From Taiwanofungus camphoratus (taxonomy: Eukaryota; Basidiomycota; Agaricomycetes; Polyporales; Taiwanofungaceae): 64,000 nucleotides of DNA. Shown here piece by piece: positions 1 to 64,000 of the stretch; within the stretch, counting starts at the first letter, position 1; every line of letters begins with the position of its first letter. A program made the position numbers and the translations under genes. Below the pieces are notes generated by a model. The model was not told the DNA's origin, ran no database searches, and was given only the letters and a program-made list of their open reading frames with translations. The stretch is taken from the NCBI GenBank assembly GCA_003999685.1, contig CP021223.1:1240001-1304000 (forward strand), in the 5' to 3' direction.

Positions 1-2376
1 ATGTCATTCCAGAACCAGTCTCTTCTGGCGATGGCAAATGTTCCCTGTGCTCCTGGATGGGCCATAGCTGGGGTGTCATGGCAAAGTCGAATAACTTCTC
101 TGCGCAAGTCGTCACTAGGGGGTACGTAGATTCGATTTTTGTACAGAATCAATCCATCCTGCACATCCCAATCGGCCAATGTTGTGTGCGCAAATCCAGT
201 GCCCTTGAATGGTGGTACTTTCCCCCGTTTTAAAGCGTCAATCGTCTCGATGACCATGCTGTCACGACTTCGGTGTTGCCAGATGCGCTCGATGAGGTCA
301 ACATTAACTGCCTTTGCAAACAGTGTTTCTGGTAAGAGGACAATGTCCTCATTGTCCCTCTCACCCCCTGGATGTCCTGGTCTACGTGATAGGGCGTCCG
401 CCACTACGAGTTGTTTACCCTTTCGATTCTCCAGTAGTAAGTCAAACTGCGATAGCAGCAGTTGCCATCGTGCCTGGTGTCGTGTTAGCCGTTGGGCTTC
501 TCTGAAGTATGTCAGGTTCTTGTGGTCCGTTATAACTGTGACCGGGTGCTTTGCGCCCTCCAGGTGGTGACGCCATTCCTCAAGTGCTCGTACGATTGCC
601 AGTAGTTCTCTATCATAGATCTGATAGTTCCGTTCTGCTTCCTTCAGCGATTTTGAAAGGAATGCCACCGGGTGAAGTTTCCCATCAGGGCCCTCCTGTT
701 GCAGTACTGCATCTGTTGCAACCAGTGAGGCATCGGCCTCAATTACAAACGGTTTCTCAGGGTCGGGCATGGTGAGTACTGGGGCCTCACAGAAATGGCG
801 TTTAAGTGCCTCGAAGGCTGCCTGGCACTTGTTCGACCAGTTTCAAGCTACCCCCTTCTTCTTAAGTGCATTCAGGGGGTGGGCGATGTTCGAGAATCTG
901 CGTATAAACCGTCAATAGTAATTGGCGAGGCCCAGGAATCGTTCCACGTCCTTGACTTTGGTCGGTATGGGCCATTCATCAATGCCCTGCAGCTTGCCAG
1001 TGTCCATATGGATGTGGCCCGGTGTGATGGTCATTCCCAGAAACTCAACTTCTTGTACATCGAAGGCACACTTTTCCGGTTTTACAAAGAGGTCCATCTC
1101 CTGCAAGCGTTGCAGTACCCGGCGTGTCCGTTCTCGGTGGATGGTAGCATCATCGGAGTAGATCAGGATGTCGTCCATGTAAATGGCTAACCATCCTTCC
1201 GCGAGCATGTCTTGAAACCCATCATTCATAAGCCGCTGGAAGGTGGCCGGGGCATTGCACATGCCGAAGAACATTACTGTTGGTTCAACTAGCTTCTTGG
1301 TTCCGTGGTGATTCACCATGAACACTCCCTTCCACTGGTCGCCCTCCCTGATGCGTACATTGTTGTAGCCATTTTGGAGGTCCAGCTTCATGAATATGGT
1401 TGCCTTTTGCAGGTTGTCGATGAGCTCTCCAATGAGTGGAAGTGGGTATGCATCCTTTACCGTGCTGTTGTTGAGGTATCGGTAATCCTGACAGGGCCTG
1501 AGTGTACCATCCTTTTTTGCCACAAAGAATGCTGGGGAGGCCATGGGTGACTTCGAGTCCCGTAGATATCCTTTCGCCAGGTTCTTGTCAAGGAACTTAT
1601 CCATCTCCGCTTGTTCAGCCAGGGATAATGCAATTACCCCACACTTTCTAGGTACAAAGTTAGGCTTTGTCTCCACAGCGTGGTCCCATGGTCTTGAATC
1701 AGGGAATCGAGCAGCGGCCGCCTTTTCAAAGCGGTCCCGGTAGTCGAGCAAGTACTCAGGCACCAGGTCTTCAATCTGTGGCCCCTTCTCAGGGGGTGTC
1801 AGTGGTGCACTTGTCTGCCTGGTGGTGGCTATGAACCATCTTGAGCCCTTTACATGGCTGTTCCGATCTAACGATGGTTGAGACTTCTTGGGTGGCTGCG
1901 GCAGGCCCATTTCATCGAATAGGGGTTCCGGTTGATCGTTGAACATGCCTAAGACCCCTTCTCCCCTTGTATAAGCACATAGGATGGTTTCTAGCTCGTC
2001 ATCATCCTCGTGTGCAGAGGCTCGGCACAATGGGATGCCGTCCATGGTAGGCTGGTCCATGATCCAAGCATAGTACCCCTGCCATTCCTTAATCCTGTCC
2101 GGGTCAACCGTGAGGGTCCCTTTTGGCCAATCGATCTGCGGGTTGACTTGAATCAACCAAGGGTTGCCCAGCACTACTTTGAGGTCCCCGATGTCTGATA
2201 CATAGAAGTTTGTGGGTATGTCATACCCTTCAAGCCGTATGCTCCCTTCAACTCGATGGGTAATCGGTCCACCCCTGTTGGGGGTCCCATCAATGGTCGT
2301 ACTTCGTACCTTCCAAGGTAGTGGTCGTGTGGGCAGTCCCCATTGTTCCACAAGGTCAGGGTGTATGAGGTTGGCA
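1..2376 (-). mobile_element. Ty3/gypsy element C, pol part (left fragment)
   Basis: Minus-strand pol of a Ty3/gypsy LTR retroelement. Reverse transcriptase lies at about 1000-1750, with an IYMDD catalytic box and the upstream LDLQNGYNN stretch typical of gypsy RT. RNase H follows at about 250-850 (DADASL, DREL, DHKNLTYF, then DALSRRPG). The first bases (about 1-100) encode the start of an integrase zinc-binding region; the integrase core lies outside the window. The other part of this element is at 26691-28295; element B2 (2381-26686) separates them, inserted just after the protease active-site motif. The element is a fossil with a small number of breaks besides that insertion. Confidence 0.9.
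912..2376 (-). CDS. Element C protease end and reverse transcriptase (fossil)
   Basis: A long open stretch on the minus strand. It begins in the C-terminal part of a retropepsin-like domain (ILxGNPWL-type flap near 2160) and runs through an acidic linker into RT. RT landmarks in order are CQDYRYLN, DLQNGYNN, FGMCNAPATFQ and YMDD, followed by the thumb/connection residues FLGLANYY. Retroelements use this enzyme to copy their RNA into DNA in the particle. It is the pol of an element broken by later insertions, not a host gene. Confidence 0.85.
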
Positions 2377-2380
2377 TCGG
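2377..2380. repeat. Target-site duplication of element B2 (left copy, TCGG)
   Basis: TCGG immediately precedes the LTR end TGATGTGCAC at 2381. The same four bases follow the other outer LTR end at 26687-26690. The matching pair flanks the whole 24.3-kb block and shows that B2 entered element C as one insertion. Confidence 0.85.
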
Positions 2381-5057
2381 TGATGTGCACTACAGCACTC
2401 CAACCCCTACTGGGTACGACCTAGAGAAGCTGGAAGGCTATAGAACTAGTTAGTGTGGAGGGGAGAGTCAGCAGCAAAGGGTTCCCGATCTCAAATGGGT
2501 CAAGAGACGTCTACGAAGGTCTTCGACAACCCTCTACGTGTGTCGCGACTGCTCGACGTAGCTTCGATGCGCTACTATGCTGTACTATACTAGGGAGGGG
2601 CTTAAAGGTGAGAACTTAGCTGATATACAACCCTTTGATGTGGCTCGAAGGCGGGCGTAAGACTGAACGCAACTTCTTCGACGGATGTCGAAGACTGACG
2701 AGACGCAAGCCTTCAAGATACTGTAGAAGGCAGATAGTAGACGCAACTCTTCGAACGTAATCGAAGACGGAAGGACGCAGTAGAATGCAGTAGGTGGCTA
2801 AATCGAAGGTGCTCTTCTTGAGCTCTGCAGGATAGGGGAAAACTTCTCCGTTGTTCCGAGACACCATACATCGCATTTATACTACTGTACTATAATGTAA
2901 GGCGCATCGGGAGTGGCATAGTACGAGTGGCATCCTAACTTCTTGCGTACTACAAATTATGGAGTGGCATGAAATATACTAAGACAAGACCTGGGGCCGT
3001 AGCGTTATCGAGTACATCGAGTGGCGCATCGTAGCAAATCGAGCGATATCGGAGTGGCGAGACCGGTCACGTGCGAGGACATTGAGTGGCAACTGCGTGT
3101 GGTGTATTGTGCGTAGAGGGACCGGTGATACGACCTAGGGGACCCTGGTACCTAGGGAGTGCTCCGCAACGTGGCTGTGGGGTAGTGTGATAACTGTGAG
3201 GGTGTGAGGGTAGGAGCTACAACCTGTATGATACCGGGAAACCTGTATGTCTTGTTTTTGTAAGTAGGGGAGTAAGGGGTCAAGGGTCCTGCACAACAGG
3301 ATCTTGTTCCTAAGTGCTAGACTATCCCTAAGGCCTTGTGAGGCCCTCCGAAGTACGCAAAGTCCTTCGAGATTCTGCGAAGTCCTTCGAAGTTTTAGCT
3401 AAATCGCGCGAGCTGACTTCGTAGGCTGTATAGAATTAGGGAGCAATAAGCCAATGGACTATAATTTCTACTAAGCGGCAGAGGGTACGAGACTGCTGCG
3501 AAGTCCTTTTAGCTAGAGTTAGCTAAAGGGTGTAAGGCTTAGAGGTTTGTTAGAGCGAGGTGGGCGAGGTTTGGCTGGCGTAGGAGACTTGTAGGAGAGG
3601 TCGGATGGTTCGGAGAGCTAATACTTGGAATAGGAATGAGGGAACGAGGTTGCTGGAAGCTCTGAAGTGTCTGATGACGTCGAGGTGTGGGTCGGAGAGT
3701 TCGAGGGCGTAGAGAGATGTACTATAGCCTGTAATGAAGGCTATGGGGGAGTCGTAGGGATGACGCAACGTGAGCCTAAGGGTATAACTAAGGCGGAGGC
3801 CCACCGGATAGGTGCTATAAGAGGTGCTGAAGGGCACGAAGTCACGGCGACTTCGTAGATCGTAGTGCGTAGTTCGGGAAGCGTAGACGTAGTTCGTAGA
3901 TATATCGTGAGCGTAGACGTAGTTCAAAGGTACTGAAACGGAGCTGGGGTGGAGACTTAGGGACCTTGGGACCGTTCCTAAGGTTGTACTCGCGGCGCTT
4001 TCCTGAGATCGGAGCTACAGGGGAACTGGTATTCCAAAGAGAGAAGCGTACACTGAGGGGTCTCTCTCGTACATAGTAAACTACCTCTGACTAAATAGGG
4101 GAGTGTGAGGTGAACTAATCTTGCGCGAAGTGATCCTTACGAGTCCGAAATGTGTACTAAAACGCATGGACTCCGAAGTGAACATGAGGGGGATAGGAAC
4201 TATTTAGGAACTGAAACAGGGGAACTACGAACGGTAGAAAGGTGACAAACTTCATTCACGAGGGCGGGATGACTATCCGAGAGCAGCCATGCGCCGTGAT
4301 CACCTATCTTAGCGGGCTAAGAGCGCACGAAGTTCTTAGCAGCGGGACTTGGCCTAATCGGGGCAGGAGGTGTCCTAACTGGGTGGAGGGCCATATGGGT
4401 ACGCCCTAGGATGACCTTATGGCATAGGATCGAGACCCATGGGGGTGCACAAGGCTTTCTAAGTCCAACTTCCGGAACTTCGGACCGTTTCGGAGCCTAT
4501 CAGAGGTAACTGCAATCACAAGAGCTAGGAGAGACTTAGCTAAGACTTCTCAGCTAAGCCCGGGATGAGTGACGTAGTAGATAGGACCTAGATCCAATGG
4601 AACAGTATGGGAGGGCCGGCAGTGTCCGATAGTGGACTTAGCAGGAGTTAGGGACTTCGCGTCTAGCATTCGAAATCTCGTAGCACCTCGTGTGACTTTG
4701 CAAGACTTCGTAGGGTGTTAGGAGGGTTTAGGAAGGAGAGGGGGCGTTAGGAATATTATAGGAACCTATCCCTCCTGTCGTAGGCTGTAGGAGAGTCTTA
4801 GAGTGGTCGGTTGGGGGATCAGAAAGCTCCTAAAATCGCGATTCGGGGCCCAGGAGGCTACGGGACTCATCACCGGTGCACTGGAACATCGGACCGGAAC
4901 TGGCGGAGTGGCGGTGGCGTGATTCGAGGCTATCGGAGAGTCCCGCGGTGGCTTTTCGGGCTGTATCGGACATGTCGAGTGGCGTCGAAGCCATGACTAA
5001 GGTCCTAGGGTCGAGTGAGGGCGCTCCGTGGGGCCTAGAAGGGCCTGGTGCCTATCA
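2381..5057 (-). repeat. 3' LTR of element B2 (contains a solo LTR insert)
   Basis: Matches 25761-26686 end to end once the inserted solo LTR and its TSD are removed; both then measure 926 bp. Ends are TGAT...ATCA. The element side (5058 upward) is bordered by a purine tract on the minus strand, as expected for a 3' LTR in this orientation. Confidence 0.9.
3126..4872 (-). mobile_element. Solo LTR of family B (minus orientation) inside the B2 3' LTR
   Basis: A 1747-bp LTR in inverted orientation relative to the B1 5' LTR (8020-9766). It has the same length and no difference in any stretch I compared. It is flanked by a perfect CCGG duplication at 3122-3125 and 4873-4876; the uninterrupted site is seen in the other B2 LTR near 26500. 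No internal region remains, so it is a solo LTR left by LTR-LTR recombination, or a converted copy. The two nearly identical inverted LTRs are only 3.1 kb apart. Confidence 0.9.
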
Positions 5058-5094
5058 TCTCCTCCTTTTTGGAATTTGGACCGTCCTCGGTCCA
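5058..5094 (-). promoter_or_regulatory. B2 3' polypurine tract with upstream hairpin
   Basis: On the minus strand a perfect 6-bp hairpin, TGGACC-GAGGAC-GGTCCA, is followed by about 18 A/G-rich bases ending AAAAAGGAGGAGA directly against the LTR start TGATAGG. The purine run is the expected plus-strand primer of reverse transcription. The hairpin and spacing recur inside B2 pol at about 20791-20823 and twice in element B1. Confidence 0.8.
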
Positions 5095-5296
5095 CACGTG
5101 ACGCCTAGAAGCTTGGTGGATGTGACTGGATCGAAGCTTTTATGGGGACCTGCGCGGTTCCGACCTTCTTGTGACTCGTGCCGATCACGTGCCGTTGAGG
5201 AGGATTTAAGCCGGAGCGACTTAGCTGTTTTTCTTCGCTCGTTGTTCCACATTCGACACGCTCCCCCTCTTCTACATCGGCCTCCTCTTCCTTACA

Positions 5297-6663
5297 ATGC
5301 CTTCTCGTTCTGCTACCCCCGCTGTCGTCGCTTCGCGCGTTCAGCGCGCTCGGGACCGTCTGATCGTGGTGCTCGATACACCCTGTGCCGACACCATCCC
5401 CGAGGAGGTCAAAGCTTGGGCGCAGGACATTGCGGATTTGCTGGTACGTCTCTTATCAGCTCGTCCTTTCCTATTTGCTAACTACCTCTGTCGTAGAGTA
5501 CGTATTGCAAGGCACGGGGGCCCGTTGAGGATGTGGAGGTGGATGAGCGTGTGTCGACGCTGGTTGGCGAGCTCGCCGAGATTGCCGCCGAGTCGTGGGC
5601 CGTGTGGGTCCGCGATGAATGGCCAGCCCTGGCCACTGCGATCGACGCCGTCACTGCTCGTCGCATTGAAGAGGAGAGGCGTCGCAAAGAAGAGGCACGC
5701 CTCCGTGCTGCTGCGGCCGAGGCTCGTCGTGTCGAAGAAGAACACCGCCAAGAAGAAGCCGCGCGTGTGGCTCGGGAGTGTGAGGAGGAGGAGGCTGCCC
5801 TTCAACGAGAGGCGGAGGAGGCCGCGCAGTTGGCCGATGCCGACGTGTCTAGGATGGTGGAGGGTACTGGGGAGCACGTCGAAGGGGCCGCTGCCACTTC
5901 GAAGGGAAAGAAACGGGCTCGGGATGATGACGCTGTGGCGGTATGTTACGGAGTCTTGCCCTCCTATTCGATTACTGACCGGCTTGTAGAAGGCGTCGAA
6001 GAGCGACCGTGACGGCTCAACGGCGCCCGAGACTAACTGGGCACGAGTCGTGCGGATGAAGCAGCAGGCGGGGGAAAAGGTATGTGATTTGTTTCTTCAG
6101 CTATTCTCCTGAGCTAATACTTCTTCGTAGTGCGATCGATGTCGTATCCGCATTCAGACCGTCGAGTGTGTCTGGGCGGAGGGCGCCACTGCGTGTGAGC
6201 GGTGCATCCAGGCAGCGCAGGGCTGCTATTTCGGTGGGGTCTCGGTCTTGGGTCGTACGAAGAAGACTCACGGTGGTGCGAAGAAGCAGGGTGAGTCTTC
6301 TTCTTCTTTCTTGCGTTTGTCCCTGACTTGTCTTTCTCTGCAGCCCCCTCTCCTTCGCCTGGACCTTCGACGGGAGAGGTCAGCGGATCGAAGCGCCGTC
6401 GAGTGGCCCAGCCGCCTCACCCCACTATCAAGGTTCCCCTGGATGGCGGTAGTCATCTGGGCCTCGAGCAGGACGACCTGGACTCGCTCGACCTCGATGA
6501 GCAGTCACGCACCGCCATCCGCATGATTCGGGCGGAGCGCGCGAACATTGCATTTCGCCGCGCCATGCTCCATAACCTCGACCTGGAGCTGATTCGCATG
6601 GAACAGGAGGCGATTGCGGGCGGCGGCTTCGACGTGGGTGCTGAGTCGGGCAATGAGGAGTAG
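5297..6663 (+). CDS. Antisense accessory gene of element B2, six-cysteine protein
   Basis: Runs opposite to B2 gag-pol, between the end of integrase and the 3' LTR. Open blocks are separated by short GT-AG introns, for example near 5442-5494. Visible parts are an N-terminal helical region, a long charged coiled coil rich in Arg/Glu at about 5690-5860, a KKRARDDD basic patch, a cysteine block at 6131-6226 with spacing C-x2-C-x8-C-x8-C-x2-C-x6-C, and a C-terminal helical part ending near 6663. An intron lies immediately before the first cysteine, as in the B1 counterpart. The spacing resembles fungal Zn2Cys6 domains but has a longer first loop. DNA binding is inference; function unknown. Confidence 0.7.
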
Positions 6664-7057
6664 TCGTTGTCTTGTGGCAGGTCGTGGTCTTTGTACTATA
6701 GAAAATTTAAACATTCTTTGTCCCAATTGTGAAATGCGTGTTAGAAGGAAATAGAAGCGTTCGAAGAAGAAGAACATATCGAAGGACTTGGTAAGAAAAA
6801 TGGTAGCGTTGGTAGGCTCAGTTTGTCATCACTGCCTAGGAGGACTCGTAGAATGTGAGCCTCCGCGCAACGTTCAAATCGAAACGTTCGTAGAACGTCG
6901 AAGCGATATCGCGACTTAGTCGAGTTGAATCGTGTATGGTACAGGTAAAAATGACGCTAGATCAAATAGAAAGAGAGGTGAAATCAAGCATATAGTAAGA
7001 GAAACAAGACCATTGAAAGTACGCATCATAGTAGTATAAGTAAAGAGACAGGGGCTT
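6664..7057. other. Non-coding spacer between convergent B2 genes
   Basis: Separates the end of the antisense accessory gene from the end of pol; both read towards this 394-bp AT-richer stretch. No ORF or repeat is evident. It probably holds the 3' ends of both transcripts. Confidence 0.5.
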
Positions 7058-8018
7058 CTACTGCTCGCTTTCTTTGACGTCTTCGACGATGTCATCGTCG
7101 TCGTCGCCGAGCGAATTGGATCGTTCAAGTTCTCGAAGACGCTCAGTTGAGATGTCTTCTAGGTTGTCTGGGATAGGGATGGATTGTCGAGCGAAGTAGG
7201 GGATGACTCGAAATGCTGCGATGGGCCGATCGAGGACTGTGCCGTCCAGTTCGCAGATGATGTACGCGCCGCCCCTGTTGCGTGAGACAACGATGAGGGG
7301 GCCTAAGTAGCGGGGGTGCATCTTGCTATTCAGGGACTTCTCGATCTTTGTGTTTCGTACGAGCACTAAGTCTCCTCGTTTGAAATTAAAGTCCTTGATC
7401 GAGTGCTCGTGCTCCTTTTCGAAGCGAAGTGCTGCTGTTCGACGGGCTTCGTAGACCTTCGAGCTGAGTTCGGCTACTTGCTCTACGCGCTTCTGGAGCG
7501 CGATTGCTCTACGTGTGATGAGATCTGTCGTAGAAAGAATTGAAGTGGGAGGGGGCTGAAGGTACGTGGCTTCTACGATGTTGAGAGGGATAAGGGGGTG
7601 GGTGCCCGTTACCGCAAAGTACGGTGAGCAACCCATGCGTCGTCGAGTCGTAATGCGTTCGGACCAGAATACGAAGTACGCCACGCGAGACCACTTCTTC
7701 TCGTCTCCGTTGGCGGTTTTGAACAAGGCTTGTCTTGTGCTGAAGTGCGGTCGTTCGACGAGTCCGTTCGCTCTAGAGTTGTAGCCGCTGATTCGAATGT
7801 GGTTGATGTGGTATTTTTTCGACAGATAGTCTGCCGCTTTGATAAATGCTGCACCATTGTCCGTAACGATCTCGCTGAGTGCGCCCCATCAACAGAGGAT
7901 GTCTTCGAAGATCCAGTCAGCGAGTGCTGACGCTGTTTCTTTTCGAAGCATTCGAAACTCCGGGTACGTCGTGAGAGAGCATCTTCCTTGTACAAGGTAT
8001 TTGTATCCACCTGATGCG
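7058..8018 (-). CDS. Element B2 integrase, C-terminal part (fossil)
   Basis: Continuation of B2 pol cut off by the B1 insertion at 8019/20327. It resembles the B1 integrase: a VQGRCSL...YPEFRMLRKE core, the catalytic-core glutamate region RANGLVERPHF-like near 7750, and a C-terminal domain with GDLVLVRN and a P-R-Y-L-G-P motif, the GPY/F-type module of Ty3/gypsy integrases. Part of a broken element. Confidence 0.8.
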
Positions 8019-8019
8019 G
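8016..8019. repeat. Target-site duplication of element B1 (left copy, GCGG)
   Basis: GCGG at 8016-8019 precedes the LTR start TGATGAG; the same GCGG follows the other LTR end at 20327-20330. Bases outside the pair read in one frame through the B2 integrase on the minus strand, which confirms the insertion point. Confidence 0.9.
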
Positions 8020-9766
8020 TGATGAGTCCCGTAGCCTCCTGGGCCCCGAATCGCGATTTTAGGAGCTTTCTGATCCCCCAACCGACCACTCTAAGACTCT
8101 CCTACAGCCTACGACAGGAGGGATAGGTTCCTATAATATTCCTAACGCCCCCTCTCCTTCCTAAACCCTCCTAACACCCTACGAAGTCTTGCAAAGTCAC
8201 ACGAGGTGCTACGAGATTTCGAATGCTAGACGCGAAGTCCCTAACTCCTGCTAAGTCCACTATCGGACACTGCCGGCCCTCCCATACTGTTCCATTGGAT
8301 CTAGGTCCTATCTACTACGTCACTCATCCCGGGCTTAGCTGAGAAGTCTTAGCTAAGTCTCTCCTAGCTCTTGTGATTGCAGTTACCTCTGATAGGCTCC
8401 GAAACGGTCCGAAGTTCCGGAAGTTGGACTTAGAAAGCCTTGTGCACCCCCATGGGTCTCGATCCTATGCCATAAGGTCATCCTAGGGCGTACCCATATG
8501 GCCCTCCACCCAGTTAGGACACCTCCTGCCCCGATTAGGCCAAGTCCCGCTGCTAAGAACTTCGTGCGCTCTTAGCCCGCTAAGATAGGTGATCACGGCG
8601 CATGGCTGCTCTCGGATAGTCATCCCGCCCTCGTGAATGAAGTTTGTCACCTTTCTACCGTTCGTAGTTCCCCTGTTTCAGTTCCTAAATAGTTCCTATC
8701 CCCCTCATGTTCACTTCGGAGTCCATGCGTTTTAGTACACATTTCGGACTCGTAAGGATCACTTCGCGCAAGATTAGTTCACCTCACACTCCCCTATTTA
8801 GTCAGAGGTAGTTTACTATGTACGAGAGAGACCCCTCAGTGTACGCTTCTCTCTTTGGAATACCAGTTCCCCTGTAGCTCCGATCTCAGGAAAGCGCCGC
8901 GAGTACAACCTTAGGAACGGTCCCAAGGTCCCTAAGTCTCCACCCCAGCTCCGTTTCAGTACCTTTGAACTACGTCTACGCTCACGATATATCTACGAAC
9001 TACGTCTACGCTTCCCGAACTACGCACTACGATCTACGAAGTCGCCGTGACTTCGTGCCCTTCAGCACCTCTTATAGCACCTATCCGGTGGGCCTCCGCC
9101 TTAGTTATACCCTTAGGCTCACGTTGCGTCATCCCTACGACTCCCCCATAGCCTTCATTACAGGCTATAGTACATCTCTCTACGCCCTCGAACTCTCCGA
9201 CCCACACCTCGACGTCATCAGACACTTCAGAGCTTCCAGCAACCTCGTTCCCTCATTCCTATTCCAAGTATTAGCTCTCCGAACCATCCGACCTCTCCTA
9301 CAAGTCTCCTACGCCAGCCAAACCTCGCCCACCTCGCTCTAACAAACCTCTAAGCCTTACACCCTTTAGCTAACTCTAGCTAAAAGGACTTCGCAGCAGT
9401 CTCGTACCCTCTGCCGCTTAGTAGAAATTATAGTCCATTGGCTTATTGCTCCCTAATTCTATACAGCCTACGAAGTCAGCTCGCGCGATTTAGCTAAAAC
9501 TTCGAAGGACTTCGCAGAATCTCGAAGGACTTTGCGTACTTCGGAGGGCCTCACAAGGCCTTAGGGATAGTCTAGCACTTAGGAACAAGATCCTGTTGTG
9601 CAGGACCCTTGACCCCTTACTCCCCTACTTACAAAAACAAGACATACAGGTTTCCCGGTATCATACAGGTTGTAGCTCCTACCCTCACACCCTCACAGTT
9701 ATCACACTACCCCACAGCCACGTTGCGGAGCACTCCCTAGGTACCAGGGTCCCCTAGGTCGTATCA
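8020..9766 (+). repeat. 5' LTR of element B1
   Basis: 1747 bp with TGAT...ATCA ends, followed by TTTC and the primer-binding site. It has a region dense in CTACG/CTTCG words around 8960-9060. It matches the inverted solo LTR at 3126-4872 without visible difference, but differs from its own partner at 18629-20326. Confidence 0.92.
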
Positions 9767-9770
9767 TTTC

Positions 9771-9782
9771 TGGAGCCCACCG
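9771..9782 (+). promoter_or_regulatory. Primer-binding site of element B1
   Basis: TGGAGCCCACCG lies four bases after the 5' LTR. The TGG start fits pairing with a tRNA 3' CCA end. Element B2 has the identical 12 bases at the same distance, although its LTR is unrelated. I cannot name the tRNA without a tRNA set. Confidence 0.7.
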
Positions 9783-9806
9783 TGAGGGGGAGCAGTCAAG
9801 ATTTCA

Positions 9807-12740
9807 TTGCCTTCAGATCATCCTACGTCTAACCAGTCCTCTCCGAGAAACAGCGATCAGTTACTATCCGAGTTCTTTCAGGTCGGCTATCGTTACTATA
9901 CTCAAGCAGGCCTTCCACGAAGCACCTCTTCGCGAACACCTACGACTATCCCCTCCGATATCATTTCTACACTCGAATCTTCCGAATCGACCCCCGACTT
10001 CGAGGCTCTTTTCGAAGGGTCTCTAGACACGCTTACCACGTCCGAAGACTCACCAATTGAGGACTTCGAACCTCAGTCCACGTCCCCTGAGCTTCCTAAC
10101 ACCTCCAAAGGAAGCGGTCCTTCTTCAGCGTCTGACCCTATCTTAGTCCATTTACCGGAATCCCCTCCGCTATCCTCTACGCTCCTATCAGCTTCGCGTT
10201 CCCCTCCGATTCCTTCTATTACACTTTCCGATGCTTCTACGACCCAATCTTCGTCAGCTAGCATCAACTCAGCTTCGAACCCATCTTTGACCGCACCCAC
10301 TTTAGCTAATCCCCTAAATCCTATTTCTGTGTCAACCATGAACGCACCTCCACTCATGCCACCTCGAGGAGATCGTACATCCCCCACCTTCGATCCTGAC
10401 CAGCCCAGGACCATCCGAAGGTATTTCCAGGACTTAGAGTCACTTTTTGTCCGCTGCCAGATAGCGGATGAGGCGACGAAGAAACACTGGACTACTCGCT
10501 ACCCTCCTATCGATGTTTCGGACCTATGGGAGTCCCTCCCTGAGTGTTCCGATGTCACGAAGACCTACGAAGACTTCAAGAAGGAGATTAGAAGCCTCTA
10601 TCCAGGCACAGAGGACGATAGAATGTGGTCTATGTCTGACTTGGACCAGTTGATAGGAGAACGTGCTAGAATTGGAATCAACAATGCGGCAGACTTAGGA
10701 AGCTTCTATCGTGAGTTTTATGCCATCACGAAGTACCTAATTTCGAAAAATAGGTTGTCTACTATCGAGCAAAGCTGTGCTTTTGCGAGGGCCTTCCAAC
10801 CTTCGCTATGGGCTCGCGTGTCTACTAGGTTACAGCTAAAGTTCCCTGATCACTTACCCGATGATCCCTACACCTTGGACCAGCTACATAGCGCAGCGAA
10901 GTTCGTACTCCTTGGTACTTCTACGACTCTTACCTCTGCTACGACTGTAACTGCTTCGACCACTGCCGTGCCCGTGGGGGGCTCATCGCTAAAGATAGAG
11001 GATCTACAGACGTTTGCAGAGATCCTCACGAAGTCCGTAACCAGTGCGCTAGCTCCTGTTCTTGCGAACCAGCAACCCCCTCGATTGGACAGCTCGCGCG
11101 GCGAGCACACTCATGTAGAAGGCCAGTACTGTCACTATTGCGGGGACTTGGACTGCTGCACTAGGTGTTGCAAGCACATTGAGCAAGACATCAAGGATGG
11201 CAAGTGCAAGCGCAACCCAGATGGAAAGATAGTACTGCCAAATGGAAATTTCGTACCCAGAACGATCCCAGGACGTACGATTCGCGATAGGCTTTACGAA
11301 TACCATCGACGAAATGGCACGAATTCCTCCCCACAGCTCCTATTCGAAATCGACAATCGCCTAAATGTGCCCGCATTCTCACTATCCACCGAGGATCGTA
11401 TAGCCGCTTTAGAACACGAGATTTACCAACTTCGGAGATGTCGCGAAGTCTTCGATGGTGTGGAAGTACCCCAGCGCAGAAGGCAGGGTGCTCCTAATGC
11501 GCAGTCTGATCCTAGAAACCCACCCATAGCCAACGCACCTCCGATAGGACGCGCTCAGCATCCAGTAGTGGATCCCCCTGCTAACCAAGATGCCCCAGTG
11601 GCGGAGGCGCAGAACCAGACCCCTCCTACCATTCTAAGGCGATCCAATTATCCTTCTAATTCAGCGCCTTCACCTCCGAAGCCTGCAAATGCGTCCGATC
11701 CACCCACGAACTCATCGAAGCATGCCTCGTCTACACCTAACGTACCAGCCCAACCAGCATCACAGGCAGCCATTCCACCGCCCACTCCACCAGTACATCC
11801 TTTCACTAATGCTCGAGATGCTACTTACGCACCTCCGAATCTTCGAAATTTCGCAGCAGCTCCGAAGCCTACAGCAGACAAAGGCAAGGACGTGGCCTAT
11901 AAGACGATCACACCGGTTCATCAGGAGAAACTTACAGAGGAAATATTCGCGCGATCTATGAGAACACCAGTGGTTACACTAACGTCCGAGGAGCTACTAT
12001 CTATATCCCTGGATGTTCGTGCGCGATATCGCGAAGCTATCACCCCTAAACGTGTGCCTATGGACCCTAAGGCTACTCATATGGCTCAAATTACGGAACT
12101 CTCAGACGATCTCGCTTCTAAAATGACGCTAGCAACCTCCGAACTATCGTGCCACGGTGAACCCCTTGTCCCTGGTTCGACCATAATTCCAGACCCCTAC
12201 GAAACGTACTTACGACACGTACCCGGAAAGGAAGAACCCTCCGAAATTATAGTAGCCCGCGACTCGAACTCTATCCGTTCTATCGAAGCCCTAATCGACA
12301 ACAAAGAGCGAATCGAATGCATCGTGGACCCTGGGTCACAAGTGGTTGCGATGTCAGAGCAAGTCTGTCATGCCTTAGGACTAATCTACGACCCTTCCGT
12401 GCAGCTAAATATGCAGTCTGCTAATGGCAGTATTGACCGTTCCTTAGGACTGGTTCGAAATGTCTCGTTCCAAGTAGGCGACATCATGTTGTACCTACAG
12501 ATGCACGTCATACGCAATCCCTCCTACGATATCCTTCTAGGCCGTCCCTTCGATGTGGTAACCGAGAGTGTGGTTAAGAACTTCGGAAACGAGGAGCAGA
12601 CCATCACGATCGTATGCCCAAACACGAGCGAAGTCGCGACAATCCCTACGATGCCTCGAGGACGTCAAAAGTTCTTACCAGCCCATCATCATAGTTGCCC
12701 CCATGTGAACTCTTCGAATCATTTGCGATCGGGTTTTTAG
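9807..12740 (+). CDS. Element B1 Gag with retropepsin-like domain
   Basis: 977-codon frame. A Ser/Thr/Pro-rich N-terminus is followed by a helical capsid-like region around residues 190-370 (DLDQLIGERARIGI, conserved in B2), a Cys/His knuckle-like segment near residues 435-455, a Pro-rich linker, and a protease-like domain near residues 830-930 ending YDILLGRPFD. Protease lies in the gag frame, and the frame stops directly after the slippery heptamer that leads to pol. Packaging and processing roles are inferred from the family. Confidence 0.85.
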   Translation: MPSDHPTSNQSSPRNSDQLLSEFFQVGYRYYTQAGLPRSTSSRTPTTIPSDIISTLESSESTPDFEALFEGSLDTLTTSEDSPIEDFEPQSTSPELPNTSKGSGPSSASDPILVHLPESPPLSSTLLSASRSPPIPSITLSDASTTQSSSASINSASNPSLTAPTLANPLNPISVSTMNAPPLMPPRGDRTSPTFDPDQPRTIRRYFQDLESLFVRCQIADEATKKHWTTRYPPIDVSDLWESLPECSDVTKTYEDFKKEIRSLYPGTEDDRMWSMSDLDQLIGERARIGINNAADLGSFYREFYAITKYLISKNRLSTIEQSCAFARAFQPSLWARVSTRLQLKFPDHLPDDPYTLDQLHSAAKFVLLGTSTTLTSATTVTASTTAVPVGGSSLKIEDLQTFAEILTKSVTSALAPVLANQQPPRLDSSRGEHTHVEGQYCHYCGDLDCCTRCCKHIEQDIKDGKCKRNPDGKIVLPNGNFVPRTIPGRTIRDRLYEYHRRNGTNSSPQLLFEIDNRLNVPAFSLSTEDRIAALEHEIYQLRRCREVFDGVEVPQRRRQGAPNAQSDPRNPPIANAPPIGRAQHPVVDPPANQDAPVAEAQNQTPPTILRRSNYPSNSAPSPPKPANASDPPTNSSKHASSTPNVPAQPASQAAIPPPTPPVHPFTNARDATYAPPNLRNFAAAPKPTADKGKDVAYKTITPVHQEKLTEEIFARSMRTPVVTLTSEELLSISLDVRARYREAITPKRVPMDPKATHMAQITELSDDLASKMTLATSELSCHGEPLVPGSTIIPDPYETYLRHVPGKEEPSEIIVARDSNSIRSIEALIDNKERIECIVDPGSQVVAMSEQVCHALGLIYDPSVQLNMQSANGSIDRSLGLVRNVSFQVGDIMLYLQMHVIRNPSYDILLGRPFDVVTESVVKNFGNEEQTITIVCPNTSEVATIPTMPRGRQKFLPAHHHSCPHVNSSNHLRSGF

Positions 12741-15700
12741 ACTTCGAGGATTTGAGAAATCAAGGAGAGGTCGCCCTGGTCATTGAGTATGAATCCGATA
12801 CCCCTAAAATTGTGTCTTTCGCTGCTGTAAATGCAGCAGATAACAATTCTGTTCCTGCGCTCTATCTATCAGTCTCTAACTCTGTGTCTAGCTATCTGCA
12901 GTCTCTCTATTTTAGCGAAACTTCGAAAGTCTCGGAAGGTCCGGCTGATCATACTAGGTGGCTATCTGGCTTTCTAGCAGCAGCAACACCGCACGAGGCT
13001 CCCTTCCTTTCACACGATAATCCGAATTCTCTCCCTATGCTTTCGCTTTCCGCCTCTAAAGACATATCCTCTATCCCCATTCCAGGTCCCAGGAACGCTA
13101 CGAAGGTCACAAAGTCAGCCCGAAGACCCTCCCTTGCTCCTAATCCGATGGTATCCCTTCCTAAGTTGTCAGATTCTTCCCCTATTCCTACATTTGCAGC
13201 ATCGAAAAAGAAGTACAAGCCTGTAGCGCTGAAGACTCGCCCTATTCTGGGAGCTTTGGACGAACGATTCAGAATCATTCGCGAAATTAAAGGCGACCCT
13301 TTAGCGACGATGCCTACCCTATCACCGACTCCACCACCTTTCGAACCTACTTCGCGATATACGCAAGAACGGCATGATCTCACGGACAAGCTACACAGTG
13401 GAGACTTCCTACAACCAGCAGAGAGGGACCTCCTACATCATTTTATGACCCTACATGCTGATGCGTTCGCTTGGAATGACTCCGAAAGGGGGTGCTTCAA
13501 GCCGGAGTACTTCCCTCCTATCGACTTTCCGGTAGTACCGCACACGCCATGGGTACAAAAGAACATTCCTATCCCACCCGGAATCTACAACGAAGTGTGC
13601 GCAATCATCAAAAAGAAGATTGCAGCTGGGGTCTACGAACCTTCGAATTCTTCCTATCGTTCACGATGGTTTTGTGTGGTGAAGAAAGATGGAAAGTCCC
13701 TACGCCTTGTACATAGTCTGGAACCCCTAAACGCTGTCACGATTCAACACTCAGGCGTTCCCCCGACTCCCGAACACCTCGCAGAACAGTTCGGAGGACG
13801 ACCTTGTGGTGCTATGTTGGATCTATATGTAGGCTATGATGAACGCTTGATAGCGGAGACTTCACGCGATCTTACGACATTTCAAACACCTTTCGGAGCT
13901 ATGAGATTGGTCACTCTACCTATGGGATGGACCAACTCGGTCCCTATCTTCCACAATGATGTTACGCACATCCTGCAGCCCGAAATTCCTCACCTAACGG
14001 TTCCCTATATCGACGATGTTCCGGTCAAAGGCCCTGAAAGTTCGTACGATCTCGTACCTATTTCGGAGAACCCAGGCATTCGAAAGTTTGTTTGGGAACA
14101 TTTTACGAACCTCAATAGGATAGTCACACGCATGCGCTATGCAGGAGGTACCTTTTCTGGAGTTAAAAGCATTCTAATTGCCCGTGAAATCACCGTTGTA
14201 GGGCATCGGTGTACTCCAGAAGGTCGCCTACCGGACGAGTCTTGTGTTGCAGCCATACGCAACTGGGGACCTTGTGCGACCCTATCTGACGTTCGAGCCT
14301 TTCTAGGAACCATTGGAGTGGTCCATATCTTCATCCGAAACTTCGCACATCGTGCAGATGCCTTAGTACGCCTAACACGAAAGGCGGTACCCTTCAAATT
14401 TGGTCCAGCGCAAATCACAGCGCAGGAGGACCTTAAGGATGCTTTGCTGTCCTCTCCAGCTCTCCGATCCATTAACTATTCATCAGGTGCGCCCGTGATC
14501 TTAGCAGTTGACACCTCCTATATTGCAGTTGGCTATCACCTTTGCCAATGCGATGAGGACAACCCTAAAGTCCGATTCTACAATCGTTTCGGATCCATCA
14601 CTCTAAATGATCGTGAGCAGAGGTTCTCGCAACCGAAGTTAGAGATCTACGGATTGTTTCGAGCACTTCGCGTACTACGAATCTACCTAATCGGAGTTAG
14701 GAACCTTATAGTGGAAGTTGACGCACGCTATATCAAAGGGATGTTGCAAAATCCGGACATCGCACCCAGCGCGAGTATAAATCGCTGGATCGTATCGATT
14801 CTAACATTCCATTTCACCCTAGTACATGTACCAGGTACGATGCATGGACCAGACGGACTATCAAGACGAACCCCCCAGCCAGGAGATCAAGAAGAGAGCA
14901 GCGAAGAAGACTTCAAAGACTGGATAGACAAAATGCACTCGTTTCTACATCACATCCAAGCCCCCCCTTCCCATCCTATACCATCGATTTCTACCCTATT
15001 CCCTTACGAATTCGCCTCTAACATTCCTATCACAACCCCCATACCTCCGATAGCTCCAACCTTCGCCTCCGAGTTGGCTGAGGACAGCCAAGGTTTCAAT
15101 AGGGAGGAGGAGAGCTACGATAGCGTCCCAAGATCCGAAATGGCCAAGGAAGCTGACGCAAGACTTGACTTAGTAGCAAAATTCCTACGAAGCCTCGCGA
15201 GACCTGCCAACCTATCGGATTCAGAATACGAAGGTTTCGTAAAATACTGTCTTCTATTCTTCCTTGATGAGGACATACTATGGCGCAAAGATCCACAAGG
15301 AGCTCACAAACTAGTTGTAAAGCAGGCAGACCGTCTACGAATCCTCCGAGAATGTCACGACGCAGTTGCGCACCGAGGAATACACGCTACGAAGGTGCTG
15401 ATTTCAGAGCGGTTTTGGTGGCCCTACCACCATATCGACATTGCCTGGTATGTTCAAAGCTGCCACCTATGCCAGATTCGCCAAGTGCGGCAGATCCTAA
15501 TCCCTCCTACGGTCGCTACGCCCGCTCCGATCTTCGCAAAGGTTCATATAGATACCATGCATATGCCCCCTTCTAACGGATTTAGGTACTTGGTGCAAGG
15601 CCGGTGTTCTCTAACCCAGTACCCTGAATTTCGGATGCTTCGCAAGGAGACGGCTAAAGCTTTGGCAGAATGGCTCTTCGAAGACTTTGTTTGTAGGTGG

Positions 15701-16549
15701 GGCGCGCTATCGGAGATAGTCACGGACAACGGCGCTCCCTTCGTAAAAGCTACGAACTACATAGCGAAGAAGTACCAGCTACAACACATCCGAATTAGCG
15801 GATACAATTCGCGTGCCAACGGGCTGGTGGAGAGGCCTCACTTCGATGTTAGGCAGGCTCTATTCAAGGCCGTGGATGGCGAAGAGTCTAAATGGTCTCA
15901 GGCAACGTACTCAGTCTTCTGGTCCGAAAGGATCACGACTCGAAAGCGCATGGGATGTTCGCCCTATTTCACGGTCACTGGCACCCACCCTGTTATCCCT
16001 TTGAACGTCATAGAGGCCACCTATATCCTTCCTCCTCCATCTTCTATGCTATCCACGACCGATCTTATCGCACGTCGAGCTATCGCATTGCAAAAGCGGG
16101 TGACTCAGGTAGCGGAACTACATTCGAAGGTCTACGAAGCGCGAAGACAAGCTGCTCTGCGATTCGAAGAAAAGCATAAGCACTCCATCCACGATTTCAA
16201 CTTCGAAAAGGGCGATTTAGTACTAATTCGCAACACACAGATAGAAAAGTCCCTAAATTGGAAGATGCGACCTCGCTACCTCGGCCCAGTACTCGTAGTA
16301 TCTAGGAACAAAGGTGGTGCTTATATCCTATGCGAATTGGATGGTTCGGTACTCGACAGGCCTACGGCAGCCTTCCGAGTCATCCCCTACTTAGCGCGAA
16401 AAGCCCTCGAACTTCCTACCGAACTCTTGGACGTGTCGACGGAGCGACTTCATGAACTAGAGCTGACTACCACCCAAGGCGATGACGAAGAACTAGGATC
16501 GTATCCCTACTCTCCTAAGTCCGGCTCTAGTCCATCCGAAGCTCACTAA
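12695..16549 (+). CDS. Element B1 Pol: RT, RNase H, integrase
   Basis: 1284-codon frame, overlapping gag in the -1 frame. RT spans about 13480-14100 (VKKDGKSLRLVHSLEPLN, then MGWTNSVPIFHNDV and PYIDDVPV). RNase H spans about 14490-14870 (AVDTSYIAVGYH, QPKLEIYGLFRAL, HVPGTMHGPDGLSRR). A linker carries an internal hairpin/purine block at 15074-15110. Integrase follows from about 15340: H2C2 zinc region (CHDAVAHRGIHA ... CHLCQ), a D,D-E core with DTMHMP, VTDNGAPF and ANGLVERPHF, and a C-terminal RPRYLGP module. It looks whole. Confidence 0.9.
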   Translation: MPPCELFESFAIGFLDFEDLRNQGEVALVIEYESDTPKIVSFAAVNAADNNSVPALYLSVSNSVSSYLQSLYFSETSKVSEGPADHTRWLSGFLAAATPHEAPFLSHDNPNSLPMLSLSASKDISSIPIPGPRNATKVTKSARRPSLAPNPMVSLPKLSDSSPIPTFAASKKKYKPVALKTRPILGALDERFRIIREIKGDPLATMPTLSPTPPPFEPTSRYTQERHDLTDKLHSGDFLQPAERDLLHHFMTLHADAFAWNDSERGCFKPEYFPPIDFPVVPHTPWVQKNIPIPPGIYNEVCAIIKKKIAAGVYEPSNSSYRSRWFCVVKKDGKSLRLVHSLEPLNAVTIQHSGVPPTPEHLAEQFGGRPCGAMLDLYVGYDERLIAETSRDLTTFQTPFGAMRLVTLPMGWTNSVPIFHNDVTHILQPEIPHLTVPYIDDVPVKGPESSYDLVPISENPGIRKFVWEHFTNLNRIVTRMRYAGGTFSGVKSILIAREITVVGHRCTPEGRLPDESCVAAIRNWGPCATLSDVRAFLGTIGVVHIFIRNFAHRADALVRLTRKAVPFKFGPAQITAQEDLKDALLSSPALRSINYSSGAPVILAVDTSYIAVGYHLCQCDEDNPKVRFYNRFGSITLNDREQRFSQPKLEIYGLFRALRVLRIYLIGVRNLIVEVDARYIKGMLQNPDIAPSASINRWIVSILTFHFTLVHVPGTMHGPDGLSRRTPQPGDQEESSEEDFKDWIDKMHSFLHHIQAPPSHPIPSISTLFPYEFASNIPITTPIPPIAPTFASELAEDSQGFNREEESYDSVPRSEMAKEADARLDLVAKFLRSLARPANLSDSEYEGFVKYCLLFFLDEDILWRKDPQGAHKLVVKQADRLRILRECHDAVAHRGIHATKVLISERFWWPYHHIDIAWYVQSCHLCQIRQVRQILIPPTVATPAPIFAKVHIDTMHMPPSNGFRYLVQGRCSLTQYPEFRMLRKETAKALAEWLFEDFVCRWGALSEIVTDNGAPFVKATNYIAKKYQLQHIRISGYNSRANGLVERPHFDVRQALFKAVDGEESKWSQATYSVFWSERITTRKRMGCSPYFTVTGTHPVIPLNVIEATYILPPPSSMLSTTDLIARRAIALQKRVTQVAELHSKVYEARRQAALRFEEKHKHSIHDFNFEKGDLVLIRNTQIEKSLNWKMRPRYLGPVLVVSRNKGGAYILCELDGSVLDRPTAAFRVIPYLARKALELPTELLDVSTERLHELELTTTQGDDEELGSYPYSPKSGSSPSEAH
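12731..12737 (+). promoter_or_regulatory. -1 frameshift slippery heptamer of B1
   Basis: GGGTTTT in X-XXY-YYZ phase with the gag frame, followed immediately by the gag stop TAG. A -1 slip enters the pol frame. The same heptamer lies at the equivalent place in B2 (23001-23007, minus strand). Programmed -1 frameshifting is a common gag-pol strategy of LTR elements; use here is inferred. Confidence 0.7.
15074..15110 (+). promoter_or_regulatory. Internal (central) hairpin plus polypurine tract in B1 pol
   Basis: TTGGCT-GAGGAC-AGCCAA forms a perfect 6-bp stem with a 6-nt loop. A TTTCAATA spacer and the purine run GGGAGGAGG follow. The 3' LTR-adjacent block at 18592-18628 has the same loop, spacer and purine run with a compensated stem. 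It lies in the coding linker between RNase H and integrase. Confidence 0.7.
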
Positions 16550-17082
16550 AGAATCAGAGGAGCAATCGACGATACCCCGACTTTAGCTAAGATTACGCTA
16601 CGTCCATTTTACTTTTCGCTTACCCTTTGGTCATGTTTTACTTTCCCCAACAAGCCCCCACTCAGTTTGACAGCTACGAAGTCCCGAATGTCTACGAATT
16701 TTTACTTACAACATCTCCGACTTTTTACTATAGTGATTCAACTCACGAAGTCATGATATCGTTCTAAAGGCTCCTAAAATGCCAAGCGGAGCGAAGATTG
16801 CGCGAGGGGCCTTAAGCCCTTCAAGGCCATGATGATTTACTGAGCCTAAATGAGCGCATTTTATCCCCCTAAGTCTTCTAATTCATCTCTGTGTTGTTTG
16901 GTTACTTCACGCACTTAGAAACCTTTTCACAAGGACGACGTTTGCGTCCACTATATTCAGACTATTGTACACATATTGGAAAAGGTCCCTAGCAAAGGGA
17001 CGCGCAACGAGAGAGAATACAGCACGTTGGTGCGACAGATACGGAACGGGCGAGACGACGAACTACAATCCCCCCCCACCTT
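16550..17082. other. Non-coding spacer between convergent B1 genes
   Basis: 533 bp between the pol stop and the end of the antisense accessory gene. No frame or repeat is recognised. It is AT-richer than the coding parts and corresponds in position to 6664-7057 of B2. Confidence 0.5.
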
Positions 17083-18460
17083 CTAAACCTCGGCCTCGGC
17101 ATCTTCCTCATCCTGCTCGGACTCACCGGAGGGACCAGGATCGGTAGAGGAGGCAGCGACGCGACGGCGAGAAAGAGGGAGAGAACTCAAGTCGAGCGGC
17201 GCAGGCGTACGACCGGTTAGGGCGGTTTCGGCACGATAGAGCCCCGAGATGTAGTCTTCGAGACGCATCGCGCGACTCTCGGCCATCGCGCGGTCATACC
17301 AGAGGCCTTCGACAACGGCTTGATGCGCAGGGGTGAGGCCGTCCAAGTATTTGGCGCCGTTAAGGGCCAGCGAGGCCTCGAGCGACATCATAGGCACAGG
17401 GGTCGACTTCACCTTCTTGGACTCGCGGGCGCAAGGCGGGGACACCTGAGGAGGTTGGCCCGCAGCTAGGGGACGCCCTAACATCAGCAATGACGCAATA
17501 ACGAGGGCACGAGAAGCCCTACTGCACTTCGAAACGCGCACTCCGCGCTCCTTACCGTCTACAGAGAATCCGCCCCAATAACACCCCTGCGACTCTCGAA
17601 GGCACTTACCGCACTTCACAGCACCCACAGGGAGTTCACACTCGAAGTCAGTGGTGTAGGTGCTGCAGCGATCACACTGGAAAGCAATAATAAGTCGCGA
17701 ACAGCCACGAGAAAGAAGCGTACTCACCTTCGCATGAGTTCGCCTATGCTCCGCCGCCTTCGCCATGTTAGCCAGGGCTTCGGGCATCGGAGGAGCCTTC
17801 GCCTTCGCAGCGTCCTTCCCCTGAGTAGGAGGGACCCCTACGAAGACACCCAAACTCGTGGACGAGGCGAGTTCGCCGACTTGGCCGCTAGAAACGGAGG
17901 CCATGATGGAGCTGGCCTGAGAAGCCGCACGAGTAGAAGCTGCTGCCTTGGCCCGAGCTGAGGGACGATGAGTGCGCAATGAGGTATGACTAGGGGCCGG
18001 CGAGGGAGCAGAAGACGAAGCCACAAGTTGCGCAGCGCGTTCAAGCGCAGCGCGCTCGACCGCCTCCACACGAAGTCGTTCGGTCGCGTGGGCGAGTTCG
18101 CGCTGTGCGTCTCGCTCTTGAAGCATAGCGGCGAACTGAGGAAAGCCGGTGCGGGCCCACGAGATCCACGACGAGTCCGCGAGAGGGAGGATCGCCGTCA
18201 AACCTTCGACGATGGTGGCCTCTAAGGTAGGATCGGCAGGAGCGTTCAAAGCCTGGGACAGGACCCGCCAGTTACCCTATAACGCAGTGAAGACAATGTA
18301 GCGAGCGATCGAGGAGGATACGTACCACACGACGTCCTAAGTTCCTTGCCCACCGCAAGTAATCTTCGACCTCTGCTACACCCTCCGGACGAGAATTGAG
18401 GAGCGCCAGGACATCGCTGTGAGCTAGGCCAACACCATCAGAGTCCATATCGTCGAACAT
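17083..18460 (-). CDS. Antisense accessory gene of element B1, six-cysteine protein
   Basis: Counterpart of the B2 gene at 5297-6663, again opposite to gag-pol and between pol and the 3' LTR. The likely start is ATG at 18458-18460, with further open blocks separated by short GT-AG introns. It has an N-terminal helical part, an Arg/Glu-rich coiled-coil-like segment near 18000-18130, a Ser/Ala-rich linker, and a cysteine block at 17581-17676 with exactly the B2 spacing C-x2-C-x8-C-x8-C-x2-C-x6-C and a CYWGG/CYFGG end. The intron just before the first cysteine is in the same position in both elements. Overall protein similarity is low outside the cysteine block. Function unknown; regulation of the element or of host genes is speculation. 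Confidence 0.7.
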
Positions 18461-18591
18461 GATGGGGAAGGGAAAGGCAAAAGGGGAGAAAGGAGAAAAA
18501 GATAAGAGGCACCCACGATTAGCTTCTATCAGGATATCGCCCGCTTCGCAGATCGCATGCGATAGGCTACAAGTTCCCACGGTCGTGCACA

Positions 18592-18628
18592 CTGACTGAG
18601 GACAGTCAGGATTTCAATAGAGAGGAGG
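18592..18628 (+). promoter_or_regulatory. B1 3' polypurine tract with upstream hairpin
   Basis: CTGACT-GAGGAC-AGTCAG (perfect 6-bp stem, loop GAGGAC) is followed by GATTTCAATAG and the purine run AGAGGAGG abutting the 3' LTR at 18629. Compared with the internal copy at 15074-15110, two stem positions have changed on both sides so that pairing is kept. Confidence 0.8.
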
Positions 18629-20326
18629 TGATAAGTCCCGTAGCCTCCTGGGCCCCGAATCGCGATTTTAGGAGCTTTCTGATCCCCCAACCGACCACTC
18701 TAAGACTCTCCTACAGCCTACGACAGGAGGGATAGGTTCCTATAATATTCCTAACGCCCCCTCTCCTTCCTAAACCCTCCTAACACCCTACGAAGTCTTG
18801 CAAAGTCACACGAGGTGCTACGAGATTTCGAATGCTAGACGCGAAGTCCCTAACTCCTGCTAAGTCCACTATCGGACACTGCCGGCCCTCCCATACTGTT
18901 CCATTGGATCTAGGTCCTATCTACTACGTCACTCATCCTGGGCTTAGCTAAGAAGTCTTAGCTAAGTCTCTCCTAGCTCTTGTGATTGCAGCTACCTCCG
19001 ATAGGCTTCGAAACGGTCCGAAGTTCCGGAAGTTGGACTTAGGAAGCCTTGTGCACCCCCATGGGTCTCAATCCTATGCCATAAGGTCATCCTAGGGCGT
19101 ACCCATATGACCCTCCACCCAGTTAGGACACCTCCTGCCCCGATTAGGCCAAGTCCTGCTGCTAAGAACTTTGTGCGCTCTTAGCCCACTAAGATAGGTG
19201 ATCACGGCACATGGCTGCTCTCGGATAGTCATCCCGCCCTCGTGAATGAACTTGGTCACCTTTCTACCGTACGTAGTTCCCCTGTTTCAGTTCCTAATTA
19301 GTTCCTATCCTCCTCGTGTTCACTTCGGAGTCCATGCGCTTTAGTACACATTTCGGACTCGTAAGGATCGCTTCGCGCAAGATTAGTTCACCTCACGTTC
19401 CCCTATTTAGTCAGAGGTAGTTTACTATGTACAAGAGAGACCCCTCAGTGCACGCTTCTCTCGTTGGAATACTAGTTCCCCTGTAGCTCCGATCTCAGGA
19501 AAGCGCCGCGAGTACAACCTTAGGAATGGTCCCAAGGTCCCTAAGTCTCCACCCCAGCTCCGTTTCAGTACCTTTGAACTACGTCTACGCTCGCAATATA
19601 TCTACGAACCACGTCTACGCTTCCTGAACTACGCACTACGATCCACGAAGTCGCCGTAACTTTGTGCCCTTCAGTACCTCTTATAGCACCTATCCGGTGG
19701 GCCTCTGCCTTAGTTATACCCTTAGGCTCACATTGCGTCATCCCTACGTCCTACGAATAACCCTACGACTCCCCCATAGCCTTCATTACAGGCTATAGTA
19801 CATCTCTCTACGCCCTCGAACTCTCCGACCCACACCTCGACGTCATCAGACACTTCAGAGCTTCCAGCAACCTCGTTCCCTCATTCCTATTCCAAGTATT
19901 AGCTCTCCGAACCATCCGACCTCTCCTACAAGTCTCCTACGCTAGCCAAACCTCGCCCACCTCGCTCTAACAAACCTCTAAACCTTACGCCCTTTAGCTA
20001 ACTCTAGCTAAAAGGACTTCGCAGCATCTACGAAGTCAGCTCGTGCGACTTAGCTAAAACTTCGAAGGACTTCGCAGAATCTCGAAGAACTTCGCATACT
20101 TCGGAGGGCCTCGCAAGGCCTTAGGGATAGTATAGCACTTAGGAACAAGATCCTGTTGTGCAGGACCCTTGACCCCTTACTCCCCCACTTACAAAAACAA
20201 GACATACAGGTTTCCCGATATCGTACAGGTTGTAGCTCCTACCCTCATATCCTCACAGTTATTACACTACCCCACAGCCACGTTACGGAGCGCTCCCTAG
20301 GTACCAGGGTCCCCTAGGTCATATCA
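18629..20326 (+). repeat. 3' LTR of element B1
   Basis: 1698 bp, TGAT...ATCA, followed by GCGG. Relative to the 5' LTR it lacks a stretch of about 70 bp near 20030 and has about 19 extra bases near 19750. Roughly 55-60 single differences are seen, mostly transitions. Confidence 0.9.
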
Positions 20327-20330
20327 GCGG

Positions 20331-22986
20331 GCATATGCATCGTATCGATATGTATCTTTGCGAAGATAGGGGCGGGCATTGCGACGGTAGGGGGAATAAG
20401 GATTTGCTGAACTTGACGAGACTGGCATAGATGGCACGTTCGGACGAACCATGCTATATCTGCGTAGTGGAACGGCCACCAAAATCGTTCATTGACGAAG
20501 ACTTTTGTTGCGTAGATGCCCCGATGAGCGGTGCGGTCGTGACATTCTCGAAGGATTTGAAGGCGATCGTCAGGCTTGACGACCAACTTGTGCGCGCCGT
20601 GGTTGTCTTTTCGCCATAGAGTGTCGTTATCCAAGAAGAACAGCACGCAGTACTTGAGAAACCCTTCGTATTCGCTGTCCGAAATGCCTTCTGGCTTCGA
20701 AAGCGTTCGATGAAACTCGAGGACCTCATTGAGTCTTGCATCTGCGAGCTGCGCTTGCTCTGAACGCGGGACGATTTCGTAGCTATCTTCCTCCTTTTTG
20801 AAATTGGAGCCGTCCTCGGCTTCTGCGTTGGTTAGCACGGACATCGTAGGGGCATGAGGGGGAGGTAGTATCTGATGTACAAAGAAGTGCATGTGATCAA
20901 TCCAGTCGTTGAAGTCTTCGTCGATTTCTTCTACGACCGCGTCACCTGGCTGTGGTGTACGTCGAGAGAGACCATCGGGGCCATGCATTGTACCGGGAAC
21001 ATGTACTATCGTGAAGTGGAATGTGAGGATGGCTACTATCCAGCGGTTGATGCTTGCGCTGGGGGCGATATCTGGGTTCTTGAGCATGCCTTTGATGTAG
21101 CGAGCATCGACTTCTACGATGAGGTTTCGAACGCCGATAAGGTAAAGTCGAAGGGATCGAAGGGCACGGAATAGACTGTATATCTCGAGTTTAGATTGAG
21201 AGAACCTTCGCTCGCGATCGTTCAGCGTGATAGAGCCAAAGCGGTTGTAGTAGTGGATTCGAGTGTTGGCTTCGTCGCACTGACAAAGGTGGTACCCAAC
21301 TGCAATGAATGAAGTGTCGACTGCGAGGATTACGGGAGACGGGGAATTGTAGTTGATAGCTCGTAGTGCGGGGGAGGAGAGTAGAGCGTCCTTGAGGTCT
21401 TCTTGTGCTACGATTTGCTCAGGACCGAATTCGAACTCTACATCCTTCCTCGTAAGGCGTACGAAGGCCTCGGCACGATGGGCGAAGTTGCGTATGAAGA
21501 TTCGAACAACTCCGATAGTTCCTAGAAACGCTCGGACATCGGAGAGCGTAGCGCAGGGGCCCCAGTTGCGTATTGCTGAGACTCGAGAGTCGTCGGGCAA
21601 CCGTCCTTCAGGAGTACACCGGTGCCCTATGACCATGATTTTGCGCGAGATTAGAACGCTCTTTACGCCGGAGAAGGTTCCTCCTGCGTAGCACATTCGA
21701 GTAACGATTCGATTCAAGTTTTTGAAGTGTTCCCATACGAATCTTCGAATCTCATGGTTCGAAGGCAGCCGCTCATCGTTGTAGTCAGATGTGGGGCCTT
21801 TGACTGGAACGTCGTCGATGTAGGGGACTGTAGAGTGCAGGATTTCGGGTTGTAGAATGTGCGTGACGTCGTCGTGGAATATAGGGACTGAGTTCGTCCA
21901 ACCCATCGGAAGGGTGACGAGTCGCATGGCACCGTAGGGAGTTTGGAGCGTCGTAAGGTCTCTTGAAGACTCCGCGATGAGTTGTTCGTCGTAGCCTACG
22001 TAGAGGTCGAGCATGCCGCCGCACGGTCTTCCTCCAAACTGTTCTGCGAGATATTCTGGCGTTGGTGGTACGCCGGAGTGCTGTATAGTAACTGCGTTAA
22101 GGGGCTCGAGGGAGTGTACGAGTCGAAGAGATTTCCCGTCCTTCTTTACTATGCAGAACCAACGCGATTGGTACGACGAGTTCGAAGGCTCGTAGACACC
22201 TGCGTCGATCTTTCGCTTGATTATTGCGCAGACTTGATTGTAGATCCCAGGTGGAATTGGGATATTCTTCTGCACCCAGGGCGTATGTGATATGACAGGG
22301 AAATCTACAGGAGGGAAGTACTCTGGTTTGAAGCATCCTCTTTCTTCGTCGGTCCATGCGAAGGCTTCGTTGTGCAAGCACATGAAGTGATGGAGAACTC
22401 GACGCTCATCGGGGAGCAGGAAGGTGCCGTCGTGAAGCTTCTCCATAATTTTGAAGCATTCACGCGTATAACGGCCAGTAGGTTCGAAGGGTGGGGGGTC
22501 AGCTGAGAGTACTGGCATAATGGATAGGGGGTCGCCCTTGATATCTCAAATTATTCGAAACTGCTTGGGGACCGCTCCTAGAACGGGACGAGTCTTGAGT
22601 GCGACTGGCTTGTACTTCTTCTTAGTAGCTGCATAGGTTTCGTGAGTCGACGTAGAAGATGTCGGATAAATGGAATTAAGAAGCTGAGAGGTCGAAGTGC
22701 AATTCGAAGAGTTCGAAGAGGACGGATTAGGCAGCAAAGCAAAAGGGGCTGAAAATAGAAGTGTCGAAGCCCACGTCGAAGCATTCGATGTGGCCGTACT
22801 GGATGCTTTTGTGTCTGCGGTGTAGAGAGACTGCAAATGCGAGGAGACTGAAGAACAAGCAGAGAGATAAAGAGACTGGACTGCGCCGGAGATCGAAGAA
22901 TTTATTGGAGCGACGAAAGAAATACTTGGCTTTGTCCCATCGTAGTCGATGACTAGGGCTGCTTCTCCTTGACGATGGGGTATCAA
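20331..22986 (-). CDS. Element B2 Pol: RT, RNase H, start of integrase (fossil)
   Basis: Minus-strand homologue of B1 pol. RT has PYIDDVPV, RNase H has AVDTSFIAVGYH and HVPGTMHGPDGLSRR, and the integrase zinc region has CHDRTAHRGIYA ... CHLCQ. The frame is cut at 20327-20330 by the B1 insertion and its remainder lies at 8018-7058. The linker between RNase H and integrase carries the internal hairpin/purine block. Part of a broken element. Confidence 0.85.
20791..20823 (-). promoter_or_regulatory. Internal (central) hairpin plus purine block in B2 pol
   Basis: On the minus strand GAAGCC-GAGGAC-GGCTCC pairs at five of six positions around the invariant loop, followed by AATTTCAAAAAGGAGGA. It matches the B2 3' block (5058-5094) more closely than the B1 copies, including the AAAAAGGAGGA run. 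Confidence 0.65.
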
Positions 22987-23000
22987 ATCCTTGAAGCGTG

Positions 23001-23007
23001 AAAACCC
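23001..23007 (-). promoter_or_regulatory. -1 frameshift slippery heptamer of B2
   Basis: GGGTTTT on the minus strand at the gag-pol junction, in the same relation to the two frames as in B1 and shortly before the gag-frame stop. Confidence 0.6.
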
Positions 23008-23009
23008 GC

Positions 23010-25706
23010 ATGCGGACAGCTTCTATGATTATGCGGTCGAAAGCGTGGTTTTCCGCGTGGATACGTAGGAATTGTGAGGGTTTCACCGGAGTTGGGACAT
23101 ACTATCATGATGGTTTGTTCTTCGTTCGCGAAGTTCTTTACGATGCTTTGCGTAAGGACGTCGAAGGGTCATCCGAGAAGAATGTCGTATGCTGCGTTTC
23201 GAATGACGTGAGCCTGAAGATATAACACTACCTCACCAATTTGGAAGGGTACGTTGCGTACGAGCCCTAGAGATCGGTCTACTTCACCGTTGGCGGACTG
23301 CATGTTTAACTGTATCGTAGGGTCGAAGAGAAGCTTCAGGCCTAAACAGACTTCCTCCGACATTGCTACAATTTGTGAGCCTGGATCTACGATGCATTCG
23401 ATCTGCTCTTTATTGTCGATGAGCGCGTAGATCGAACGGATAGCGTTCGAGTCGCAGGCAACCGTGAGATCGGCGGGATGTTCGCCATGTGGAACGTGCT
23501 TGAGATAAGTTTTGTAGGGATCGGGGACGATAGTAGCTCCTGGCTGTAGTGCTGCACCTGAGCAAGATAGCTGGTGTACCTCTTTTGCTTCGTCTTCGTC
23601 GGTAATCTCTACGATGTGTGCCGCATTGACGGGTTCCGCTGATACTCACTTGGGTGTAACTGCTTCTCGATACCTATTGCGTACGTCGGGCGAGATTGAA
23701 AGGAGTTCTTCTGGCGTCAGCGTGACAAGAGGAGCTCTCATTGAGCGCGCGAAGATGTCGTCGGCTAGCTTGGGCTGATGGATGGGAACTATGGTCTTGT
23801 AAGCTGGGTCCTTGCCCTTATCGTTTGAAGGCTTAGGCGGTGTAGCGAAGTTTCGAAGGTTCAGCGGAGCGTAGGTCGCGTCTCAAGCATTTGCAAAGGG
23901 ATGGACTGGGGGCGCTGATGGAGTAGATACGGTAGCGGGCTGTATCGAGGGTACGGACAGCGGAGGAACTATAGCTGCGGGGATCGTCGAAGGTACAGAG
24001 GTACTCGTCGAAGGTTTAGCTGGGGTTGCTGGGACTGGGACTTCGGTAGGAGCGGCTGACTTGACTGTGTCAGGCGCTGGATTGTTGGTACTGCGTGAGA
24101 TGGGGGTCGTATCAGAAACTTCTGTGGTCTGCGGCGCTGTCGTAGTAGGTTTCTTGCGCTGTAAAATCTCGACGCCGTCAAAGACCTCCCTACGTTTTCG
24201 AAGCTGTAGGAGCTCTCTTTCGAGGGCTTCAATTCTTCCTTCCGTGTTGAGCGTGAAGGTCTGGACGCCGGCTTGTTCGTTGATGCCGTAGAGCAGGCCA
24301 GGTGCTGCTGGCGCGTTGCGGCGAATCCACTCGTAGAGGCGGTCGCGGATCGTAATGCCAGGGATACTACACGGGATGAATAGACCATTTGGTAGTACGA
24401 CCTTTCCTTCGGTGTTACGCTTGCATTTCCCGGCAGTTATGTCTGCCTCTACGTGCGGGCAGCTTCGAATACTATGGTTCTGGTCGCCGCAAAAGTGGCA
24501 GGTCTGTTCTGTACCACCTTGGGTTGACGGGAGCCTAGCGGCTACGTTCGATTTGTTACTACTGGGCTGAATAAGGGTGGCGATGGTCTTCGATAGGCTC
24601 TCGATGATCGTCGAGATGTCTTCGGTCTTAATCATGCCGGGCGGGGTAGTTGTTGAAGTTGTGGTCTGCGGTGCTGCGACTGTCGGCGTACTCGAAGTAC
24701 CATGAAGAATGAACGTGGCCGCTGCGTGAATATCGGAAAGTGGATAGGGGTCATCGGGATAGTGGTCAGGATGTTTCAGGTGAAGTCGGGCCTCGAGTCG
24801 CGTGAGTAGAGAAGGCTGGAAGCCTCGTAGGAACGCTCGACTCTGTTCGATGTCGGAGAGTCGTCGTTGCGTGATTAGGTGCTTTGTAATAGATATGAAG
24901 TCACGGTAGTAGCTTCCGAGGTCTGCGGCGTTGTGGATTCCAATGCGTGCGCGCTCCCCAATCAACTGGTCCATGTCTGCGAGGGACCATTTCCTGGTGT
25001 CATCGGTACCTGGGTAGAGTGCTAGGACGTCGGCTTTTCACTGTGCGTATGTCTTGGTCTGATTGGAAAAGGATTTGAGGGTTTCCCATAGGTCTGCGAC
25101 GTCGATCGAGGGGTAACAAATGGCCCATGACTTCTTTTCTGCGTCATCGACTATTCTGCACTGGGTGAATAAGACTTCGATGTCCTGAAAGTATCGTCGA
25201 AGCGATCGGACTTCTGTCGGGTCGAAGATGGGGGCTGTCGAATGGCCTTGAGGGGGCATAAATGGCGTAGGTGCCGCGTTCTGATTCATTGTAGGTTTAG
25301 AGGGATTGACGGTGGCTGTTGTGGGGTGATTCGAAGAACTGGGAAGAATGTATGGAGTAACTGTCTGCTGGGACGAGGGTAGAGTCGTAGTAATGGGGAT
25401 AGCGGTATGCGATGTTGATTCTACTGGGTCCTCTGGCTCAGGCGATGAACCGGTCTGTTCGTAGGGATCGGGGGATGAGAGGTTGACTTCTGGCGTAGAT
25501 AGCCCTAGAAGCTCGGGAGACGAAGTACGTTCATCGGAGGTTGAAGGAAACTCTAGCTCGTGATCTACGAGGTCTTCTTCCTCGTGGTCGAAGGTGTCAG
25601 GAGTTGTGGAAAGGGTGGTAGAACTGTTGTCGAGGTTTTTGCTTGCGCTACGACTGGCAGCCTCACGCGCTTGTGAGCGGGTGAATACTGGAGACGTCTT
25701 CGGCAA
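23010..25706 (-). CDS. Element B2 Gag and protease region (fossil)
   Basis: Homologous along its length to B1 gag: Ser/Thr/Pro-rich N-terminus, capsid-like helices with DQLIGERARIGI, a clear C-x2-C-x4-H-x4-C zinc knuckle near 24480, a Pro-rich linker, and a retropepsin-like domain near 23180-23400 ending AYDILLG. It is a broken coding region with several breaks. Confidence 0.85.
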
Positions 25707-25744
25707 ATCTGAAAGCGGCAGATTCCTTGCCTGAAATCCCCTCG

Positions 25745-25756
25745 CGGTGGGCTCCA
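25745..25756 (-). promoter_or_regulatory. Primer-binding site of element B2
   Basis: On the minus strand TGGAGCCCACCG follows four bases after the LTR, identical to the PBS of B1. Confidence 0.7.
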
Positions 25757-25760
25757 GAAA

Positions 25761-26686
25761 TGATGTGCACTACAGCACTCCAACCCCTACTGGGTACGAC
25801 CTAGAGAAGCTGGAAGGCTATAGAACTAGTTAGTGTGGAGGGGAGAGTCAGCAGCAAAGGGTTCCCGATCTCAAATGGGTCAAGAGACGTCTACGAAGGT
25901 CTTCGACGACCCTCTACGTGTGTCGCGACTGCTCGACGTAGCTTCGATGCGCTACTATGCTGTACTATACTAGGGAGGGGCTTAAAGGTGAGAACTTAGC
26001 TGATATACAACCCTTCGATGTGGCTCGAAGGCGGGCGTAAGACTGAACGCAACTTCTTCGACGGATGTCGAAGACTGACGAGACGCAAGCCTTCAAGATA
26101 CTGTAGAAGGCAGATAGTAGATGCAACTCTTCGAACGTAATCAAAGACGGAAGGATGCAGTAGAACGCAGTAGGTGGCTAAATCGAAGGTGCTCTTCTTG
26201 AGCTCTGCAGGATAGGGGAAAACTTCTCCGTTGTTCCGAGACACCATACATCGCATTTATCCTACTGTACTATAATGTAAGGCGCATCGGGAGTGGCATA
26301 GTACGAGTGGCATCCTAACTTCTTGCGTACTACAAATTATGGAGTGGCATGAAATATACTAAGACAAGACCTGGGGCCGTAGCGTTATTGAGTACATCGA
26401 GTGGCGCATCGTAGCAAATCGAGTGATATCGGAGTGGCGAGACCAGTCACGTGCGAGGACATTGAGTGGCAACTGCGTGTGGTGTATTGTGCGTAGAGGG
26501 ACCGGTACACCGGAACATCGGACCGGAACTGGCGGAGTGGCGGTGGCATGATTCGAGGCTATCGGAGAGTCCCGCGGTGGCTTTTCGGGCTGTATCGGAC
26601 ATGTCGAGTGACGTCGAAGCCATGACTAAGGTCCTAGGGTCGAGTGAGGGCGCTCCGCGGGGCCTAGAAGGGCCTGGCGCCTATCA
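25761..26686 (-). repeat. 5' LTR of element B2
   Basis: 926-bp intact copy of the LTR whose partner is at 2381-5057. Ends are TGAT...ATCA, and the outer end is followed by TCGG. It shows the uninterrupted site of the solo LTR near 26500. Confidence 0.92.
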
Positions 26687-26690
26687 TCGG
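26687..26690. repeat. Target-site duplication of element B2 (right copy, TCGG)
   Basis: Matches 2377-2380. It lies directly after the protease LIDSGA codons of element C. Confidence 0.85.
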
Positions 26691-27728
26691 CTCCACTATC
26701 GATTAGTGGTCTCACAGCGATGGCCTTTTTCCCAGCGACGACATAACCTTCTACATACAGAGTGGTTCCTTTCCGATATCCTGTGATTGTGGCCCCCATT
26801 GAGATGGTCGGGTCCTTACTGGTCTTTGGCTTGTCCAAGTTTCTTTGCACAGGTTTCCCTGTGCCTTCAGCCATTGATTCTTCTCCTGGGGCATCAGTGA
26901 AGTGTTTAAAATGAGAGAACCGTTTCTGTTCAATGGACTCTATGGTGGACGTTCCTAAGGATTCCTCCGTTTCTTCACTGCTCCAGTAGTCTGCTGGTGG
27001 GACCAGATATGGCTGGGTTTCCTCCAAGGCGAAGTCATCTGAGTTTGACGAGTGGTGCAGTTCCAGTTCCCTGTCTCTCCCGGCATCATTGGAAGGTTGT
27101 GGAAGTCTGGGTTCACTTTTGTGTGGATTATCGTGTTCATCGTCAGCTTCCCCTAGGGCCACGTCTCTGTGTCCTTCCTTTCTGATTTTCCTGGGCTCCG
27201 GGCATGCCTTGACCAAGTGTCCTGGCTTCCTGCATCGGTAGCAGCTCCTCTTCTTCCAGTGATGAGGTGTCAGAGCTGTATTGGGGTGGTTGTGTCGGTG
27301 TCCTTGCCTGGAGCCTGTGCCTCTCTGCCCCTGTTCGAGGGCTTCAGTGGAGGGCTGAGAAAGTCTGAGGTCGTTGTCGCTTGGGGTAAGCAGTCCATTC
27401 CAGGGGATCCCTAGGGCTGCTTCTTCTGTTGTTTCTGGTCGGGGTATGTGGTCTTCCTCCCTTCCTTCCTTCAATTTTCTTCGCCAGGTGATAGCTCTCC
27501 GGACTATCACCAGGAACTTCTCCATCTTTCCAGTGTTTCCTACCCTTTAACTCAACACTGATGGTGCGCACTTGTAGTCAAGTGATCCTCCTGCCAGTCC
27601 CTTCCAATAGAGACACTGGTCTTACCCAATCCTTCCTATGAGGATGTTGGTGAGGGTCCGATTTCTTCCGCTTGTTCACGTTCTAATTCGCTATCCTGAG
27701 ATAGAGTTTGTAGGGAATCTTGTCCTAA
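26691..27728 (-). mobile_element. Element C gag end, protease start and leader
   Basis: Minus-strand internal part of gypsy element C next to its 5' LTR. An open frame up to 27525 carries a CCHC zinc knuckle (CYRCRKPGHLVKACP) near 27210-27250, an acidic/polar linker, and the protease active-site motif LIDSGA at the B2 insertion point. The roughly 200 bp between 27526 and the LTR are leader or gag N-terminal remains; no convincing PBS is seen there. Confidence 0.8.
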
Positions 27729-28295
27729 TGTTACGGGGGGTCTACGCCCGTAGGTGACTACCGTGACGGGGGGTCGTTGAGTAGTCAGACGTGAAGTGTA
27801 AACGAGGAGTCAGCCTGGCTGATGACGAGTACACGTCTAAGTCTTCAACCGCTAGCCCAACGGTCTCGAGAGAGTTGCGGGCTAAGTCACAGCCTAAGTC
27901 CTAGTGTAGTCACAAGGATATAGATGGTCTAAGGCGACCCGTTGAATAGACGAAGGTATAGGGGCCTAAGCCCAGTCGTAAAGTACAAATGGTAACGACA
28001 GCACCAAAGTACACAGTGTAACTAAGGAGGACAAGATTGGGGTGCTCCGCAGTGAGCCAACCCCTTAAGTACTATGGTGGGTTTAGGGCAAGCCAGCCCT
28101 CGCTCCCACGGGTACCAGCACCTAAGCGTCCATAAGTCAGAGGCCCGAGTGGTCCTGAGGAACAGTCCATAACTAAGCGGGTGACGGTCAGCCCGTCAGG
28201 AATAATGGTGATGATTGTAAGTGTACACGACCCGCTAGTCCAGTATAGTGAAGAGAAACGAAAATGTATGTTCGCACCATTACCGCCTTGTAACA
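27729..28295 (-). repeat. 5' LTR of element C
   Basis: 567 bp bounded by the inverted ends TGTTAC...GTAACA. It lies upstream of the minus-strand gag of element C. It includes two GGGGGG(T) runs near 27735-27775. The partner LTR should lie left of the window. Confidence 0.7.
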
Positions 28296-28425
28296 GGCAT
28301 TAGGAATATTATAGGAACCTATCCCACCTGTCGTAGGCTGTAGAAGAGTCTTAGGATGGTTGGTTAGGGGATTAGAAAGCTCCTAAAATCACGATTCGGG
28401 GCCCAGGAGGCTACAGGACTCATCA
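28296..28425 (-). repeat. Relic end of a family-B LTR
   Basis: 130 bp matching the last part of the inverted family-B LTR (compare 4745-4872), ending ACTCATCA and followed by TCGG. It adjoins the element C LTR directly, so C probably inserted into this older LTR. More differences from B1 than the other copies, hence older. Confidence 0.75.
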
Positions 28426-28429
28426 TCGG

Positions 28430-28740
28430 AGTTCAATCTTAGTAGGGGGGTATTGAAACAATTACCCACATTATGCTTACCTCATAGACTCTGACTCATA
28501 TCAGGCCCCGCTTACACATTCTACTTATGCATACTGATTGCTAATATGGCCCAATGACTCATATCACCTTTGTACCATTAGTTTTACCACTTGACAGACT
28601 GCCTGCCCTAGTGTAGTACTTGGTCTGTGCTTGTTGTCTGTATTAGTATATATAGGCATGTATTAGTTAGGTCGGACCTTAAGTTCGATCTGGTTACTAT
28701 ATCATATTCATGTCTTGCTATCGCTTCACTTGACACTCTA
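28430..28740. other. AT-rich stretch without gene; possible LTR remnant
   Basis: A purine run (AGTAGGGGGG near 28444) followed by TATTGAAACA and a TATATATAGG box near 28648 resembles the purine-tract/LTR border of Copia-type elements. I found no second end, so this is only a suggestion. Confidence 0.25.
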
Positions 28741-29600
28741 GAACTTCATGACACTTGGACTACATCATCCATAAGTCCTTGCCACCCTCTGTCATGGTCA
28801 GGCCCTCTATACAAGATCATGGTCCAAGATACCAATTTGTATCAATCACCATCTCATATAACAATAGCTTATATAATTCGCACCAAGGCTTGCTTGCTAC
28901 AACATTCACATCTAAAGTCTCACAAACATCTTGTACGACTTGTCTCATGAATGGATGCCACGCCAGGTTCCCAAATTGGACCTTGAAAGTCAAGATGTCA
29001 AATGTTCACCCCATACGTCACATAGAGATTGCACACCTGCTGCAAGTCTATTTTCCATATATCCCACACAGATCTATCCACTATCATTCTTTTGCCTTTG
29101 CCAAACACAACATGTTCAGCATGCAATTTGATAGCTTCTGCATCACACATGCTGAGAGGAAGACCAACAACACCAAAGCTTTTCAGGTTCAAAACCGGGT
29201 TGAGGGCTTCTGGGTATCCGCAGGCAACAGAAAATGTGCAATTAGAGGTGAGGTCCCTGAGTACAATATTGTCAAGGTTGCCCTAGTACTATCAACTGAG
29301 TTTGACTCAAAATTGAAGCACAACTAGCTTTCCTTGATGTCCTCAGATGGATATTTGATCAAGACATTGTCATCTTCTTCGTCTTCATCTTCATCTTCAT
29401 CTTCATCCTCACCTTCATCTTCATCTTCATTTTCATGCTGCTTTGTTTCTTCACCATCCAATTCACCTGACTCATTTTCATTATCTTTAATTACGGTCTC
29501 GACATCCATATAGACAGACCCTCCAGAGGACCCTTCTGATTCACCCTGGTACTTGTCTGCATGAGACCGAGGTGCATGCTTTTCACATTGTCAGTTCATA
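28740..29600 (-). pseudogene. 2OG-Fe(II) oxygenase-like gene fragment
   Basis: Minus-strand remains of a protein family common in agaricomycetes. An acidic low-complexity run (29350-29440, a CTTCAT microsatellite) is followed by NLKSFGVVGLPLS and FGKGKRMIVDRSVWDIWKID, a probable GT-AG intron near 28985-29030, then FGNLAWHPFMRQVVQDV and CELYKLLLYE. In the family as I remember it, that last motif precedes the HxD iron-binding motif. Here homology stops soon after it (about 28840), no HxD or distal His is visible, and the reading frame changes. I read it as a truncated, non-functional host-type gene. Family assignment is from memory of the motif pattern. Confidence 0.5.
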
Positions 29601-29689
29601 GCAGCATACCGAACTCATAAATAGTTGCATACTTTAACATGAGGAGCACCCGAGATACTTATTCTTGTCTGGAGAGGCTTTAGCCATTT

Positions 29690-30510
29690 TTGTCGCCAGT
29701 AGACTTTGACGTGGTTTTAGCTCACGCCGGTCTTACTACCGTCTGGAACGGGTACCAATGTCACGGACCACGGTAAGCAGGTGACTCTGAGCTTCGAAGG
29801 TGTCACTGTGCGCATGACCTGTGACTCCCGCGTCATCCGGCGCTCTGAGCGCTTGAATAGTGTTACGTCCAGACAATGGTCTGTCTCTACAATACTCAAC
29901 GGCGGGAGGATGACTCGTGAACGGAAATTGTCGATGCGGTATTTACAGTCGTCGGAAAACGCCTGATCTAATTACGCAGCTGGTTGTCAGAATTAGTGAC
30001 GCCGACTGATATTATCTAGTTCGATGTTTACCGGCTAATATGTCTACTCCTTCATTCAGTGCTCCAATGCTTGCCAGCAACTCGAATGGACATATCGTTC
30101 AACCAAACTACCTGATACTAGTTTCATGCTCGTTCATCAAGGCGGCAGTAGCCATCGTGTTGCCTATTCTGATTAGCTTCTAGCTTAGCCATGAGTTCAC
30201 GGCCTCTTTTCGTGCCGACCACTCTCTTGTACTTTGGGCAACGATACACCGGCGCTTTGCGCACAGCGAGCTATCCGTACGAATCCTCATGCGTAGAGGT
30301 AGGAGTGACTTTCTCCTCGTGCGTAGCACAACCTCATCTGGACCTCTCCTCCACTCGATCAGCAGACGAAACGTCAAACAAGGCCTTGCCCGTAAGTCGT
30401 GGTCCCGACGAGCGCTGAATAGGATTAGCCAACGCACAACTAACGTGTCAGCGCTGGGAGACCATATGATAGAATGGGTCATGAGTGGTTTCCTCACGTA
30501 CCCGGTGACA
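29690..30510 (-). mobile_element. LTR plus leader of another gypsy-like element (truncated)
   Basis: 29759-30510 (752 bp) is bounded by TGTCAC...GTGACA. On the minus strand it is followed by TTGGTACCCGTTCC, a PBS-like sequence, and about 50 bp of leader up to an ATG near 29680. The rest of the element is missing, replaced by the oxygenase fragment. No flanking duplication is seen. Boundaries rest on the inverted ends only. Confidence 0.5.
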
Positions 30511-30702
30511 TTGCGATTGCACACCACACGACATTGACATATAGAGTAGTACTTCATACCTGTGATTGTTACATATCGCAAGATATAAAGCAGGAAGGGT
30601 ATACACACTTCCATAGTTTGGTTTGCGGTTCATAAACATATGTAACACATTCAGGTATTTGTTCAATTTGAGCAGTACTTTCCATGTCAAACTTCCTACC
30701 TA

Positions 30703-32781
30703 CTACACCATCAGAGATGCAATTTCTGAAGGAACGGCGGGCCTTTTACTCCATTCTGCCTCCCACCCCGCAGGTGCACCTTCCAGATCGCCCATGCTTG
30801 GCAATCCGAATACGCCCGTCACCAACCAGATATCTGTGTCGCTGGCTTCCATTTCGTCCATGAGAGTTGGGAGAACTGCACGTGGAACCATCAGGTTTGT
30901 GTTCGCATCCGTCCGAAGTGCCTTGCCCTTCCTGCTTTGCCTCTGGCCCAGTTCCGCTATCCCAGAAGCGCCGGCCTTGGACGCAGCTCTGGCTTCGCCG
31001 CCGTTCTCCAACGTGCCGTAATTTTTCCCAGTGGAGGGTGCGAGCGCCCGGCCATCCTTTCCTTGCCCATAGATGGCGAAGCCGCCCTCTGCGGTGATGA
31101 GCTTACGCCCCGTCCTTATCCTATGAACGCGCAAGTGCCAGAGAGGCGCCTCCTTCGTTGGCGGCACTAGCCATGTCTCAACAGCGACATCCTTCCAAGG
31201 GTACCACATCGAACGAAGCCACTTTCCGTCCTCAATGCGAGCCTCTTTGGTCTCACGGCGACACTTCCAAGTCTCACCGTCGTCGTCGCTCAGTGCAAGG
31301 GTATTATCTCCGCCGAGCTCTTCGAGGGTGAGGGACCCGACTGGGACACTGTATCCAAACGCTGTGGAGTAGGCGAATTTACCGTACTTCGCTGCACTTT
31401 GTTTGACCGGGTAAGAGCATTGTTGGCCTGAGGAGAGGATGTAAGTATGGCCACCTAGGTTTGTGGCGATGTGGAAAGGTTTGTAAAGCGCTTTAACTGT
31501 GTCGCGGAGAGCCTCTGGGTACGGCTCTTCTTTTGCGGTCCAGAAAGGGTGTGAGGTAGGGAGCGAGAGTGCGATGAATGATTTGCAGCACCAATATGGG
31601 CTGCCCGGCGAGTTATAGTTCTAAAGACAGATAGAAATTCACAAATCATTCGATGCCGCCCAGGTACAGAAACAACATACCTCAGTCATGTTATGGTTCG
31701 GGTAACAAAATCCGATTGTGAGAGTTCCATCGGAATGATAGGCACCAGGCTGCTTTGCCCAGTAACGAAGGTTACGCAACTGAATACCTTTAACGACTCC
31801 CCAAGTCAGTGGCGCTGGTAATTCGACATCTGCGAACGCGAGAGCACTCCAGAAGGAAGACATGGCAAAGCGATAGGTCAAACTCCTGCCAAAAGGGACC
31901 GCACGGCCTGTCGCAGCAAGTGAGACGCAGACTAAGAAGAAGACTAGTTGTCCTGACCTTCTCGGTCGAAATAATGTACAAAATCTAAAGCAAACTGGCG
32001 AGCTCTATTTCGAAATTCTTCACACCTGACGGGATCCTCTGCCTGAGCCAGCTTTGAGTACACCAATTGGGCGTACTGGATGGCAAAGGAAGAAGAGTAG
32101 TAATCGAGCTGAATGACACCTTCTGGCCCATCCCGAGACCAACCGTCGCCTATGTAGAAAGTATCGAGGTGATCTAGGTCTGCTTTCATCCGCGCCGGAT
32201 CAAACTTGGGTGAATTGACCTTCGACAGTCCGAGATTTGCAAACACCTAAGTATCTTATAATTAGTCCCGAGTGAGCAACGCATTGTCGGAGACATACTC
32301 TGAACCATAGCCAATTAGTATTAGGCATTGCCTTGTCGTTCATTCCACCGAGCCAGGTTTCGATGTTCCTCTTGCCCTCTTGAGGGAGCGGGTCCCAAAG
32401 TTGCTCTTTGGCCACTGCCAGAGAAAATCCAATAGCGGAGCACTCCACCATACGCTGATCCTTGTCACGCATATCGCCCCAGAACTCCTCGTGTTCCGGG
32501 TTGGTACCATTAGCGAAGCCATTGACCCATCTCTGAGTCCCTTCGTACACGCCGCCTCCAGCTAAGAGAGAAGCAAGGCCCCAAATGGGCCGCGAGAAGC
32601 CTTCGAGGTGGGCAGCCGCTTCATCATAGTGTGTCCCGGTGAACCCAAGGTGGATTCGAGCGCCGCCGGGGGACGTGTGGGATGCAAGAGGGTCTAGAAG
32701 ACCGATCAAGTATTTGGCCAAGTCCTCCCTCGTTACCAGGGGATTGGAAGCGAAAGGTGTAGTATATGCAAAGTTCGACAT
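30703..32781 (-). CDS. DUF2264 domain protein
   Basis: Four exons on the minus strand: 32781-32299, 32246-31958, 31907-31681 and 31620-30703, all with GT-AG introns of 49-60 nt, giving 638 residues. The N-terminal half carries the DUF2264 signature ([51 protein letters not shown]); the second half is beta-rich ([24 protein letters not shown]). The family is widespread in fungi and bacteria and predicted to be an (alpha/alpha) barrel, possibly carbohydrate-related, without a proven reaction. No signal peptide is seen. I chose the start [10 protein letters not shown]; an ATG at 32823 would add 14 Cys-rich residues. Confidence 0.85.
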
Positions 32782-33194
32782 TGTTGAAGCGCACGATGGG
32801 CAGCTACAGAAGCACGTTGGCAACTGGAGAGATACTTATGTTGCTCAAGTCAGGAGCTCTCGATCCGGACCGCGGCTTGACCTGTGACCCTACCAGCGCG
32901 GTCCGGGGCTGCTCCGGTACTGTTCATATTCGACGGCCAGGCTGATGCCTTGCCTCATCCGTTGAGAGGAAATTTGAGTCCAGCAACACATGGGATGGTT
33001 GCGCATCCGGACGTAGGTACATGGTACGGGCGACATGGTGGACTCATGATCAGGCGGGTGTCACGTATGATCGTGACATATCCGACATGAGATTGTCACG
33101 TTCGCGTTATGAGTCGCGTATTCCACACGCGCGCCTGCTACGCGTCCACCTCTAACCCAACCCTGACCTGACCTAGCACAAAATAATCACAACT
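32782..33194. promoter_or_regulatory. Divergent promoter of DUF2264 gene and ctf4, with MCB box
   Basis: 413 bp between two head-to-head starts. ACGCGT, the MluI cell-cycle box bound by MBF, lies at 33140-33145, about 50 bp upstream of the ctf4 ATG. MBF driving S-phase genes is established in yeasts; its use here is inferred. Confidence 0.45.
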
Positions 33195-36100
33195 ATGTCC
33201 AATAAACCTCTCGTAAATTCTGCGCATCCGCCAGGAAACACATGTCTCACTTTTGCTAGGGATGGCTCGTGAGTAAGCGCGGCGTTGGAACTTTGGTGCT
33301 GTACGAATTGACCGATGTACAGACGCGTTTACACTGGAGGAGCGGATACGCTTGTCCGCATATGGCGCACAGACCTCGGTGCTGATCAAGAGCCTGATGC
33401 CGCTGTTGAGGCCTCAGAAGGAATCACATCGGTTGCCGCTGGAGTCAGTGTATTCTATACAACCATCAGGATCATGAGGATCTGACATTCACGCAGCACG
33501 ACTGCTGGTTTTCTGGAAGCGAGGACACAGAAGTACGGAAGTATGGACACGGAAAGGCAGGATTGACCGGTCTTGTGACGACCGCAGCTGGCGTAGCCAT
33601 CCGTTGCCTGGCAGTGGATCCCAAGGGGGGTCGAATCGCCGTTACGTCTGAGTACGTGTAATGTCTCGTGTGCAGTTGTAGCTCTCGTCCTTACCTGAGA
33701 CTCCAAGTGAACCCTCCGTGAAGGTCATCGATACTGAAGATACAACCAGCCTTGTTGTACTGAACGGCCACACGAAGGCCGTACGCAAGGCAACATGGCA
33801 TCCGTCGGGTTCTCTTCTGGTATGAGTACACCTTCTGTCTCATATTCGGCGTGCTCATGCTGCCCAGACTACGAGTGGCGCAGACGGGAGAATCGTTGTT
33901 TGGGATGTGTCGGAAGGTGAACCCAAAGAGGTGAAAACCATCGAGGGCATTATCCCCGCGGTGGCAAACTCTGAGTACGATCGTGTCCATTTAGTCAGAG
34001 CACCTTTGAAATTTTCGAAATATACAGGTCTCCCGAATTCTCACATGACTGCTCAGTGGTCTGGCATACCTCCGGCCAATATTTCTTCGTTGCAACTCGA
34101 GCGCATGGTCGGTAGTAAATCGTTTCATTTGATTTCGAAATAGTGAACAACAACTCGTACAGAAATCATAACCGTCTCTCGGTCGGATTGGGCAAAGTCA
34201 TCCACATTCTCGGATGATGCGTCCTCAGGTGATATCACTGCGCTGGCCCTTTCAAAGAATGGCGTGTATCTGGCTTCGGCCTCCAAATCAGGGGTATTCA
34301 TTTGGTCCACACAGACACGCCGACTTCTTTTCCGGTCAGTCTATGCTTCTGTGTTTGGCTGTGTGTAGTTGAAAAGTATTCAACACATATTTCGGTATAG
34401 ATTTCAAGGATCCATCAGCGCACCTATTACTCAGATGGCATTCTCTCCCTCGCAGAACCTCCTTGCATGGGCTGATATGGATGGAGTCCTCACTCGCTGG
34501 CCCGAACCCATCCCGGCATCCTCCCCGGACCCGGTAAAGGCTGTAGCGGGCGTTGGGTCGGCCACTGTTCCCGTCAGGAGGAAGGGGACTCCTACCCTAT
34601 TTGACGATGAGGCAGATTCTGCGAAAGGTGGTAAGAGAGATGCCAATGTAGACCTTGACGAGGATGCCGCTATGGACTTTGATAACGACGATTGGATCCT
34701 GGATGACTTGGGTGGTGGCATGGACGACGACAGCGAGGAAAAGAGATGGAGTGCCGAGGATGGAGTAAAAGAGATGGGTAAATGTGCCTTGTGAACGTTG
34801 GTCCTTACCCTCACTAACGGATGTGTCCACCTCGGCAGTCAGTGTTACCAAGGCACAGCCGCCTTGCCAACCTGGCTCGACACCCATGGAAAATAAGAAA
34901 CGTTACCTTGGTGAGCAAGATCGAACAAGGCTTAGGATCCCACTCTGAAGCGATGATTTTAGCATACAACATGATCGGCGTAATTGAGGTAACTGATCAA
35001 GATACGCATCACATTGTGAACGTCGAGTTTCATGACAGGTCTGCACGGAAAGGATATCACTTCACAGATCACTTCAAATATGATCTTGCATCCCTCGGTA
35101 AGATTGACTGAAGCAACATCCTTCGGGGATGTCTCTCATTTCATGTCAATCCTTGCAGGAGAACGCGGTGCGCTGTATGCTTGTCAGCCAGAAAACGACC
35201 ATCCAGCGCATGTTATGTACAAACCATATGGCACCTGGGCCACTGAGGGAGAATGGACATACGAACTTCCGAAGGGAATCAAAGTTCTCGGCATTGCTGC
35301 GGGTGGCCTACCTCCCATCAAATCTCTGCGAGAGAGATCCGATGCGGACGTACAAGGCAACGGAAACGTTGTGATTGCCACAAGTGACAATGAGCTCATT
35401 TTTTTGACGGGTACTGGCATCGAGCGGTACTGTCTTAGTCTGCAAGGTGATTTTATATCAATGGTGGCTGGATCTGAGTGGGTGTTTGTTGTGCACAGAG
35501 ATGGTGCAACTACTATGGATGGTCTGTACCTTGATTCCACAGGTTAGACACTGGTATTGATGACACCTCAACCACTTTATTAGGGTCCCAGAATTTAACG
35601 GGTCGGGTCATCAAGTTGGATGACTTCACCTTGCTCCAGAAAGATTCCTTGCCTGTTCCCAAGCGTCATACCTTGAAATGGATCGGAATCACCGAAGAAG
35701 GGGTAAGAGAACTCAATTGACCTCTTGAGTTACTGACCAAGTGTTGTCGCAAGGCTCCAGCCATCTATGATTCTTCTGGCGTGCTGAACATTCTACCAAG
35801 ATTCAGACTCCCGTTCGCAGCCACCTGGACGCGAGTACTGAACACCAACATAATGGAACGTCGAGAAGGAAAGCAGGAATCTTACTGGCCAATTGGCGTT
35901 GCTGGAGAGATGTTTATGTGTTTGATCCTTAAGGTAAGTTCCCAAACTTGCTTGTCTCGCTTCGATCGCTGATTCAAAATACAGGGAAGACAAGAACATC
36001 CTGGTTTCCCTAGACCTCTGATTCAAGAGCTGCCACTGCGGTTCCCCTTTCATCGTGCAGATCCCAAGGAGGCGCCATTGGAGGAACAGTGAGTACGGGC

Positions 36101-37587
36101 TCCCTCATTTTCTAGCGTGGTGCTGACCCAAACCAATCCAGTCTTGCTCGCGAAGGCATGCTGCTGGATATCCTTCGCGATGGTCTTGGTGACGAGCTCA
36201 CTAATGACGACATCTCGCGGCGCGAACTCGCACTCGACAAAGAGCTAATCCAGCTCATACAGAACGCGTGTAAAAATGATAAACTTCCTCGGGCCCTTGA
36301 CCTCACAAAGTTGTTGCACCATGCCGCATCGTTCGATATGGCGATCAAAGTGGCTGGATTCTACCATCTCATCGGTCTGCAAGAGAAGATGGAAGCGCTT
36401 AAAGATGATCGAGAGGCTGCGGATCGCCTCTTGGAAGCGCGCGATAGGAGAAAGCAACGCGCTAGAGATCTTGTGGCAGTTCCTGCCGTACGTCCCTTCG
36501 CGGAGCCACCACGGCAGAAACCATTCCAGGATTTCCGGCCACCTCCACCGATTCACAGACCAGGACTCGAGCGTGCTACCCCCGTCGTGGATTCATACAG
36601 GACTGCAGCATCGTCAAAAGCTGCAGCAAGCAGCCAGATGTCAGCGGACAGCACTGCCTTTGGCACATCCTTTGGCGAGGACTCGATGGATATCAACTAT
36701 TCAATCTCGTCTCCCGATGGAAAGAGAAAACGAGTGGAGGAAGATGAGGACCCTGTGAGGGAGTCTCGGTCCCCCGGGGCAGATAACACATCAAAACGCC
36801 GTGCACTTGAGGATTCTGCGAGCACTACCAGCACAACAGTGCCACAACCAAGTGAGTCCCATGATCCTCTGTAGTATACGCTTCTAATGATGTATGATAG
36901 GAAACAATCCTTTCGCGCGCAAGCCTGGGGCAGACACTGGTCGAAATCCGTTTTCCAGGAGTATCGATGCAAACAAGCCGCTACAGAAAAGTGATAGCTT
37001 CTTTACGAAGATTGATGCTGCAGAGTTGGACAAGTCAAAAAGTCAGTCCATCATTCACATGATGTGCACGTTGCTCAGTTGGTGCTGATACCGAGTAACA
37101 ATTATAATAGGACCTGCCCAGAACAAGAGCAAGAAAGCGTCAGGGAAACAGACGACCCTATTCGGTCTCCCTCCTGCTCCTCCTCCTGATAAACCAAAGA
37201 AGACTCCAGGACGAAAGAAAAAGGATGCAGCAGGCACCGACGACCCACAACAAGGGCAGGCGGACAACGCTCGCAGTGAGGTGACTGAATGCAACTCGCA
37301 GATGACAGACGCGACGACGGAAGGTTCAACGCGGGCCATGATGCAGGCTGATGTCGACGAGGAACCGTCGCAAGAAGATAGCTTGGTTCAAAGTCCATTT
37401 AAAGTGCCAATAAGGATGGATGACATGGGTACTACAAGGGTCGAGGTAAGCATTATAAAATGTTTAGCCGTCTGCCCCGTAGCTGATGATGTCTCTGTGG
37501 CGATAGGAGTCTGGAAGCCCTGAGCCAATAGACTGGCCTGCTTCCCCAGCGCGTGAGATTAGTGTTGTTGATGTTGCTGCAGGTTGA
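33195..37587 (+). CDS. ctf4: Ctf4/Mcl1 (WDHD1) replisome adaptor
   Basis: Multi-exon gene starting [12 protein letters not shown], with about a dozen exons and short GT-AG introns. N-terminal WD40 propeller ([69 protein letters not shown]), an acidic linker at about 34600-34740, then the second propeller of the Mcl1/SepB family ([29 protein letters not shown]). A helical bundle at about 36160-36460 includes [20 protein letters not shown] disordered tail carries NPFARKPG and a Lys-rich patch, ending DVAAG. It links the CMG helicase to DNA polymerase alpha at forks and supports cohesion. No HMG box is seen, as in fungi generally. An intron near 33444-33469 would be only 26 nt, so the exon-2 border is uncertain. 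Confidence 0.9.
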
Positions 37588-37869
37588 GACTCGTCCTGCG
37601 GGCCCACCGAGAGAAGTGTGACTGTATATATCCTATTTCTTTGGTCATGTGCTATCAAGATGTATTGATGATTGACATTCCGACGTGAGCATAGTAAGAA
37701 TAATGGGAATATCGAACCTGATATACCAATTCAGGCGAGCCAATTTAAATTGTCAATCGCATTGCGTTAACTTTCGAGAATGCGTCGCTGATCAACAAGT
37801 CCTGTGTAACAGGTAAAGTATCTTTAGGTTCAAGTTCTCACCATGACTGTAGGCATACAAGAAAATAAA
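37588..37869. other. Convergent intergenic spacer
   Basis: 282 bp between the stops of ctf4 and the mitochondrial methyltransferase-like gene. It is AT-rich; no gene seen. Confidence 0.6.
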
Positions 37870-39368
37870 TCAGGAAAAATGCTGACGCACCTCAGGTGCG
37901 AACGGCCAGTTATCGAATGCACGGATGATCAGGGCCCAGTCAGCAATGGTCAAATCGCGGGGCGGCTTGTTCACGTCCAGCTGTTGCTCTGGTGGGAGAT
38001 TTGGACTAGTAAGCACCTTGAGGAGTGTTTGTGCACCAGGGGCGAGGGAGCTGCGGTGAAGGGAATTATTCACGAGTGCAAGGAAAAGGAAACAGAAGAC
38101 GGACGAGATCGCCCGTTTCAGGGGGGTCGACTTGAGCACGAAGAGCCGTCTCAGGCAGTAATCCCACTTGTCGAGCATGCCCTTCGTGATGAACTTCATA
38201 CGTATGATTTACCGTCAGCACTCTACAATGTAAGGGAGGAAAGAGACACTCAGGCAAACAAGCTCGCACACCTGATCTGCATGTGGCACAATGTTGATGG
38301 ACACAAGAGGATGGCCTGGGCGCCGCGACTCGGGGCGCCTTTCGGAGACCCCGGATTTGGCAGTGACGGGGTGGAAGTGATCATCGTAGGGGAGAAGCGA
38401 CTTCGGAGGCAGCGAGAGCTCGCTTGTCGCTGTCGCTTCGGCAATGACGGACACCTTGCAGCGGTGTCTCGTGTGCGGCTTGGCAGACAGACGCTGAAAA
38501 GTGGGAGGGATGGTCACAGGGGACGACCTCAAGCAGGAAGAGGGACTTACATTCCAGACCCAGTCACTGAGAATGAAGCTCATCGGCACGCGACCGAATT
38601 TGTAGAGCCAGGACTGATCGGGGATGCAGCGGTACAGCTGTGCGATGAGCTGTTCGCCCTGGATGGTGTGTTGCAGGTGGCTGATGAAGTGCAGCTGGGG
38701 ATGCACTGAGTGGAAACACGGGCATAAGAACGAGAACGACGAGCTCGTTCCACGAAGGCGAGAGACGTACATCCGCTCTCCCACGAGGCTGATTCGACAT
38801 CCTCCATAAGCCCGGCGTCCTCTATGTGTGTGTAGGTGTCCCAGTCAAATCCTGACAAGGGCACGACCTTCACACGGGAGTCGGCCGCTTCAAGCGGCTT
38901 GCGTTGCCACATGAGAATGAAACACAGGAGAATCGAAATCAGTTGGCTTACGCGGAGGTGCTCCAAATACGCTTCGTGGTCTTCCAAGATGATGAGCTTC
39001 CGTATCGTGGAGCGCGGCAGCTCGAGGAGGGCCCGCGAGAGTGCCCCTGGTCCTGTCGTTCGGCACGGATGTTCAGTATGATACGCGGTAAGCAGGCTGA
39101 ACGACTTGCCCGGGAAAGCCTCGATGATAATCTTGCCCTCTCCTGCGGTGGGGCTCTCACCACACAGGAATGACTCTGCAATCCTGGCCGCGGTCTCCGG
39201 GTTGCACACAGACACCCTCTCCTTGCTGAAATTGGTGTGTGAGGCGAAAAGCGAGCGCCATTCGGCCGGCGGGGGCAGTGGTGGTATTGCAGTTGAGGTT
39301 GAGTAGCAGCGCCAGACGGACGAGCGCAGCGGTTTTGCGAGACGCGTGCAGAGGCGTAGAGTATCCAT
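37870..39368 (-). CDS. Mitochondrial rRNA adenine dimethyltransferase / transcription factor B-like protein
   Basis: Starts MDTLRLCTRLAKPLRSSVWRCYS, an Arg-rich, Ser-rich presequence with no acidic residue in its first 30, typical of mitochondrial import. Then come the SAM-binding motif I (IIIEAFPG, PGALSRALLELP), KLIILEDH (motif II), PLSGFDWDTY, and a downstream HFISHLQHT ... GRVPMSFILSDWVW part. The C-terminal helical part ends TIADWALIIRAFDNWPFAPEV. This is the KsgA/Dim1-related family of TFB1M/Mtf1, either methylating the small mitochondrial rRNA or assisting mitochondrial RNA polymerase; the sequence does not decide which. At least six exons. The intron interrupting motif I (39053-39109) has a GC donor and is 57 nt, in frame. 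Confidence 0.8.
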
Positions 39369-41341
39369 GATCAGTCCGAATAGTGCCTAGGATGCGCACA
39401 ATGAATCTGGGAATCAGCACCTATAAGTTTGCAATAGCAGGTCCTGCTTACATAAGCCATAGTTTGTATTCAGCTTGCAATTGAATCTGAGGCCCTTGTT
39501 ACATCTATCTGCTGCAATATTACTTGACTGGTGGATCACACGCCATATATACACCTCGTGTCATTTGACACAGTCCGCACTGCATGCACATAACTGGAGG
39601 CCACCAGACTTGCAGAAAACGACAACTTTTGTGTGTTTGGCCACTTTTAACTAAGCTGAAAAGGCCAGATAAGCACAACACAGAGTCTAATTTGCATCCA
39701 GTCGCTCTTGGGTGTTCAGCCAGTTCACAGTGCAATGTGAGAATGATATTCAAGTAGGTGCAAAAAAGTGAGATGCGGGCCCGGGGCAACGTAATTAAAT
39801 AACTGATATGCCACGCAATCAAAGGATTGTGGCCTAGACGGCAATTACATGGGGGTGTTTCCTAGTGGAGATTTACAAGTGGCATCGATACTGGCGGCCC
39901 CGCCTCTGTCAAGATATCAAGGATCGTGGACTGCACAAGCTGAGATTCCAGCACTCCCATTCAGCGCGGTGCGAGCGCTGCACTGCGCAGCAGAAACGTT
40001 TCCACGTCAATCGTGAGGCTGAGTGGGCAGCAGGCCTCGGACGTGGCGACCGTGCAGAACATGCCAAGGGTCACGAGGTCCAGCGCATCGAGCGTCGGTT
40101 GGGGGCAGCCTTCAACATACAGTTTATCGAGCTCGACGCGCCACAACGTACCCACACTTCACCGTCCCGACCCACTCACTACACCCCATCCTCATTAAAC
40201 GCCCTCTCACTCGCACTTGCCCGGCCGCTCTGTTCGCATCTCGTGCAGGTGGGAGGTGGGAGGCGGGGAGGCGGGGGCGCGGGAGGGACTGATGACGAGT
40301 GAGATACCAAGGGGATGGACGGGAGATGAGCGGACCTGGCTGTTCTTGGTGGATGATCAGCGCGATACAGCCCTAGGAGGGAGGGAGTGACTGCTTGATA
40401 GACCTTGTTTTGGAGCCATCTCCTAGGGTGGCAAAGGCCAAATCAAAGGTAAGAGGGAGACGGGCTCAGTTCGGCGAGTACAGCTGAGCGCCCAGATAGG
40501 AGAACGGGGGAACCGAGAAGATGGACTAGCACGCTGCATGGGGGACATGATAGGATCAGGCCCTGACAACGGTGGAGCAATTGAATAAGTATTGAAGGGC
40601 CGTAATTCCAATCGGTAACCGCCTGTAAATACGGAAGGGACAAGGAGCCCAGGAGATAGGTCGAACGCGGCTTCGTGGGACGAGGGCGCGCTTTGGTGTC
40701 GGCTGCAAGCCATGCGTGCGTGCGGGAGGGCGACTCTGTCAATGTCATTGCCCAAAGGAGACTGCACGAGGAGCGTCTGCGGGCGTTCGGTGTGCGCTGC
40801 GCGAGAACGTGGCCGCTGGTCGGGACGAGGAAGCATGATGAGGAGTTCTTTCCATAATGAGCATTTATCCTTGATAACCAGATTATTATGGATAAGGTTG
40901 TCCTTACTTGTTGCACAATTATGTAATAAACCAGTCTTTGAGCAGAGTAGGCTAGAAGAAGGAATATAGGTTATAAAAGATCTATAAGTAGTTGGTGGTG
41001 GCGCGGGGGCCGGGTGGTTGCCTGATGTTGTTCCCGCCGTCGACAGCGGATGCAACGGCCACGCTTGTATCTTCTTCTCACCTATCTCTAACATCCACTA
41101 TCTTCTTGTAGGACGCACGAGTCTGCCCGCTCAGTAGTGAGCACAGATTGTGAGTAACGCCCATTTGTCCTGTACCAGCACTCACCGGCACAAATTGCCT
41201 ACAGGATCGCCTCGCCCACAGAGCATTGCTCTCGCACGTCGCCTGTTGTTTCCCAGGCTGTTGTGCCAGCTGTGCTCGCAGTCTCGTATTGAATTGCTCT
41301 TCCCTGCTATTTCTCAGTCTAGATAGGTACACGATCTCGCC
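39369..41341. other. Long divergent intergenic region
   Basis: About 2 kb between head-to-head genes. Open frames such as 39865-40302 (+) have no recognisable domain and I do not call them genes. It contains a G-rich repeat (40250-40288) and, close to the RhoGAP start, a likely 5'-UTR intron (41150-41204, GTGAGT...CTACAG). Confidence 0.5.
40250..40288 (+). repeat. G-rich tract, possible G-quadruplex
   Basis: Five or more runs of three to five G separated by 1-4 bases (GGGAGGTGGGAGGCGGGG and onward). It fits the usual quadruplex pattern and lies between two divergent genes. Confidence 0.5.
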
Positions 41342-44300
41342 ATGCATTACCCGCACGCCCTCTCGCGGAGCAAGGACCAGGCGCCGAGCCACGCCCCTTC
41401 ACTGTCCTCCAGCTCGCTCTCCTCCGCAGCCTCTTCTACGCTACTCCCCGCAGCACCGCCCTCCAATTCTTCCCAGTCTGATATCGCGACTGATCACTCT
41501 GCTGCCTCGCTTCCGGCCACCAAGTCGCACCGGTTCTTCCCTCTCGCCCTCGCGTCCGCACAACGCTCGACCTCGATGGGCCAGACGCTCTCTCGCCCGA
41601 CACCAGCTCCAGCATCGGTACACCCACAGGAGCCGGCCCCTGGTGGACGGTTCAAACGGGCATGGGCAGGGCGCCGGAAGAAGTCGGAGGACATCACGGC
41701 CGTCTTTGCCAGCACCAAAGGAAAAGAGAAAGGACAGGACGTCCCTAGCGATGCTGGCTCATCCGACTCGCACTCAGTGTCGCAGCGGACGAAGGCGCTG
41801 TACCCGTTGCAGATCGCCTCGACGCGGTTCAACGTCTTTGGCGGGAAGAAGGCCAGCCAGAGCCCACGGAATCCGAACCCGAACCTGAACCCTCGGTATA
41901 GTGGGTGCATGCCACCCCCGACGCCGCCCAAGGCAGGCTACGCCCCCATTTCGACTTCCGCTGCGTCATCGCGGCCGTCGATATCGCTCGATCGCGCGCC
42001 TGATCATCAGCAGGTATCGCGCCATGTGGTGACGGGTGGAGGTGAGTTACCTGCGACGCCAGTTCAATCGAGTGCAGAGTCGGATGAGGAGGCACCACCC
42101 GTCCCGAGCGAGAAGCCTGTACTCGCGCAGCCGTCTCCGTCGCCGTCGCCATCACCATCGCCGTCGCCGTCTCCCCTGTTCTCTCCAACCCCCTCGCGAT
42201 CATTTTCTCCCTCTCCTTCACCCTCGCCCTCTCCCGAAAAGTCTGCCCCCAGTCACAGTACTCCCACTCCCACCCCTATCGCCCGCGCGAAAGAAGACTG
42301 GCGCAAATCGGACAGCACGACAACCTCCCACAGCACGATTCGAGCAGGCTCGGGCACGGGTGGGTGGTCACCACGGCCGGTCTCGCTGGCGGAGAGCTCG
42401 CATTCCGGGCACACGATCGTCCCTGCTGGCGCGGGCGCGGGCAGGCGGTTGAGCGCTTTGCTCACGGACGCCGAGTTCACCATGCTCGAGGATGCGGAGC
42501 CTGAGCCCGAGCCTGGTACACCGACGCAGGAAGGAGGGCAAGGGCGATGCGAAAAAGCCATGGTGCGTGTGGCCCCGTCGCCCGCGGACTCGCTGAAGAA
42601 GGCGGAGGCGAAGGTACGAGATAGGCGCTCCGCCTCGCTCAGCCTCAGCCCGGGCTACCTCCGCTCCAAACCCTCTCTCTCTCCTCCCCCAGTCCCATCC
42701 TTCTCCTCCCCCTCTACATCCATCGCCCCTTCGCACTCACATAACTCGCCTCATCTCACTTCGTCTCAGTCACCGCGCGACACGCCAACCCTCACAAGGG
42801 CAGCAGCGAGCGGGATCATCGCACCGCTGCAGACGCCCGGCGCAGTGCACTCACCGGGGCATGCAATCCGTGCACGGCTTGCGGCATGGACAAGTGCATC
42901 TGCGGGCTCGTCACCCGTACGCACGCACCCCGAGCGCGCGCTCCCGCACCCGACGCCGCCGGCTCCTGCGAGCTTCCCGTCGACGCCGCTCGTACAATCG
43001 CACGGGAACACCAATTTTGGCTTCGGCCCGGACGCGCCTCTTGGCAACTCGAACCTGAATCCAAGTGCTAACGCAGGTGGGAGTGGAAATGGACGCCGCC
43101 CGCAGACTTCGTCCAGCCCCCCGCCCGCGAATGCAGGGCACGCAGGTTTCCGCCAGACCGCTGTGAGTATGACGGGCGGCCTTGCGCCCGCGGCGGGGCT
43201 CGCGATGGGCCTTGGCAAGCGCGCGGTCGAGAAGGTCGTTGCACGCGCGTGGGGTGGTTTCGGCTCCTCTTCTAGTACCTCAACAGGCGCCGCCAGCATG
43301 AGCACGAACGCATCTAGCTCAGCGTCGACGAGCGCGTACGTACCCCCGCTCGCGTCGTCGTCGTCGTCGTCGAAGCACTCTGTGTCCGACGCAGGGCACA
43401 GCGCGCGGGGGCTCGGACGCACAGAGTCGAAGGAGTCCAGCACCGCCATGGCGATCGGAAACAACGGGAAGAGCGGGAAGGTGCAGAAGAAGCGCCGACG
43501 GCCAGGCCATGGGTTCGGCGGCGCGCCGAGCGTTGCGAGTAGCACGGCGTCGTCGAGCGTGTCGGACATGGACGCGTTTGTGCCTGCGGGTCCTTCCCTC
43601 GGGCAGCGCGTGCGTGGTCCGCGGCGCTCACCAGGTGGGGGGAGCGTCGCGGGCGGGCTGTTATTCCACCGCGCGCTGAAGACATGTGTAAGAGAGACTG
43701 CTCCTGATGATGTGATGGCCCGCATCACCGAGACAGAAGCGGAGCAAGAGGAAGAGCATCGCGAGGAGAGCCGAGGCACGGTGGGGCCGCTGGAAGAAAG
43801 GTGGCTTCCTGCGCTTGCAGTGCGGTGTGCGCAGCATTTACTGCGGTGGGGCGTCCAGGAGGAGGGGCTCTTTCGGTGAGTGCTTTGTCTTTCTGCCTTT
43901 TTTCTATCGCAGTTGCGATGTTGCTAGCGGGACTTGACGCTGATAAACACTTTTTACGACGACAGCGTCAGCGGACGGTCCTCCCACGTTGCGAAGCTGC
44001 GCGCCGAGTTCGACGCTGGTAAGTTCCAGCGCTCTCACGTCTTGTCTCCATGTTCATCCTCGTGCCCGTCTCCCAGGAGCCGACTTCGATATGGTGGAAT
44101 GCGACCCGAGTGACCTCGACCCGCATGCAGTGGCCTCGATCTTCAAAACGTTCCTGCGAGAACGTAAGCGGGTCTGTCCTCTTTTGTCTTCGTGCGACAT
44201 CGCTCACTTCTTGTCTTCGCAGTGCCCGAGTCGATCCTCACAGCCGAGCTCATTCCCTACTTCGAATCCGCCTTGTCAGCAGAAGACGAGGCACGTGCCA

Positions 44301-46105
44301 GCCTTGAGTCCACGAACGGCACTACGGAGGGGAAACCGTTGCACATGCGCCGGGGCTCCTCCCTTGCACTGCGCAAGGCGCCTTCTTTATCGACGCTCGC
44401 GATGCCGAGCTTTGCAGGCAAGCGCAGCGTCTCCGAGTCGTTGCTTAATGCGCTCACATGGCTGCTTGCCCGTCTCCCCCGCGAGAACCGCGACCTGCTG
44501 TATACGGTGATCGAGTTGATCCGTGCGACGGCGGCCCGCGAACGCGAGACCCGCATGAACTTGGGCAACCTGTTACTTGTCTTCTGCCCGAGTCTGAACA
44601 TGAACCCGACGCTGCTGCGTGTACTGTGTGAGCATGAGAGCATCTGGGCGGGCCTCCCGCAAGTCGTCATCGAGCCTGAGCCGACTGAGGAGGGAGCCAA
44701 GCGTGAGTCGCAGGGAAGCGAGGTACTCGATATCAGGGCGACGTTCGTCACTGCGCCAGAGACAAGTCTCGAGGAATCGTCACCGTCCGATGCCGCCCAG
44801 CACGAGGCTTCAGTCTCATCGAGCGAAGACCAGCCCACTGAAGACGAAGAGTGGAATCTGCATACCCCTTCGGATGCAAGCAGCGCATCCGCGGACGTTG
44901 CTACAGGCGATGTGTCTGATTCGCAGCAGAGGATGGAAATTCCCACGCAGGAAAGCACAGAACTTGCCCTTCTGTCGCCCATCAGCCCCGTCTCTCCAAT
45001 ATCACTGAAGGACGACTCGGGATCTTTCGTCTCTGCCTTGGAACCTCCGTCTTCGGTGCCTACTCGCGATACAAGCCCCATTACCTATAGTCCACAAGTG
45101 CCTCCTCCTCTTACTTCTTCCTCAGACTCCTTGAGTTCACCATCAGAAATGTCTGAGGAGCCAAACTCACCAAAAGGGCGGCTATCTCATGATCACAATG
45201 TAGCAGAAGAGGGAAAACCTTCAGCATCGCAAAACTCTCTCGTCATTCCCGAATCGGTAGATCTCTCACTACCTCCTACCCCTCGTCGGCCTGTGGTATC
45301 CCCTATAACCCCGGTACCTTTCCCCTCGAGCAGCGGTGGCAACTCACCGCAAACGCCTGTCTCTCGGCGAAAATCTTTCGCTCTGCTTTCTTTCCCTCCT
45401 ATCAGATCAGATCCTGGGGTCCCTTCTACAAATACTCCACCATCTACTTGGCATCGTCCTAAGCGTCCTTCTCTGCACCTTCTCCTGTCAAAGATATCGG
45501 GATCGCGTAATCTGTCAACACCGACTGCTGGGTCAGCGTCGGCCATGGCATCCGTACCTACTCTCTCGCTCTACACTCAAAGCGCGTCAGCTACGGCCTC
45601 TGTGCCAACGCTGGCGCCTCAAACAACCGCACCAAGCTTTCCTCCCACGCTAGACACGCCTATTTCATCATCTCCCATTCACCTCGGGTTCGAGGATATG
45701 GCGAATCAAATAAAAGGCAAAAGTGATACCGTCCGGTCGGCCCCTGCGAGCTCCACGCCCTCCGAACCTCATGACACACAACTTGTTGAGCACTTGCGTG
45801 TCCGTGCTGACTCCTACGTCCCCTCGCTTTATACCACTCCTGTGGGCATGACCCCGCAGCAAACCCCTATAGCTGATCTCTATCAGAATCGCTCGAAATC
45901 CGTTATGTCGTTCGTTACCGATGCTGATATGCCGATACACCCGATGTCAACATCTCACTCGGCTGCCTCTCAGCTGTCAATGACACCCTCCATTGATCTT
46001 CCTGTGGAGGAAACACATGACTGGGCGCAGAGCGTCTTGATGGCTGCGCAGGCCGAGGATGATACCAAACATGAAGGAGGCCGCCAGTCGAATAGCATTC
46101 GGTGA
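41342..46105 (+). CDS. RhoGAP domain protein
   Basis: Exons 41342-43875, 43966-44018, 44077-44163 and 44223-46105 join in frame to 1518 residues. The first 780 residues are Ser/Pro-rich and disordered, with an SP dipeptide run near residue 270. The RhoGAP domain begins around residue 815: EEGLFRVSGRSSHVAKLR carries the arginine finger, split by intron 1, followed by DPHAVASIFKTFLRELPE, LPRENRDLLYTVIELI and MNLGNLLLVFCPSLNM. The roughly 500-residue tail is again Ser/Pro-rich. It should switch off a Rho-family GTPase (Rho1 or Cdc42) in polarity or wall growth; which one cannot be told. The repetitive N-terminus makes the start less certain. Confidence 0.88.
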
Positions 46106-46883
46106 GCGAGGAACATCCGACTATCGTAAGATGGAATCATATATGAATTGCACATAAGCATTGTCAATTTTCATTTTTTGTCCCTTTTCTTGACGTCACA
46201 AATACGTTACTAACAGGCTTGGTTTGTACTGAGTGGCTCCCCGGACATATCACTATCATTTATCTCACTCATTTCTCATTGCATGATCCGCCTTGCATCG
46301 TCAAGTTTTCGACCCTTACCTCGAACATATTCATAATCTATGCCTAACCTTCCATTTAGTCCATACTACTTGCACTTATGATATCCACTCAAACATCCAC
46401 GCCTCCTCTCAGTAACGGTGTCCCTATTCAAAGATCCTTGGCTGTCCGAATGAGACATTAGATGCTTCAGTGATCAAGTCCGTAATTGCACACAATACTT
46501 CCATAGTCTCTCATATCGATCACAACTTGAAGGTGGGGAATAAATTAATTCCTGCGAAGACATTGTACGTCTGTATGTTCTATGTAGGAAAGCTACAATT
46601 TCAGTCAGACACAAGCAATGATGGGAATCTGCCATCATTTGTATGATACATTATCAACACAGTAGCAGCGTCCTTGATCCCGCATGGCGAACATATCTGA
46701 TCCGAGTCTACAGCGCATCAGGGGAAATATCTCCGAGTGTGCGCAGGTCTGCTGTGCTGTATGCACTATGCAGAGAGTGAGTCTCGTCGCCATACTCTGA
46801 CTGCGAGTCAATGTTCTCCTGAATACCACAAGTCAGTAACGGCCATGGAACACAATTAAGTAGGACCCACGTCGAAGTAATGA
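46106..46883. other. Convergent intergenic spacer
   Basis: 778 bp of AT-rich sequence between two convergent genes. No gene or repeat recognised. Confidence 0.6.
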
Positions 46884-49800
46884 TTAGCGAGACTGCGGGG
46901 AGCTACAAAACGGTGATTAGAATGTTTTGTCCCAAGTCATTCACGGAATTCCGACAATGGATACGCACTCCTTGGCGTCTTCGGTAGCCGGCAGCTCGCA
47001 CCACTCTGCAGGATGTGATATGCGACAAGACCAGACCTGCGCAAATCAACGAGTTGTCTAGTGCGACTCCTCAAACAAGTGTCAAAACGCACCATCCGGT
47101 CTGATGCGAGGCGCCTAGGCCTCGACCATCATCCGCATGGAAGTACTGCATGAACTTTTAGCGGACAATCACTCCATGAACAAGATGCGCATACCTCATA
47201 AAACCAGACATAATCACGGAAGTATGGGTCGCGATCTAACTTCGGATTACCGCCGTTCGTTGCTCGTCTTCCCTCAACATCACGACCAAAGATATGAATG
47301 ATCCTGTGCTGAATTTCCTCTGCAACCTGTACGAGATTCATGTAGTCGCCGCTTCCCGTAGGGCATTCCACCTAATAACGGATTGGTTAGACGGGAGAAT
47401 AACAGCTAAGAATGCGGTTCATTCACTTGAAGGTCATCTCCGTAGTACTGGTAGAACCTCTGTAGACTTTCAATCAAAATGAAGTTGACAGCGAGCCCTA
47501 AACATGAAGTGGTTTGATCAGACACCATAATGTCGATTGAAACAGTAAGTCAAACTGACAAATGGGTCCTCTCCAGTTTGAGTTACCACCAAACATACCG
47601 GACTTGGAGTCTCCAGGCCAGTAGTTCACCTCATAACGTTGGCCGTGGACGTCCATGCCCCACGGTTTGTCTTTGTGCTTCTTGGACAGTCTGAGACGAA
47701 GGTAGTGAGCATAGAACACTCAATAACTTAAGTGCCCTTGCATACGATCGGATGCCGTGCTCGCTGAAGAACTCATCCTCATCCAACATTTTCTCCAGAA
47801 TACGAAGAAGCCGGTCCTTGCTTGCCAAGGCCAGGAGCCTCCGCTCTCCGCGACCCTTGACTACATAAAGAATGAGCTGAACAGTACCCATTGCTTGAGA
47901 TCACAAGAACGCACTTTGAATGTTAGCCATATTCCTTCCGGAGAGCTCGGGTCTATTATCGATGAACCATTCCAAGCGCTTTTTGAAGCCGGGGAAGCGG
48001 TTGATAGTCGCAGGCTCGAGCACTAGCGTGGCATACAGAGGGATCAGTCCCACAAGGCTTCGCACTGGCAATTGCATAGAGTTGCCGGGGCCAAACTGAA
48101 TCGCATCATAGTACATTCCGTCCTCTTCACTCCACAAGCTGAGCTCGTTCTCACCCTCGCGGTAGGTCATAGCGTCGGCAATGAAGATAAAATGCTATAG
48201 AACAGGTAGTCACTAACATAGTCTGAGTACAATTTTCGAGTACTCACCTCGAAGAACTTTGATGCGATGTCTTCGTATACAGGGTTGTGTTTCGCCAGCT
48301 CGAGAGCAATATTCAGCCTGTCATAGTATCGCAATTCAGGACACTGCCATGTAAAACTATTTCGAACTCACATGTTCAGACAGTAGAACGCCATCCAAGC
48401 CGTTCCATCTGCCTGGCGGAGGACACCGCCTGTGGGCAAAGGCTCCGATCGATTAAACAATCCGATGTTGTCCAGGCCGAGGAATCCGCCTTCAAAGACA
48501 TTGTTCCCGCCTTGGTCCTTCCGGTTGACCCACCTAGCCAGTCGGAAGAAAAACAGTAAGGTTGGCTTGTACCTATTGGAGGAAGTAGAAGGCGGGACTG
48601 ACCAGGTGAAATTGAGTAACAATTTCTGGAAGACACGCTCCAAGAACTTCAGGTCCTCCCTTCCGTACAGCTTGCGCTCAATCTTGAAGACACGGAAAGT
48701 GGCCCTATATATATCGTGTTTATTATAAATGGCCATTTGCTGAGCATGTGTTCGACTCTTACCATGCATGTACGGGCGGATTCACGTCACTGAAATTCCA
48801 TTCGTACGCCGGAATCTGACCATCTGGCTTCATGTACCACTCACGTGTCAGTAGGTCAAGCTGCTTCTTGGCAAAGGCAGGATCGACCACCGCTAAGGGG
48901 ATGCAGTGGAATGCGGTATCCCAAGCAGCGAAGAAAGGATACTCCCATCTTTAGTGAAAAGATAGTCTATATGCAGGTCAACACAACAGAAAGTGCACTT
49001 ACTTGTCGGGCATTGAGAGGATATCGGCAATATACATGTGTTTCCATTCCTGCAATGAAATGCACGTAAGCAATTGAATTGCAGGGGGAGCGCATAGAGC
49101 ACTGACCCTGTTTCTGATGAACTTTCTCTCAGGAGGAGGAGGGGGTTGAGCAGGGTCTCCCTGCATCCACTCTTTCTGGACGAACTGATAATACTGCTTC
49201 GTCCACAGCATGCCTGCCAATGCTTGCCTCATGATTTGCTGCAGATCGTCCGTCATCGGACCCATCACGAATGCAGCATAGAACTCGTTTGCCTCCTCGC
49301 GCCGCTCTTCTACAGCATCATCGAACATACCTTCATCTTCAATGCTCGGATCCTGCGCAGGAGTGCGCGGCGTCAGCTTGAGACGGACGACAGCGCACCC
49401 ACCCCGAGGGGGCACGTTTTCGAAAGTATAATGTGCAGCGGACTTGGTCCCCCGTTTCGCAGGATTCACGAACACTGGCGTCTCATAGTAAGGGGTGCGG
49501 GGGCCCTGTTCCTCCTCTGAGCTCGGAGAACCATCGTCCTCCCTTCTCAGTTTTGTGTCGCGCGAAGGAGTACCCGTATGGATCTTCGACGCGAAGAACC
49601 CATCTGCCACGGGTGGACGGTGCGCAGGGATTATATGATCATGGAATGCGTCCTTAACATACGGCGTCTCGTTCTGGCCGCCGTACAGCCTATGGAAGTT
49701 CGTGTTATTCTCCGTAAAGAGCAACTCAGGCTCGACCGCAATATCGTCGTCCTCAACAATTGCGTCGTCATCGATGGGCGTCCCGTCGGCGCTTACCGGA

Positions 49801-50902
49801 GGCGGGGAAGGGAGACAGTACAGATGATACTTGCCCAGCGTCGGGTGCAATGCGGTGATAGCACTATTTCCGGAAGCGGACATCACTGGTGTACGTGGGC
49901 GTTCAGCGGGCCAGGACCAATTGTTGGGGAACCAAAATTGAGGGACAACATGCAAGGTGGCGGGTTCAGGTCCACGATTGTAGGAAGTGATGCGAACGTA
50001 TATACTGTCCGGATCTTGTTCGTCCTTTGCATACTGCAAAAGAGTCAGATATATGCGCATGACTCGTCAATAAAGACGAACACACCTCTAGAAAGACATC
50101 CCAATAGCGGTCATCGTCAAATGCATCGGTGTCCAGAAGTTCAAATTCAGATACTTCGCGATCACGATTGATGTTCTCGCGTACGAGCTCTTCGTACGGA
50201 AAGGGCTTCTGAGGATATTTGTACAGGAACTTCATGTAGGAATGGGTAGGAGTGGAGTCAAGATAGTAGTACAACTCTTTTACATCCTCTCCGTGATTAC
50301 CTTGATGACCGGTGACACCAAATAGGCGCTCCTTGAGGATACGGTCCTGACCGTTCCAAAGCGAAAGAGAGAAACAAAGACGTTGATGATTATCAGAAAT
50401 CCCCGCCATCCCGTCTTCGCCCCACCTATAAGCGCGCGAACGAGCATGCTCGTGGGGGAAGTGACTCCAGGCATCGCCGTTTGCAGAATAGTCTTCACGG
50501 ACAGTAGCCTTTATATATGCGGGATAAGTAGACATTTCCAAAGTGCCGACATCTTCCAGTACATACCCATTGTCTGTCACTGACATACGGACCCCATCTC
50601 TTCCAATGCCGCTCTTTCGCGGCATCTTGATCTAAACGGTACCTCTCCGCACCATGATAATCAGTGCCAAGCTTCTCTGAGAGCCTTTCACGGAAAGGCT
50701 TGAGTCCGCCATGATCACCCTCGTGTTTCGGAGATGATGAGTCGGTCTTGGATAATTTGGGAGGGGCGGGAGGGGCGGGCGGTGGTTCGTTTTGTTTGGG
50801 TATGCTAATGGTGAGCGCAGGGTCAGATGTCGAGCGGGAAGGTGTCAACCCGTTGTTTTCGCCTCTGAATAGTTTTCCTTGAATGTTCTTTGTTTGAGAC
50901 AT
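46884..50902 (-). CDS. GH63 / MGH1-like glycosidase
   Basis: Minus-strand gene of about nine or more exons (first 50902-50567, second from 50508), near 900 residues. It starts [17 protein letters not shown] with a Pro-rich segment, then [76 protein letters not shown]. The C-terminal (alpha/alpha)6 part has [63 protein letters not shown] and SGLVAYHIL. The family includes processing alpha-glucosidase-like and mannosylglycerate hydrolase-like enzymes. With no signal peptide this is probably cytosolic; substrate unknown. The end depends on a last small exon ending near 46884; an unspliced stop lies at 46937. Confidence 0.85.
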
Positions 50903-51200
50903 GAACAGTTTGGCTGGCCCGGAGTGAGACCACCGAGAGTAAAGGGCAAAAGGAACGCGCCTGAGGTTAGACGCCTAGGCTACGCGTTATCAGTCTGTAC
51001 GCGTTTGACGTCACGCCGCGTGTATTTTCATTTTATGGTATCTATGTCACGTGCCCAAGCTTCTAGTTGCGGGGCCCCACGATCGCGTGCTTGCGCTTCA
51101 CGGAGCGTCTGACTGGACTGGACTCAAGGTCGTTGTCGCATTTCAAGACTCGGGAGGGACTGGTATTATTATCAGAGCTGGCAGTTTCATCCCCTGCGCA
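50903..51200. promoter_or_regulatory. Short divergent promoter
   Basis: 298 bp separate the GH63-like start (minus) from the lipocalin-like start (plus), so the two genes must share this interval. No firm motif called. Confidence 0.45.
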
Positions 51201-52126
51201 ATGTCGGTGCAATACTTAGTCGTGCTGCATCCTCCTACCAGTGATAGTCACAGTCCACCCTTTTCTTTCAATCTCGATGAATTCATGGGCACCTGGTATG
51301 TCGTTTCTCTGGGTGCTTAATATATATGCTCTTTCACAACCGACTGCGTAGGTATGTCACACACTCAACTTTGCCTCTCTGGAAGGTGGGCATTCTCCTG
51401 TTCTGTTACGAATCTTCAAGTTTGCCAGTGGTACATCTGTGCTCACCCCGGAAAGCAGTCGAAGAAAGATGTCACAATCACTTACGTCCGGAAGCCTCCA
51501 ACATCCTCTGAACAGGTAACACAATTTGACGATATCGTTGAATATCGTGGTAGATCCGACCAGGTCACCTCGAAGCGCAGTAAGGTGGTCGGCATCGATA
51601 CCCTTCTCCTGCCACCCATTTCCACATCCGCTGTCTTGGATCCTCAATCCGTACATCCTCCACAGACACGTTTCAAGTGGCGTGGAAAAGGCTGGCTTAT
51701 CATTGCATCTTCGCGCTGGCAAGTTCTGGGTTGCGATGACGGGCGCGATGATGGCACCGATTCCACAACAGGGGTAGATGTGCGACCGGCCTGGGCACTT
51801 ACCTACTTCGAGAAGACTCTCTTTACTCCCGCAGGTCTTGACATATATGCTCGCAGCGCGCAAGGCCTACCCGAAGGGCTACTGCAGGAAATTATCAACA
51901 AAGCAAAGGCTCTAGGTGGCGAAGTAGGCCTGTTGGCCGACCAATTCTTCGAGGTAGAGAGAAGTGTCACGAATGGTATGTGGAGAGCTTGACTTACGTT
52001 GGTAATCCTTCTTGGAAAACACAATGTGTTGATATCTGATTCACAGACGCTCATCCTGACGTACAGCGTATCGGGCCCATCAATAAAACTGATGTCCTTA
52101 ATCATGTTGCATTAACACCGAGTTGA
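51201..52126 (+). CDS. Small lipocalin-like (calycin) protein
   Basis: Exons 51201-51295, 51352-51385, 51459-51975 and 52047-52126 sum to 241 residues. FMGTWYVTHSTLPLWK is the N-terminal G-x-W strand of a lipocalin-type fold. DVTITYV, FDDIVEYRGRS, FKWRGKGWLIIASSRWQVLG and ALTYFEKTLFTPAGLDIYAR follow. Such proteins are common, uncharacterised and usually cytosolic in agaricomycetes; ligand unknown. Without the last splice the frame would end at 51992; the spliced end (ending VALTPS) keeps a GT-AG intron of 71 nt and is my preferred model. An upstream ATG at 51051 is in another frame. Confidence 0.7.
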
Positions 52127-52887
52127 GTTGCCTCCGATTACCACAAGCGCCTTGGTGCTGTAAATGTATTTTGGATGGCCCAAACCATTACACGCCGCCT
52201 GGTCTTGTGGCTTTCCAGGCAAGAGACCGCGTCAATTGGAAAACCCCTTTCAGCTCAGGACATAGAAGAGCGAATTTACTCTTATTTTCCTTGTTCGTCA
52301 CTGCTTGTGGAGGTTTAATAAGATAACATTCCGTAAGGCCTGCCTAAGCAATAATCTAGTTGAATGATACATGACAGTCGGCGGAGGCGCATCAGCCGAA
52401 CGAATCCTACACGCGATACACATGTGATGACGACGACCGTCGGGTATTCGACTGCGATCGAACCACACTCGCTAAGAAAGAAGAGAACCGTAAAGTCAGA
52501 GAAAAAGAGATGAAGCCAAGAGAAAGCGAAAGAGCGAAGGGAAGCGACTTCGACTAGGAATGCGAAGCGCAGATGATCAGATTGGGAATATACGATGGGT
52601 GTATATGCGATGGTGCAATAGAGTACGAGTAGACCAGATCGAGAGATAGTAACCAGAACGAAAGAAAGGATCGTAAGAGTCATAATACACTATAACCAAA
52701 GAATGTGGGCATGGTGCAAAGTCCCCAATTATAAGGATATGCCGAAGTTAGGACGGAATCAGTGGTGTGTTGTGTTGTATATGCATTAAGGACGATGGTG
52801 AGCAATGAGATGGATGCATGGTAGGTAAGATGATGCCGGGTATCGGCAGCAGATAAATCAAAAATGAACAGTGAGCTCAAGACAGTC
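52127..52887. other. Convergent intergenic spacer
   Basis: About 760 bp between the ends of the lipocalin-like gene and cdc24. Contains GA-rich (minus strand CT-rich) stretches that open long frames by composition, probably 3' UTR. No gene called. Confidence 0.55.
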
Positions 52888-55800
52888 TCACTGCACGTAG
52901 AGGGTCACTTGGTTGCCCGGCCGGAAAGACTCGAACGCCATTTGGACATCCTCAGTCGATCCCAAAGAGACAAGATCACCGTCTTCGTCTTTGTATTTCA
53001 CACGCAGCGGTCCATCATCCCTGCGTGGGCCACAAAGTCTGATCTTCTTGCCAACCTTTTCCACCAGTTCGGTGTATTCTGTCATCCGCGGCACCTGGAT
53101 GACGAAAATATCCTCGTGGAAGTGCACCTTCACCTTCACCGGTCCCGACAACTGATCCGCAGCGGATGTGACGATCTTGTCAACATGCTGTGACCGTGGG
53201 TTGCGAGAGCCCGGCATGCCTGCCAAAGATGAGTCGCTAGACCCGAATGGTGTGATAGGTGAACTGCCACTATGTGGCGAGTAATCCGAGCTATCGCCTG
53301 TCGACTGACTTGATCCGCTTCCACGTTTGTTGTTTTCTCCCATTGAGCTCTGCGATCGATTGGCCCAAGGCACTGAAGTCGGTAAAGGAGGAGGTAAAGT
53401 GTTGGGCATATAAGCAGTAGGCTGACTAGCGCTACGCGAACGGAATGATGTGGGTCCAGCTGAACTAATTCGTGGGCTGCCAGTTGGGCGCACTTCACCC
53501 TGATCATATGCGCTCTTGAGTCTCGTCGAGCTAAATTGGCTACGCAAAGTGCCTCGACTGGTCGCAGTACCAGAGGAAGAACCACTATTTTCCGGTGTAT
53601 AGCTGCCTGTGCCGCGGGATATCGATGGTCGCGGACTACCATAGGTCGTCCCATTATAACTGGCCATCGCAGAGGGATGGACCGCAGACTGGGCGCTGTT
53701 CCGAGAACTCTGGGCATAGCCACTGTAATCCGACCGTCGAGGACCTAACGGGGTTCCTCTCCCCGAAGGAGGATAAGAAGATGGCGGGTAGTCTTCGTAT
53801 TCCTCATCAGGATCGACATCAAAGCCATCGTGAGGAGGGTAGCCTTGAGGTCCATTGCTATAACCATTGCTGTATTGTCCATTCCCATTACTTGAAGAGA
53901 CAAGCATCTGTTGTTCTTCGGCCGCGTACGGATGTCGAGACGTACGACCATTCTGAAAACCACCAGAGTGATACGGTGACGAAGCACTGTACGCAGTCGA
54001 TTGAGAAAATACTGAGAAAGTTCTCTCCTGGTTGTACGAAGAGGGTGGTTGCCGTTGCTGGGACGGCAAGGTGTTGTGAGAAATATGAGCGACACGCTGT
54101 ACATCGCGACTTGACGTGCGCCGACTAGCAGTCTCCTGAATCAAGCGATTAAGCTGGTTTTCCCACATCTTGAGCTGCTCCTCGTTACGACAACGGAGAG
54201 TGAAGAATTCGAGATCGTCGTCTCCACGCCACCATACTGCAAGGGAATATTGACCTATTGAAATACAGTAAGGACACGCTGTATTGTTGAACAGGCATAA
54301 AAGTGACCGACCTGCAGACACCCTTGGCACAGCCTGGGTGACATTATTCAAGAAGATACGACCTTTCAAGAGAAGGGGTGTGCTCTTTTTCTTCGAAGGT
54401 CCAGCTCCCGGAAGGACCAGAGGCGGCGGGGGAATGGGTTTCTTCAGAATTGAGTTACTTTTGCCGACTTTCTTTCCAGTCCCAGGAGTCGGCGTATACT
54501 CCTTGCAGCAGAGTATGATCTTTTGGAAAAGGAACACATGATATTCCCTGTCAACTTCCGACTTCGTTACCGTAAAGATGTCATCAAGGAGCAGGGATCC
54601 GAAGTTGGAAATGTGATGCCCTTTCCAATCCTCGACGCGGCCTTCAAGATTCTTCACGGTCGCATTGTTCTCAGCACGTCGCTGCGCCTCATTGATCTTG
54701 TCTGTAATTCGCTTGGCCGCTGCAACACCAGCTTGCAATTCATCAAAATAAGGATAGTCTGCGCCCTTCACAGCTTTGACGAGTGACTACCACAACATCC
54801 CCAATCAGAATACGTCCAGACACATTGACTTTACATACGCACCTCCAATAGTAAGGGATATTTACATATCCTTTGCACGGGCTTTATGAGAAACGCGGGT
54901 AGATCCGACTTCGCGTTGAGCACGTTGTCAAGCGCCTGTGTTTATGTATATTTGGTCAGTCCGCATGCGGCTCAGTCCGGAACGCGAGACGACGCACTCC
55001 AAGGTTCTGCATCTCCTGCAGCATAATTTCCGAAGCCATTGTATAGTTAGCGCAATACGGCTCGTACACGGCGAACTCTTCCTCCTATTGTTCCGTGAAA
55101 AGATGGAACGTTGGGCAGTGAAAACAATAGCATCGCAACAATGAAAATGCCATATTGAGTAAGACGTTGTCAGAAAAGGAGTAGCGATCTTGCTTACATT
55201 CTCCGTGAATGGAAGACCCCACCGCTGCTCATCCTGAGGCATCTCAGCGATACTCTCTAGTTTGATAAGAAACTTCCTCTGAAAATTAAGAAGTTTGTTG
55301 AGACCCGGAAACAGAAGGTGAATTGTGTCTTGGTCAATAACATTCGTCTGAGTCGCTGTGTTCGAGTATTTCTGTCAAAATATTATTAATGCATGAAATC
55401 TGAGTGCTCTGATTTACACATACCTGCATAGTCTCCAAATCCTGTACATATTTTCTCTCCGTCTCTACCAATTCTTTGATAATGTTGAATCGAGGCCCCT
55501 CGGTCTTACTAGCATCCAATGTTGGTGCATCCGATGTCAAAGAATCCGTCGATTGTTGGGCAGATGCAAGGTCGGGGGAGGAAGGGGATGGCTCGACGAA
55601 GATTTCCTCTGGAAGGTATTTGACCAAATTAATGACATTATTAACAACCTACACGGTGTTAGATGATGGTCCTTAAACCCAACAAGTAGAGCTAGATACA
55701 GACCTTCACAAATCCGTCCGTGGAGTTGCGATCCCATAGCTCTGTCACTGTGAACTGCTCGCAACCTTCGATCTGCTTAATTTGCATAGAGAACAGCGCG

Positions 55801-56171
55801 ATCGCACGCTTCTTCGTGCGTTCATTCGTCACATCGAACGATACCGGATCCGTATCGATGGTGATAGGCATGAAGGGCGCAGGCAGGAGATTAAACAGGT
55901 AGCATAGAGGGACACCGAGGGCGAAGCAATCCCATAACTGAGTCACCGGGTCAGTCGACCTCCGCGAAGACTCTGGAGGTGAGGAGAGAGTGAACCACTC
56001 GGAAAAATCCTGAACGTGCATGAGACGAGTACGTAGTGCGGAACATTGCTGATACAGAGATGTCGATTGGGAGGCAGCTTTATTGAGCAGAGTGTTATTA
56101 GCGACCGGCGATTCAATACTAGGCGTCGTGGCGGAGACCATGGACTTTTTGCGCCCTGCGACGGTGCTCAT
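52888..56171 (-). CDS. cdc24: Cdc24 guanine-nucleotide exchange factor for Cdc42
   Basis: Minus-strand gene starting MSTVAGRKKSMVS, with at least six exons. In order: a calponin-homology-like region (LRTRLMHVQDFSEWF, DPVTQLWDCFALGVPLCYLFNLL); a DH domain (NIIKELVETERKYVQDLETMQ, FPGLNKLLNFQRKFL, LPAFLIKPVQRICKYPLLLE); a PH domain (GSLLLDDIFTVTKS, YHVFLFQKIILCC, KGRIFLNNVTQAVP, FTLRCRNEEQLKMWENQL); a Ser/Tyr/Pro-rich linker of about 300 residues; and a C-terminal PB1 domain (VKVHFHEDIFVIQVP, LRVKYKDEDGDLVSLGS) ending VTLYVQ. This is the full Cdc24/Scd1 architecture. It activates Cdc42 at polarity sites; PB1 binds the scaffold Bem1/Scd2. Confidence 0.92.
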
Positions 56172-58355
56172 AGCGGCGAGCTGACCTGGGCTTGAGGGAC
56201 GAGGAGGGTGGTGGTAGGTGAGAGAAGGGTCGGGTGGTCGTATAGTAACAGGCCGTATGCTTGGAAAGATAGAAGTCGGGTGCTACTGGTTGGTACAGCC
56301 GATGGGAACAACTCCGCTCATTGTTTGTCCCTATTTGCACACATATGCAGGAAATTCGAATAACCCTGCTTTGGTTCATTGTTTTCCACGCCCTTTTAGC
56401 TAAGTCTAGTCCTTCGATCTCAACTCTAGATTCCCTTGGGATTTCCACAATCGGTATGTTCATGTGCCTCTTGAATCCCTCTATCTATTCGCCAGCGTTT
56501 GCGTGTCAAGTTCTGTGTAGATACATAACGCTCTCGATCGTCCAAACCGTTCCTTGTGTCTGTATCTGGCACCTTAGGTGGATTGCTGTAGCCGGCAACA
56601 CTTACAGTAAGTATCCATCAGAGACTCGCATGTGAAGTGCATACTCGACAAAGAGGGCTTCCCAAAGCTGCGGGAACATGACTGCGTCAGTCCCAAGCTC
56701 TCTAGGAGAATATACTTTCTGCGATTCTCAGGCGGGTCTGACGGTCAGTTGGGTTGTGATTCTGAACCAGAATCGGTGCAAACGATCGGTGTTCAGCGCT
56801 CAACAGTGAGTTCTTTTGATTCTAAACGTATGAGTTCTCGCCATACGGGCCAGTGGTTTGGCAAGGTTAGTTCACCTCATACGACCTATCTCCTCTTGTC
56901 AGAACTCGCCATCACCCACACAAAGTCCGGTGAGCTTCTAATACACTTGCCGCCCCCTGGTTCCGCTCGGTGCCACTTTCCGTTCTTCAGTCGAATCGCC
57001 TCCGGTTTCCCATCCTTCTGCATCGACGGCGCCTCGTCGAACGCTGGTGATACTCTTCAACGCCGCAACTGCAGCGTTGTTCTCACGGGCATGCCGTAAG
57101 CCGCGAAGAAAGAAAGCACCTTCAGCGCTGTCACTGTTTTACATCTTGAACATGATCTATTGATGTACGACCAGCCGTGTCTTGAGGCCATCACAGCTTT
57201 GATCCCGCTTGCGTGAATTCCAACCACCTTTGTATGTCCGCATCAATCATCGCTCGTCTGACCTCGTGCTACCAGCCGTCAACCGAGGCGCCTCCCCGCC
57301 GAAGGCGGAATCAATCATGGAAACGTTCTAACAATCTGTCATATATGTGTTTCTGTCGTGTACAAGGTTTAGAGTAAATAACATAATTACTGTAACCGTA
57401 AGTATGTCTCTCAGGTTCCGTAGAAAGCCGGTTCATAGTTTAGGACTTTCCGATCCTTCTCTGAGCATCCTTCTGGTCTACTTATGTCGGAAAATTGGTG
57501 CTCACTGTGTGACAACACTGCTTACTGAGTTCTCCCAGCTTACATGCAACTAGCATAAACCCTCTCACAGTCGCAAGCCAAGGATCGTGATTCCACTGGA
57601 AGTCTCGAAGCAACAGTTGGCCTCGGACATTATCATACTGGTTGCACCGCTGCATCTTGGAAATTCGTCGAGAAGTATAATAACGGGCAGCGCTCAGGGT
57701 GCATTTAGAAATTGTTTCTAGCTCAACTGTAAATAAACAGCTTTCACTCCAGAGCTGAGGGCGCCGGTCAGTCGCTGCACCATATGTGCTGGGCAGCCGA
57801 GCCGTATCGTAGTTCCGGCCGTGGTAAGCAAGGGTTTTGAATTTCTATGCGTACATCGCTGAGCTATCATATGGTACATTGCACCGAGGAGGCGCGCTTG
57901 GGCATGCCCGGGGTACCACTGTGGTGTAAGGTTATGTCCCGACAGTGCTTCCGGTGACCATATGATGGTCAGTGACAGTTGCGGAACCTATGTACTCGCC
58001 AGTTGTCTGGTGAGCTTTGCATCCTATCACGCCTACTGATCTATCACCGATCTTGCTCAAACTCAACATTAGTTATTGTGTCAAGAGCTAGAGTAGAGAC
58101 GCTCACATCCTAAAGTCGGGGCGATAGCGCTCATGACGCTGGGGTGACTTCCCCTTCCTTCCCCGCTAGATGCTCCGGCCGCGGGGCTTTCCCGGTTTTC
58201 TGTGTTGACGCTAGACCCCGCCCTCTAACAACTGCTAAAATAACGATGATATGTTGTAGTTTCGTAAGATTGCTTCCTAAAGACCGAAGATACAACCCGG
58301 CGATATTCACCGCCTCAGGAGCAGATGGCACCAATTGATATGATACAGCCCACGG
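56172..58355. other. Gene-poor intergenic region
   Basis: Upstream of cdc24. An open frame of 155 codons at 56632-57099 (+) has no domain I know, and its opposite strand is also partly open. I make no gene call. The remainder shows nothing recognisable. Confidence 0.4.
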
Positions 58356-58358
58356 ACC

Positions 58359-59198
58359 TTATTGCCCTTTGCAGTAAAGCTGGCACACATGGTGGTGTCG
58401 CGCATTTTGCTTGTTTCAACAGTTAGGAAAGATGTACTTGTAGCTCAAGAATGAGAGACCAAAACACCCCACATAGGGGGTGATTCTTGAAGCGCTAAAC
58501 TAGGGCTTTTGGGCCTCATGAGATATAACTGTGGTGCTAATGTGGTGGTTTTATTGATGCTGTTTTGGCCCTTCCTCTGGAGACAAAAGAATGTCCTTTA
58601 TATCAAAGGGATATGATTGCATGTCAGAAGTGAGTCCCAGCAAAAAAGAATGATACACAAGGGTTGAAGGCTAAGCTGAATTGAAGCTTTTGCCAATCCA
58701 CTTGTCCAAAACTAATCATGCAACTTAATCTACACCATATGTCTCATACAATCTTCATAGTGGAATGCCTAGAGTTTGAGAGCATAAGTCCTTGAGGAGA
58801 GCCTTTCATCTAATCACAATAGTGATAATATACATGATGCCACTGCACAAGGCTTGTTACTAGCACTGTATTCAAGTCAGAGACACTCAGTCAGATAGAG
58901 GTGTGCCATTTTTTTGCTGGAGCTCACTTCTGACATGCAATCAGATCCCTTTGATATAAAGGACATTCTTTTGTCTCCAGAGGAAGGGCCAAAACAGCAT
59001 CAATAAAACCACCACATTAGCACCACAGTTATATCTCATGAGGCCCAAAAGCCCTAGTTTAGCGCTTCAAGAATCACCCCCTATGTGGGGTGTTTTGGTC
59101 TCTCATTCTTGAGCTACAAGTACATCTTTCCTAACTGTTGAAACAAGCAAAATGCACGACACCACCATGTGTGCCAACTTTACTGCAAAGGGCAATAA
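58359..59198. mobile_element. Fold-back (long inverted repeat) element, MITE-like
   Basis: Two nearly identical arms in inverted orientation, 58359-58647 and about 58917-59198 (280-290 bp), surround a loop of about 270 bp. Outer ends are TTATTGCCC. The trinucleotide ACC flanks both sides (58356-58358 and 59199-59201) as a likely target duplication. Arms differ by only a few bases, so insertion or arm homogenisation is recent. No coding capacity; it would depend on a transposase elsewhere. Superfamily undetermined (3-bp TSD is seen in PIF/Harbinger and CACTA groups). Confidence 0.8.
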
Positions 59199-59201
59199 AC
59201 C

Positions 59202-59611
59202 AGACAACTTGATGTTCATGCCCAAAAGGCCATGGAAGGTGCAAGTCCCTCAGGACAAATACACCTTACTTCCTTGTTAAGGCGCGGATGGTGATGAATG
59301 CTGTCATGGCTTATGGTATATTCTGAATCGGAGTTGACTCGTCGAAAGCATGAATAGTAAGCTTGTGTAAGAGGCATGCTCAGATCGTTTGGGCCCTACT
59401 ACAGCATTGAACGGGTCCAAGACCTTGATATAGCTAAAACAGGTTGATGTCACATTCAAGAAAGCCTACAGTGCTCACTGCCGAGCGACTTTGGAAAATG
59501 AGATGCAAGGGAAGAAGATTTCAATCTCCGCACGAATCGTGGAAGTGAGAGGATGAGTCCCTGGCCCCCTGAAGACTCCAACCACGATCTACTTACCCTG
59601 GGGCAAGACCC
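59202..59611. other. Upstream region of the rap1-like gene
   Basis: 410 bp between the fold-back element and the next start. Nothing recognised; probably contains the promoter. Confidence 0.4.
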
Positions 59612-62309
59612 ATGGCACCAGCGCGAACTGCTAATCGTCGCGGTCAACGCGAGCAGAATTCGTCAACCCACAATGGACTGCCCGAAGCCGCAGACGAGCC
59701 GTCAAAGGATGCCTTGTTTTTGGAGCCGATGATGGGCACCCCCCTAGCCATCTATGTAGAAAAAGACGTGGAGAACAGAGACTCTATCGTCGAGTTGATC
59801 ACGGTGCGTCGCGTTCCTAATGCTCAATAATTCGGGTAGAATTGCAGAAGTGGCACTGCGATCTGAGGCACTTTCGATATGTGTTTCCTCTTGTTGCGAC
59901 TGGGTGTTCACCATCTCATAATGTATTTATGTGAAGTGGTTACTGATACGTTCCTTTCCAGCAAAACGGCGGCATTGTCTCACCCGGATATAGCGGCGTT
60001 CCCTACATTCTTGGTACGTATCCATTTTTTGACATCGCCGGTGTTTATCTAGGCTTGGGGTCTTTGTCAAGTGCGGTTGCACGCTTCGTCTTCTGGTATT
60101 GATCCCTCCTGGCGTTGATCCCTAACTAACGCATGCTTGGTCTGCTCGTGACCTTAGTCGATCCACACAAGGAATCAGGGCAGAATCTGTATCGGCAATA
60201 TGTTGGCAAGAAGGGAAAGATCGTTTTAAGCGCCATTTGGGTGCTCGAATGCGTCAAGGCTGGTGCTTTACAGACATACCACAACAACTTTGCAGGTTGC
60301 AAGGTAACTGGCACAGAAAAGTACGTCTGTCTACTGCAGGGAATTGCTTAGATATGGCTGATACACCGAATCAGAGTCATCTCTATGAACCCGAACCCGC
60401 CACCTCAGGCTGGCCCATCTCGGGAAGGTCCACAAATGATGCCTGATGAGCTGACGCACCAGATGCCACCTCAGGTTATGCCACCTCAGCCACCTATACC
60501 ACCCCCTCCAATACAAGCAGCCGCCACGGACGCGTTGGCTCATCCCGGACATGTTTTCCCGTTCCCAGTCTATGCTACCCCCATGGATGTTGCACCGCGT
60601 GCAATGCATCCTCCGACTGTTGCACCTCCTCAGTCGTGGCAGGCTCCTAATGGTATTGCGCCACAACAAGCACATATAGCACCGCCGCCGCCACCAACCC
60701 AAACACACATAATGGCTCGTCATTCATACCGTGACGATCAGGCTTGGAACGGTGCTTATCAACAACCTCCCCCTCCTGGTACCATTGTTGGGGGCCCGCC
60801 TCCAGAATATGATTACAGGTACCGCGAAGACCAGTCCGCTTGGGTTCCTGCCCCCGGCTACTACGAGCAAACTGTAAGAGGTACTCTGAGATGTGTGGTC
60901 TTTCCTGATGGCCTTAATAGTATGATCAGGCCTACGCTGAACATGACGCCTATATGGGTGAAGCCGGGCCATCCAACACTGAATCACCTGCAGCTGCTGC
61001 AGCTGCTGAGAAAGCGAGGGGTCGCAAGCGTGTTCGAACACAGGTTAGACCATCGAATTCATCTCTAGTCGATGTCTGATGTTCTCAGTCATTAGCCGCA
61101 ACCTGCTCCGCCTGCATCAGCTCTAGTCTTTAATCGCCGCAACCCTCCAGCGCGTTCTCCGACACCACCCACTCGAGTCATCAAGAGCACGTACGGCGGT
61201 AATCTCTTTACTTCAGATGACGTACTTTACTTGAAGAAATACATAGATTACTGTCAAGAGCAAGGGCTCGTATTGAGGTAAGCGGGAGTAACTTTGATCT
61301 CGTCGTCCTCGGAAATCAAACCCCACATTTCCAGTTTGCGTGAGATATGCGAGCGTGTCGCCGTCAAGGTGAGATATTTGGATATCAATGTCATACTGTG
61401 CTGATATTGTGCGCCTGCAGGCTCCTCATCATACGTAGGCATCAGTTTTGTTCTTGCTTCTTTACCTCTTCTAACTCGGTGTAGATTCTACTCGTGGCGT
61501 CGGTATTGTAACAAGCATCAGATTCGCCTTGGGGGATACGCTATGGATGTCCGTGATGATTCAGAACCAGCTAATGATGAAGAGCAAGCACAGCAAATGC
61601 CGGCTCCAGCCGAACCAGAGCCTCACCTACCTGTCACTGGCGCCGGTCCAGACACAATCGCAGTTGCACGTCGTGCTGCGCAGGCTGACATTGGTCGAAC
61701 CAGATCGCCGACACCTCCTAAAGCGTTGTTTAGAAGTACAACGGGTAAAGGGGTGGCGTTCACAGACGAGGACGTCACGTTCCTCGTACGCTTTTTGGAG
61801 TACAGGAACAGGACGCAGGCTGGCAAGGTAGACATGGTCACGTTTTGGAAAGATGTTGCAGCAAAGGTATATATCGTATCCAATATACCTAGGCGTTGCC
61901 CTCTCATAATAATCGCTTGCATAGGCTCCTCACCATTCGCGCGCATCTTGGATGAAGTTCTATCGCAGGCACAAGCATGAACTGCATCATACTGAAGGAG
62001 ATGCCCCTCTTCCTACGCCCCCAGAGAAGAAAATGCGATACAGCCGTACAGACGACGTGCTCCTTGCCAAATACTTCTTGAACAAACCTGAGGGCACCTC
62101 CGACAAAATTTTCCAAGCATTCGGTCGAATTGTGAGCTTGACTCGTTCAGTTTGTAGTTCTATCATGTTGATTCAAGATTATGATAAAGCATCCACATCA
62201 CCCCTGGAAGGGTTGGCAGGAGCACCATCGTATACACAAAGCTAAGATTGATTTCCTCATTCAGCGGCTCCAAAATGGGGAAAATATCGATGTAGGACCA
62301 GAGGAATGA
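59612..62309 (+). CDS. rap1: Rap1-like telomere protein (BRCT plus three Myb modules)
   Basis: Multi-exon gene starting MAPARTANRRGQREQ. BRCT domain across the first exons (LFLEPMMGTPLAIYVEKD, NGGIVSPGYSGVPYILV, GKIVLSAIWVLECVKAGAL). A Pro/Gln-rich linker of about 200 residues follows (60380-60880), then an RKRVRTQ patch. Three Myb-type modules follow: FTSDDVLYLKKYIDYC with APHHT and FYSWRRYCNKH; FTDEDVTFLVRFLEYR with APHHS and SWMKFYRRHKHEL; YSRTDDVLLAKYF with HPWKGWQEHHRIHKAKI. It ends NIDVGPEE. BRCT plus Myb in this order is the Rap1 plan; Rap1 sits on telomeres through shelterin or DNA binding. No C-terminal RCT domain is visible before the stop. Exon borders around 61080-61490 are inferred from GT-AG sites and frame. 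Confidence 0.75.
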
Positions 62310-62556
62310 TCTGTTATTCTTGCGTCAAACGCCTTGTTACCCTGTGTCGAGTAGCATCTTGACGGTACATAATTTTCACTATCTTCAATGGTGTACCTTT
62401 TCGTGATCGACGATCAGGCTGTAAGGCGACATGGGGTCTGGGAATGATTACAAAGCGTGCCTCAAATCCGTGAGACCGGCCTCGTAGTGACAGTATTGAT
62501 TGTCAATTCTATACATCTAGTTCTTCTAAGTAACTTCACGAAGTAGAGCTGTCGCC

Positions 62557-64000
62557 ATGCCTGCAAGCGAACGACAGTTGGGTTATCTTATGCAGGCGCA
62601 GATTGATCAGGTCGGTTCAGAGGACGAAACGTCGCTTTACTCTGCCTGTGCTCGATCACCTGAAGCTGACTTGGACTGCTTGACTTTAGTTTCGCAGAGA
62701 CGGGTCAGCGAATATAGTTCTCTTCACATTCGATTCACTTACTTTTAGGAGTTCCTGTCTTAGATATCTCCGCCTACCTAGTTTTCTGAGTCCCGATGAG
62801 ACTGAGGCGCTTTTGACCCGCTCGAAGCAGCTGCTCAACAACTTCAGTCTTGAGGACCACCCTCTAGTAAGCCTTCTCTAATCCTTGCTTTCCCTGTCAA
62901 GCTCCTGAGGGTCCATAAGACTAAGTTTACTACTGGTGATGACGACCACGTCGGAGATGACTACTTCCTCACGTCCGGGGACAAGATTCGGTACTTCCTA
63001 GAGGAAGATGCTGTAGGTAAGGACAGTAAATTGAATAGGGAGAAGGAGAAAGCTGTCAATAAGATCGGTCATGGTAGGTCATTTCTGGATGTTCGCAACC
63101 TGTGAGCTCAATCGTGATACCTCGTTTCACCCTAAGCGCTGCATGAACTAGACCCTGTCTTCCGGAAGGTCACTCTGGAGAACCCGTCTATGAAGGCTGT
63201 CGTCCGTGATTTGCAGTTCCATCATGATCCTGTCGGTGAGAGCACTGTCTACTGGTATTGTATACCAGCCCAGCACTTAGGCCGTAACATCACTATAGCT
63301 TTGCAGTCTATGGTAATATGTAAACAGCCTTACATTGGTGGAGAAGGTAGGCCGGATCATCACTCATAATGAAATGAGGCTGAGGCTAAAGAAATGCATA
63401 GTGCGGGAGCACAATGATTCGTGGGTTCTTCTGGTGTGGTTTGTCCAAGTTATTCCCTTTAACATTTCTACTATAGGACGTTCCTTGCAAGTGGCCTAGT
63501 ATCTCTTCGGTTTCTTGTTACTGACAATCACGAACACACGTCAGTATACAAACCCACCATCTGCTCTCGGCTTCTGGATAGCTTTGGAGAAATGCACCCC
63601 AGAGAATGGTGCCCTTTCCTTCTTACCCGGCTCGCACTTCACTGCTCCAATCACAAAGCGCTTCGTCCGCCTCCCTGAAGGGGGCACCGGATTTGAACAT
63701 TTGATTCCTCCCGAGAAGGCTCCGAAGAACCCGGAGGGTAAATACATCCTCGAGGCCTGCTTGCCTGGTATGATATCGTCGTAATTTGAATGTGGATGAA
63801 GCTGCTCAACGCGCCTGTCTAGGCGACATGGTTTTGATCCACGGAAGCGTATTGCACAAATCAGAAAAGAACCTCAGCCCTCACACTCGATTCGCATATA
63901 CATTCCATATGATCGAGTCACCCCCACACGCAGTTTACGATGAGAAGAACTGGCTTCAGCCAACACCTGAGATGCCATTCTCTCACGTACTTGACGTTCC
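62557..64000 (+). CDS. Phytanoyl-CoA dioxygenase (PhyH) family protein, partial
   Basis: Runs off the right edge. Many small exons: the start MPASERQLGYLMQAQIDQ is tentative, then LRLPSFLSPDETEALLTRSKQLL, FTTGDDDHVGDDYFLTSGDKIRYFLEE, DPVFRKVTLENPSMKAVVRDL, QPYIGGE, then H-N-D (about 63410, the HxD iron ligands), YTNPPSALGFWIALEKCTPENGALSFLPGSH, and GDMVLIHGSVLHKSEKN with the distal His and a following Arg (HTRFAY) that binds 2-oxoglutarate. This matches the PHYHD1-like branch. It should be a non-haem Fe(II)/2OG dioxygenase, probably active since all ligands are present; substrate unknown. Confidence 0.85.

Follow-up and report, generated by a model that had tools for sequence, protein, structure and literature searches.

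A hairpin beside the 3′ and candidate central polypurine tracts of three related gypsy-type fungal families changes in sequence while keeping its pairing

Two LTR retrotransposons, one lying within the pol gene of the other, occupy part of the window, the whole 64,000-nt stretch of DNA analysed here. Each carries two copies of a short hairpin centred on GAGGAC, and the question they raise is whether this hairpin is a selected structure linked to the polypurine tract (PPT) and, if so, what it might do. The four hairpins listed in the initial annotation are all present with the arms it gave (Table 1); three pair at 6/6 positions and the one at 20806-20823 at 5/6. As it had stated, two pairs differ between the B1 copies, and three pairs plus one mismatch between the B2 copies. 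We followed the hairpin through the one genome (33.2 Mb) that contains the window, in three related families, B1, B2 and B3.

The inner element, B1, is a Ty3/gypsy LTR retrotransposon by its domain order, LTRs and target duplications, an assignment made for B1 only. Pfam recognised, in order, aspartyl protease, RNase H and integrase H2C2 domains; reverse transcriptase gave no Pfam match at E 0.001 and was recognised by eye from its YIDD motif. The 3′ LTR of the outer element, B2, is broken by a solo B1 LTR at 3126-4875.

Table 1. Elements, hairpins and purine tracts in the window (positions of the whole stretch).
Feature	Position	Strand	Details
B1 element	8020..20326	+	LTRs ~8020-9766 and 18629-20326; target duplication GCGG (4 bp); sits within B2 pol
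B1 pol open frame	12695..16549	+	RNase H and integrase by Pfam, reverse transcriptase by eye; contains central cassette
B1 central hairpin	15074..15091	+	arms TTGGCT/AGCCAA, loop GAGGAC; 6/6 arm pairs
B1 central spacer (GGTTTCAAT) and candidate central PPT (AGGGAGGAGG)	15092..15110	+	19 nt
B1 3′ hairpin	18592..18609	+	arms CTGACT/AGTCAG, loop GAGGAC; 6/6 arm pairs
B1 3′ spacer and PPT	18610..18628	+	abuts 3′ LTR start, TGATAAG at 18629
B2 element	2381..26686	-	5′ LTR 26686->25761; 3′ LTR 5057->2381; target duplication CCGA (4 bp)
B2 central hairpin	20806..20823	-	arms GAAGCC/GGCTCC; pair 2 mismatched (A·C); lies in frame within B2 pol
B2 central spacer and purine tract (AATTTCAAAAAGGAGGAAG)	20787..20805	-	
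B2 3′ hairpin	5077..5094	-	arms TGGACC/GGTCCA, loop GAGGAC; 6/6 arm pairs
B2 3′ spacer and PPT	5058..5076	-	abuts 3′ LTR start, TGATAGG, first base 5057

The hairpin and PPT form a cassette that occurs twice in each B-type Ty3/gypsy element, once before the 3′ LTR and once in pol between RNase H and integrase; the B1 central hairpin lies in frame within this linker. The purine run does follow at a fixed distance, as had been proposed: at the 3′ sites, 19 nt separate the base of the hairpin from TGATA, where the LTR starts, and the pol sites keep the same register. The third family, B3, also has the cassette at both positions, and B1, B2 and B3 alike have 19 nt between the hairpin base and the PPT/U3 junction. 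In all three families, pol contains a tract closely matching the 3′ PPT. Over the 37-nt block, central and 3′ copies differ at 5 positions in B1, 10 in B2 and none in B3, and in one B3 copy the two sites have 42 identical nucleotides in common. When the six sites were compared in 12-nt bins, identity was 0.69-0.86 from the hairpin through the PPT, 0.46 in the bin straddling the block end and 0.20-0.38 elsewhere.

Searches anchored on the PPT, with the 18 upstream bases left free, recovered the hairpin across the whole genome, at 70/70 B1/B3-type sites and, counting both arms, at 74/76 B2-type matches. The first of three pattern searches gave 135 matches, of which 100 were listed, and its reversed-pattern control gave one. 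These pattern searches omit sites with A as the first base of the arm, except where that A is taken as a mismatch, and are without the loop bias of the copy alignment, whose B1 rows came from GAGGAC-pattern loci and which was limited to alignments of at least 150 nt, with truncated copies left out. Within the window, GAGGAC occurs at 48 sites on both strands. Beyond the four named hairpins, two of these have six pairable positions (339-356 minus and 49743-49760 minus), and neither is followed by a purine tract as judged by eye.

A selected hairpin linked to the PPT should show pairing that outlasts its sequence. Across the six arm types, 35/36 pairs are Watson-Crick and the remaining one is A·C; only 1/720 arm permutations is equally good, and random arms reach at least 5/6 Watson-Crick pairs with P ~0.0045. 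An earlier covariation count on 27 hand-picked variants was redone with 56 distinct rows among the matches listed from the three pattern searches, one unrelated row (C3:1020143) being left out. Among these 56 rows, 91.1% of cells were paired, whereas shuffles gave 70.4% and sliding the arms no more than 40.3%; the covariation score was 0.676 versus 0.306. For paired cells, covariation score and cells with a double change, 0/500 shuffles were as high; the other two of the five measures, pairs with a double change and further pair types, showed no excess over shuffles. With an independent-arm null that included strong transition bias and allowed G·U, P was up to 0.002. Pair 6 had T·G in 5 cells and unpaired combinations in 8 cells of the same rows, and its within-family changes fall in CpG sites and may reflect decay. 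In the kind of test that the initial annotation had suggested, the view that the structure is selected thus holds on three of five measures, together with an almost fixed loop and recovery of the hairpin from the PPT side, but not on the other two, and it applies to one genome.

As a same-loop control, we examined an unrelated element, A, in which GACAAT-GAGGAC-ATTGTC lies in the RNase H-integrase linker and is followed by no purine tract. Over 18 variants, taken by reading from a list, 88/108 pairs were Watson-Crick. This control is only partly clean, as several variants are without two or three pairs and some changes are compensated. The 3′ junction of element A has no GAGGAC hairpin and has two other 6-bp stems within 80 nt.

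The loop is predicted to be smaller, and is slightly more variable, than the invariant hexaloop first described. GAGGAC is present at the centre, but when the six arm types were folded alone its G and C were predicted to pair, leaving an AGGA tetraloop. The predicted RNA stem is 7 bp in two arm types, 6 bp in three, where the outermost U-A pair stays open, and 5 bp in the B2 pol type; as DNA, also folded alone, it is 7 bp in five types, the B2 pol type again having 5 bp. The loop is nearly fixed, the exceptions being GAGGGC in 4/70 B1/B3-type rows and GGGGAC in some B2 3′ copies, and in decayed copies it reads GAGGAT, AAGGAC or GAGAAC. The B2 central hairpin folds weakly (predicted pairing probability 0.44-0.62), and with flanks of 100 or 200 nt the B3 3′ hairpin gives way to an alternative fold (0.04 and 0.02). 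Rfam 15 gave no covariance-model match at gathering score in window positions 1-30000.

At the pol site, codons are unusually conserved. Over a 45-nt stretch, codons were identical at 6/7 shared residues, compared to 46/283 elsewhere (Fisher P 1.6e-4). For the 37-nt block alone the effect was weaker, 4/5 versus 48/285 (P 0.004).

Since the sequence of the hairpin changes while its pairing stays, these observations point to an undescribed signal for copying the element into DNA. We think it rather likely that hairpin and purine tract are one cis-acting cassette that makes a plus-strand primer in reverse transcription, at both the 3′ PPT and the central PPT. The part of this that can be read from sequence alone is established: three related families carry the cassette at both of its sites, its stem covaries, its loop hardly changes, its spacing is a constant 19 nt and its codons, where it is coding, are unusually conserved. 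Purine tracts in such positions serve as plus-strand primers, and from this established biology we infer that the 3′ and pol tracts do so as well. One copy would thus act at the PPT adjoining the LTR and the other in the RNase H-integrase linker of pol. The least certain step is a possible pause of reverse transcriptase, while it makes the minus strand, on reaching the 3′ base of the RNA hairpin. The RNase H domain of the paused enzyme would be kept 19 nt behind, close to the PPT/U3 junction, and so could cut the primer end precisely; the enzyme or nucleocapsid may contact the conserved loop. In HIV, the separation between the polymerase and RNase H sites is ~18. For Ty3, the available text of one study gives ~13 bp (PMC5371799). 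Given these values, 19 nt fits the stalling model only with an assumed offset.

A bolder form of the proposal is that these gypsy-type fungal elements have a two-part plus-strand origin, not described before, in which the RNA hairpin is a stalling ruler that fixes the RNase H cut and is carried, 3′ and central, as a transplantable cassette with a recognised tetraloop. We offer this tentatively and consider it doubtful. Sequence cannot separate RNase H positioning, a start or stop of plus-strand synthesis, and nucleocapsid or integrase binding, although the pol copy, being away from any LTR end, makes binding of integrase to the LTR end less probable.

Other explanations make different demands on the same data. 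The hairpin could act as DNA: formed in single-stranded minus-strand DNA upstream of each PPT, it would halt incoming plus strands, so that terminator and initiator together yield discrete plus-strand segments. The stable predicted DNA hairpins (-5.6 to -7.6 kcal/mol with the plus sense folded), the stop-then-start order of the cassette at both sites and the lack of G·T pairs in all six arm types, as expected if both strands must fold, are consistent with this. However, so small a sample cannot make absent G·T a preference for DNA, and pair 6 shows T·G and unpaired cells among the 56 listed rows; we regard this explanation as unlikely. We hold it a little more improbable that the hairpin is chiefly an RNA recognition signal, with nucleocapsid, reverse transcriptase or another element protein binding its loop in packaging or enzyme recruitment and PPT proximity being secondary. 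Across families the loop is better kept than the arms, and its A-to-G variants (GGGGAC, GAGGGC), unlike C-to-T or G-to-A decay, retain G-R-G-G-R-C. Yet a free binding site would need neither the same distance to the purine tract at both copies nor a hairpin at almost all PPTs of this type.

Coding and copying together might also produce the pattern, if x[AT]ED[SG] is a conserved motif encoded in the pol linker and the 3′ copy is a transferred stretch in which pairing is incidental. The same phase is open through the block at the 3′ sites, where it reads TED.....EE, and since central and 3′ copies resemble each other within each family, some homogenisation is likely. We nevertheless find this explanation very improbable, because stem residues vary (LAEDSQ, LTEDGQ, EAEDGS) yet pairing persists, codon conservation exceeds that of the protein, the 3′ copies are located past pol, where B2 and B3 have stops close by in that phase, and the arms are unlike between the two sites in B1 and likewise in B2. 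The block is also an inverted repeat in DNA, as would suit a double-stranded site bound by a dimer, for example of integrase or of a host factor. Here the half-sites vary (TGACT, TGGCT, GGACC, AAGCC) around a nearly fixed asymmetric centre, the reverse of the pattern of a dimer site, and we give this account the least credence.

Further candidates were set aside. For pairing with the 5′ leader, neither B1 block has an exact complementary stretch of at least 10 bases in the B1 element. A same-sense partial match in the B1 leader (9794, 4 mismatches/17) had no B2 counterpart at that cut-off and was dropped. The idea that the hairpin is part of an antisense gene was rejected by reading the sequence, in which the antisense frames start beyond the hairpin: the first ATG of the B2 frame is at 5297 (by eye), compared to the hairpin at 5077-5094, and the B1 frame ends at 18276, compared to the hairpin at 18592. 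Protein and pattern scans of viral, bacterial and archaeal contig collections found no outside relatives, a result that is uninformative on fungi.

The details of how reverse transcriptase chooses the exact end of a plus-strand primer are, according to the accessible part of one article, largely unknown (PMC3185511). With a compact hairpin set at a constant distance of 19 nt, present twice per element and free in sequence while its pairing is kept, one could test cleanly whether structure outside the hybrid sets the cut. If the primer cassette is as we propose, the pol copy would also give a gypsy-type element a central PPT; none has been identified for Ty3, according to the text available (PMC5371799).

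The initial annotation knew of no such element. This geometry does differ from known ones, but structures flanking the PPT are known in Sireviruses and reported for HIV. As far as the available portions of these articles go, an inverted repeat surrounds the PPT/3′ LTR junction in copia elements, Sireviruses among them (PMC2829016), and a hairpin with the PPT in its loop is said to occur in HIV (PMC3601003). The Sirevirus case is similar, on that partial account, in having a conserved stem by the terminal PPT, a proposed role in correct RNase H processing and several PPT copies per element; it differs in that the PPT sits at the loop edge, one arm is inside the LTR and the extra PPTs are without the repeat. 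In the B families, the hairpin is entirely upstream of the PPT, its loop is nearly fixed and it accompanies both PPTs. For a Sirevirus-type repeat spanning the PPT, the best ungapped matches were beaten or equalled by 74/100 (B1), 75/100 (B2) and 99/100 (B3) shuffles.

The duplication of the 3′ PPT inside pol also recalls the central PPT of lentiviruses and Ty1. In the B families, however, the duplicated unit includes hairpin and spacer, lies in a gypsy-type RNase H-integrase linker and is a candidate primer as judged from sequence. Plant Ty3/gypsy elements with more than one PPT include Bongo3 (PMC3605345), Athila4 and Calypso (PMC2829016); in the text available from these sources, the extra PPT is at the end of gag-pol in Bongo3 and in the linker after pol in Athila4 and Calypso, and no hairpin is reported.

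Just upstream of the purine run, all six sites compared have a short TTTC or, at the B2 3′ site, TTCC, which in B1 and B3 lies 3 nt before the run. This short stretch may or may not correspond to the U-box, a plain T-rich sequence for which the accessible text describes no fixed-loop hairpin (cited in PMC10085805). The Conserved Hairpin Site of fungal GalEa copia elements is another hairpin conserved among LTR elements of fungi, with a supposed role in transposition, and the part of the source available places it after the 5′ LTR, where it replaces the primer binding site (PMC5445492), whereas the B hairpin is near the PPT. The 5′ LTR of B1 and B2 is followed not by such a hairpin site but by TTTCTGGAGCCCACCG, which (no tRNA matched) resembles a primer binding site.

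We found the 6-bp hairpins with a GAGGAC loop described in the initial annotation at all four sites, with the same arms (see table). They lie before the 3′ LTR and in the RNase H-integrase linker of pol (central site) in B1 and B2, elements of two related Ty3/gypsy families. Each hairpin is followed by a 9-nt spacer containing TTTC (TTCC at the B2 3′ site) and then a purine run, and the pol copies of this cassette of hairpin, spacer, and polypurine tract (PPT) are in frame. The proposal that hairpin and purine run are a fixed distance apart was borne out, with 19 nt from the hairpin base to the LTR start, TGATA, at the 3′ sites. The GAGGAC hairpin is absent beside the truncated start of another B1 LTR in the window.

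Coordinates of features in the window and in B3 locus L031
Feature	Position	Strand	Remark
B1 central hairpin	15074-15091	plus	TTGGCT/AGCCAA
B1 3′ hairpin	18592-18609	plus	CTGACT/AGTCAG
B2 central hairpin	20806-20823	minus	GAAGCC/GGCTCC
B2 3′ hairpin	5077-5094	minus	TGGACC/GGTCCA
L031 cassette copies	522-563 and 2801-2842	minus	reverse-complement coordinates
Solo B1 LTR	3126-4875		within B2's 3′ LTR
B1 LTR start, truncated	28296-28429
Likely primer binding site, B1	9767-9790		TTTCTGGAGCCCACCGYGAGGGG, common to B1 and B2
Likely primer binding site, B2	25760-25738	minus	as for B1
B1 antisense open frame	17083-18276	minus	397 aa
B2 match to its core	6131-6262	plus	~44 aa
B2 open frame	5225-5989	plus
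Element A hairpin	339-356	minus	GAGGAC loop

We searched the genome (33.2 Mb, 15 contigs) by anchoring on the PPT, with spacer and purine tract fixed and the 18 upstream bases free, except that the first was not A. With zero mismatches, RATTTCAATARRGAGGA gave 70 matches; all 70 carried the hairpin and 69 had all six arm pairs. The loop, previously called invariant, varied slightly, being GAGGAC in 66 of these 70 and GAGGGC in four. A B2-type tract with at most one mismatch had 76 matches, 74 with both arms recognizable, not always fully paired, one without the left arm, and one unrelated. A third PPT search, which overlaps the RATTTCAATARRGAGGA search, yielded 135 matches (one in its reversed control); among the 100 listed, both arms were present in all 100 and all six pairs in 98. 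A loop-anchored pattern matched the genome 125 times and its reversed control never. We also extracted B2 copies by homology, ignoring the loop, from loci picked by pol match. All six arm pairs, counting G·T, were present in 21 of 24 3′ copies. Among 37 central copies, 35 were scorable: 29 had five pairs and the same A·C mismatch, three had four pairs, two had five pairs with another mismatch, and one had six.

Sequence comparison indicates that selection acts on the nucleic acid, not just the protein. For residues identical in B1, B2, and B3 (a related family elsewhere in the genome), codons were identical in 6/7 cases in the 45-nt stretch from the hairpin onward, two of the seven residues falling just beyond the tract, versus 46/283 in the rest of the pol region compared (Fisher P = 1.6e-4); the 37-nt block alone gave 4/5 versus 48/285 (P = 0.004). 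Residues encoded by the stem vary among families and pairing is kept. At the 3′ sites, past pol, the cassette is a block in otherwise unlike surroundings. Over six sites, identity per 12-nt bin was 0.69-0.86 across the cassette, fell to 0.46 where a bin straddles the tract end, and was 0.20-0.38 in every remaining bin between -60 and +119; at the three central sites alone, downstream bins were higher (0.33-0.64) because pol is conserved there.

The six arm types have 36 pairs between them, 35 of which are Watson-Crick, and only one of 720 arm recombinations, the true pairing, reaches this value. If each arm of a lineage had accumulated its observed changes without regard to the other, pairing this complete would have a probability of 4e-9 to 2e-3, depending on the root, the transition bias, and whether G·U is counted. 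The claim that the stems covary held in part when measured on 56 distinct listed rows against 500 shuffles. Paired cells made up 91.1%, versus 70.4% in shuffles and at most 40.3% with the partner slid one to three columns, and the covariation score was 0.676 versus 0.306, with no shuffle as high. Two measures did not exceed the shuffles: double-change pairs, where 400 of 500 shuffles were as high, and further pair types, where 428 were. Within-family changes at pair 6 weigh little, since both bases lie within CpG in B2 and B3 and the B2 copies, which contain many TGA stops, are decayed; the evidence for selected pairing rests on comparing pairs 1 to 4 across lineages. These lineages, three related families in one genome, are not fully independent, given the resemblance between the two sites within each family. 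That there is a selected structure and that it is tied to the PPT is well supported, and we assign this high confidence.

The arms of two B3 loci are TTGACC/GGTCAA (L031) and TTGACT/AGTCAA (L068). Between the central and 3′ sites of L031, 42 nt are identical and aligned identity ends there. The unit copied is hairpin, spacer, and tract rather than the tract alone. This identity, and the closing arm pair and purine tract that are alike at both sites within each family, suggest homogenization between central and 3′ sites.

PMC2829016 describes an inverted repeat that places the PPT in a loop in Sirevirus and other copia elements, which its authors propose aids primer formation, and extra PPTs that lack the repeat; PMC3601003 says that the same arrangement is found in HIV and urges a search in further elements. 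In contrast, B elements have no PPT-spanning inverted repeat beyond shuffles. The words "polypurine" and "PPT" do not occur in the main text of a survey of fungal LTR elements (PMC3248453). Literature searches, covering few subscription journals and partial texts, returned no comparable hairpin-PPT cassette. Rfam had no match in window positions 1-30000, and no relatives were found in the searched viral contigs and bacterial and archaeal genomes, a set to which fungi do not belong.

LTR elements are known to prime their plus strand at a purine tract adjoining the LTR, and the second copy in pol has the appearance of a central PPT. Because the hairpin accompanies both tracts, the simplest reading, which we consider likely, is that it would contribute to the formation or use of the plus-strand primer. 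The 19-nt distance from hairpin base to junction led us to a narrower and rather doubtful proposal, that the hairpin is a ruler setting RNase H position. Reverse transcriptase, copying RNA towards the 5′ end, would cross the tract and then reach the hairpin; on pausing there, a step we infer, its RNase H site would trail near the PPT/U3 junction. The HIV active sites are separated by ~18 bp. Those of Ty3 polymerase and RNase H are ~13 bp apart, according to PMC5371799. Set against both values, the 19 nt would fit a ruler only with an offset of a few nt. Competing with a primer role are a hairpin formed in DNA that would terminate plus strands arriving from upstream and an RNA loop that would be bound by protein. 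Two further rivals, protein coding combined with copying and a duplex-DNA site for a dimer, explain least.

Folded as isolated RNA, all six arm types were predicted to pair the loop G and C, giving an AGGA tetraloop, with energies of -6.9 to -10.7 kcal/mol and stems of 7, 6, or (B2 central) 5 bp. Equally good folds arose in 12 of 200 shuffles for B2 central and 0 to 5 of 200 for the other types. When 30 to 200 nt of surrounding sequence were included, hairpin probability was at least 0.76 at B1 central, B1 3′, B2 3′, and B3 central and 0.44-0.62 at B2 central, where the hairpin is weak; at B3 3′ the hairpin was highly probable with flanks of 30 or 60 nt and lost with 100 or 200. The A-to-G loop variants GGGGAC and GAGGGC retain the closing G and C.

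The window holds three nested LTR elements: A contains B2 (minus strand), and B1 (plus strand) sits in B2's pol. B1 and B2 both have 4-bp target duplications and are 81% identical from the RT to RNase H region. In B1, a domain scan placed an aspartyl protease in one frame and RNase H and integrase domains in the pol frame. B2 looks older and decayed, for many of its copies (among loci L032-L067) contain TGA stops together with C-to-T or G-to-A substitutions, frequently at CpG; B1, with pol open in many copies, looks young. Between integrase and the 3′ LTR of B1 lies an antisense open frame without a Pfam match. Its core, with several Cys, has a 43% match in B2, past the B2 open frame, and L068 matches the frame at 25% over 218 aa; the B families seem to share an extra antisense gene. 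Element A, which is unrelated, also has a hairpin with a GAGGAC loop; it lies in that element's RNase H-integrase linker, within a DNEDIV coding motif, and is not followed by a purine tract. Sequences related to it gave 99 matches genome-wide, in which some variants keep the pairing and others lose it.
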